DNA from: Gammaproteobacteria bacterium | Lineage (GTDB): Bacteria > Pseudomonadota > Gammaproteobacteria > Steroidobacterales > Steroidobacteraceae | DNA: 35,151 nt | NCBI GenBank assembly: GCA_030040715.1 | Contig: JASHTF010000170.1 | Coordinates: forward strand, 1 to 35,151 | Direction: 5' to 3' | Shown here: positions 1 through 35,151 of the stretch, piece by piece | Layout of the letters: the number at the start of each line of letters is the position of its first letter | Numbering within the stretch: the stretch's first letter is position 1 | Position numbers and translations under genes: made by a program | Notes under the pieces: generated by a model | The model's input: only the letters and a program-made list of their open reading frames with translations | What the model was told of the DNA's origin: nothing | Databases searched by the model: none

Positions 1-2787
1 GTCGCGCGGATGCAGCAGATAGCGAATGCGGCCATCGTCCTCGAACACCGCGTAGCCCGCCAGTACGCCGTCGGGAAGCAGCAGGCGCTGAAAGTCCTGC
101 TGCACCCGATCGGCCTGACGCTCGAGTCCGGGCGCGGCGTCCGCGCGCCCGACCAGGCGCAGCGCCCGCGCCAGCGACCTCAGCGCTTGCACCTGCAGCG
201 TCACGGTCCAGGCACTGCACATGCGCTCGCGCAGCGCCGGATCGGCGGGCTGGAGCGAGTCGTTCCAATCGCCATGCCCATAGGCAGCCAATGCCGTTCC
301 CGGAATCACCCGCCGTGCACTCAGGGCGAGTGCACGCTGCGCGTGCTCCCAGACGCTCGCCCGCTCGCCCGCATCCGGACCGCGGCCATCGAAGAACCGC
401 ACCTGCTGGTCGAGCAACGCTGCATCCCCGGAAGCGATCAGATACTGTGCCAGCACCACCAGCGGCCACAGCACGATATCGCCGTTGGCATCGCCGGCGC
501 GGATCTGCCGCTCGCGCTCGAAGAAGGTAAACCACTGCGGCCAGTCGCCATCGGCGTTCTGGGCCGCCAGCACTCGCAGCAGCAGGTCGCGTATCGGCTC
601 GATGCGCTCGAGCGCCAGCAGCAGCTCGACCGGCCCCTGACAGACATCGCGTGTACCCCAGCCGCCCCCCGAGTACTGCTCGAGTCCGCGCGGCGAGAGG
701 TAATGCACCAGCGCGTTCTGCGCGTACCACGGCACGATGTCGCCAAGCCGCGCGGCCTGCGCGCCGAGCACGCTGGCCGACGGCACCTCGAGGGTGAGCT
801 TCGGTATGAGGTCGGCCGCATCGCGCAGCAGCAACGGCGACTCCGTCTCCTCGACGATCAACTCTCCGCGCAGACTCACCCCGAGCTGAAGAGCGGGCGC
901 AGTCTGAACGCATAGATAGGGTTGGCCGCGCGAGCGGCCATCGACAAACAGCCGCTCATCGCCGCTGACTGCCTCGAGCCGGGTCGCGGGCAGCGGCGTG
1001 ATGCGGAACTGTCCCTGAGGAAAGCGCCGCGCCAGCTCGCCGCCCGGTGGAACCGAGACGACGAGGTCCGTGCCGTCACGCCGCCAAGCCAGTGCCGTGG
1101 CCGCCTCGCCGTCATCGCCACCGAAGGCGATCTGATGGCACAACAGAAACCGCGCCGGCGCGCCGCTCGCAACCGTGATCGACAGCGACAGCGCGTGGGG
1201 ATCGCTGTGGGCAGCGGAGCGCAGCTCGATCACTCCGCCCTCATGGCGATAGATCCAGCGACACGCCGCCGGCGACATCTCGAACGCCGACGGCACATCC
1301 AGCAGGTACCAGAGCTCACCGAGTTGCACGAATACCCGCTGGCCCTGAGCGCGGAACAATCCCAGATATCCGTGCACGGCCGACAGGAAGCGATTGATGT
1401 TGACGTGTCCCTGCGTCACCATCGAATGAAACACCCCGCTCATCCACACCGTGGAGGTGAGCGCGGCTTCGGCCGGTGTCGTGTGCCGCCCGGTGCGCAG
1501 CAGCTGTCCATGCGGTCGTAGCACGCGCAGCTCCTTGGCGCGCAGCACCACGTGTCGGTCGGTGCCATAAAAGAAGGACAGCCAGCACCCGCGCTCATCG
1601 CGCTCCTCCTGCCGCCACGGCCGTGGAAACAGCCGCTGCAGCGCCTGCCCGTCCAGCTCGAGCGTCGCCAGCGGCGGGGCCGAACTGAACAAGGTCGCAC
1701 TGCAATCCGCACTGCGACCGGCACTGCGACTCGCGCTGCGGTCTCCGCTCTGCACCGTGCCGTCCGGCGCGCTCTGAACCGAGCCGCCCGCGGTACTCTG
1801 AACCGAGCCGCCCGCGGTGCTCGGAGTAATCGGTGGTCGCGACGTCGCCGGTGCTCGCGCCTGCGGCAGTGCCAACGCCTCGGCGAGGCGCTCGAGGTCG
1901 GCCGCGGAAGTGGCCGCCGGATGATCGTTGAGGGCGAAGCCGAAGAAGCCCGTCTTGGCGCAGCCACCCGGAGCGAGCCGGATGGGCTCGTCCCGAATCA
2001 CGACCATCGAGTGCTCGTGCTGCAGACGACGCCCAGGCAGCTCGCCGGCAATGCCCGGCAGCTCGTCCCCTACCCGACCCGCCAGGCCGTAGAGCTGCAG
2101 CGCGTCAGTGGCAAACGAGACGGCGCTGCGGAGCGAGCCGATGAGGCACCAGGGATGACGCCCCTCCACCGGTTGGTTCTGGCGTGAGCCCACGACCCAG
2201 CCCCGCATCGCGTGCCGCAGCGGCGCATGATCAATGTATTGACTGACAAAATACTCGTTCATGCGCACTGCGCCGTAAGGGGCAAGTGCCACATCCTGCG
2301 CGTAGGTCAGATCGATCTCCTGCGGCCTGGAGCCGCGGTTCTCGCATTGCACATGCCAGAACCAGGCCAGGGCACGCTCAGCGAGCACCAGGGTGACCGA
2401 GTAGCTCAAGTCCTCCCAGATTCCGTAGCCGACGAGCTGCCGGTCGGTCGCTTCAGCACCGAACACGGTGGCACTCCGCGGTCCGAGCAAGGCCGTCCAT
2501 TGCGCAGCCCCGCCGGCGTCAGCCGGCCGCTGGGCATCGGGCCGCCGCCGCAGATAGAGATTGGCCGGCCCGCCTTCGAGCTCGCTGCCCGGGAACAGCA
2601 GCAACGAGACCGCGCCGCAGTCAAAGCGCCGCAGGGAGCCATTCGAGTTGATCTCGGCGCTCACGCCGGCGGCGTTACTGAGGCGCCAGCCGCGTGCAGG
2701 GTCGGGCGATTGCGTCACGGCGCAAATCCTTACGCGCCCGTCGCCGACATGCAACCCTCGGCCGCCATAGGACGACTCACGGATCAT
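1..2787 (-). CDS. GH94-type glycoside phosphorylase/glucan synthase-like protein, partial
   Basis: The reverse strand is open without a stop from an ATG at 2787 to the left edge (929 codons seen), so the C-terminus lies outside the window. The start has an AAGGA nine bases upstream. The N-terminal half carries a beta-sandwich region with GPANLYLRR (about residue 75) and a segment typical of NdvB/cellobiose phosphorylases (DLTYAQDVALAPYGAVRMNE, about 160-180). Near residue 704 lies QYSGGGWGTRDVCQGP, and near 838-843 GHGDWNDS, which holds the Asp that acts as general acid in GH94 enzymes. The family phosphorolyses or rearranges beta-glucosidic linkages. Which substrate this one uses cannot be told, and nothing is seen of the glycosyltransferase part of a full cyclic glucan synthase. 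It is divergent from the polyketide operon. A Ser/Ala/Gly-rich repeated insertion sits near residues 310-365. Confidence 0.8.
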   Translation of the reverse strand, partial: MIRESSYGGRGLHVGDGRVRICAVTQSPDPARGWRLSNAAGVSAEINSNGSLRRFDCGAVSLLLFPGSELEGGPANLYLRRRPDAQRPADAGGAAQWTALLGPRSATVFGAEATDRQLVGYGIWEDLSYSVTLVLAERALAWFWHVQCENRGSRPQEIDLTYAQDVALAPYGAVRMNEYFVSQYIDHAPLRHAMRGWVVGSRQNQPVEGRHPWCLIGSLRSAVSFATDALQLYGLAGRVGDELPGIAGELPGRRLQHEHSMVVIRDEPIRLAPGGCAKTGFFGFALNDHPAATSAADLERLAEALALPQARAPATSRPPITPSTAGGSVQSTAGGSVQSAPDGTVQSGDRSASRSAGRSADCSATLFSSAPPLATLELDGQALQRLFPRPWRQEERDERGCWLSFFYGTDRHVVLRAKELRVLRPHGQLLRTGRHTTPAEAALTSTVWMSGVFHSMVTQGHVNINRFLSAVHGYLGLFRAQGQRVFVQLGELWYLLDVPSAFEMSPAACRWIYRHEGGVIELRSAAHSDPHALSLSITVASGAPARFLLCHQIAFGGDDGEAATALAWRRDGTDLVVSVPPGGELARRFPQGQFRITPLPATRLEAVSGDERLFVDGRSRGQPYLCVQTAPALQLGVSLRGELIVEETESPLLLRDAADLIPKLTLEVPSASVLGAQAARLGDIVPWYAQNALVHYLSPRGLEQYSGGGWGTRDVCQGPVELLLALERIEPIRDLLLRVLAAQNADGDWPQWFTFFERERQIRAGDANGDIVLWPLVVLAQYLIASGDAALLDQQVRFFDGRGPDAGERASVWEHAQRALALSARRVIPGTALAAYGHGDWNDSLQPADPALRERMCSAWTVTLQVQALRSLARALRLVGRADAAPGLERQADRVQQDFQRLLLPDGVLAGYAVFEDDGRIRYLLHPRD
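1772..1819 (-). repeat. 24-bp tandem duplication inside the GH94 gene
   Basis: Two adjacent 24-base units that differ only at the last base (1772-1795 and 1796-1819). On the coding (minus) strand they give a duplicated octapeptide of the form STAGGSVQ. Next to it (about 1690-1760) are shorter 12-base repeats giving a run of RSA-like units. The in-frame length keeps the gene open, so this is a low-complexity linker that has grown by slippage. Confidence 0.8.
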
Positions 2788-2862
2788 GCGACGCGATCCT
2801 TGCGCGGCGAGCGCGCGAGATGTCAGATTGAGGCGGTCTGTAAATCTCGCCTGGTCCCGTGC

Positions 2863-3921
2863 ATGTACCTGAATGGCATCGGCACGGCAACGCCACCCAC
2901 CCGCTACACCAAAGCAGATTGCTGGGAGGCGCTGCAGCGCTCGCAGTGGTACCGGCGGCTCGATAGCCGCGCGATCGCCTTAGCGAAGGTCATTCTGCTG
3001 GGCGATAACGGCATCGAGGCTCGACGGCTCGCGCTCTCGCGCCTCGAGGAATGCTTCGATATCGATCCCGAGACGCTGCACGGCCGCTTTGTCACTCATG
3101 CCCCGCAGCTCGCGGCCCAAGCCGGATGGCAGGCACTCGCGGCCGCGCGGCACGGCGCCCGCGACATCGACGCCGTCGTGGTCAGCACCTGCACCGGCTA
3201 TCTGTGCCCCGGCCTGTCGGGCTACGTCATCGAAAGGCTCGGCCTCAGAAGCGATATTCAGGCGCTCGATCTGGTCGGACAAGGCTGCGCGGCAGCGCTG
3301 CCCAACATGCGTCTCGCTCGAGCGTTGCTCGACGCAGGCGAATGTGCCCATGTGCTGTCGATCTGCGTCGAGGTCAGCAGCGCCGCCATGTATCTCGATA
3401 ACGATCCTGGCGTGCTCGTCAGTGCCTGCCTGTTCGGCGATGGCGCGGGTGCCGCCGTGCTGTCGGTCCGCCCGACCGCAGGGCAGCGCTCGATCCGCTG
3501 GCACGATAGCGAGTCACTCATAGACGTCGAGCATCGCGACGCCCTGAGATTCGAACAGCGCTCAGGTATGTTGCGCAACATATTGACGCGTCAGGTGCCG
3601 ACGCTGGCCGCCGAGCGCGCCCAGCGCGTACTCGGACGCGTGTTGCAGCGCTCGGACCTGCAGCCCTCGCAGCTCAGCGCCTGGATCATGCACGCCGGCG
3701 GGCGCGACGTGTTGCTGGCGCTGCAGCAGCGGCTGGAGCTGACCGCTCAGGAGCTGCGCTACAGTGCCGAGATGCTGCGAGAGTATGGCAACCTCTCGAG
3801 CGCCTTTGTCTACTTCGTTCTGCAGGCGGCACTCGCCGACGGAGCCCCTGCTGGCTGGTGGTGGCTCAGCTCCTTCGGCGCGGGATTTTCCTGTCACGGA
3901 GCACTGCTGCAAGTGAGCTGA
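2863..3921 (+). CDS. type III polyketide synthase
   Basis: A 352-residue chalcone/stilbene synthase superfamily enzyme, a normal length for bacterial members. It should condense malonyl-CoA with an acyl starter and cyclise the chain to a pyrone, resorcinol or related ring. The catalytic triad is visible: Cys142 in VGQGCAAALPNM, His277 in WIMHAGGRD and Asn310 in EYGNLSSAF. The start at MYLNGIGTATPP is chosen because family members begin this way. The frame is open further upstream, but that part lies antisense to the GH94 gene. No strong Shine-Dalgarno is seen. The next gene begins four bases after the stop, so this is the first gene of a five-gene operon. Starter length and ring type cannot be read from the sequence. 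The order PKS-methyltransferase-flavoprotein matches the Streptomyces srsABC phenolic-lipid operon. Confidence 0.9.
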   Translation: MYLNGIGTATPPTRYTKADCWEALQRSQWYRRLDSRAIALAKVILLGDNGIEARRLALSRLEECFDIDPETLHGRFVTHAPQLAAQAGWQALAAARHGARDIDAVVVSTCTGYLCPGLSGYVIERLGLRSDIQALDLVGQGCAAALPNMRLARALLDAGECAHVLSICVEVSSAAMYLDNDPGVLVSACLFGDGAGAAVLSVRPTAGQRSIRWHDSESLIDVEHRDALRFEQRSGMLRNILTRQVPTLAAERAQRVLGRVLQRSDLQPSQLSAWIMHAGGRDVLLALQQRLELTAQELRYSAEMLREYGNLSSAFVYFVLQAALADGAPAGWWWLSSFGAGFSCHGALLQVS

Positions 3922-3925
3922 GCTC

Positions 3926-4657
3926 TTGAGCTTCAAGAGAACGGTATCGGCGGAGGAGCTGGACAGTCTCGCGGCGGATGATCCGCGGGCCCAGCGGGCG
4001 CGCCGCGACCTGCGGCGGGTCAACTGGCTCATGCGGACCCGCGACATCCTGATCGATGCGCTGCGCTCGACCGCGAGCGATGCGCGCCGCTCGAGCGGCG
4101 CACCGCTGCGGTTGCTGGAGCTCGGCGCCGGTGATGGCAGCCTGCTGCTCGCGGTCGCGAAGAAGACGGCGCGCACCTGGCCGCCCGTGGAACTGACGCT
4201 GCTCGATCGGCTGTCGCTGGTCGACACCGCGACCTGTGCGGCGTTCGGCCGCGTCGGCTGGCGAGCGCACCCGCTGGCGATGGACGTGCTCGTCTGGGCG
4301 ACGACGGCTCCGGCCGCGCGGGCGCCGCGCTGCGATGCCATCGTGACGAACCTGTTTCTGCATCACTTCGCCGATCAGCAGCTGCATGAGTTACTGTCCG
4401 CGATCGCTGCGCGCTGCGACCTGTTCGTCGCCTGCGAGCCCCGTCGCGCCGTCCTGCCGCTGGCTGGCAGCCACCTGCTCGGCTTCGTCGGGGCCAGCCG
4501 CCTGACGCGCGCCGACGCGGTGCTGAGCGTGCGCGCCGGCTTCGCGCAGCGGGAGATCTCGCAGCTGTGGTCGAAGGTGCCCGGCGAGTGGGACGTGCAG
4601 GAGCAAGCGGCGGGCTTGTTTGCACATTGTTTTCGCGCTGCCAGGAGAGGAGCGTGA
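3926..4657 (+). CDS. class I SAM-dependent methyltransferase
   Basis: A 243-residue protein with a Rossmann SAM-binding motif I, LLELGAGDGS (about residues 63-72), an acidic loop after beta-strand 2 (TLLDR, 91-95) and a motif IV-like TNLFLHHFAD (141-150). The start is TTG at 3926, four bases after the polyketide synthase stop. The first in-frame ATG (about 4031) would remove a conserved-looking helix ahead of the SAM fold, so TTG is preferred. The likely role, by analogy to SrsB in alkylresorcinol operons, is methylation of the aromatic product made by the upstream synthase, on either oxygen or carbon. The stop overlaps the next gene (GTGA), which indicates translational coupling. The acceptor substrate is inferred from context only. 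Confidence 0.85.
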   Translation: MSFKRTVSAEELDSLAADDPRAQRARRDLRRVNWLMRTRDILIDALRSTASDARRSSGAPLRLLELGAGDGSLLLAVAKKTARTWPPVELTLLDRLSLVDTATCAAFGRVGWRAHPLAMDVLVWATTAPAARAPRCDAIVTNLFLHHFADQQLHELLSAIAARCDLFVACEPRRAVLPLAGSHLLGFVGASRLTRADAVLSVRAGFAQREISQLWSKVPGEWDVQEQAAGLFAHCFRAARRGA

Positions 4658-5913
4658 GCCCATCCATGAGGTCGCACGATGCACGCGCGGACTATGAGGC
4701 TATCGTCGTCGGTGGCGGCCCAGCGGGGGCGACGGCCGCGATCCTGCTGGCGGAGGCCGGCTGGCGGGTCGCCGTGCTGGAGCGGCAAAGCTTCCCCCGC
4801 CGTAAGGTGTGCGGCGAATGTATCGCGGCGAGCAATCTGCCGCTGCTGGATGCGCTCGGCGTCGGTGCTGCCTTTGATGCGCTGGCCGGCCCGGAGCTGC
4901 ATGATGTCGGCCTGCTGTGCGGACCGCACTCGATTCGTGCCCCGCTACCAGCCGTCGCGGCCGGCGCATCCCGCTTCGGGCGCGCGCTCGGGCGCGAGCA
5001 CCTGGACATGCTCTTGCTCGAGCGTGCCCGCGAGCTCGGCGCGGCCGTGCTGCAGCCGTGTAGCGCGCTTTCGATCCGAGACCGCACCCGCGGCACGCTC
5101 TGTGAGGTGCTGACCGAGGACGGCACGGGCGGCGGTCGCGGCGCGTCCGCGGTGCTGCGTGCGCCCATCGTCATCGACGCCCACGGGTCATGGCAGCGGC
5201 TGCGTACTGAGCCGGTGCGCGAGCGGCGAGGGCTGTCCGCAGGCGATCTGCTGGCGTTCAAGGCCAACTTCACCCGCACGGCATTGGAGCCAGGCGTGCT
5301 GCCAGTGCTGTGCTTTCGCGGTGGGTATGGTGGTATGGTCGTCGCCGATCACGCGACCACGACGCTGGCCTGCTGCATTCGGGCTGGGCGCTTGGAGGCG
5401 TGTCGTCGGCGCGTACCGGGGCGCCGCGCAGGTGATGTGGTGGAAGCGTATCTGCGGGATCAATGCGCCGGCGTGCGCGACGCGCTCGAGGGAGCCGAGC
5501 GCGTGGGACCTTGGCTGGCGGCCGGACCGCTACGACCCGGCATACGTGTGTCGCGGGGCGAGGCGGTATTCGTGATCGGCAACGCCGCCGGCGAAGTGCA
5601 CCCGATCATCGGCGAAGGAATCAGCATGGCGATTCAATCGGCATGGCTGTTGTGTGAGCAGCTGCGACGCGAGCGCGATGTGCTCGGCTGCGGCGGCGCG
5701 GCGCGGCGCTGCCGGCGCGTGATCCACCAGAGGTATGCTGCTCAGTGGCGCGCGCACTTCGGAGTGCGGCTGCGGCTGGCGAGCTGCTTCGCGCACGCCG
5801 CGATGCAGCCGGCTCTGTGGCGCGGTGCGCTGCTACTGATGCATCGCTCGCCGCGCTGGCTCACCCACGCTGCCCGCTGGAGCGGCAAGATCCGATGTGC
5901 AGTCCAACCGTAG
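4654..5913 (+). CDS. FAD-dependent oxidoreductase, geranylgeranyl reductase/hydroxylase type
   Basis: A 419-residue flavoprotein. The dinucleotide fold is near the N-terminus (VVGGGPAGATAA, GxGxxG at residues 20-25) and is followed by FPRRKVCGE (about 47-55), typical of geranylgeranyl-reductase-like and related monooxygenase/halogenase families. A second FAD motif, GNAAGEVHPIIGEG, lies near 309-322. The start is the GTG at 4654, which overlaps the methyltransferase stop and has AGGAG six bases upstream. ATG 4666 is a weaker alternative. In the operon it could hydroxylate the polyketide ring to a hydroquinone/quinone, as SrsC does, or reduce double bonds in an acyl or isoprenoid chain. The motifs do not separate these. 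The last 19 bases overlap the acyl carrier protein gene. Confidence 0.85.
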   Translation: MSPSMRSHDARADYEAIVVGGGPAGATAAILLAEAGWRVAVLERQSFPRRKVCGECIAASNLPLLDALGVGAAFDALAGPELHDVGLLCGPHSIRAPLPAVAAGASRFGRALGREHLDMLLLERARELGAAVLQPCSALSIRDRTRGTLCEVLTEDGTGGGRGASAVLRAPIVIDAHGSWQRLRTEPVRERRGLSAGDLLAFKANFTRTALEPGVLPVLCFRGGYGGMVVADHATTTLACCIRAGRLEACRRRVPGRRAGDVVEAYLRDQCAGVRDALEGAERVGPWLAAGPLRPGIRVSRGEAVFVIGNAAGEVHPIIGEGISMAIQSAWLLCEQLRRERDVLGCGGAARRCRRVIHQRYAAQWRAHFGVRLRLASCFAHAAMQPALWRGALLLMHRSPRWLTHAARWSGKIRCAVQP

Positions 5914-6275
5914 AGCCCAGTACGCTCGAGCGGCTGTCGACGCTCCTGGCGCAGAAATTCAAGCTCGATCCAGCCAGCATCTCTCCCGCACAGCCGCTCG
6001 AGCAGTTCGGCATCGACTCGCTCGGTATGGTCGAGCTGCTGTTCTTCATCGAAGACGAATTCCAGGTGAAGATGCCGTCCGATCCTCCGCCGTTTGCTAC
6101 CGTGGGCGATGCGGTCCGATACATCGACGAGCTGCTCGCCGCTCAGCGTTCGGCGCCGGCGGTCGATAGCACGGCGCCGCCGGTCTCGAGGGCCGATCGG
6201 ACGACTACCGCCGGCGGCGAGTTGCCGCACTCGCCACGAGCCGATGGTGACGCCGGGCAAGCCGAACGACGATGA
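5895..6275 (+). CDS. acyl carrier protein
   Basis: A 126-residue protein. Residues 8-85 form a standard carrier domain with the phosphopantetheine attachment motif FGIDSLGMVEL (Ser42) and the acidic helix II that docks partner enzymes (FFIEDEFQV). The remaining 40 or so residues are an Ala/Pro/Thr/Arg-rich tail not found in ordinary ACPs, which are about 80 residues long. The ATG at 5895 lies inside the end of the flavoprotein gene, and the stop overlaps the ketosynthase start (ATGA). It presumably carries the growing acyl chain for the downstream ketosynthase, and perhaps hands a starter to the type III synthase. It is unlikely to be the housekeeping AcpP, which sits in the fab cluster. Confidence 0.9.
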   Translation: MCSPTVEPSTLERLSTLLAQKFKLDPASISPAQPLEQFGIDSLGMVELLFFIEDEFQVKMPSDPPPFATVGDAVRYIDELLAAQRSAPAVDSTAPPVSRADRTTTAGGELPHSPRADGDAGQAERR

Positions 6276-7504
6276 GGCGCATCGCGATCACCGGCATCGG
6301 AGTCATCTCGCCGCTCGGAAACAGTGCGGAGGCTGCGTACAGCGATGCGGTGGCTGGCCGCTCTGCCATCCGCCGTCTCGATTCAGACTGGAGTGCACGC
6401 CTCGCCGCGCCGGTGGCCGCCTGTGTCAACTTCAACGGTGAGCAGCATTTCGATGCGCCCAAGCTGCGCATGCTCGACCGCGTCAGTCAGTTTGCCCTCG
6501 TCGCCGCCCGCCAGGCGATCGCCGACTGCGGACTCGATATCGCTCGGCTTGATCGATCACGGTGTGGGGTGTTTATCGGCTGCGGTCAGGGAGGAGGATG
6601 TACCAGCGACGAGGGCTACCTCACGCTCTACGGAGAGCGCCTGGATCGTGTCAGGCCGTTCACGGTGCTGATGAGCATGACCAACGCGCCCGCGGGCTGG
6701 ATCGCGATCGAATATCGGATCACCGGACCGAACCTCACCTACTCGACTGCGTGCTCGTCCTCGGCAGTCGCGATCGGCGAGGCGTGGATGCGGTTGCGGA
6801 GCCGCGAGCTCGACGTCGCGATTGCAGGTGGCGCCGAGGCACCGCTGTGCTTCGGTGCGTTGAAGGCCTGGGAGGCACTGCGTACGCTGGCGAGCGAGGA
6901 CCCCGCCGATGCATCGCGCTCGTGCAAGCCGTTCGCAAGTGATCGCAGCGGCATGGTGCTCGGCGAGGGTGCGGCGATCCTGGTGCTGGAGGAGTGGGAG
7001 CGTGCCAGGGCGCGCGGCGCTCTGATCCACGGCGAGCTGATCGGCTACGGCGTGACGACCGATGCCGGCCACATCACTCGACCGAGCGTCGAGGGTCAGG
7101 CCGCAGCGATGCGCGCTGCGTTGCAGTCGGCCGATTGCCCGGCGGCATCGATCGGCGCCATCAATGCCCACGGAACGGGCACTCAGGCAAACGATGGCGT
7201 CGAGACCGCTGCGATCAAGCTCATCTTCGGAGCGCATGCCTATCGCATCCCTATCAGCGCTACCAAGGCAATTCATGGGCACCTGCTCGGCGCCAGCGCC
7301 GCGCTGGAGTTGGCGCTGTCGCTGCTCGCGATGCGCCACGCGGTGGCGCTGCCGACCATGCATCTGCAACAGCCGGCACCAGACTGTGACCTGGATTACG
7401 TTCCCAACGCTGCGCGTCGAGGGGTGCCGGTCGCGACCCTGATGTCGAACTCGTTCGCCTTCGGCGGGACCAATGCAGCGCTGATCGTGCGTGGCGCCGA
7501 TTGA
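6272..7504 (+). CDS. beta-ketoacyl-ACP synthase, FabF/KAS II type
   Basis: A 410-residue decarboxylating condensing enzyme of full family length. The active-site Cys161 is in YSTACSSS, with His300 in NAHGTGTQAND and Lys332/His337 in TKAIHGHLLGA. All triad residues are kept, so this is not a chain-length factor. It extends ACP-bound acyl chains with malonyl-ACP. It is the last gene of the polyketide operon and is translationally coupled to the ACP by ATGA. No ketoreductase, dehydratase or enoyl reductase is encoded nearby. Full reduction would need enzymes from primary fatty acid synthesis, or the product keeps keto groups. The likely role, inferred from position, is to make or lengthen the starter for the type III synthase. 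Confidence 0.9.
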   Translation: MRRIAITGIGVISPLGNSAEAAYSDAVAGRSAIRRLDSDWSARLAAPVAACVNFNGEQHFDAPKLRMLDRVSQFALVAARQAIADCGLDIARLDRSRCGVFIGCGQGGGCTSDEGYLTLYGERLDRVRPFTVLMSMTNAPAGWIAIEYRITGPNLTYSTACSSSAVAIGEAWMRLRSRELDVAIAGGAEAPLCFGALKAWEALRTLASEDPADASRSCKPFASDRSGMVLGEGAAILVLEEWERARARGALIHGELIGYGVTTDAGHITRPSVEGQAAAMRAALQSADCPAASIGAINAHGTGTQANDGVETAAIKLIFGAHAYRIPISATKAIHGHLLGASAALELALSLLAMRHAVALPTMHLQQPAPDCDLDYVPNAARRGVPVATLMSNSFAFGGTNAALIVRGAD

Positions 7505-7551
7505 CCGCCCGAGGCTGACTGCACGGCAAACTCTGACTGGAGTATCTTTAG

Positions 7552-7576
7552 GTGCCACGCCCGGTCGGCGTGGCAC
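7552..7576 (+). repeat. perfect 10-bp inverted repeat ahead of hydrolase gene
   Basis: GTGCCACGCC and GGCGTGGCAC flank a five-base loop. The repeat lies 48 bases after the ketosynthase stop and 26 bases before the hydrolase ATG. There is no T-run after it, so a simple intrinsic terminator is not supported. It may be an operator or an RNA hairpin in the 5' leader. Confidence 0.75.
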
Positions 7577-7602
7577 GGCTGGGTGCAAACGGGGGTACCG
7601 AC

Positions 7603-8511
7603 ATGAGCGATGCGAAGAAAGACCCGCAGGACATCGACCTGTCACCGGACGACCGATCACGGCGCAAGTTCGTAGCCATGACGGCGGCGGCGGGCCTGGC
7701 TGCCACGAGCGTTGCCGGTGCGGCGGGACGCATGCAGGTAGTCGAGAAGGACGTCACCATCCAGACCGCGGATGGTATCTGCGACGCAGCCTTCTTCCAT
7801 CCGGCGAGCGGCGCGCATGCCGGTGTCCTCATTTGGACCGATATCTTCGGACTGCGGCCGACGTTTCGCGACTTCGGCCGGCGCCTCGCCGGCGAGGGCT
7901 ACGCGGTGCTGGTCCCTAATCCGTTCTATCGGACCGCCAAAGCACCGGTGTTCGGCCCGATCTCGTCGTCGTTCAATTTCGCCGATCCCGACGTCCGCGC
8001 CAAATTTCAGCAGCTCACAGGGCCGATCAACGCCGCGGGTGCGATCGAGCGCGACGCCCAGGCGCATATCGCCTTCCTGGATGCGCAGCCGCAGGTGCAC
8101 AGATCAAGAAGGATTGGCACCCAGGGGTATTGCATGGGTGGGCCGCTGGTGTTCCGAACCGCCGCTGCGGTCGCCGAGCGGGTGGGCGGGGCCGCCACTT
8201 TCCACGGCGGCGGTCTGGTGACCGACGGCGCCAACAGCCCCCATTTGCTGATACCCAAGATGAAGGCGCGCTTCTACGTCGCCATCGCCGCGAGCGACGA
8301 TGCCAAGCAGCCGGATGCCAAGGACAAGCTGCGCGAGGCCTTTGCTGCGGCTCACGTTCCGGCCGAGGTCGTCGTGTACACAGGCATGCAGCATGGATGG
8401 TGCGTGCCGGACATGCCGAATCAGGCGAACGGCGCGCCGATCTACAACAAACCGGAAGCCGAGCGAGCCTGGAGTAAGCTGCTGGCGCTGTACCACACGG
8501 CACTGGCCTGA
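7603..8511 (+). CDS. Tat-exported dienelactone hydrolase-like protein
   Basis: A 302-residue alpha/beta hydrolase of the dienelactone hydrolase family. The N-terminus has a twin-arginine motif, SRRKFVA (about 19-25), then a hydrophobic Ala-rich stretch to about residue 42, so folded export to the periplasm is likely. The nucleophile elbow is GYCMGG (Cys177), with a candidate acid at Asp232/233 and His264 in MQHGWCVPD. The conserved segment DIFGLRPTFRDFGRRLA is also present. The start ATG at 7603 is preceded by a G-rich tract and gives the Tat motif at a normal distance. An in-frame upstream start at 7552 would lie in the hairpin. The family cleaves cyclic esters, lactones and thioesters. Its nearness to the polyketide operon, 99 bases downstream on the same strand, leaves open a link to that product. 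Confidence 0.85.
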   Translation: MSDAKKDPQDIDLSPDDRSRRKFVAMTAAAGLAATSVAGAAGRMQVVEKDVTIQTADGICDAAFFHPASGAHAGVLIWTDIFGLRPTFRDFGRRLAGEGYAVLVPNPFYRTAKAPVFGPISSSFNFADPDVRAKFQQLTGPINAAGAIERDAQAHIAFLDAQPQVHRSRRIGTQGYCMGGPLVFRTAAAVAERVGGAATFHGGGLVTDGANSPHLLIPKMKARFYVAIAASDDAKQPDAKDKLREAFAAAHVPAEVVVYTGMQHGWCVPDMPNQANGAPIYNKPEAERAWSKLLALYHTALA

Positions 8512-8531
8512 GCGCCGCGGATGCGTGTGCG

Positions 8532-8551
8532 CCTCGAAGAGAGCTTCGAGG
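8532..8551 (+). terminator. hairpin after hydrolase gene
   Basis: CCTCGAA and TTCGAGG with a six-base loop, 20 bases past the hydrolase stop. The position suits a transcript-end structure, but there is no U-tract, so it may only protect the 3' end. The rest of the 8512-8690 gap shows nothing I can support. Confidence 0.35.
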
Positions 8552-8690
8552 ATCCCTGCTGAGCGCGCGTCATGGAGTTCCTGGATCGAAGAGCCGACAC
8601 CGTCGTGGCTCGCGATTCACGTCGACTGCAATCTCGAGCAGTTGCTCGGCCACTCCCTGACAGGCGCTGAGCGCACCGTCCGGCCGCACC

Positions 8691-9269
8691 GTGCTCGATG
8701 CAACCCACCGCGACGCTGTCTCACCGATCTTTACCGTCGGTCATTCGACCCGCGCGATCGCTGAGTTCATCACCCTGCTGCAGCAGGCTGCGGTCGATCT
8801 GCTGATCGATGTGCGGTCGATTCCGCGCTCGCGTACCAATCCACAGTTCAATATCGATACGCTGCCGGATTCGCTCGCCGCCGCGGGCATCGGCTATCAA
8901 CACCTCGCCGCGCTCGGCGGACGCCGCCACCGGCCTGCGCACTCGCCGCCATCACCCAACACGCTGTGGCAGAACGTGGCCTTTCGCAACTATGCCGACT
9001 ATGCCGGCGGGGACACGTTTCGCGCCGGCCTCGGTGAGCTGCAGGCGCTCGCCCGCGCGCAGCGCTGCGCGATCATGTGCGCCGAGGCGGTCTGGTGGCG
9101 CTGTCATCGGCGCATCATCGCCGACTATCTGCTCGCGCGCGGCACGCCGGTAATGCACATCATGGGAGAGGGGAAACTGGTGCCCGCGCAGCTCACGCCC
9201 GGCGCACAACCGCTGGCTGACGGGCGGATCGTCTATCCGGGGCCGGAAGTATCGGGTAGTCCGCACTGA
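8691..9269 (+). CDS. DUF488 family protein
   Basis: A 192-residue protein with the DUF488 hallmarks: an N-terminal FTVGHSTR (about 14-21), then LLIDVRSIPRSRTNPQFN (about 37-54), and a C-terminal MCAEAVWWRCHRRIIADYL, which holds the Cys and His pairs conserved in the family. The start is a GTG at 8691, placed just ahead of the conserved core. No good ribosome site is seen. The biochemical role of the family is not settled. It is probably cytoplasmic since no signal or membrane segment is present. It converges on the SCO1-like gene, with 91 bases between the stops that contain only short GC-rich repeats. Confidence 0.85.
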   Translation: MLDATHRDAVSPIFTVGHSTRAIAEFITLLQQAAVDLLIDVRSIPRSRTNPQFNIDTLPDSLAAAGIGYQHLAALGGRRHRPAHSPPSPNTLWQNVAFRNYADYAGGDTFRAGLGELQALARAQRCAIMCAEAVWWRCHRRIIADYLLARGTPVMHIMGEGKLVPAQLTPGAQPLADGRIVYPGPEVSGSPH

Positions 9270-9360
9270 GGCAGGCTGGAGTCCGGCCGCGGCACTTAGC
9301 CCGCGGCACTCAGGCCGCCCGCTGCGGCCGCGCCGCAGGTTCTCGCGCCTGGCGGCCAGC

Positions 9361-9996
9361 TCAGCCCGCCGATAGGGAGGAAAGATCCTCGGCGAGCTGC
9401 GCAGCGGGCTCGGTGTCCGGTACCAGTAATCGCGCCCGTCCCTCCGGGTCGAACACGAACACGGCGCTGCTGTGATAGACGTCGTAGTTGCCCTGCGCAT
9501 CGGGCGGCGCCCGCCGATAGGCGACGCGATAGCGCTTGGTCAGCGCCAGCAGCTGCTCATCGGAGCCGCTGACGCCGATCACCTGCGGCGCAAAGTAGCT
9601 CGCATAGCGCGCGAGCACGGCCGGCGGATCGCGCTCGGGATCGACCGACACGAACAGCACCCGCACCCCGTCGGCGGAGACACCGAGCTGGCGCAGCGCG
9701 GCGGACAGCCGCGCCAGGGTTGCCGGGCACACGTCGGGACAATGGGTGTAGCCGAAGTACAGCAGCGTGGTCTTGCCACGCACGAACTGCTCGCTGATTG
9801 GCTGACCGGCGGGTCCCCTCAGATGAAATGCCAGCGGTGGCATGAAGCCGCTGATGTCCGCGGCATGATAGGGGCTGGTCGCGGGGCGTGAACCGCCGCA
9901 GCCGCCCGCCAGGGCCGTACAGATCGTGACCGCCAGGATCGTCGCCAGCGAGGACGACATCCGCGACGGCGCGAGGCGCTGCAGTGGCTTGCTCAT
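9361..9996 (-). CDS. SCO1/SenC/PrrC-like copper protein
   Basis: A 211-residue thioredoxin-fold protein. It has an N-terminal hydrophobic export segment (about 16-32) ending in LAGGC, which may be a lipidation site (Cys33). The SCO copper ligands are present: the CPDVC pair (Cys86, Cys90) and the distant His175 in DVYHSSAVF, along with FVSVDPERD (about 115-123). The family delivers copper to the CuA centre of cytochrome oxidase or acts as a thiol-disulfide exchanger in the periplasm. The start overlaps the end of the upstream ctaG-like gene by four bases, so the two are co-translated. No oxidase subunit genes are in the window. Confidence 0.9.
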   Translation of the reverse strand: MSKPLQRLAPSRMSSSLATILAVTICTALAGGCGGSRPATSPYHAADISGFMPPLAFHLRGPAGQPISEQFVRGKTTLLYFGYTHCPDVCPATLARLSAALRQLGVSADGVRVLFVSVDPERDPPAVLARYASYFAPQVIGVSGSDEQLLALTKRYRVAYRRAPPDAQGNYDVYHSSAVFVFDPEGRARLLVPDTEPAAQLAEDLSSLSAG

Positions 9997-10916
9997 GTCT
10001 GCCCGCCTGCCAACGCCGGCAGCTCGAGGGCGGGAGCTGCAGGCGGCGGAGCACCGACCGAGCTGCCGGTAACCGCAACCGCAGCGGCCGCGCCGTTACG
10101 CACGCGTTCGTCGTGATACATCCAGCGGCGCAGCACGATCAGCGCGGCCGCGCTGCACATCATGCTGGCGGGGATCCAGGTGATGAGGCCTCCGATCTGC
10201 TGGTCGGTGACTGCATCGACCGGCCATAGCCGCCCGCAGACCTCGTAAACCGTATAAACAGTGCCTCGGTGCAGCGACAGATACGCCCCGATGATGGTCT
10301 CGGGCACCATGGTCAGCAGCGCCAGCGGAATGCGCGTGCCCAATCGCATCGCCGCGCCCTGATCCTGCGCGCGTGGATCCAGGATCAGCGACCAGAACAG
10401 CAGCCCATCGAGGGCCACGCTCCAGTTCATCAATTTGTACTCGCGCAGGCTGAGCATCGCGCGAAAATGCACGCTCGGCCACAGCCACAGGTAGATGAGT
10501 CCGACGAACAGCGTGAACGCCACCAGCGGCTGCGTCACCACGGCGTAAACGCTGCGCACCGCGGGTGAGCTCCACAGACGCCGCAGCGACGAGCGCCACG
10601 AGGCGGGCAGTCCCGCTCCCAGCACCGGCCAAGGCGCCGCCAGCGCCACGAGAAAAGAGGCGAAGTCGTGCAGCAGGAAGTGCTGCAGGCGGTGCATCCA
10701 GAACATGTGCTGCGCCAGATAGTCGTAGCGCGTCTGCAGCGGGACATACAGCAGCAGTATTCCGAGGTAGAACGACGTTTGCCGCCAGCGCGAGAGAGCG
10801 GCGTGATGAAGTGCCCTCGCGCGTGTGCCGCGGACGAACAGCACTACCATCGACAGGCAGAACGCGAGTACGGTAACCGAGAAATCCCAGGGCAGGAGCC
10901 AGTGCAGCAGCATCAT
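9993..10916 (-). CDS. ctaG: CtaG-family cytochrome oxidase assembly factor
   Basis: A 307-residue polytopic membrane protein of the caa3-type CtaG family, with about seven hydrophobic segments. Recognisable stretches are LQTRYDYLAQHMFWMHRLQHFLLHD (about 60-85, rich in His and Met that may bind copper) and MVPETIIGAYLSL (about 216-228). The family helps assemble the CuB or haem-copper centre of cytochrome c oxidase. This is distinct from the soluble-domain Cox11 protein, which is also called CtaG. It is the first gene of a two-gene unit with the SCO1-like gene. The last 30 residues are a Pro/Ala-rich tail. The start is the first of two adjacent ATGs, and no clear Shine-Dalgarno is visible. Confidence 0.85.
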   Translation of the reverse strand: MMLLHWLLPWDFSVTVLAFCLSMVVLFVRGTRARALHHAALSRWRQTSFYLGILLLYVPLQTRYDYLAQHMFWMHRLQHFLLHDFASFLVALAAPWPVLGAGLPASWRSSLRRLWSSPAVRSVYAVVTQPLVAFTLFVGLIYLWLWPSVHFRAMLSLREYKLMNWSVALDGLLFWSLILDPRAQDQGAAMRLGTRIPLALLTMVPETIIGAYLSLHRGTVYTVYEVCGRLWPVDAVTDQQIGGLITWIPASMMCSAAALIVLRRWMYHDERVRNGAAAAVAVTGSSVGAPPPAAPALELPALAGGQT

Positions 10917-11058
10917 CGGAGGGGAAGGTCCGGGTTGGGCGCGGCCGATGCGGCCGCGGCACTGTTAGCATAGGCGCGGCGCACCCGCCGGCGCCAGCTG
11001 CCGACCCGAGCGACCTGCGAGTGCCTCGCGGCCGCTGCGCGCCCGAAGCAGCGACCCC

Positions 11059-12264
11059 TCAGCGTCCCGCCGCCAGCACGATCTCGACCAGGGACCCTCC
11101 GGCATTGCTGGCCTGCACGGTCGTGCGCACCGGGAGGTCCTTCTGGAATACCTGCCGGTAACCCATATTCATCTGCTGGAACTGGCCGATGTCGCGCATA
11201 TAGACGTTCGCTTCGACGACCTGCGCGGGATTAAATCCGCCGGCCTTGAGCACTCGCAGCATGCGCGTGAGCGTCTCCTGTGTCTGCGAGGTCACGTCGT
11301 CCTTGTTGTCGGCGGTCTCACCGGTCATGCCGGTCACCCACATGCGGTTGCCGACGACCATCCCGGCACTGTAGTTGGGATTAGGCTTGCCGGCCTTACC
11401 GTCGGCGCCGATCGCACCCAGGATGGCGTGGCGCGGCCCGCCTTTGACGGCCACGGTCGAGATCTGCACCAGATCGGTCGGATTGACCAGATGAAATTGC
11501 AGCGTCGCGCGTGCCGGAAGGTCGCGCACGAAGTAGCTACGGTACACGACATTCATGTCGCGGTAGTACTTCATGTCGCTGAGCCAGACCCGACCGGCCG
11601 CGAGGTCACCGTAGTCCATGCCGCCTGCCTTCAACAGTGCGCCAAGGTTGTCCATGATGGTCTTGGTCTGCAGGCCGATATTATCCGGCGGTGGCGAGCC
11701 ATCCATGGGATTGCGCGCGGTCAGTGCCGAGATGAACAGCGTATTGCCAACCTTCTCCGCGTAGCTGAAAGGTCCCGGCGGGTTCTGCCAGCCTTTGGGC
11801 AGGATGGCGCGATGGGCGACGCCGCGGCGAACCGCGATGGCATTGATTTCAACCAATGGCTTACCGCCCGCGAGCGAGGCCGTGACGACGACGGTGCGCG
11901 ACGGAGGGTTCTTGGCGAAGCGCGCAGCGTAGGCCTCGTCCATGGCGGACGCATTCGCCGGGTCGGTGATATACACCTGGGTCGCGACGACATCGCCAAG
12001 ATTGGCGCCCGCCTTCTTGAGGGCGTCCGCGATGCGATCGAGCGCATTGGACGTCTGGGAACTGATATCTGCGCCGAGCTGACCGTTGGCGTCGGTGCCG
12101 CCGTTACCGCTCACGTAGATGAGGTCGCCCGCCTCCACGGCCGCGCTGAACGGCAGGCTGGCCGCCCTGCCCGTCTCGGCAATGTGTCTCACGGCAGCTT
12201 GAGCACCCAACGCAAGCGCGAGCGCGCCCGCGCACAATATCAATCCTGCTATCACCCGGCGCAT
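11059..12264 (-). CDS. secreted protein of three fused RidA domains
   Basis: A 401-residue protein with a cleavable signal (about 1-23, ending AQA) and three successive RidA/YjgF/UK114 domains at about 30-146, 150-273 and 278-401. RidA enzymes hydrolyse reactive enamine/imine intermediates using a conserved Arg. That Arg is present in each domain: Arg123 (PPSRTVV), Arg252 (LPARATL) and Arg380 (LPVRTTV). The paired acidic residue is kept in domains 1 and 3 (VEI, Glu139 and Glu394) but replaced by Gln267 in domain 2. RidA is normally a single-domain cytoplasmic trimer, so this looks like a covalent trimer sent to the periplasm. GAGGGGG lies seven bases before the ATG. It appears to be a single-gene unit, and the 190 bases upstream hold its promoter but no gene. 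Confidence 0.85.
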   Translation of the reverse strand: MRRVIAGLILCAGALALALGAQAAVRHIAETGRAASLPFSAAVEAGDLIYVSGNGGTDANGQLGADISSQTSNALDRIADALKKAGANLGDVVATQVYITDPANASAMDEAYAARFAKNPPSRTVVVTASLAGGKPLVEINAIAVRRGVAHRAILPKGWQNPPGPFSYAEKVGNTLFISALTARNPMDGSPPPDNIGLQTKTIMDNLGALLKAGGMDYGDLAAGRVWLSDMKYYRDMNVVYRSYFVRDLPARATLQFHLVNPTDLVQISTVAVKGGPRHAILGAIGADGKAGKPNPNYSAGMVVGNRMWVTGMTGETADNKDDVTSQTQETLTRMLRVLKAGGFNPAQVVEANVYMRDIGQFQQMNMGYRQVFQKDLPVRTTVQASNAGGSLVEIVLAAGR

Positions 12265-12452
12265 CTGTGACCCCCTCGTACCTGGTAGTGTTCTAAGGCG
12301 AGATTGCTCTGAGAACGCCGCGACATCAGACCCGAGCAGACATCACGTGTCGCAATCAAGGGCTTGATGCCACCAATTGAGCAGCGCTGATGCTACAACT
12401 GGCGCTACGGGCGCGCAATCAGCCGGCCGTTCGAACGCGCTCGATGAGCCCA

Positions 12453-13175
12453 TCAGCTCCCGGCCGCGTCGGCGGCCCGCGATGGTGACGCGATCCACTC
12501 AGCGATCGCGTCGGTCAGCTCGTCTCGGAGCTGCTCGTCGGTGCGCCCGCTTGTGGCCGGTACATGGAACGAGTGGTCCGCATTCTCGAACATCCTCAAG
12601 GTCGCGCGTTGTCCGAGCTGCTCGACCAACGGCTGCAACAGCGCCGGCGCAGCCAACTGGTCTCGGGTACCCTGAAGAAACAGCATCGGTAGTTGCACGG
12701 CTGCCAGATGTCGAGCGCGCGCAGCGTCCGGGCGTCCGGCGGCATGCAGTGGGAATCCGAGAAAGATCAGGCCCCTGACCTGCTCGAGCGGCGCCGCCGC
12801 TTGTGCCTGGGAGGTCATGCGACCGCCAAAGGATTTGCCGCCCGCAAAACGCGGCAGCGTCGGTGCCAGCGCCCCGGCGCTCGCCACGGCCGCCCGTACC
12901 GTAGCGTGGCATAGCGCCGGCGGATCGGGGCGCCGCCCTCCGCGCTCCATGTACGGGAACTGATAACGCAGTGTCGCGACCGCGCGTGCACTCAGCTCGG
13001 CGGCGAGCCCCGCCATGAACGCATGATGCATGCCCGCGCCGGCCCCGTGCGCGAGCACCAGGCACGCCCGCGCGGGCACCGGGAGCTGCCACAAGCCCGA
13101 AACCTGCACCGCGTCGCTCACCGCAATCGAAACTGGCACGGCCGCGACGAGCCCTGCGGGGAGCGGCGGCTGCAT
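12453..13175 (-). CDS. alpha/beta hydrolase, KANL3/Tex30-like
   Basis: A 240-residue protein with the alpha/beta hydrolase fold. The oxyanion-side motif LAHGAGAGMHH starts at about residue 41. The nucleophile elbow is GGKSFGGRM (Ser115), the acid region is LFLQGTRDQLA, and the catalytic His is in NADHSFHVP near the end. This pattern belongs to the family annotated as KANL3/Tex30 or dienelactone-hydrolase-like, of unknown substrate. It has no export signal. The ATG at 13175 is chosen; a GTG at 13217 would add 14 residues unlike the fold. It lies 62 bases after the regulator gene on the same strand and may be co-transcribed with it. Confidence 0.75.
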   Translation of the reverse strand: MQPPLPAGLVAAVPVSIAVSDAVQVSGLWQLPVPARACLVLAHGAGAGMHHAFMAGLAAELSARAVATLRYQFPYMERGGRRPDPPALCHATVRAAVASAGALAPTLPRFAGGKSFGGRMTSQAQAAAPLEQVRGLIFLGFPLHAAGRPDAARARHLAAVQLPMLFLQGTRDQLAAPALLQPLVEQLGQRATLRMFENADHSFHVPATSGRTDEQLRDELTDAIAEWIASPSRAADAAGS

Positions 13176-13237
13176 CCGCCTACCCTCCGGCCGCGTCGAT
13201 CTTGCGGGCGGGACCACGGCAGCGCATCCGCTCGCAC

Positions 13238-14419
13238 TCAGACTCCCAGCCCCAGTTGCGGTGCTGGGCTGAGCGAGCGTAGCAACACCGGCGGAGGAGC
13301 ATGGTCGGCGATGCGCTTGACCAGGTCGACCTGTCGGCGGGTGTCGGTCTTGTCAAACACGTGTTGCAGATGGGTCTTGACCGTGGCGGTGGTAACCCCG
13401 AGCTGCCGCGCGATGGCACCGATGGTGCCGCCTCCCATCAGCGCCTGGACCACACGCGCTTCGGCAGGCGTAAAGGCGTAGTGCTGGGCGGCCCACTGGA
13501 TGCGCTGGGTAAGCGCGGCGACGTGGTCCGCGAGCAGGATCGCAGCGGCTGCCTGCGGCGCGGCGCCACCCCCGCGCCCCCGGCACGGCAGCGGCAGCAG
13601 CTTCAGCACCACGCGCTCGCCATCGCCGCGCTTCAGCAACGCGCTGGTGTGGTTCGCGAAGTCACCGGGCGCTCGCATATCTGACAGTGTCGCCAACAGG
13701 GTCTGCAGTCGCGTATCCGCCGTCGTGGAACGCAGCCGCGGGCGCCCCCCCGACCAATACACGATGTCACCGTCCGCGAGACGCTGTCGGCCGGCGCGAT
13801 TCGTCTGCACCAGCCGCCCGCCCTGATCGACGAAGATCACCGCCGTGCTCAAGTGCTGGAGCGCCTCATCCAGGACCATCGCCCGGCTGTCACTGCGCTC
13901 GAGCAGCCGAGCGACACGCACGGCGCGCTGCAGGTGCGGGGCGAGCAGAGAGAGGGTGTGGCGTGCCCGCTCATCCACTGCGCCCTGCCGCTCGTGGCGG
14001 GTCACCAGCCATCTGACCACGCAATCCTCGGAGCGCTCGAGCACGCTAATCAGCACGTCCGTGCAGCCCTGAGGCCGCAGCCAGAGCTGGCCGAAAGCTG
14101 AGGCGTGCAGTTGCTCGGCGGCCAGGGCATCGGACGCGGCGAACACCGCTCCGACGGGCAGCCGCCCCTCGTGGGCGACCACCTGCTCGAGATCCATGTA
14201 GTAGCGCATGTAGTGCAAGGACAGAGACGGGTCGACGCCGACGCTCCAGACCGAGTTAGAGCACAGCGTCAGCGGCCGCGAAGGACCCCAATGCAGGATG
14301 GCACCGCTGCCCCCGATCAGGGACAGTGAGCGCTCCAGTATCTCGGGCCAGCCTTGTTCCTCGATCGCAGCCTCATAAATCCCGCCAATGAGGCTGGTGA
14401 TCTCCGCCAAATCGACCAT
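13238..14419 (-). CDS. LuxR-type transcriptional regulator
   Basis: A 393-residue protein. A LuxR/GerE helix-turn-helix lies at about 316-370 (FTPAEARVVQALMGG, then GVTTATVKTHLQHVF). The first 300 residues have no receiver domain. They resemble the large N-terminal sensory regions, possibly PAS-like around 190-260 (ALQHLSTAVIFVDQGGRLVQ), of single-component LuxR regulators in proteobacteria. The ATG at 14419 has AAGGA nine bases upstream; the frame continues 46 codons further with Arg/Gly-rich, non-protein-like sequence, which I leave out. It is divergent from the secreted protein at 14714. Three palindromes lie between the two genes and are candidate targets. The signal sensed is unknown. 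Confidence 0.85.
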   Translation of the reverse strand: MVDLAEITSLIGGIYEAAIEEQGWPEILERSLSLIGGSGAILHWGPSRPLTLCSNSVWSVGVDPSLSLHYMRYYMDLEQVVAHEGRLPVGAVFAASDALAAEQLHASAFGQLWLRPQGCTDVLISVLERSEDCVVRWLVTRHERQGAVDERARHTLSLLAPHLQRAVRVARLLERSDSRAMVLDEALQHLSTAVIFVDQGGRLVQTNRAGRQRLADGDIVYWSGGRPRLRSTTADTRLQTLLATLSDMRAPGDFANHTSALLKRGDGERVVLKLLPLPCRGRGGGAAPQAAAAILLADHVAALTQRIQWAAQHYAFTPAEARVVQALMGGGTIGAIARQLGVTTATVKTHLQHVFDKTDTRRQVDLVKRIADHAPPPVLLRSLSPAPQLGLGV

Positions 14420-14593
14420 ATGCGGCCATCCTTGTCCGCGCCACCCCCAAGGGCGCCGATTCGAGCGCCCGATCCTACACCGGCCTTCGGCTGCCCGGAA
14501 ATCGGCGACGCGGTACCCGATCCAAGGCCGTCCCGCGGTGACGGGCGCCGCGCGCACGCCCGCGGTTCAGGCTAGAGGGCCAAATCACGCTCG

Positions 14594-14657
14594 GACGTCC
14601 ACCGAACGGTGGATGTCTGCGACGCGCAGACTTCACACCATAGGCTTGGAACCAAGC
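14594..14657. promoter_or_regulatory. three consecutive inverted repeats in divergent promoter region
   Basis: 14594-14617 is an 11-bp arm repeat (GACGTCCACCG, AA, CGGTGGATGTC) with one mismatch. 14616-14630 is TCTGCG-acg-CGCAGA. 14644-14657 is GCTTGG-AA-CCAAGC. All lie in the 294-base gap between the LuxR regulator and the secreted protein. They are 57-120 bases upstream of the latter. They may be operators or stacked RNA hairpins in its leader. The remainder of the gap shows no gene. Confidence 0.6.
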
Positions 14658-14713
14658 TCCGAGACCGAGCCGCGCCACCCCAGCGCCACCGTACGGCGCA
14701 AAAGGAGTTGTCC

Positions 14714-16024
14714 ATGATGGACCATGACATCCGCGACTCGCGTGCTACTGCGATCGCGGCCACGCTCGCGCTGGCAGCCATTGGCGCCGCCGCCAGCGGC
14801 GGTGCGCTCGCCGATGTGACCATCGAGCAGCACAGCACCATGAGCCTCGCGAGCATCGATATGGAGATCAACACCAGCGAACGCACCAGCAACGACAAGC
14901 AGCGGCGCGATTCGGACACCAAGTGCCACGGGTTCCTGGCCATGTTTTGCCGTGACGCGCAGAGCGGCGAGATCGTGCGACTCGACAAACAGGTCAAATG
15001 GCAGCTCGAGCCGAAGAAAAAGCAGTACACGGAGCACCCATTCCCCACTGCAGAAGAGCGCGCGCTGGCGCAGCAGCAGGCGCAGCAGCTGATGGACCAG
15101 ATGAAACAATGTCCGATGCCGCAGTCGACCGCTGGACATCCTACTGGCCCCGATACGTCCCACTGCCAGCTGAGTTCGCCTCAGCTCGACATCAAGCAAA
15201 CCGATCAGCACGCGACGGTGGCGGGGCACGATACTCAGAAAAGCAGCATCGTGCTGTCCCAGACCTGCAGTGATCCGCAATCCGGCGACATCTGTGAGAT
15301 CGACTACGGCTTCGACGTGTGGCTCACGAGCGATGACATCCAGGGTGTCGACGAGCGCAACACCTTCACTAAGAGCTACCTGTCAGCACAAGGCCTGGAC
15401 GCGAGCAATCCGCAGATACAGGGGATGATGCAACAGTTCATGGCGCCCTATGGCGATTCTTTGAAGCAGCTGCAGAGCAAGAGCGCCGAGCTGAAGGGCT
15501 ATCCGCTGCGCACCGAGTTCTACATGACATTCGGTGGGCCCCACTGCAGCAGCGCACGCGGGGCGCAGACGCAACAGGCGCAGGCACCAGCACAGGGTAA
15601 CGCGGCCAGCCGCAGCGGCGGCTTCATGCACAGCCTCACCGCCAACGCCGTAGGTGGTGCTCTCGGCGGACTGTTCCACCGCAATGCAAATATCGACACG
15701 AGCTCAGTCGGCGGCCAGGTCGCCTCCAACGCGGCTAACCAGACGGCTGATGCGGCCACCAATGCGGCAGCCAATGCCGCTGGCAACGCGGCCGGCAACG
15801 CGACCACGGGCGCCGTCAGCGCCAATGCACCGGCCGCGGGCACCACTGCCCCCGCGCCCTCCGATAAGGTGCGCGTGGTCTCGTTCTCGACCGAGACTAC
15901 CTCGATCAGCACCGCGACGATCGCGGCTGACCAGTTCGATATTCCCGCCGGCTGGCAGCTGCAGGCGCTGCAGGCACGGAAGGAGAAGGAGCAGCAATTC
16001 ACCTGCCCCGCGACTCATAACTGA
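14714..16024 (+). CDS. secreted protein of unknown function
   Basis: A 436-residue protein I do not recognise with certainty. A Sec signal (about 14-39, ending GALA before DVTIEQ) predicts export. The first part of the mature protein (MSLASIDMEIN, FCRDAQSGEIVRLDKQVKWQ, then KKKQYTEHPFP) loosely recalls DUF4412-type periplasmic proteins, where a bound-ion or lipid role has been suggested. The middle has several Cys residues. Residues 336-376 are an Ala/Asn repeat tract (AANAAGNAAGNA and similar) that is probably disordered. AAAGGAG lies seven bases before the ATG, an unusually strong site; an ATG follows immediately at 14717. It is divergent from the LuxR regulator, which may control it through the palindromes between them. 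Confidence 0.75.
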   Translation: MMDHDIRDSRATAIAATLALAAIGAAASGGALADVTIEQHSTMSLASIDMEINTSERTSNDKQRRDSDTKCHGFLAMFCRDAQSGEIVRLDKQVKWQLEPKKKQYTEHPFPTAEERALAQQQAQQLMDQMKQCPMPQSTAGHPTGPDTSHCQLSSPQLDIKQTDQHATVAGHDTQKSSIVLSQTCSDPQSGDICEIDYGFDVWLTSDDIQGVDERNTFTKSYLSAQGLDASNPQIQGMMQQFMAPYGDSLKQLQSKSAELKGYPLRTEFYMTFGGPHCSSARGAQTQQAQAPAQGNAASRSGGFMHSLTANAVGGALGGLFHRNANIDTSSVGGQVASNAANQTADAATNAAANAAGNAAGNATTGAVSANAPAAGTTAPAPSDKVRVVSFSTETTSISTATIAADQFDIPAGWQLQALQARKEKEQQFTCPATHN

Positions 16025-16175
16025 AATCAGCCCTAACGGGCGAGCCCAAGCGCGCGCCGCCGGCGGCCCGCGACGCGCCCAAGCAGTCGTTCAATGACCC
16101 TTGAGTAGCCGAGCGGTGCCAACAGCAACGCCCGTGGCAGTGCAATCGCCCGCGGGCTTGCCGTAGAGAGGACAG
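16025..16175. terminator. convergent gap with GC palindromes
   Basis: Between the stops of two convergent genes lie a perfect 12-bp palindrome GCCGCCGGCGGC (16056-16067) and a palindrome GCCCGCGGGC (16148-16157) flanked by GCAA and TTGC. They could fold as transcript-end hairpins from either side. No T-tract follows, so termination is a guess from position. Confidence 0.25.
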
Positions 16176-17627
16176 TCAGCGCGCGATCGACAGCGGCTCA
16201 GCGATGCTCTCGAGCGATTTTTGCTCGGCATCGATCCCGAGCTTCATCTCCATCACCGCAGCCACCACCAGCAACGCGCCCGCGAGCGCATAACCATAGC
16301 TCAGCGGCACGCGCGAGCCCAACCCAATCAGCCAGCCAAACAGCAGCGGCGAGACGATACCACCGATCGCCGTTCCGAGCGCGTAGAAGCAGGCGATCGA
16401 CAGTGCGCGCGTCTCGAGCGGAAAGATCTCGCTGGCGGTGAGATAGGCTGAGCTCGCCGCTGCCGAGGCAAAGAAGAAGATCGCTATCCAAGCGCCGGTC
16501 TGGGCCCCGACCGATAGTTTGCCCGCTGCAAACAAGGCGGCCGTGAGCAGCATGAGCACGGCGCTTGCACCGAAGGTACCGGCGATCATCCTGCGACGGC
16601 CGACCGTATCGAACAGTGCGCCGAGCAGCAGTGGCCCGCAAAAGTTCGCGAGCGCGAACGGCAGCACGTACATGCCCACGCGTGGCTGGGCGACATGATA
16701 GAAGTGAGTCAACACCAGCCCGTAGGTGAAGAACACGGCGTTGTAGAGAAACGCCTGCGCCACCATCAGCGTGAACGCCAGCACGCTGCGGCGCCGGTAC
16801 TGGTAGACGATCGCGCGCAGGATGAGGCCAAGGCCGAATACCTCGCGTGGATGCACGGACAGCCTCTCGCCCGCGGGGCGCAAAGGTCGGCCGGTGAGCG
16901 CTGTCACCTCGGCTTCTACGGCGCTGACGGTGCGCTCGGCCTCCGCGGCTCGACAATGCGTCACGAGCCAGCGCGGACTCTCGGGAACGTATCGACGCAG
17001 CAGCAACACTCCGAGTCCGAGAGTGCCACCGACGCCAAATCCGAGCCGCCAGCCGACGTCGGGGGCAAGCCAGTGCGGATCGAGCAGCAACAGCGAGGCC
17101 ACCGCGCCGAAAGCCGCGCCGATCCAGAAGCTGCCGTTGACGATCAGATCGATCCGGCCGCGGTATTTGGCCGGGATCAGCTCATCGATCGCGGAGTTCA
17201 CGGCGGCATACTCGCCGCCGATGCCAAAGCCGGTCAGCAACCGAAACGCCCCGAAGCTCGCGAAATTCCACGACAGTGCGCTCAGCAATACGCCTGCAAG
17301 ATAGGTGCATAGGGTCGCGTAGAAGACGCGGCGACGACCGACGCGATCCGTGAGCCACCCCCAGGCCAGCGCACCGATCACCGCACCGAGCACGTAGAGT
17401 GAGGCGGCACCACCCAGATCAGTGCTGGTGAGACCGAGGGTGCTGTGGCTCTGTAGCGCCGGACCGATCGAGCCGACAATCGTCACCTCGAGGCCATCGA
17501 GCACCCAGGTGATCCCGAGAGCAATCACCAGCAATAGATGAAAGCGGCTCCAGGGCAGGCGGTCCAGGCGCGCCGGGACATCCGTCGTCAGCGGCGCTGC
17601 CGCGGTAGACACGCGCTTCACCTCCAC
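16176..17627 (-). CDS. MFS metabolite:proton symporter
   Basis: A 483-residue inner-membrane transporter with about twelve hydrophobic segments. The sugar-porter/metabolite-symporter motifs are visible. Motif A between helices 2 and 3 is GWLTDRVGRRRVF (about 90-102). A helix-4/5 signature, GFGIGGEYAAVNSAIDELIP, lies near 134-153, and PESPRWL near 215-221. The second motif A copy is FDTVGRRR (about 338-345). The GEYAA-type sequence is seen in NaiP/YgcS-like carriers of small acids, but the substrate cannot be assigned. The start is the GTG at 17627 with GGAGG nine bases upstream; the GTG at 17612 has an equally good GGAGGT. No dedicated catabolic genes are adjacent. Confidence 0.85.
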   Translation of the reverse strand: MEVKRVSTAAAPLTTDVPARLDRLPWSRFHLLLVIALGITWVLDGLEVTIVGSIGPALQSHSTLGLTSTDLGGAASLYVLGAVIGALAWGWLTDRVGRRRVFYATLCTYLAGVLLSALSWNFASFGAFRLLTGFGIGGEYAAVNSAIDELIPAKYRGRIDLIVNGSFWIGAAFGAVASLLLLDPHWLAPDVGWRLGFGVGGTLGLGVLLLRRYVPESPRWLVTHCRAAEAERTVSAVEAEVTALTGRPLRPAGERLSVHPREVFGLGLILRAIVYQYRRRSVLAFTLMVAQAFLYNAVFFTYGLVLTHFYHVAQPRVGMYVLPFALANFCGPLLLGALFDTVGRRRMIAGTFGASAVLMLLTAALFAAGKLSVGAQTGAWIAIFFFASAAASSAYLTASEIFPLETRALSIACFYALGTAIGGIVSPLLFGWLIGLGSRVPLSYGYALAGALLVVAAVMEMKLGIDAEQKSLESIAEPLSIAR

Positions 17628-17773
17628 GCGGGCGCACCTCCAGCGATGGTCAGCGGCATTCTCCGGAGGGCGGTCTCCCGGTACGAGTCGGAATCGGCGC
17701 TGAGTCTTCGCGCGGCTCCGCCCGAGAGCCGCCGGCTCGTCGTCCTACAGCACGCGCCTTTCCGTGAGAGGTA

Positions 17774-18088
17774 CTACAACTGCTCGCGCGAACCGACAGG
17801 CTGCGCGTCGCTATCGGCACCCGCGGCCGTGACACGCGGTGCCAGCGCACGCGATTCGCTGCACCAGGCGTGAAAGCAGTTCAGGTGCATCGGCAGCGGC
17901 GTCCAGCGGCCGCGCGGTACCGGGCATTCGACCTCGAATTGGATTTCGGTGCTGCCGATACAGCGGTCGCAGCACGCGCACAGACTGCCATCGCCCTTGC
18001 CACCGTACAGGCGATAGCCCTCGGCGGCCGGCAAATGGCCGGAACGGATGCGACTACGAATGAGTTCGCTCAGTTCCAAGTGAATCAC
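17774..18088 (-). CDS. small Cys-rich conserved-looking protein
   Basis: A 104-residue cytoplasmic protein. The pattern SELIRSRIRSGHLP, then GGKGDGSLCACCDRCI, then EIQFEVECP, and near the end MHLNCFHAWC, matches a small-protein family I have seen in proteobacteria with the form GKGxGxxCxxCD...EYEV...HxxCxxAW. The spaced Cys/His suggest a metal-binding (zinc-ribbon-like) fold, but no function is known to me. The frame is open to 18238; I place the start at the GTG 18088 because homologues in that family begin just before the SDxIRSxI segment. The start is uncertain, as no strong ribosome site is present. The last 25 residues are unlike the core. Confidence 0.6.
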   Translation of the reverse strand: MIHLELSELIRSRIRSGHLPAAEGYRLYGGKGDGSLCACCDRCIGSTEIQFEVECPVPRGRWTPLPMHLNCFHAWCSESRALAPRVTAAGADSDAQPVGSREQL

Positions 18089-18364
18089 CGGGAGAAAGAC
18101 GTGCGCCGTGAGCCGGGGCAGCCCATATATACTCGCGCCTACCGGCAATGACAAGCGGCACTGACAACCCGCGCGCTGGTTCGCTGCCCAGCCTCGCAGG
18201 TCAACCAACAAAACGTGATCCGCAGCGACCGGTCGCACGCCGCGCCCGGCTGCTCGAGGGCATCCAAGTCGCTTCCTTCCCTGAGCCTGAGTGCAATCGA
18301 TCCTCGGCGGGAGTACTCTCCGACGGCCGGTGCCGCTCGATGTGCTTGAAGACGCCGGCGACAG

Positions 18365-18862
18365 ATGCGTGCTCTGAGCTTCGCGACCGTTCTGGCTCTG
18401 CTTCTTGGTCTGGCCGCAGCGACTTCAGGTCGAGGCGCCTATGGTGCGCCGCCCGGCAACGTCGCCGGCACGCCGAAGATCACCGCGAGCACGCCGATCA
18501 CCGCCAACAAGGATCTGCCGTATCCCGCCGAAGTCGCGTTGATCGATGCGCCTGCGGCGTGGAGCTACCGGCAAAATCCAACACGGCTTCCCCTGTACTA
18601 CTCCGACGACGATCCCCCTGGGAAGTCGGTCTGCTTCGGCGTGTGTAATTGGAGCTGGATTCCGCTGCTGGCGCCGCCAGACGCCAAGCCCGTCGGCGAT
18701 TGGACGATCCTCGTGCGCACCGACGGCAAACGGCAGTGGACGTTCCAGCGGCACCCGCTGTACACGCACATCCACGATACTCCGGACGTCGCGCTGGGTA
18801 CGGGCGCCCAGGGCTGGCACATCCTTCCGCAGTTCCCGCAGCCGACTACGGCCGCCCCCTAA
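18365..18862 (+). CDS. secreted PF03640-like repeat protein
   Basis: A 165-residue protein with a Sec signal (about 1-27, LSFATVLALLLGLAAATS). The mature part shows the secreted repeat pattern of the predicted lipoproteins of COG4315/PF03640: PLYYSDDDPPGKSVCFGVC (about 76-94), NWSWIPLLAPPDAKPVGDW and RQWTFQRHPLYTH (about 124-136). No lipobox Cys is seen, so it is probably a soluble periplasmic protein. Two Cys residues (in VCFGVC) could form a disulfide or bind a ligand. The family function is unknown. It is a lone gene; the 126 bases upstream hold no other gene and the gap downstream is described separately. Confidence 0.75.
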   Translation: MRALSFATVLALLLGLAAATSGRGAYGAPPGNVAGTPKITASTPITANKDLPYPAEVALIDAPAAWSYRQNPTRLPLYYSDDDPPGKSVCFGVCNWSWIPLLAPPDAKPVGDWTILVRTDGKRQWTFQRHPLYTHIHDTPDVALGTGAQGWHILPQFPQPTTAAP

Positions 18863-19182
18863 CGCGGCTGCCATCGCACGCGTTGCCTCCCGCCCCGGAG
18901 GTGCATCAATCCCTTCGCGTTCATTACTAATTCATAGTTGACACGTCGCGGCACGCGCCTGACGGCGTGTGACCGAATAAGCATCTCGATCACGGTGCTG
19001 CGGACATAAGTCGGTCTTACGGTCAAGCGCGCGCGACGCCGAGTGAGCGCCGTCTCGGAATTGCTGGTTGCGTCAACTGCGGTTATGGCAAATCTGCAGT
19101 CAGCCCAAATAGTGCGGCAGTAGAGTTGCGCGCACAGCTAAGGAGTGCGCGCTCAATGATTCGCCTCGGTACGAGTTGACCG
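18863..19182 (+). promoter_or_regulatory. 320-bp intergenic region upstream of the GGDEF-EAL gene
   Basis: No protein gene except a tiny leader ORF is seen. A possible sigma-70 promoter is TTGCTG (19061-19066), 17 bases, then TATGGC (19084-19089). An isolated TTGACA occurs near 18938 without a good partner. CACGC and GCGTG arms around 18955-18970 make a weak inverted repeat. AAGGAG at 19140-19145 serves the leader ORF. Confidence 0.35.
19156..19179 (+). CDS. seven-codon leader ORF
   Basis: ATG ATT CGC CTC GGT ACG AGT TGA codes for MIRLGTS and stop. AAGGAG lies ten bases before its ATG, the best ribosome site in the region. The stop is followed by CCG and then the ATG of the GGDEF-EAL gene in the same frame. 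That gene itself has only a weak site, so translation may depend on re-initiation after this peptide. It could also be chance. Confidence 0.4.
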   Translation: MIRLGTS

Positions 19183-22100
19183 ATGACGCAGGCGTCACAA
19201 CGCTCTCTGCCACCGATGATGCGTCTGGCCGGTGCCTGCGCTCGTGCACTGCTACAGCGAGCGACGGGCGGCAGCGTCGTCGCGCGGGCGATGCTGGTGT
19301 TGCTGGCGGTTGCAGCCCTCGCAGCCGCCAACCTCGGCGTCAAGCGCCCGGTCATCGCGAGCAGGGGAATTGCGGTGGGGACCGCGGTGACCGCGCCGGT
19401 GACCGCACCGGTGACCGCGCCAGCAATCACGCCAGCGATCGCGCCGGTGACCGTGCCAATGAACGCGCTGGCGACACGCCCGCTCGCCGCTGCCTCCGTG
19501 GCGCCAGGCGTAGTACCCGCCTCGGCGGTGGCCGCCACAACCAATCGCACGCACTACGTTCTGATCAACCCGCCCACGCACCCTGCCCGCAGTCCCGATG
19601 CGGCACCGCTGCTGGTGGCACTGGAGCTGTTCCAACGGGCCGTTGAAGATCGGGTGGCCGGTGACTCGGACGCAACCAAAGCCGAATTCAATCAATCGGT
19701 GCTGAATCTGGATCGTGCCACCGGGGCGCTCAGGGTCGGAGCGAGCGCGCTCGCAGGATCTTCGGCGGCCGCCCTCACGTCCTCGATCAATAGCTATCGC
19801 GTTCACGGCAACGACCTCGTCAGCGCCGCGGATCAGTTCCGCACGGCGCTGACGAGCTACGGCGCACTATTGCGATCGCTCACGGCGCGCGTTGCTCAAT
19901 CCATCGACGCCACCGACACGCTGTTCGGACGACTGTTCGCGCAACCGGCGCTGTTGGAGCTGCATATCGATCTCGACGCGATTGCGCGCGATCCACCGCT
20001 GCTCGGCGCCGCGGGCAGCGAGAGCGGGGTAACCGTGCCCACGGCGGGCGCCGCTGCAGCTGCAGCGAATGCTCAAGACGCCAGCGCGCCGAGCACCGAG
20101 CAGCGGGCCCTTTCGAGTCTCGAGGCGCACGAAGGGGCGCTGGCGCACTACCGAGGCGACGGCTGGTACGAGGCGATGCACGAGGATTTGCTACGCCTGG
20201 TAACTCTGCGCGGCACGATACTGGGGCTGAGCATCCAACTGCGAGCGCGCACGCGCGCCTTGAGCGAACAGAACGTCACCATTGCCGCGGTCATACCGCG
20301 TGAGCTCGAGCTCCCGCAGCTTGTCGCTCGCACCTCGGACGTGCCTCGGCGGGCGCCGCGCCTTGCGGCCCCCTCCCCGAATGCGACCCCCGACCATCCA
20401 CAGCACCCGCAAAGCGCGCTCCCACAGCCTACGGCCTCTATTCAGCCGGCCGTATCGGCGCCGCGTCCGGCGATGCTGCCGACCGGCGCACCGTCGCATC
20501 GATGGACCGAGCGGGTCACCGTCGCTGCCGCCCTGCTCCTGCTGTACCTGCTGTTAGGGACTGCCGTAGGGATCGTACTGCCGGTGCGCCGCTTGATTCG
20601 TGCTACCAAGCTGCTCGCTGCGGGCAACGACCAGGTGCAAGTCGCACGTGGCGGGCTCAAGGAGCTCGACAGGCTGATAGTCGCCTTCAACACCATGGCT
20701 TCGACGCTGGCTCTCGCCAAGACCGAGGCGCGCGACTGCGAGAGGCAGTTCCGCTCCACGATCGCGGCGCAAACGCAGCGTCTCGAGGAGCTGGCGAAGC
20801 GCGATCCGCTCACCGGCCTGGATAATCGACGCGAGTTGCTGGCGCGGCTGCACGCCGCTATCGAGCGGGCCCAGGCGACCGACCAGCTGGTCGGCGTGTT
20901 GTTCCTCGACATTGACAATTTCAAGTACGTCAATGACAGCATGGGGCATCTGTTCGGAGACCGAATGTTGATCAGTCTCTCCCAGCGCCTGCAGGAGACC
21001 ACACAGGCCTTCGGTCATGCCGGCAGGCTCGGTGGTGATGAGTTCACGGTCATCATCGATCGAGTGCATGGCATCGACGAGATTCAGGCGGCGGGAGCGG
21101 CCGTGCTGCAGGCGTTCCAGGAGCCCCTCGCCGTCGACGGTCACGAGATCAATGCCAGTGTGAGTGTCGGAGCCAGCGTCTATCCGTACCACGCCCGCGA
21201 CGCCGCCGCGCTGCTGCAGGCAGCAGACGCGGCGCTGTTTCGCGCCAAGGCGCTCGGACGCAGCAAGCTATCCGTCTATACGGCAGAGCTCGCCGAGCTG
21301 GGGGCCGCCAAGATGACGACCGAACAGGGTTTGCGGCGGGCGATCGAGCGAGGTCAGTTCGAGCTGGTATTCCAGCCCGAGGTGAGCGCGGCCAACCTCG
21401 GAGTCGCGGTGGTCGAGGCGCTGATTCGCTGGCGTATGCCGGACGGCAGCCTGCTGGTACCGGAGCAGTTCCTGTCGATCGCCGAAGAGTCGGGGCTGAT
21501 CGTGGACATCAGTAACTGGGCGCTACAGGCAGCCGTCGAGGCGGCGGCGCGCTGGTATCACGGTGCCTGGCCGGAGGTGCGGGTCGCCGTCAATGTCTCA
21601 CCCAAGCAGCTGCTGGATCAGCGCTTCGTCGATCGGCTGCAGGCACTGTTGCAGGAGCATCGGCTGCCGACGCGTTGCATCGAGATCGAATTGACCGAGT
21701 CGGTATTGCAGACCGGACCCGCTACGATTGAAGCGCTGAAGCGGTTGCGGGCAAAGGGCGTTGCGATCGCCCTCGATGACTTCGGCACCGGCTACTCCTC
21801 GTTCGCCTCGCTGGAGCGACTGCCACTGACCCGCGTCAAGCTCGACCGCAGCTTGATCGCGAGCATCGACGTCAGTCCCCGCTCAGCCGCGATTGCGCGC
21901 GGCATCATCAGCATGTGTCAGGGCCTCGGACTGGAGATCACTGCCGAAGGCGTCGAGCGCACGGCGCAATTGGCCCTGCTGGTCGGTCATCGTCTGATGT
22001 ACCTGCAAGGGTACCTGTTCGCTCGCCCGGTAGCGCGCGAGGAGCTCATGCCGCTCATAAGCAAGGTCACCGAGCGGGCGCAGGCATTGCTGGTGAGCTC

Positions 22101-22191
22101 GCAACTGCTCAGCACCCCCAACGCCGGGCCATCGCCCAATGTCGTGGAGCTGGCTACCGGCTCAGCGCGGCGAGTCTCGGAAGCGGGTTAG
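19183..22191 (+). CDS. membrane GGDEF-EAL cyclic-di-GMP protein
   Basis: A 1002-residue inner-membrane signalling protein. One transmembrane helix lies at about 33-50. A long periplasmic region follows (about 51-445) with a VTAP-type repeat and Ala/Pro-rich linkers, then a second helix (about 447-466) and a HAMP segment (about 468-520). The GGDEF domain has an intact GGDEF motif at 617-621; no RxxD inhibitory site is seen at the usual spacing. The EAL domain has EALIRW at 745-750, NVSPKQL, IELTES, DDFGTGYSS and TAEGVE, all pointing to an active phosphodiesterase. So it could both make and break c-di-GMP, or use GGDEF to sense GTP. The ligand of the periplasmic part is unknown. Confidence 0.9.
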   Translation: MTQASQRSLPPMMRLAGACARALLQRATGGSVVARAMLVLLAVAALAAANLGVKRPVIASRGIAVGTAVTAPVTAPVTAPAITPAIAPVTVPMNALATRPLAAASVAPGVVPASAVAATTNRTHYVLINPPTHPARSPDAAPLLVALELFQRAVEDRVAGDSDATKAEFNQSVLNLDRATGALRVGASALAGSSAAALTSSINSYRVHGNDLVSAADQFRTALTSYGALLRSLTARVAQSIDATDTLFGRLFAQPALLELHIDLDAIARDPPLLGAAGSESGVTVPTAGAAAAAANAQDASAPSTEQRALSSLEAHEGALAHYRGDGWYEAMHEDLLRLVTLRGTILGLSIQLRARTRALSEQNVTIAAVIPRELELPQLVARTSDVPRRAPRLAAPSPNATPDHPQHPQSALPQPTASIQPAVSAPRPAMLPTGAPSHRWTERVTVAAALLLLYLLLGTAVGIVLPVRRLIRATKLLAAGNDQVQVARGGLKELDRLIVAFNTMASTLALAKTEARDCERQFRSTIAAQTQRLEELAKRDPLTGLDNRRELLARLHAAIERAQATDQLVGVLFLDIDNFKYVNDSMGHLFGDRMLISLSQRLQETTQAFGHAGRLGGDEFTVIIDRVHGIDEIQAAGAAVLQAFQEPLAVDGHEINASVSVGASVYPYHARDAAALLQAADAALFRAKALGRSKLSVYTAELAELGAAKMTTEQGLRRAIERGQFELVFQPEVSAANLGVAVVEALIRWRMPDGSLLVPEQFLSIAEESGLIVDISNWALQAAVEAAARWYHGAWPEVRVAVNVSPKQLLDQRFVDRLQALLQEHRLPTRCIEIELTESVLQTGPATIEALKRLRAKGVAIALDDFGTGYSSFASLERLPLTRVKLDRSLIASIDVSPRSAAIARGIISMCQGLGLEITAEGVERTAQLALLVGHRLMYLQGYLFARPVAREELMPLISKVTERAQALLVSSQLLSTPNAGPSPNVVELATGSARRVSEAG
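19381..19458 (+). repeat. degenerate 12-nt repeat coding VTAP units
   Basis: Units of the form GTGACCGCGCCG recur about six times with drift, coding TAVTAPVTAPVTAP and then AITPAIAPVTVP. The tract lies just after the first membrane helix of the GGDEF-EAL protein, on the periplasmic side, and is probably an extended Pro-rich stalk. Confidence 0.75.
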
Positions 22192-22241
22192 TCACAGGGG
22201 CGCCGGCGCCGTCTCCGCCGCGCCGGTTGACGCGCTCAGAT

Positions 22242-24134
22242 TCAGATCGTCTTAGGAGGGCGCAGGCGCGCCGATGACCCGAACTTAGGTCGCAGCATGG
22301 CGCGAGTGCGCATGCTCGCCTCGTCCTTCTCATCGTAGACCTCGACGCGATTGCGTCCGCGCCGTTTGGCGCGGTAGAGCGCTGCGTCGGCGGCCTGCTG
22401 CAGCACTTCGAGCGAGTTGAACTCGGGCCCGAGCGTGGCAACGCCGAAACTCGCCGTGACCGGCCGCCGCTCCCGGCCAGCTTTCAGATGCTGCTGCAGG
22501 TGTTCGCGCAGCTCCTGCGCTCTCTGCACCGCGCTCGCCAGCGGCACTCCCAACGCCAGCATGAACTCCTCTCCGCCCGTGCGGCCGAGCAGATCCGATT
22601 GCCGTACGTGTTTGCGGGTCAGGGTCACCAGATCACACAGCACCCGGTCGCCCTCGGCGTGACCAAAGTCATCGTTGATGTGCTTGAAGTGATCAAGGTC
22701 GAAGCAGATCAGCGTCAGCGGCGTGCCCTCCGCCTGGGCTCGTTCGATTGCCGTCTGCACTAGCGGCAGCAAGCCTCGTCGGTTGTAGATGCCAGTGAGC
22801 GCGTCGGTCACCGCCAGGTATTCGGCGTGCCGTCGTGCCTGATCGAGCTGCTGGGTGCGCTCCGCAACCGTGCGCTCGAGCTCCTGCTGGCGGCGCTCGA
22901 GTATCTGACGCGCGTTGCTCTCAGCGCGCTCTGTGGTCTGCTTCAGAGCCCGAATGCGGTCGGCGAGCGCGAGTGACAGCAGTAGCGCATTCAGCGTCAC
23001 GCCGAGCGTGATCCCCTGGCGCACGACCGGACCGAAGCCGATGACGCCGGCGGAGCTCAGCATGAAGGTCCCCATGCCGATCCAGACCGCCGCCTGCGCC
23101 AGCACGAAAAATCGCGCCTGCGGGTGCGCGCGCTGTAGTGAGATGCAACCGGCGAGCGCACCGCTCACGGGTGTTACCAGGCACAGCAGCGCCATCAGGC
23201 GATACAGCCACGTAGTCGGCGGCAACCAGCAGCACAGCGCCGTCGCAAGACTGACAGCGGCGACTGTGAGCAGCCATCGGTCCAGCCGCGGGATCGTTAC
23301 CGTCTGGAGCAGCGCGCGCGCAAACAGCATATTAAGAGCAAAGCTGGCCCCCGCGAACAACATCAGTCCCTGGTTGGATGGCCACGTCCAGGACGGATAC
23401 AGCATCCAAGGACCAAAACCGTCTATCACGGTGCAGGCCAGATAAGTCGCGGGCAGCAGCAGTACGTAGAAGAGGTAGGCGCGATGCCGGAGCGAGGCGA
23501 ACAGCAGCAGGTTGTAGATGAGCAGCGCCCCGAACGCACCGCTGATGAGGCCGTTGAGCAGGAGGCTCGTGCGCTGCGAGTGTTCCAGATCTGCGGCACT
23601 CTCGAGCCGCAGCGGCACGAGCAGCATTCCCATGCGGCTTGTGACCCGCAGGTACAGCTCGTACTTGCCTTCGGGGGCAAGCTCGATCGGCAACACCGGA
23701 TGGCCCGCCGCGACCACTTGCTCGCGCGCCGGCACCCGACTCCCGGCCTGGTGCTGCTGGCGTACGACGCCGTTCTGCACCACGTACAGCCGCACATCCT
23801 CGAGCGTCGGCTGCGCGATACTCAGGTACACGACCGTCGGTGCGGCCGCGCGGCTTTGCAGCGACCAATGCAGCCAGTAGGCCGAGGTACTCAGCCCGAA
23901 GTGGACGCTGGACGCATGCAGCGGCCGCAGATACCGGCTGGCATCGGCCATGAGGTCGTTGAGTCCAAGGGTGCCGGCGGCATCGGCGTAGTAGTCGACT
24001 TGAGTATCACCGGTCACCGGCGCATCGGCGCGGTAGCTCACCTGAGCGGCGGGGCTGATGCGCGGCAACGCGAGCACGGTCAAGGCCAGAACATACGTCA
24101 AGGCACCGCAGCGAATGCGGTGGAAGGGAGCCAT
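22242..24134 (-). CDS. 7TM-DISM diguanylate cyclase
   Basis: A 630-residue protein. A signal (about 8-31, ending SPAA) is followed by a periplasmic 7TMR-DISM extracellular domain (about 35-170; SAYWLHWSLQ near 85), seven membrane helices (about 190-380), a coiled coil (about 385-440, with repeated TERAESNARQ/RTVAERTQQLDQA) and a C-terminal GGDEF domain. The active site reads GGEEF (520-524), which is a functional variant, and an RxxD inhibitory site (RQSD) sits five residues before it, so product inhibition is expected. It should make c-di-GMP in response to a periplasmic, probably carbohydrate-like, ligand. The ATG at 24134 has AGGAG six bases upstream; a longer in-frame start at 24245 adds non-conserved residues. 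It converges with the GGDEF-EAL gene 50 bases away. Confidence 0.9.
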   Translation of the reverse strand: MAPFHRIRCGALTYVLALTVLALPRISPAAQVSYRADAPVTGDTQVDYYADAAGTLGLNDLMADASRYLRPLHASSVHFGLSTSAYWLHWSLQSRAAAPTVVYLSIAQPTLEDVRLYVVQNGVVRQQHQAGSRVPAREQVVAAGHPVLPIELAPEGKYELYLRVTSRMGMLLVPLRLESAADLEHSQRTSLLLNGLISGAFGALLIYNLLLFASLRHRAYLFYVLLLPATYLACTVIDGFGPWMLYPSWTWPSNQGLMLFAGASFALNMLFARALLQTVTIPRLDRWLLTVAAVSLATALCCWLPPTTWLYRLMALLCLVTPVSGALAGCISLQRAHPQARFFVLAQAAVWIGMGTFMLSSAGVIGFGPVVRQGITLGVTLNALLLSLALADRIRALKQTTERAESNARQILERRQQELERTVAERTQQLDQARRHAEYLAVTDALTGIYNRRGLLPLVQTAIERAQAEGTPLTLICFDLDHFKHINDDFGHAEGDRVLCDLVTLTRKHVRQSDLLGRTGGEEFMLALGVPLASAVQRAQELREHLQQHLKAGRERRPVTASFGVATLGPEFNSLEVLQQAADAALYRAKRRGRNRVEVYDEKDEASMRTRAMLRPKFGSSARLRPPKTI

Positions 24135-24306
24135 TACATCTCCTCGCGCTGGACTGGCCGACGGGCATACGGGTGCAGGAGCCGACCTGCTCCGACCCGA
24201 ACGCGTACTAATGAGAGCATCTGCGGGACGATTATTCCGTGCCATGCATCACGCCGAAGCTGTGCACGACGGAATCGTCACGGGCGCAGCCCGCGTGGCG
24301 CGCGCT

Positions 24307-24322
24307 TGTGACGTGCGTCACG
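24307..24322. promoter_or_regulatory. CRP/Vfr/Clp-like site
   Basis: TGTGA-N6-TCACG matches the CRP-type half-site pattern TGTGA-N6-TCACA at nine of ten positions and forms a palindrome GTGACG-TG-CGTCAC. It lies in the 201-base gap between the permease stop (24336) and the diguanylate cyclase start (24134), about 175 bases upstream of the latter. A matching promoter was not identified. Confidence 0.4.
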
Positions 24323-24335
24323 GCACCGGTCGGGC

Positions 24336-25769
24336 TCAGGAGCCGGCTGATCCCGCCGCTGAGACCAAAACGCTCGCACCTCGGCTGACGATCAGGTACA
24401 GGCTGCCGAGCACCAGCCATCCGAGTACCACGTATGGCGCCAGATTGAACGGAAACCTCGGCATCGGGTACACCGAGCCGATCAGCGGCGCGAGCAGGCA
24501 CAACACGCCGAGCGCGGGCACCGCGAGGTGATGCAGGCGGGAGAACTCGCTGCGATAGCGGCGGTAATAGAAAAACGGCGCGGCGCTCGCGACCAGCGCG
24601 TACACCAGCATCAGACCCAAGGACATGATCGTTCCGCCCAGATTCCAGACCGCCCAGGGGCCTTGCCAAGCTCCGACGGCGAGCCCGAGCGCGACCGCAA
24701 GTAGATAGTCGCAGACGATCGCATTGTGAGGCACACCGTAGCGATTGGCCCGCCCGAGAAACGTCGGCAGTATGCGCGCGCGCCCAAGCGCATACAGATT
24801 GCGCACGATCGACGCCTGGCCAGCCACGGCATTGGCGAACACACTGTTGAGGACGGTGATGTCCAACACCCAGGCCCACGAATTGCCCCAGGCACGGCGC
24901 GCGATGGTGTCAAACGGCGCCGGATTGTCGCTGATCGCCCCGGCGTCCAATCCAAAAGCGATGTCCGCCACATAGGCGCCGAACAGATAAAACAATCCGA
25001 TCAGAACGATGGCGATCGAGATCGCCAGCGGGATGGTGACGCGCGCGTTGCTGGTCTCTTCGCCGAGGTTCGCCGCGGCCTCGAATCCGGTGAACGAGAG
25101 AATCCCGAATACCATTCCCGCGCTCACGAAAGCGATCCGTCCCGGGCCGCTCACGGGCTCGAATGCCTGCCAGGTATTAGGCGTACCACCGAACGCGACC
25201 GACCCGAACAGTGCCAGCATCACTGACATCTCGAGCACCAGGAATATCAGCGTCGCGCGGGTCGAGTGGTTCACGCCAAAGTAGGACAGCACGCTGACAA
25301 AGGCACCGATGGCGAGGAAGAAATACACCCACGACACATCCAGGCCGAACTGGCGCTGCAGGAACGTCGAGGCGATGATGCCGAAGCCGGCGTAGGTGAT
25401 CGGAGAGATCATCGCGTAGGCAAGCAGCGCGATCCAACCTGCCATGAACCCGGCCCGTGGCCCGAGACCCTGAGAGGTGTAGGTAAACGCGAAGCTCGCG
25501 CCCTGCAGCTTTCTCGACAGCTGTATGACGCTCGCGCCGATCAGCAGACACGCGACCATCGAGGCGGCAAACGACAATGGAAAGGCTCGGCCACCGAGCC
25601 GCGCCGCCGGAACGACGTTGTAGTAGACGCTGACCGCCGGTCCCATGAAGGCGCACGACATCGCCAGCGCGCCGAAGAAGGCGACGCTGTTGGGCCGCAG
25701 CCGTCGGCCGCCGGTCTTCTCGCCCGTGGTCGCGGTCGGTTCCTGCTGGGGGGCCAGAGGGGTTTCCAT
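24336..25769 (-). CDS. APC-family amino acid permease, FrlA-like position
   Basis: A 477-residue inner-membrane transporter of the amino acid-polyamine-organocation superfamily with about twelve hydrophobic segments. It has the helix-1 region GALAMSCAFMGPAVSVYY (about 34-51), a helix-6 FTGFEAAANLGEE segment (about 225-237), and a hydrophobic C-terminus. The ATG at 25769 begins METPLAPQQ, 11 bases after the kinase stop. Upstream residues of the open frame overlap the kinase gene and are left out. No own Shine-Dalgarno is apparent, so translation is probably coupled. In Escherichia coli FrlA, an APC permease, imports fructoselysine next to FrlB and FrlD. Here the same three functions are adjacent, so I infer import of an Amadori-type amino acid conjugate. 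The exact substrate is unproven. Confidence 0.8.
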   Translation of the reverse strand: METPLAPQQEPTATTGEKTGGRRLRPNSVAFFGALAMSCAFMGPAVSVYYNVVPAARLGGRAFPLSFAASMVACLLIGASVIQLSRKLQGASFAFTYTSQGLGPRAGFMAGWIALLAYAMISPITYAGFGIIASTFLQRQFGLDVSWVYFFLAIGAFVSVLSYFGVNHSTRATLIFLVLEMSVMLALFGSVAFGGTPNTWQAFEPVSGPGRIAFVSAGMVFGILSFTGFEAAANLGEETSNARVTIPLAISIAIVLIGLFYLFGAYVADIAFGLDAGAISDNPAPFDTIARRAWGNSWAWVLDITVLNSVFANAVAGQASIVRNLYALGRARILPTFLGRANRYGVPHNAIVCDYLLAVALGLAVGAWQGPWAVWNLGGTIMSLGLMLVYALVASAAPFFYYRRYRSEFSRLHHLAVPALGVLCLLAPLIGSVYPMPRFPFNLAPYVVLGWLVLGSLYLIVSRGASVLVSAAGSAGS

Positions 25770-25779
25770 AGGCGCGCGA

Positions 25780-26592
25780 TCAACCCTGCGGAAATGCGCC
25801 CACATGCGCACACACGGCCGCCGCCCACTCGCTGCCACATTCGAGCTGCTGCTCGAGGCTCGAGCCATCACGCGCGCGTGCCAGAAATCCCGCGATAACC
25901 GCATCGCCGGCGCCGAGGGGGTCGACCACCTCGCCTTGCACGCGCGACGGCACGCACACCATACGTCCGTTCGTCATGGCGGCAACGCCGCATGCAGCGC
26001 GTGTGGCGAGCGCACTGCCCGCCCCGAGACGCCGCACCTCGAGCAGCAACTCCGCCACCGCCCGATCAGGCAACCGTGCGCCCACGGAAATGAAAGCGGC
26101 GTGGCAGGCCGCTAGCAAAGAAGCATACCTTTGCAGTGCCGAGCGCTCGCGCACGCTCCCCAGGTCCACGGATATCGGCACCGCGAGAGCGTTGAGCGCA
26201 CTGAACAGCTGCTGCGCCTGACCGGTGATCGACAGGTGGATCCAACTCGCCCGAGAGCGCGCGAACGCCAGCAACTCCGGCGTCACTGCCAGCAGATCGC
26301 TGACTCCGTAGACCTCATTGACGATGCGGTAGTCGCCCGCGAGCAGGGCGACGTCGGTGACACCGGTCGCTCCCGGCAGCCGTCGCACGCATTCCGTGTC
26401 GACGCCCGCCGACCGCAAAGCTCCCAGCACCCGCTCTCCATAGCGATCGGAGCCTACCACCCCCGCGTACGCAGCCGGCAATCCGTGCAGCGCCAGGTTC
26501 ACAGCGACGTTCAGGGCGTTGCCGCCAACGTGCTCGGCCTTGATCGGCGCGAGGTAGCGATCAATGCAATTGTCACCGATCGACAGCAGCAT
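25780..26592 (-). CDS. PfkB-family kinase, fructoselysine 6-kinase-like
   Basis: A 270-residue ribokinase-fold sugar kinase. The start reads MLLSIGDNCIDRYLAP, close to the GDNCVD beginning of fructoselysine kinase FrlD, followed by the PfkB signature 1 GGNALNVAVNLA (23-34). The C-terminal signature DPLGAGDAVIAGF (224-236) has the catalytic base Asp230. It should phosphorylate C6 of a ketosamine such as fructoselysine, feeding the deglycase encoded 13 bases upstream. Other PfkB substrates remain possible. The ATG at 26592 lies between that stop and the conserved GD motif; no Shine-Dalgarno is seen, which suits coupled translation. Confidence 0.8.
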   Translation of the reverse strand: MLLSIGDNCIDRYLAPIKAEHVGGNALNVAVNLALHGLPAAYAGVVGSDRYGERVLGALRSAGVDTECVRRLPGATGVTDVALLAGDYRIVNEVYGVSDLLAVTPELLAFARSRASWIHLSITGQAQQLFSALNALAVPISVDLGSVRERSALQRYASLLAACHAAFISVGARLPDRAVAELLLEVRRLGAGSALATRAACGVAAMTNGRMVCVPSRVQGEVVDPLGAGDAVIAGFLARARDGSSLEQQLECGSEWAAAVCAHVGAFPQG

Positions 26593-26605
26593 GCCAGCGG
26601 GCCAT

Positions 26606-27619
26606 CTAGTAGGAAACGCGCTTGTAGTAGCGTCGAGTGGTGAGGGGGTGATCGCGGATGATCTCGAGGTGCGCGCTCACGCGCTCGAGCACGGTTGCGA
26701 GCAGCACGGGTCCCAGCAGGGCGCGAACACCAGCACTGATCCCGGACAGCGCGCAGGCGCCCGTGTCGATGATCGTCAGCAGATTGGTGTACTGAACGCA
26801 AAACCGCTCCACGCGCTCGACCAGCGGGCGCGACGCGTCCTCGCCCTTGAGCAGCAGCACGTGCACCCCTTTCTCGACGAGCTCGAGCGTGCCGTGAAAG
26901 AAATCGGCGGCGTGCACCGGACGGGTTCGAATCCACTGCATCTCCTCGAGGATGCACATCCCGTAGTAGTGCGCCTGCGGCCAGCACAGGCCGGCGCTCG
27001 AGATGATGTGATAGTCGTGGGCCGCGAGGGTACGCGCATGATGCTCGGCCCGCGGCTCGAAGGCGCGCTTGACCTCTAGCAACAAGGAAGGGATCCCCTC
27101 GAGCTCCCGCGCGACGCGCTCGTAGTCACCTGCCTCGCCGCGTGCCTTCATCACGCTCAAAGCGATAAAAAGCGACTGCAGGTAGAACGATTCGCTCGAG
27201 GTGTCGTCGGCGGCCGCATTCACGAAGCGGTGGTCCGCGGCGGCGGCGAGCGGACAGTCGCCGCGGCCGGTCAGGGCGATCGTGGTGGCGCCGCGGGATT
27301 TGGCGTATTCGAGCACCTTGAGGCTCTCCTTGGTGGTTCCGGACAGCGACGGAATCACGACCAGGGACCTGTTGCTCAGGTGGCGGTGGCCGCTCAGACA
27401 CAACTCGGCCGGCCGAACGCAAAACGTCGGCAGGGTCGAGCGCTGACTCAGCAGCAGCGCAGCCGGCTGCATCAGGATTCCCGCACCTCCCGTGCCTGCG
27501 AAGAACAAGCTGTCGGAGCCAGCGCCTAAACCCGCAGCGATCGCAGCATCGAGCGACGACCGCAGGCCAACGGCGCCGGATTGGACGCGTAGAAACTGCG
27601 CTGCATCGAAATTCTTCAC
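26606..27619 (-). CDS. SIS-domain deglycase, FrlB/FraB-like
   Basis: A 337-residue protein with two sugar isomerase (SIS) domains, related to glucosamine-6-phosphate synthase isomerase halves and to the 6-phosphofructose-amine deglycases FrlB and FraB. It reads FFAGTGGAG (about 39-47), SLSGTTKES (91-99), and near the middle FFHGTLELVEKG, corresponding to FRHGPLEIVEPG of FrlB. Glu226 and His242 are spaced 16 apart exactly like the catalytic pair reported for FraB (Glu214/His230). The C-terminus RDHPLTTRRYYKRVSY also matches FrlB. It would split the 6-phosphorylated Amadori compound into glucose 6-phosphate and the free amine. The GTG start at 27619 has GGGAGG seven bases upstream. It is the first gene of the operon. 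Confidence 0.85.
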   Translation of the reverse strand: MKNFDAAQFLRVQSGAVGLRSSLDAAIAAGLGAGSDSLFFAGTGGAGILMQPAALLLSQRSTLPTFCVRPAELCLSGHRHLSNRSLVVIPSLSGTTKESLKVLEYAKSRGATTIALTGRGDCPLAAAADHRFVNAAADDTSSESFYLQSLFIALSVMKARGEAGDYERVARELEGIPSLLLEVKRAFEPRAEHHARTLAAHDYHIISSAGLCWPQAHYYGMCILEEMQWIRTRPVHAADFFHGTLELVEKGVHVLLLKGEDASRPLVERVERFCVQYTNLLTIIDTGACALSGISAGVRALLGPVLLATVLERVSAHLEIIRDHPLTTRRYYKRVSY

Positions 27620-28145
27620 GTACGAACCTCCCAGCGAGCCAACTTATTTGAATGGTGTCGCTCGCGGAGATCAATCCGGCCGCGGACGATGACCGCTGCG
27701 CGCCGCCGCAACCGAGGCCGCGGTTCGGGGCAGTGTCCAAAGAATCCACTTAAGTATAAATAAGCAAGTTATTGTTTATATTAATAACCATGCCGAAGAT
27801 GAAGCAGAAATAGACACGCGGCTGGCGCCCACCGAGCGGGCTTGAAGCCCGAGGTTCCCGCGGTCGCCGTGGCGGCGTTGATGGGCCGGCGGCTTCGGTC
27901 CCGGGCGCATCGAGTCAGAACGCTACTGCGCGCGCCGCTCAGCGGCCGCCGCGAGCAGCGCTTTCCTGCAGGGCGGCGGACTCATTGCACCAATCGTCGT
28001 AGCACTCCCCGTGCATACGCGGCGCACCCGCGGTGACGATAGTGTCACCTGTGCTGCATATACAATACACGGTCGCGCTCGTAAATTGAACGATTATTCT
28101 GCCGGTAGGTTGTTGTCACCGGTAACTCAGGGTAACCTCGCGCGC
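27620..28145. promoter_or_regulatory. 526-bp divergent region with AT-rich promoter island and palindromes
   Basis: The gap between the deglycase operon and the RHH-like gene holds no convincing gene. 27749-27789 is strikingly AT-rich in this GC-rich window and contains GTTATT-N9-AATAAC (27768-27788), a likely promoter/regulator zone for the operon. 27837-27851 is a perfect CGGGCTT-g-AAGCCCG palindrome. A further palindrome at 28032-28049 is listed separately. Confidence 0.5.
28032..28066 (+). promoter_or_regulatory. palindrome plus -10 element ahead of the RHH-like gene
   Basis: GGTGAC-N6-GTCACC (28032-28049) is followed by TACAAT (28061-28066), five of six matches to a sigma-70 -10 box. 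The palindrome covers where a -35 element would lie, the arrangement of a repressor site. A second patch around 28117-28126 (CACCGGTAAC) repeats similar bases. Confidence 0.4.
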
Positions 28146-28445
28146 GTGACCCGGAAGACGCGCAAACCCAATAGTCGAGATCGGCTCAAGAAAATCCCCA
28201 TCTCTTGCTACCTCGAGCGCGAGGACTACCTGGCGCTGAAGGCACTGAGTGCACACACTGGCGTACCGCAGCAGGTCTATTTGCGCCGCGCCCTCGCTTA
28301 CATCCTCAAACTCAATGATACCGAGCAAATGCGTGCTGCGGCCGCGAAGGTACGGGCGCGCACGCGTGAGTTGGCGGAACTATCAGCCCGGTTCGCGGCT
28401 CTGTCTGCCAGGGTCCATAGCCGCAAGGGCGGCGGCAGAGGCTAG
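28146..28445 (+). CDS. small ribbon-helix-helix-like protein
   Basis: A 99-residue basic protein. The stretch KKIPISCYLEREDYLALKAL, then SAHTGVPQQVYLRRALAYIL (about 15-55), has a beta-strand followed by two helices like ribbon-helix-helix DNA-binding proteins, and the rest is a Lys/Arg/Ala helix that may be coiled coil (about 60-90). It may bind the palindrome upstream of its own gene. The start is unsettled: GTG 28146 places the domain correctly, while TTG 28086 would add 20 residues, and neither has a good Shine-Dalgarno. It converges with the LivF gene, 13 bases away. It is not a GntR protein and so is not the FrlR counterpart. Confidence 0.6.
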   Translation: MTRKTRKPNSRDRLKKIPISCYLEREDYLALKALSAHTGVPQQVYLRRALAYILKLNDTEQMRAAAAKVRARTRELAELSARFAALSARVHSRKGGGRG

Positions 28446-28458
28446 CCGCCCAGCTGCC

Positions 28459-29184
28459 TCACAGCCCCAGAAAGGATTTTCTCACCGCGTCGTCGCGCAG
28501 CAGATCGCGGCCCGGGCCGGAAAGCGTCACCCTGCCCTTCTCGAGAACGTAAGCGCGATCCACAACCTCCAGTGTCTGGAACACATTCTGCTCGACCAGG
28601 ATGAGCGCGATGCCCATCGCGCGGATCGTCCCAATAAGGCCAAACAGATCGTCCACCATTTTGGGCATCAGGCCGAGCGAAGGCTCGTCCAGGACCAGCA
28701 GACGTGGATTGCCCATCAGGCCGCGGGCGATGGCCAGCATCTGCTGTTCGCCGCCGCTCATCGAGCCTGCCAGTTGATGGCGCCGTTCGGCAAGACGCGG
28801 AAACAAAGCGAACACGCGTTCGAGATTGACGGCGTAACTGTGCCGGGCGCGCCGGGCATAGGCGCCCAGCTGCAGGTTCTCGCTCACACTCATGCGAGGG
28901 AAGAGCAGCCGCCCTTCTGGTACCAGAGTGATTCCGAGCTCGACGATCCGGTGCGACGGCAGCGACGTCACGTCGTCGGCATCGAACCGCAGCCGGCCCT
29001 GCGCCGGCGGCAGCACTCCAGCGATCATCTTGACCGTGGTCGATTTTCCGGCCCCGTTGGCTCCGAGCAGAGCGATCGCCTCGGCGGCACGGACCGTGAA
29101 GGACACATCCTCGACCGCGATCACGCCGTCATAGGCAAAGGCGAGCCCTTGGGCATCGAGCAGCGGAGAGACGCCCGCGGTCAT
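28459..29184 (-). CDS. LIV-type ABC transporter ATPase LivF
   Basis: A 241-residue ATPase of the branched-chain amino acid type importer family. Walker A is GANGAGKST (41-49), the signature is MSGGEQQMLAIARGL, Walker B is RLLVLDEPSLGL, and a LivF-like LVEQN H-loop region lacks the usual His (LILVEQNVFQTLEV), which is normal for LivF. The start ATG at 29184 overlaps the upstream stop by ATGA; the open frame continues for 85 codons of Arg-rich shadow sequence, which I exclude. It pairs with the LivG domain to power transport. Confidence 0.9.
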   Translation of the reverse strand: MTAGVSPLLDAQGLAFAYDGVIAVEDVSFTVRAAEAIALLGANGAGKSTTVKMIAGVLPPAQGRLRFDADDVTSLPSHRIVELGITLVPEGRLLFPRMSVSENLQLGAYARRARHSYAVNLERVFALFPRLAERRHQLAGSMSGGEQQMLAIARGLMGNPRLLVLDEPSLGLMPKMVDDLFGLIGTIRAMGIALILVEQNVFQTLEVVDRAYVLEKGRVTLSGPGRDLLRDDAVRKSFLGL

Positions 29185-30962
29185 CGCACCGGCTCTGAAA
29201 CCGAGCCGAGCTCGAAGGGCTTGCCGAGATAGGCTTCGATCACGGCCGGGTCGTGCGCCACATCGAGCGGCGGACCTTGAGCAATGAGGCGACCGGCCGC
29301 GACTACAAACACGACGTCGGACATCCTCATCACCGCTTGCATGTCGTGCTCGGCCAGAAACACGGTCGTACCGGTGCGCCGCACCGCCTGGATCATGTCC
29401 ATCATCTCTCGAGTCTCGGTCGGATTGAGGCCGGCACACGGCTCATCCGCCAGCACGAGCCGTGGCCGCGTCGCCAACGCTCGGGCCAATTCGAGGCGCC
29501 GTAGATGCCCGACGGGCAACGAGGCGGCCGGCTGATCCGCCAGCGCGGACAGGCGCGCGAGAGCGAGCGCATCCATCGTCAGCTGGTGAGGGTCGCGGGA
29601 GCCGTCACGCCCGAACAGCGCACCGACCAAAACGTTGTCATAGACGCTGAGACCATGGAACGGCCTGGCGATCTGGAACACGCGCGCGATACCCGCGCGG
29701 CTCAGCCGATGGGTCGGCAAACCGTCGATGCGCGTGCGCTGGTACCAGATCTCGCCCGAGTTCGGTGCCAAATACCCGGTCACGAGGTTGAAGAGGGTCG
29801 ATTTGCCAGCGCCGTTCGGCCCGATGATGGCTGAGATGCTGCCGCTTCGTAGCTGCAGGTCGATCTGATCGATGGCCTTGAGCCCGCGAAACTGGCGGCT
29901 CAGACCAACCAACTTCAGAACCGCTTCATCGGTCTGTGGACAGGCCGGCGCGGGCGGCTGCTCGGCTGCGGTTACGGCTCGCTCTTCCGGCATCGGCGTG
30001 CCGACCACCGTCAGGATGCGTCGGTGCCCGCGCATCAAACCCATCAGGCCGCTCGGCAGCAGGAACACGAGCGCAATGATGATGATTCCTGTCATCAGCA
30101 TGTGGATCTGAAGCAAGCCACCGAGCACGACTTGATTCAGAACGGCCATGATGGCCGCTCCGAGCACCGGACCCGCCAGCGTCCCCATGCCGCCGAGCAG
30201 CGCATAGACAACGACGTCGAACGACAGCTGCGACCGGAACACTGAGCTCGTGGTGACGTAACCGAGGTTGAAGGCGTAGGCTGCGCCGGCGAGTCCGATC
30301 AGGAGCGCGCTCACAATGAATCCCACGAGCTTATAGCGCTCCGTCGGAACGCCCAGCATGCGGGCGGTGTCCTCGTCCTCGCGAATGGCGATCAGTCCGT
30401 AGCCCAGGCGCGAATAGCGCACCGCCGCCGCAATGCTCAGCGCAATCACGGCGAGCGCCAGGAATACGTAGAAGAAGAAGCGTTCCGGCGCCGCGGCCGT
30501 CACCGGATCGATCGTAACGCCGACCGCACCCTCAAACACGTCGAGGCCGCTCGAAAGCTCCGCGAGAATCAGGCTGACGCCCAGCATCGCGATCGAGAAG
30601 TAGGCCCCTCGCAATCGCAAGATCGGATACCCGATGATCGCAGCCAGTAAGCTCGCCGCGATCCCGCCCATCGCCAGTGCCACAGCCAGACGCAACGCGG
30701 GGTCAGCGATCTGAACGTGCTCCTGCATCAGGGCCGCCGTGAACGCGCCCAGGCCCAGAAAGGCCGCCGAGCCAAAGCTCCAGTACCCGGCAAAGCCTCC
30801 GAGGATGTTCCAGGCGATCGCGAGCGCGGCACCGAACAAGATGGTTTGCGCGACGCGCAGAGCGAACGGAGATGCGATTAGGGGCAGCACGGCGAGCGCG
30901 CCCAAAACCGCAGCGCCAGCGATCCCCGTCCTGACGGCTCTCCGGGAGAGCGGTCGCTTCAT
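29181..30962 (-). CDS. LivM-LivG fusion: ABC permease plus ATPase
   Basis: A 593-residue fusion. Residues 1-325 are a LivM-type permease with about nine hydrophobic helices and the LIV signature AIREDEDTARMLGV (about 193-206). After a Pro/Ala/Glu linker, residues 346-593 form a LivG-type ATPase with Walker A GPNGAGKST (381-389), a LPVGHLRRLELARAL signature, Walker B RLVLADEP and an EHD H-loop. The LivG signature diverges from LSGGQ, as is usual in that family. Fused LivM-LivG proteins are known in other proteobacteria. Both ends overlap neighbouring genes by four bases, so the set is translated as one unit. Confidence 0.9.
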   Translation of the reverse strand: MKRPLSRRAVRTGIAGAAVLGALAVLPLIASPFALRVAQTILFGAALAIAWNILGGFAGYWSFGSAAFLGLGAFTAALMQEHVQIADPALRLAVALAMGGIAASLLAAIIGYPILRLRGAYFSIAMLGVSLILAELSSGLDVFEGAVGVTIDPVTAAAPERFFFYVFLALAVIALSIAAAVRYSRLGYGLIAIREDEDTARMLGVPTERYKLVGFIVSALLIGLAGAAYAFNLGYVTTSSVFRSQLSFDVVVYALLGGMGTLAGPVLGAAIMAVLNQVVLGGLLQIHMLMTGIIIIALVFLLPSGLMGLMRGHRRILTVVGTPMPEERAVTAAEQPPAPACPQTDEAVLKLVGLSRQFRGLKAIDQIDLQLRSGSISAIIGPNGAGKSTLFNLVTGYLAPNSGEIWYQRTRIDGLPTHRLSRAGIARVFQIARPFHGLSVYDNVLVGALFGRDGSRDPHQLTMDALALARLSALADQPAASLPVGHLRRLELARALATRPRLVLADEPCAGLNPTETREMMDMIQAVRRTGTTVFLAEHDMQAVMRMSDVVFVVAAGRLIAQGPPLDVAHDPAVIEAYLGKPFELGSVSEPVR

Positions 30963-31840
30963 CGCGAGCCGTGGAAGGCGCTTCCCAGCAGGCCGTGGGG
31001 TCTGAGGAGAAGCATCAGCACCAGCACCAGAAATGCCACCGCATTCGGATAGGCCGGCCCGACGAATGCGCCGGTTAGCGCGCTGATGATGCCGAGCAAC
31101 AGGCCACCGAGCAGCGCGCCCGCAGCACTACCCGCGCCGCCCAGGACCACGACCACGAAACCAAAGATAGTCCAGTCCTCCTGGCTCGAGGGTGCAAACG
31201 GAAATAGCATCCCGATGAGCACCCCGGCCGCCCCGGCAAAGGCAGCGGAGAGGCCGAAGCTGATGGCATAAATCTGATCGGTATCGACGCCACACAGCCG
31301 CGCAGCCAGCTCGTGTTCCGCCGTCGCTCGAATGCTGCGGCCGATCGGCAGGCGGCGTAGCACCCATGCCAGGATAGCGATGAGCACGCAGCTGATTGCG
31401 AAGGCGATGAGCTGCAGACGATTGACGGTGATTCCGCCGAAGCGGTCAAAGCTGTTGGCGTAATCCGGTCGGACGCTCTGATTATCGGCAGAGAACACCA
31501 ATGTGAACAGGTTCTGAAGTATGAGCGCGACGCCATAGGTGACCAGCAGCGACGACAGCAGACTGGCGCGCCGTATCGCCGGCGAGATCAGAAAGCGCTG
31601 ATAGAGGTATCCGACCCCGAAGCAGATGGCTGCGATCAGGGGCAGTGCGAGCAGCGGGTCAAGGCCGATCGTCCGCAGCGCGACCAGCGCAAGGTAGGCG
31701 CCGAGGATGATGAGCACGCCATGGCTGAGATTGATTACGCCAAGCACGCCGAAGATCAGAGAGAACCCCACGGCCGCTAGCGACAGAACAGAGCCTTGCA
31801 GCACACCGTCGACGAGCGCCTGGAACAGACGATCTAGCAA
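30959..31840 (-). CDS. LIV-type ABC transporter permease LivH
   Basis: A 293-residue inner-membrane permease with about eight hydrophobic helices. LivH hallmarks are LSLAAVGFSLIFGVLGVINLSHG near the N-terminus (about 20-42), GRSIRATAEHELAARLCGVD (about 172-191, the EAA-like coupling loop) and a C-terminal LVLMLLLRPHGLLG. It forms a heterodimer with the LivM domain. It begins three bases after the binding protein stop and overlaps the fusion gene by four bases. Confidence 0.9.
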   Translation of the reverse strand: MLDRLFQALVDGVLQGSVLSLAAVGFSLIFGVLGVINLSHGVLIILGAYLALVALRTIGLDPLLALPLIAAICFGVGYLYQRFLISPAIRRASLLSSLLVTYGVALILQNLFTLVFSADNQSVRPDYANSFDRFGGITVNRLQLIAFAISCVLIAILAWVLRRLPIGRSIRATAEHELAARLCGVDTDQIYAISFGLSAAFAGAAGVLIGMLFPFAPSSQEDWTIFGFVVVVLGGAGSAAGALLGGLLLGIISALTGAFVGPAYPNAVAFLVLVLMLLLRPHGLLGSAFHGSR

Positions 31841-31843
31841 GGT

Positions 31844-33070
31844 TTAGCGCGTCGCCCAGTTTGGGATCGGGTAGACGAGCTGAGCGGTCGCGACCTTGGG
31901 GGGAAACACGACCTCGAGCCCGCTCGGCTGCACTTGGCTGATCACCGCGCCCATCAGCACCGCATCGCCATCGCCATCGGCGGTGAATTTCACCTGACCG
32001 TAGAACGATTCGTAATTCAGCGCCGCGAGCGCATCTCGCACCTTGTCCGGCGCCAAGGTACCCGCGTCCTGGATCGCCTTGACGTAGCAGGTAATGCAGA
32101 GCGAAGCGCCAGCGGTGTGATAGGTTTCCTTTCGATCAGTCACCGTTGTGTAATAGTTATAGTAATTAGCCGTTGATCCGAAGAATGGATCGCCAAATCT
32201 GTAAGTTGGCTTCCAGTATTGGTTGAAGGTAAGACCCTCGGCATATTTGCCCAGATTGGCACGAAATGCCGGAATCTCGGGACCGAGTGCGAGGAACAAC
32301 AGCTTGACGTCCGTTCCCGTGGCGACCAGCTGCTGTGTGACGAGTGCCGAATCCTCCTGGTGCGTGGTGCAGATCAGCGCGTCGGGCGTGCGCAGGCGCA
32401 GGTCGCTGACCACGCCGGAGACGTCGGTTAAGGTCGGGGGCAGACGATACGTATTCAGGATCTGAATGCCCGCCGCGCGCAAGTACTCCACGCTGCCGTC
32501 CGCCTGACCCTTGGAGAACGGATCGTTGGTCGCCACGATCGCGCAGGTTCTTACCTGGCCGTGCATCGACTTGAACATCTCCACCAGCGTAACCAGCTGC
32601 CTCGACGCCCGCGGATATATCCCAAACATGTAGCGAAAATGCCGCGTGAAAATCTGGTCGGCACCACCGCCGGCCTGCACCATTGGCCTTCGGGCGCGTT
32701 CTGTAAGCGCCGCGGTTGGGAGAACGATGGCGCTCGAGAACGACCCCAGGAAAAAGTCCGTTCCCGAATCAAGCTGCTTTTGGATCAGCGTCACCGCCCT
32801 TTGTGGGTCACTGGCATCATCGAATAGTTGCAGCTCGAGCTTGTAGGCGACTCCAGCGACCTTCACGCCACCAAGGTGCTCGTTCACATATTTGACGGCG
32901 ACCTTGTAGCCCTCGAGCACGTTGAGCCCGGTATCGCTCTCCTTGCCGCTCATCGGTACCGACCCACCGAGCCTGATGGTGTTCTGCGCGCTGGCGAGGA
33001 CATCGTCCGAGCCCAGCAGCGCAGCAGCAGCGCTACCCGTTTTGAGCGCATCGCGGCGACTGATCAACAT
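31844..33070 (-). CDS. LIV-type ABC substrate-binding protein
   Basis: A 408-residue periplasmic binding protein of the LivK/amide-binding family. The N-terminus carries a twin-arginine signal (SRRDALKTGSAAAALLG, 4-20), so it is probably exported folded. The mature part begins IRLGGSVPMSGKESDTG and continues in the type I periplasmic binding fold; several Tyr/Trp positions (FNQYWKPTYRFGDPFFG, about 285-301) may line the pocket. The substrate is not readable. It is the first gene of the operon and is divergent from the acetylpolyamine amidohydrolase, which makes an N-acetylated or other modified amine a sensible guess rather than branched-chain amino acids. Confidence 0.85.
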   Translation of the reverse strand: MLISRRDALKTGSAAAALLGSDDVLASAQNTIRLGGSVPMSGKESDTGLNVLEGYKVAVKYVNEHLGGVKVAGVAYKLELQLFDDASDPQRAVTLIQKQLDSGTDFFLGSFSSAIVLPTAALTERARRPMVQAGGGADQIFTRHFRYMFGIYPRASRQLVTLVEMFKSMHGQVRTCAIVATNDPFSKGQADGSVEYLRAAGIQILNTYRLPPTLTDVSGVVSDLRLRTPDALICTTHQEDSALVTQQLVATGTDVKLLFLALGPEIPAFRANLGKYAEGLTFNQYWKPTYRFGDPFFGSTANYYNYYTTVTDRKETYHTAGASLCITCYVKAIQDAGTLAPDKVRDALAALNYESFYGQVKFTADGDGDAVLMGAVISQVQPSGLEVVFPPKVATAQLVYPIPNWATR

Positions 33071-33159
33071 TGTCCGCTGTGTCCGGCTGTGCTGATGCGA
33101 TAGCAGCAGCCCAGACTCTACTTACATCCAGGAATTCTCACAAGAAGCAGCTCCGGCGG

Positions 33160-33185
33160 TATGATCGGAACGAATCCTGCAGGAG
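33160..33185 (+). promoter_or_regulatory. candidate -10 box and ribosome site for the amidohydrolase
   Basis: TATGAT at 33160-33165 is a good -10 box. A poor -35 (TTCTCA, 33135-33140) lies 19 bases before it. AGGAG at 33181-33185 is six bases before the GTG at 33192 and sets that start. The LivK promoter must lie in the same 121-base divergent gap but is not obvious. Confidence 0.4.
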
Positions 33186-33191
33186 AGTCCC

Positions 33192-34256
33192 GTGCGCACG
33201 TTCTTTCATGACCGCCAACTCAGCCATCATCCGCGCACCTATTACTCACGCGGCAAGATGCGCGAGCCGCAGGAGGTGCCGGAGAGAGCTCAGCGTCTGC
33301 TGCAAGCGGCGCGCAGTCTGGGTTTCCGTATTGAGGCCCCGAAGGATGCGGGCCTCGAACCGCTCCTTGCGGTACACAGCGCTCCATATGTCGCGTTCCT
33401 GGAGCAAGCCTATGCGCGCTGGAAAGAGATACCCGAGGATTGGGGCGATGAGGTCGCGTCGAACATTTTCGTGCGCGAACCGAATGCGTTGCGCGGAATT
33501 CTCGCTCAGGCTGCCCGGTATCTGGCGGACGGCAGCTGCCCGGTCGGCCAGCACACATGGCGATCTGCTTATTGGTCGGCACAGAGTGCGGTAGCGGGCG
33601 CTCGGGCGATCATTGAGGGGGCGTCGGCGGCATACGCGCTGTGTCGCCCGCCTGGTCACCATGCGCGCAAGGACGCGGCCGGTGGGTTCTGCTATTTGAA
33701 TAACGCGGCCATCGCCAGCCAGGAATTGCGCACGCGGTTCTCTCGGGTCGCTATTCTCGACACAGATATGCACCACGGACAGGGCGTACAGGAGATCTTC
33801 TACGAGCGCAGTGATGTCTTTTATGTCTCGATCCATGGCGATCCGACCAACTTCTATCCGGCGGTAGCCGGATTTGCCGATGAGCGCGGCATGCATGCAG
33901 GCGTCGGCTACAACCTGAATCTACCCATGCCTCACGGCTCAAGCGAAGCGCTGTTTCTCGCGAAGCTGGACGAGGCTCTGGACGCCATCAGGCGTTTCGA
34001 TGCCGGCGCCATCGTGCTTTGCCTCGGTTTTGACATCTACGAGCTTGATCCGCAGAGCAAGGTCGCCGTCAGCCGATCAGGTTTCGCAGCCATGGGGCAG
34101 GCTATTCGACAGCTACGTCTTCCCTGTCTGATCGTGCAGGAGGGGGGATACCATCTTCAGACTCTCGAGGAAAATGCCGAGGCGTTCTTCGCCTCACCTG
34201 CGGCATGGAAGATCGCAGAGAGGCTATCCGTCACCCCCCACGGCATCGCACCATGA
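33192..34256 (+). CDS. acetylpolyamine amidohydrolase / HDAC-family deacetylase
   Basis: A 354-residue arginase/deacetylase-fold enzyme that removes acetyl groups from amines. Seen are RPPGHHARKD (His156/His157), GGFCYLNNAAIA (164-175), DTDMHHGQGVQ, giving zinc ligands Asp192 and His194, GFDIYELDP with the third zinc ligand Asp281, and Tyr320 in QEGGY. The length and the FHDRQLSHHP start and RPEVPERAQR-type region fit bacterial acetylpolyamine amidohydrolases better than true histone deacetylases. The GTG start has AGGAG six bases upstream. It is divergent from the LIV-type ABC genes, so transport and deacetylation may be one pathway. Confidence 0.9.
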   Translation: MRTFFHDRQLSHHPRTYYSRGKMREPQEVPERAQRLLQAARSLGFRIEAPKDAGLEPLLAVHSAPYVAFLEQAYARWKEIPEDWGDEVASNIFVREPNALRGILAQAARYLADGSCPVGQHTWRSAYWSAQSAVAGARAIIEGASAAYALCRPPGHHARKDAAGGFCYLNNAAIASQELRTRFSRVAILDTDMHHGQGVQEIFYERSDVFYVSIHGDPTNFYPAVAGFADERGMHAGVGYNLNLPMPHGSSEALFLAKLDEALDAIRRFDAGAIVLCLGFDIYELDPQSKVAVSRSGFAAMGQAIRQLRLPCLIVQEGGYHLQTLEENAEAFFASPAAWKIAERLSVTPHGIAP

Positions 34257-34392
34257 GCGAGCGGCGAAATACAGCCACGGGCGAGCCCAGTCCGACGATC
34301 TCGACAGCGCAGCGTCAACGCGAGGCGTCAACCGCCTAGCCTTCAGCCGGCTGCGTCGGCGTCAGGCTATGCGCCCCCACCGGCTGTTGGTG

Positions 34393-34398
34393 TAGAAT
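34393..34398 (+). promoter_or_regulatory. candidate -10 box of the tRNA gene
   Basis: TAGAAT lies 15 bases before the tRNA and is followed by a GC-rich discriminator (GCGCGCCC), typical of stringently controlled stable-RNA promoters. No clear -35 element is found. The 157-base gap after the amidohydrolase holds nothing else I can support. Confidence 0.4.
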
Positions 34399-34413
34399 GC
34401 GCGCCCCTCCTGG

Positions 34414-34490
34414 TGCGGGGTGGAGCAGTCTGGCAGCTCGTCGGGCTCATAACCCGAAGGTCGCAGGTTCAAATCCTGCCCCCGCTACCA
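34414..34490 (+). tRNA. initiator tRNA-fMet (CAT)
   Basis: A 77-base cloverleaf with anticodon CAT at 34448-34450. It has initiator hallmarks: three G-C pairs at the base of the anticodon stem (GGG...CCC), an A11-U24 pair in the D stem, a TTCAAAT T-loop closed by GCAGG/CCTGC, and an unpaired first position of the acceptor stem. Here that is U1 against U72 rather than the C1-A72 of Escherichia coli. CCA is encoded. Confidence 0.95.
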
Positions 34491-34504
34491 ACAACATCAA
34501 TGAC

Positions 34505-35151
34505 TTACGATCCAGCTAAGCTCCCCGATTTTTCAACTGTGCCCAAAACGTGCCCAGAAATTTCAGCACCGGACACAGTTAAGGCACGGAGACGCTCGGC
34601 ATAGGGCGCCAAGTGTTCGGCGGCGAGGTGCGCATAACGGCGCACCATCTCCACCGATTCCCAACCCCCCAGCTCCTGCAGAGCGTAAAGAGGCGTCCCC
34701 GCCTGCACGTGCCAGCTTGCCCAGGTGTGGCGCAGGTCATGCCAGCGGAAATCTTTGATGCCCGCCCGCCTGAGTGCCGCATACCACCCTTTGCCGCTGA
34801 CTTGCCCAATGGGTTTCCCCCGAAAGCTGAACACGTGTGTCGGGTGCGTTCCCTTCTGCTTCAGTACGAGAGCTAGCGCCGCCGCATTCAGCGGGACGGC
34901 GATGGCCCTACGTGCCTTGGCTTGATCGGCATGCACCCAAGCGAGCCTGCGTTCCTCATCGATCTGCGACCACTGTAGATCGGTGACATTCGACGCCCGA
35001 AGTCCCGTGGCGAGCGAAAATGCCGCCGCGTCTGCCAAACGCGGCGATAGCGCGCGCAGTAGCCTCTTCGCTTCCTCAGGTGTCAGAAAACGGACGCGGC
35101 GGGTCGGCTCCTTGAGCATGCGCACATGAGGCGCCCGATCCAACCATTCCC
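34505..35151 (-). CDS. tyrosine recombinase/phage-type integrase, partial
   Basis: The C-terminal catalytic domain of a site-specific recombinase. The frame runs off the right edge (codons before the apparent TTG at 35143 read EW and continue the protein). The catalytic residues are in order: the first Arg in LATGLRASNV, the HxxR box in RWHDLRHTWASW, the third-position Trp in LGGWESVEMV, and the nucleophile Tyr in RRYAHLA. The stop lies 14 bases past the tRNA CCA end, with the gene facing the tRNA. That is the usual place of an integrase in an element inserted in a tRNA 3' end, whose body would extend to the right. Confidence 0.9.
   Translation of the reverse strand, partial: EWLDRAPHVRMLKEPTRRVRFLTPEEAKRLLRALSPRLADAAAFSLATGLRASNVTDLQWSQIDEERRLAWVHADQAKARRAIAVPLNAAALALVLKQKGTHPTHVFSFRGKPIGQVSGKGWYAALRRAGIKDFRWHDLRHTWASWHVQAGTPLYALQELGGWESVEMVRRYAHLAAEHLAPYAERLRALTVSGAEISGHVLGTVEKSGSLAGS

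Follow-up and report, generated by a model that had tools for sequence, protein, structure and literature searches.

A conserved five-gene operon that joins a type III polyketide synthase to a discrete acyl carrier protein and a NodE-type ketosynthase

The window analyzed here, a stretch of 35,151 nucleotides from a gammaproteobacterium of the family Steroidobacteraceae, carries at 2863-7504 of the plus strand five intact genes, which encode a type III polyketide synthase (PKS), a SAM-dependent methyltransferase (MT), an FAD-dependent oxidoreductase or monooxygenase (FAD), an acyl carrier protein (ACP) and a β-ketoacyl-ACP synthase (KAS). We propose, with a probability of roughly 0.57, that the operon encodes a self-contained route to a modified phenolic (or pyrone) lipid, in which the ACP-KAS pair would act as a dedicated starter unit of the PKS. 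Type III PKSs are usually regarded as stand-alone enzymes that are fed by CoA. ACP-fed members are a known kind, and the unusual part is the possession of a discrete ACP and KAS of its own. Such a conserved combination would make a simple system, of three small proteins, in which to study how a discrete ACP passes acyl groups to a type III PKS and how a NodE-type KAS controls chain length. Moreover, judging by the cassette, many environmental proteobacteria may make a phenolic lipid or quinone that seems not to have been described. That these enzymes form a distinct and widespread PKS branch with its own ACP and NodE-type KAS, for which MT and FAD are optional, and which makes undescribed phenolic lipids or quinones, is a broader proposal that we regard as possible rather than probable.

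Operon organization and conservation of the cassette

The PKS gene (2863..3921, ATG start, 352 residues) is separated by a four-base gap from the MT gene (3926..4657, TTG start, 243 residues). The FAD gene (4654..5913) overlaps the latter by four bases if it starts at the GTG at 4654 (419 residues); the alternative ATG at 4666 would give 415 residues. It overlaps the ACP gene (5895..6275, ATG start, 126 residues) by 19 bases, and the ACP gene in turn shares the four bases ATGA with the KAS gene (6272..7504, ATG start, 410 residues). None of the five open reading frames contains an internal stop, and in all of them the G+C content at the third codon position (0.75-0.86) exceeds that at the other two. 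These coordinates, overlaps and the four-base gap bear out the gene calls, order and coupling given in an earlier note on this DNA. No KR, DH or ER gene lies within the operon. Upstream, a divergent glycoside phosphorylase gene begins at 2787 on the minus strand, leaving a 75-base gap (2788..2862) that, from its position, likely holds the promoter. A scan of 2600-7800 gave no match to a sigma-70-type promoter, and neither promoter-like sites (0 compared to 0.4 in shuffles) nor terminator-like sites (2 compared to 1.7) exceeded chance.

Of 450 confirmed matches, the best 80 were used to count the conservation of the cassette; 71 of these are named loci with 3.2 kb or more of sequence beyond the PKS, and the nine shorter loci were left out. 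The five-gene order on the same strand, a search for which had been suggested in the earlier note, was found in 55 of these 71 loci. A further 14 have PKS-MT-FAD only, one has PKS-MT-FAD-ACP and one, L107, has PKS-ACP-KAS. Accordingly, PKS, MT and FAD stand together in 70/71 loci, which is the gene set of an srs/hid-type operon. The loci belong mostly to beta- and gammaproteobacteria, with Polaromonas, Rhodoferax, Massilia, Caballeronia, Accumulibacter, Methylotenera and others as hosts. The cassette is common to many water and soil bacteria.

In a sample of 200 genomes from the family of G428 (L078, Schlegelella), seven of the ten PKS-positive genomes have the five-gene order. Across 59 loci, the five genes show correlated protein distances (0.74-0.84), as for joint inheritance as a cassette. 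Trees built by a quick method, from which the duplicates L038, L039 and L043 (of L050, L069 and L126) had been removed, gave 18 label changes, or 15 once five truncated loci were set aside. No description of the five-gene operon was found among the listed matches in open-licence PMC titles, abstract starts and passages, a search that had subscription papers and supplements outside its scope; nor does one occur in the passages of PMC8776678 and PMC9542644 or in the reference list of PMC5916927.

The type III PKS and the tailoring enzymes

The PKS matches the Pfam families FAE1_CUT1_RppA (65 bits) and Chal_sti_synt_N/C above cut-off, in addition to ACP_syn_III families. Its top NCBIfam match is DpgA, at 152 bits and far under the cut-off of 425. 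The residues C142 (codon 3286-3288), H277 (3691-3693) and N310 (3790-3792) align with the Cys-His-Asn triad of chalcone synthase (CHS) and 2-pyrone synthase, and are invariant in all 34 aligned PKS sequences. Searching the PDB with the PKS family profile found type III PKS chains with a best E of 2.6e-43. The AlphaFold2 model (pLDDT 90.6) most closely resembles M. tuberculosis PKS11 in the VIA-align comparison, with a Z of 47.0 and an rmsd of 1.9 over 346 aligned positions. Judged from sequence and from this predicted type III fold, the enzyme is nearer to type III PKSs than to KAS III.

Opposite K55, R58 and K62 of CHS, which we take to be the positions that bind the CoA phosphate, a single basic residue is kept (R36, in 34/34 sequences), while positions 39 and 43, opposite R58 and K62, have no conserved basic residue; other bacterial enzymes lay outside this comparison. 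The aligned solved type III PKSs share an FGPG loop, whereas the PKS of the operon has FGAG, so that its ring type is not readable from residues. A switch formed by Trp281 in ArsB and Gly284 in ArsC has been described (PMC6274091).

The MT carries the motif LELGAGDG and is 41-58% identical to the genes at the same position in eight genome loci; its matches to Pfam Methyltransf_23/12 and NCBIfam NF004851 fall below cut-off. The FAD protein matches Pfam FAD_binding_3 (1.1e-15) and the geranylgeranyl-reductase superfamily (3.1e-26, under the cut-off of the model). Among solved structures, halogenases match its sequence best. A role as halogenase appears disfavoured, since the motif WxWx[ILV]P, presumably a halogenase hallmark, is absent from all 84 rows of the family alignment, some of which are partial.

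The ACP-KAS pair and its linkage to the PKS

The ACP matches Pfam PP-binding (4.7e-9) and has its phosphopantetheine serine at Ser42 (codon 6018-6020), within a DSL motif whose Asp-Ser is present in 66/66 ACP rows, including the references E. coli AcpP and Neorhizobium galegae NodF. The KAS matches both the N- and C-terminal ketoacyl-synt families of Pfam. Its triad C161-H300-H337 (codons 6752-6754, 7169-7171 and 7280-7282) and K332 are invariant in all 62 PKS-linked KASs, so that, on these alignments, the catalytic residues of PKS, KAS and ACP appear intact, as previously stated. All 62 also share the signature KxxHGH, which includes H335 (7274-7276), compared to KSMHAH in N. galegae NodE and KSMTGH in E. 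coli FabF. Most ACP-paired KASs inspected carry KxxH[G/A]H; in the search for paired KASs the histidine signature was seen in 11 of 13, and L191 and L192 have F or M.

By its sequence, the operon KAS is a member of a KAS group that is usually paired with its own ACP, NodE/NodF included. The earlier description of a FabF-like KAS thus holds for the ketosynthase, but not for a simple likeness to FabF, which has T in place of the signature histidine. A separate FabF-like gene on contig C428 (L153), the copy of which is truncated by the contig end, is 39% identical to the operon KAS, and branches outside the operon KASs in a quick-method tree with long branches. On this evidence the operon KAS is not the housekeeping FabF. 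An adjacent dedicated ACP and a KAS with the NodE-type signature are both present, as in a NodF/NodE pair. Scanning 26 window proteins against Pfam (one without a match) revealed no nodulation gene, and we therefore compare the pair with NodFE without classing it as such.

The ACP-KAS pair seems to track the PKS and not MT-FAD. L107 has PKS-ACP-KAS with no MT on the contig, and the nearest match to the cassette FAD anywhere in its genome is only 29% identical. The same arrangement without an MT on the contig is found in G086 (L044), where the best match to the cassette FAD reaches 28-34%; this remote flavoprotein gene lies directly upstream of the PKS, and the absence of a tailoring oxidase in G086 is therefore uncertain. 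Conversely, in L042 (from the genus of the host) and L146 (Mesorhizobium INR15) a different type III PKS accompanies MT-FAD and ACP-KAS is missing, the identities being 30-31% (PKS), 40-42% (MT) and 42-43% (FAD). The arrangement of these four loci supports the idea, put forward in the earlier note, that ACP and KAS go with the PKS.

KASs at least 56% identical to that of the operon were seen only in PKS-bearing genomes or records (eight genomes, seven in the 200-genome sample and one plasmid), and those of G231 and G439 sit on another contig than the PKS. ACP-KAS pairs whose KAS is 41-50% identical are found in the absence of the PKS. Hence an ACP-KAS pair apart from the PKS, which the earlier note held would count against its reading, does exist at 41-50% identity, but was not seen at 56% or above. 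In the 200-genome sample, a KAS at E≤1e-88 was present in 38 genomes, only seven of which are five-gene genomes, and the search with the window KAS found one in 31 of the 190 PKS-negative genomes. Of 23 such PKS-negative loci inspected, 22 show the histidine signature, and in 19 an ACP match lies close by. The PKS-free contexts include NodFE and an aminotransferase/HAD-phosphatase neighbourhood. As related pairs are common without any PKS, the ACP-KAS pair appears to be a general module. Further KASs at 46-48% identity are carried by the five-gene genomes G466, G471 and G596.

In 14 of 71 loci no ACP-KAS pair adjoins the PKS, which must then, if active, do without a linked pair. In G231, the PKS lies at a contig end and the ACP-KAS pair on another contig, behind ~6.7 kb of DNA without PKS. 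G439 (L053) has a cassette KAS (65% identical) and an ACP on another contig. In G436 (L117), an interrupted KAS lies on another contig, the edge of which holds the end of a cassette-like FAD, so that a broken five-gene locus is the probable origin of L117. A KAS with the histidine signature stands beside an ACP-like frame elsewhere in 11 of the 14 three-gene genomes. In addition, an L182-type pair was found in the 200-genome sample in 3/3 PKS genomes without a linked pair, 0/7 with one and 10/190 PKS-negative genomes, its query having come from a relative of those three. Compensation in trans by such pairs was dropped as an explanation, because such KASs are common in PKS-negative genomes and the query was biased.

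Proposed pathway and comparison with known systems

We infer the following scheme for acyl transfer between ACP and PKS, for the reaction of the KAS, and for the length of the chain, the ring type and the tailoring order. The KAS would extend or select an acyl chain on its own ACP, with housekeeping FabG, FabZ and FabI borrowed for chain reduction; NodE/NodF probably borrow housekeeping reductases likewise. The PKS would then take the acyl group from the ACP onto Cys142, add about three malonyl units from malonyl-CoA, and close the ring to give an alkylresorcinol, alkylresorcylic acid or alkylpyrone. Finally, the ring would be methylated by the MT and oxidised by the FAD protein, with a methoxy-hydroquinone or quinone as a possible product.

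Three other readings were weighed against this scheme. The PKS might use acyl-CoA or housekeeping acyl-ACP, with the ACP-KAS pair as a separate mobile module that makes another fatty acyl chain, which might for instance become esterified to the phenol, so that the two share transcription alone. Related pairs in many PKS-free genomes and other contexts, the 14 loci without a linked pair and the unlinked pair of G231 all fit this arrangement. We nevertheless consider it unlikely, because in L107 and G086 the pair stays beside the PKS without MT and cassette-type FAD, and because, once core genes and one antisense shadow are discounted, no neighbour family, acyltransferases included, recurs in more than 6 of the 81 loci. 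Alternatively, the KAS could perform one unreduced condensation, leaving the PKS to complete the ring from a β-ketoacyl-ACP with fewer malonyl units. Such a hybrid line would agree with the intact KAS triad, the linkage of ACP-KAS to the PKS, an operon devoid of KR, DH and ER, and the ability of germicidin synthase to start from β-ketoacyl-ACP. It is made quite unlikely by the 14/71 loci in which the same PKS type, having no linked KAS, presumably completes the ring alone; moreover, the chain on the ACP could be reduced by housekeeping enzymes, as is probably the case for NodF.

It is very improbable that the first gene encodes a FabH-like KAS III and the operon a special fatty-acid or β-diketone line. 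The PLSDB/RefSeq name of a Caballeronia homologue, "3-oxoacyl-[acyl-carrier-protein] synthase III C-terminal domain-containing protein", the matches to FabH-type models and the FGAG loop in place of FGPG speak for it. However, those models reach at most 96 bits, compared to the higher score of the DpgA model, and type III PKSs account for the best 60 of the 138 PDB sequences found by the profile and, alone or as part of a fusion, for all 50 structural entries (Z at least 44.3) among the matches listed.

Apart from the ACP and KAS, the enzyme types of the operon are shared with several known operons. In Streptomyces griseus, srsABC is reportedly an operon of type III PKS, methyltransferase and flavoprotein, with a proposed sequence of resorcinol formation, methylation and oxidation; the likeness to the window operon, compared by description alone, lies in the same three enzyme types standing together, and we know of no ACP-KAS pair in srsABC. 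The same types form hidABC of picocyanobacteria, for hierridin, and the planctomycetal MT-FAD-PKS operons; the order hidC>hidA>hidB occurs in some clusters and MT-FAD-PKS is commoner, and the passages of both sources name no ACP or KAS gene there (PMC8086630, PMC10896814). PKSs of the operons from Planctomycetota are described as making alkylresorcinols, and addition of MT and FAD of Gimesia maris as giving one methylation, probably on carbon (PMC10896814). L042 and L146, a plasmid of Mesorhizobium sp. INR15, share the PKS-MT-FAD order, but their PKS has the FGPG loop. A gene of the cyclopropane-fatty-acyl-phospholipid synthase family follows the cassette in L146.

Feeding of a type III PKS by an ACP also has precedents. 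In the ars operon of Azotobacter, ArsD is said to be a further type I FAS protein. The ACP domain of ArsA hands the acyl chain directly to type III PKSs in A. vinelandii, yielding a phenolic lipid; ars uses this type I FAS protein, whereas the window operon has one discrete ACP and one discrete KAS (PMC6274091). The ACP donor, which the earlier note took as exceptional, is unusual but less so than supposed, as Gcs, SCO7671, ArsB and ArsC are all reported to use acyl-ACP (PMC6274091). CylI and HidC are proposed to be ACP-fed, and in the cylindrocyclophane system CylB-CylI the type III PKS receives a chain begun on a free ACP, with type I PKSs in between (PMC8086630). For Gcs, SCO7671 and Cyl, the passages name no NodE-type KAS beside the type III PKS (PMC6274091, PMC8086630). 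The closest counterpart to the pair itself is NodF/NodE of Neorhizobium galegae, where ACP and KAS genes are likewise adjacent, the KAS is 41.7% identical and KxxH[G/A]H is present in both. NodFE serves the acylation of Nod factors, whereas the partner of the ACP-KAS pair in the window is a type III PKS.

Operon layout and protein identities

The operon occupies positions 2863-7504 on the plus strand of the window, which is a complete 35,151-base contig of a draft genome (4.12 Mb, 428 contigs, 85% complete), and its genes are ordered as type III polyketide synthase (PKS), methyltransferase (MT), FAD protein (FAD), acyl carrier protein (ACP) and ketosynthase (KAS). The five-gene operon claimed in the earlier note is real. 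Its genes touch or overlap, with a 4-base gap at the first junction followed by overlaps of 4, 19 and 4 bases. A stretch of 75 bases is left for a promoter between the PKS start and the divergent upstream gene, a glycoside phosphorylase of SOGP/GH94 type (1-2787, minus strand; SOGP_N, 2.1e-59) that starts at 2787 and is cut by the contig start. Both this gene and the dienelactone-hydrolase-like gene immediately 3' of the operon lie outside the conserved cassette.

Towards the other end of the contig, a branched-chain amino-acid type ABC transporter operon (28459-33070, minus strand) adjoins a histone-deacetylase-family gene (33192-34256, plus strand; 3.9e-73). A gap of 14 bases separates a tRNA-Met gene (34414-34490, plus strand) from a gene of the phage integrase family (34505-35149, minus strand; Pfam Phage_integrase, 2.5e-29) that is cut by the contig end, an arrangement that resembles the border of an integrated element.

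The PKS scores above the cut-offs of the chalcone/stilbene synthase and RppA families in Pfam. Its top NCBIfam model is DpgA, at 152 bits far under the model cut-off of 425, and FabH-type NCBIfam models reach at most 96 bits. When PDB sequences were searched with a profile built from 34 relatives, type III PKSs ranked at the top, with 2-pyrone synthase at E 2.6e-43. Structural comparison of the AlphaFold2 model (pLDDT 90.6) using VIA-align revealed that it most resembles Mycobacterium tuberculosis PKS11, with Z scores of 47.0, 46.9 and 46.5 for three entries and an RMSD of 1.9, followed by other enzymes at 45.4 and below; Foldseek matched plant type III PKSs as well as PKS11. One loop reads FGAG in the PKS and FGPG in the solved type III enzymes aligned.

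The catalytic residues, previously described as intact, are indeed conserved throughout: the Cys-His-Asn triad of the PKS in 34/34 aligned sequences, the Cys-His-His and Lys of the KAS in all 62 PKS-linked KASs, and the Asp-Ser of the ACP DSL motif in 66/66 aligned rows, two of them references. In the alignment, the ACP (5895-6275, 126 residues) has a C-terminal tail of ~40 residues past the carrier domain, rich in Ala, Arg, Pro and Ser. The flavoprotein grouped among geranylgeranyl-reductase, halogenase and monooxygenase models, all below their cut-offs, and the halogenase motif WxWx[ILV]P was not found in it. The earlier description of the KAS as FabF-like needs correcting for its signature, which is KxxHGH in all 62 PKS-linked KASs, against KSMTGH in Escherichia coli FabF and KSMHAH in Neorhizobium galegae NodE, whose gene adjoins nodD1-nodABCI.

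Distribution of the cassette

A PKS of at least 63% identity is present in five of 60 close relatives, and one of at least 59% in six of 369 genomes drawn across the class (the window genome counted in both), so the distribution is patchy. Scanning 84,980 species, each represented by a single genome, confirmed 450 matching stretches, from which the best 80 were fetched. By their titles, these 80 come mostly from beta- and gammaproteobacteria, including Polaromonas, Rhodoferax, Massilia, Caballeronia, Accumulibacter, Methylotenera, Ferrovum and Steroidobacteraceae, in addition to draft genomes labelled Verrucomicrobia and Nitrospirales. A further copy resides on a Caballeronia plasmid. Among these best 80 of 450, 71 loci extend 3.2 kb or more past the PKS, and the search for the five-gene order elsewhere, proposed earlier, found the full set of five in unchanged order on one strand in 55 of them; 14 carry PKS-MT-FAD only, one PKS-MT-FAD-ACP and one PKS-ACP-KAS. 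Cultured environmental bacteria with the five-gene form include Massilia psychrophila and Keguizhuia sedimenti. When mechanical gene calls from the window and the 80 loci were clustered, the largest cluster outside the core (nine loci) resembled an antisense shadow of one of the core genes, and the next were common to six loci.

Most main branches of the PKS tree include five-gene loci, and the three-gene loci are dispersed over it, so ACP-KAS was likely lost repeatedly; the fewest label changes between the two types number 18 (15 without five truncated loci), a count blind to gain versus loss. Draft metagenome assemblies are the source of many loci, so a gene missing from any one genome is weak evidence. 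Service of the three-gene loci by an ACP-KAS pair in trans was rejected, as it failed against the background frequency of such pairs.

Linkage of ACP-KAS to the PKS and to other contexts

PKS-ACP-KAS and MT-FAD can be told apart as two parts of the cassette on two grounds. Two loci on different branches of the PKS tree (L107, and L044 of genome G086) carry PKS-ACP-KAS on contigs that lack MT, and a genome-wide search of both found no cassette-type FAD (best 29% and 34% identity); G086 has a remote flavoprotein gene a few hundred bases upstream of the PKS. Conversely, in a locus of the host's own genus (L042) and one of Mesorhizobium (L146), relatives of MT (40-42%) and FAD (42-43%) follow another type III PKS (30-31% identical, loop FGPG), with no ACP-KAS. 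After the cassette of Mesorhizobium INR15 (L146) comes a gene of the cyclopropane-fatty-acyl-phospholipid synthase family (9134-10408), and transposase genes flank the cassette on both sides.

The suggested tie between ACP/KAS and the PKS held for KASs of at least 56% identity, found only in genomes or records also holding the PKS, but not for the next relatives, of at most 50%, which are located elsewhere. In genomes G231 and G439, the PKS and the pair or KAS are on separate contigs. Of the 62 PKS-linked KASs, 61 form one group free of other rows in the KAS tree (SH-aLRT 91, quick method), the remaining one (locus L061) lying in an open fork; ACP-paired KASs of other contexts stand next to this group, NodE further out and the host FabF outside.

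Many KASs beside an ACP elsewhere also have the H form of the signature (among them those of Azoarcus, Xanthomonas sacchari and Paracoccus plasmids, of genome G386 and of many genomes in the Burkholderiales family sampled), so the operon pair is one branch within a large group of such pairs; in one genome-sample search, 2 of 13 ACP-paired KASs have F or M in place of H. NodF/NodE is a member of this group with a known role.

Away from any PKS, five loci (L176, L177, L179, L222, L223) have an alpha/beta hydrolase-like gene, recognized by eye, adjacent or close to an ACP and a KAS of the paired type, a recurring small putative lipid module. In a Xanthomonas sacchari plasmid (L145) and in G386 (L147), the pair adjoins a class III aminotransferase and a HAD-type phosphatase, annotated in the former and read by eye in the latter, possibly a separate amino-lipid pathway.

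Predicted pathway and comparison with known systems

In the best-supported reading, KAS and ACP would act as a dedicated starter unit that borrows housekeeping reductases and dehydratase, the acyl chain would be passed to the type III PKS, and methylation and oxidation would follow. The view in the earlier note that the pair builds the PKS starter is a reasonable hypothesis, now better supported; the main caution is that ACP-KAS pairs lead lives of their own. Type III PKSs fed by an ACP are already known, as are PKS-MT-FAD operons; in the open-licence PMC literature searched, we found no description of one widespread operon joining type III PKS-MT-FAD to a discrete NodE-type KAS and ACP.

Acyl-ACP is reported to be used by Gcs, SCO7671, ArsB and ArsC (PMC6274091); it is proposed that CylI takes over a chain started on the free ACP CylB and that HidC uses acyl-ACP (PMC8086630); and a serine palmitoyltransferase with AcpR is a lipid synthase preferring its own ACP (PMC9386255). 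For the first three operon genes, the nearest tested case found is the planctomycetal MT-FAD-PKS operons, whose PKSs yield pentadecyl- and heptadecylresorcinols, with MT and FAD of Gimesia maris giving one methylation and the FAD role left unresolved there (PMC10896814). To the srs and hid systems (SrsABC, HidABC), the operon is likened by gene content only.
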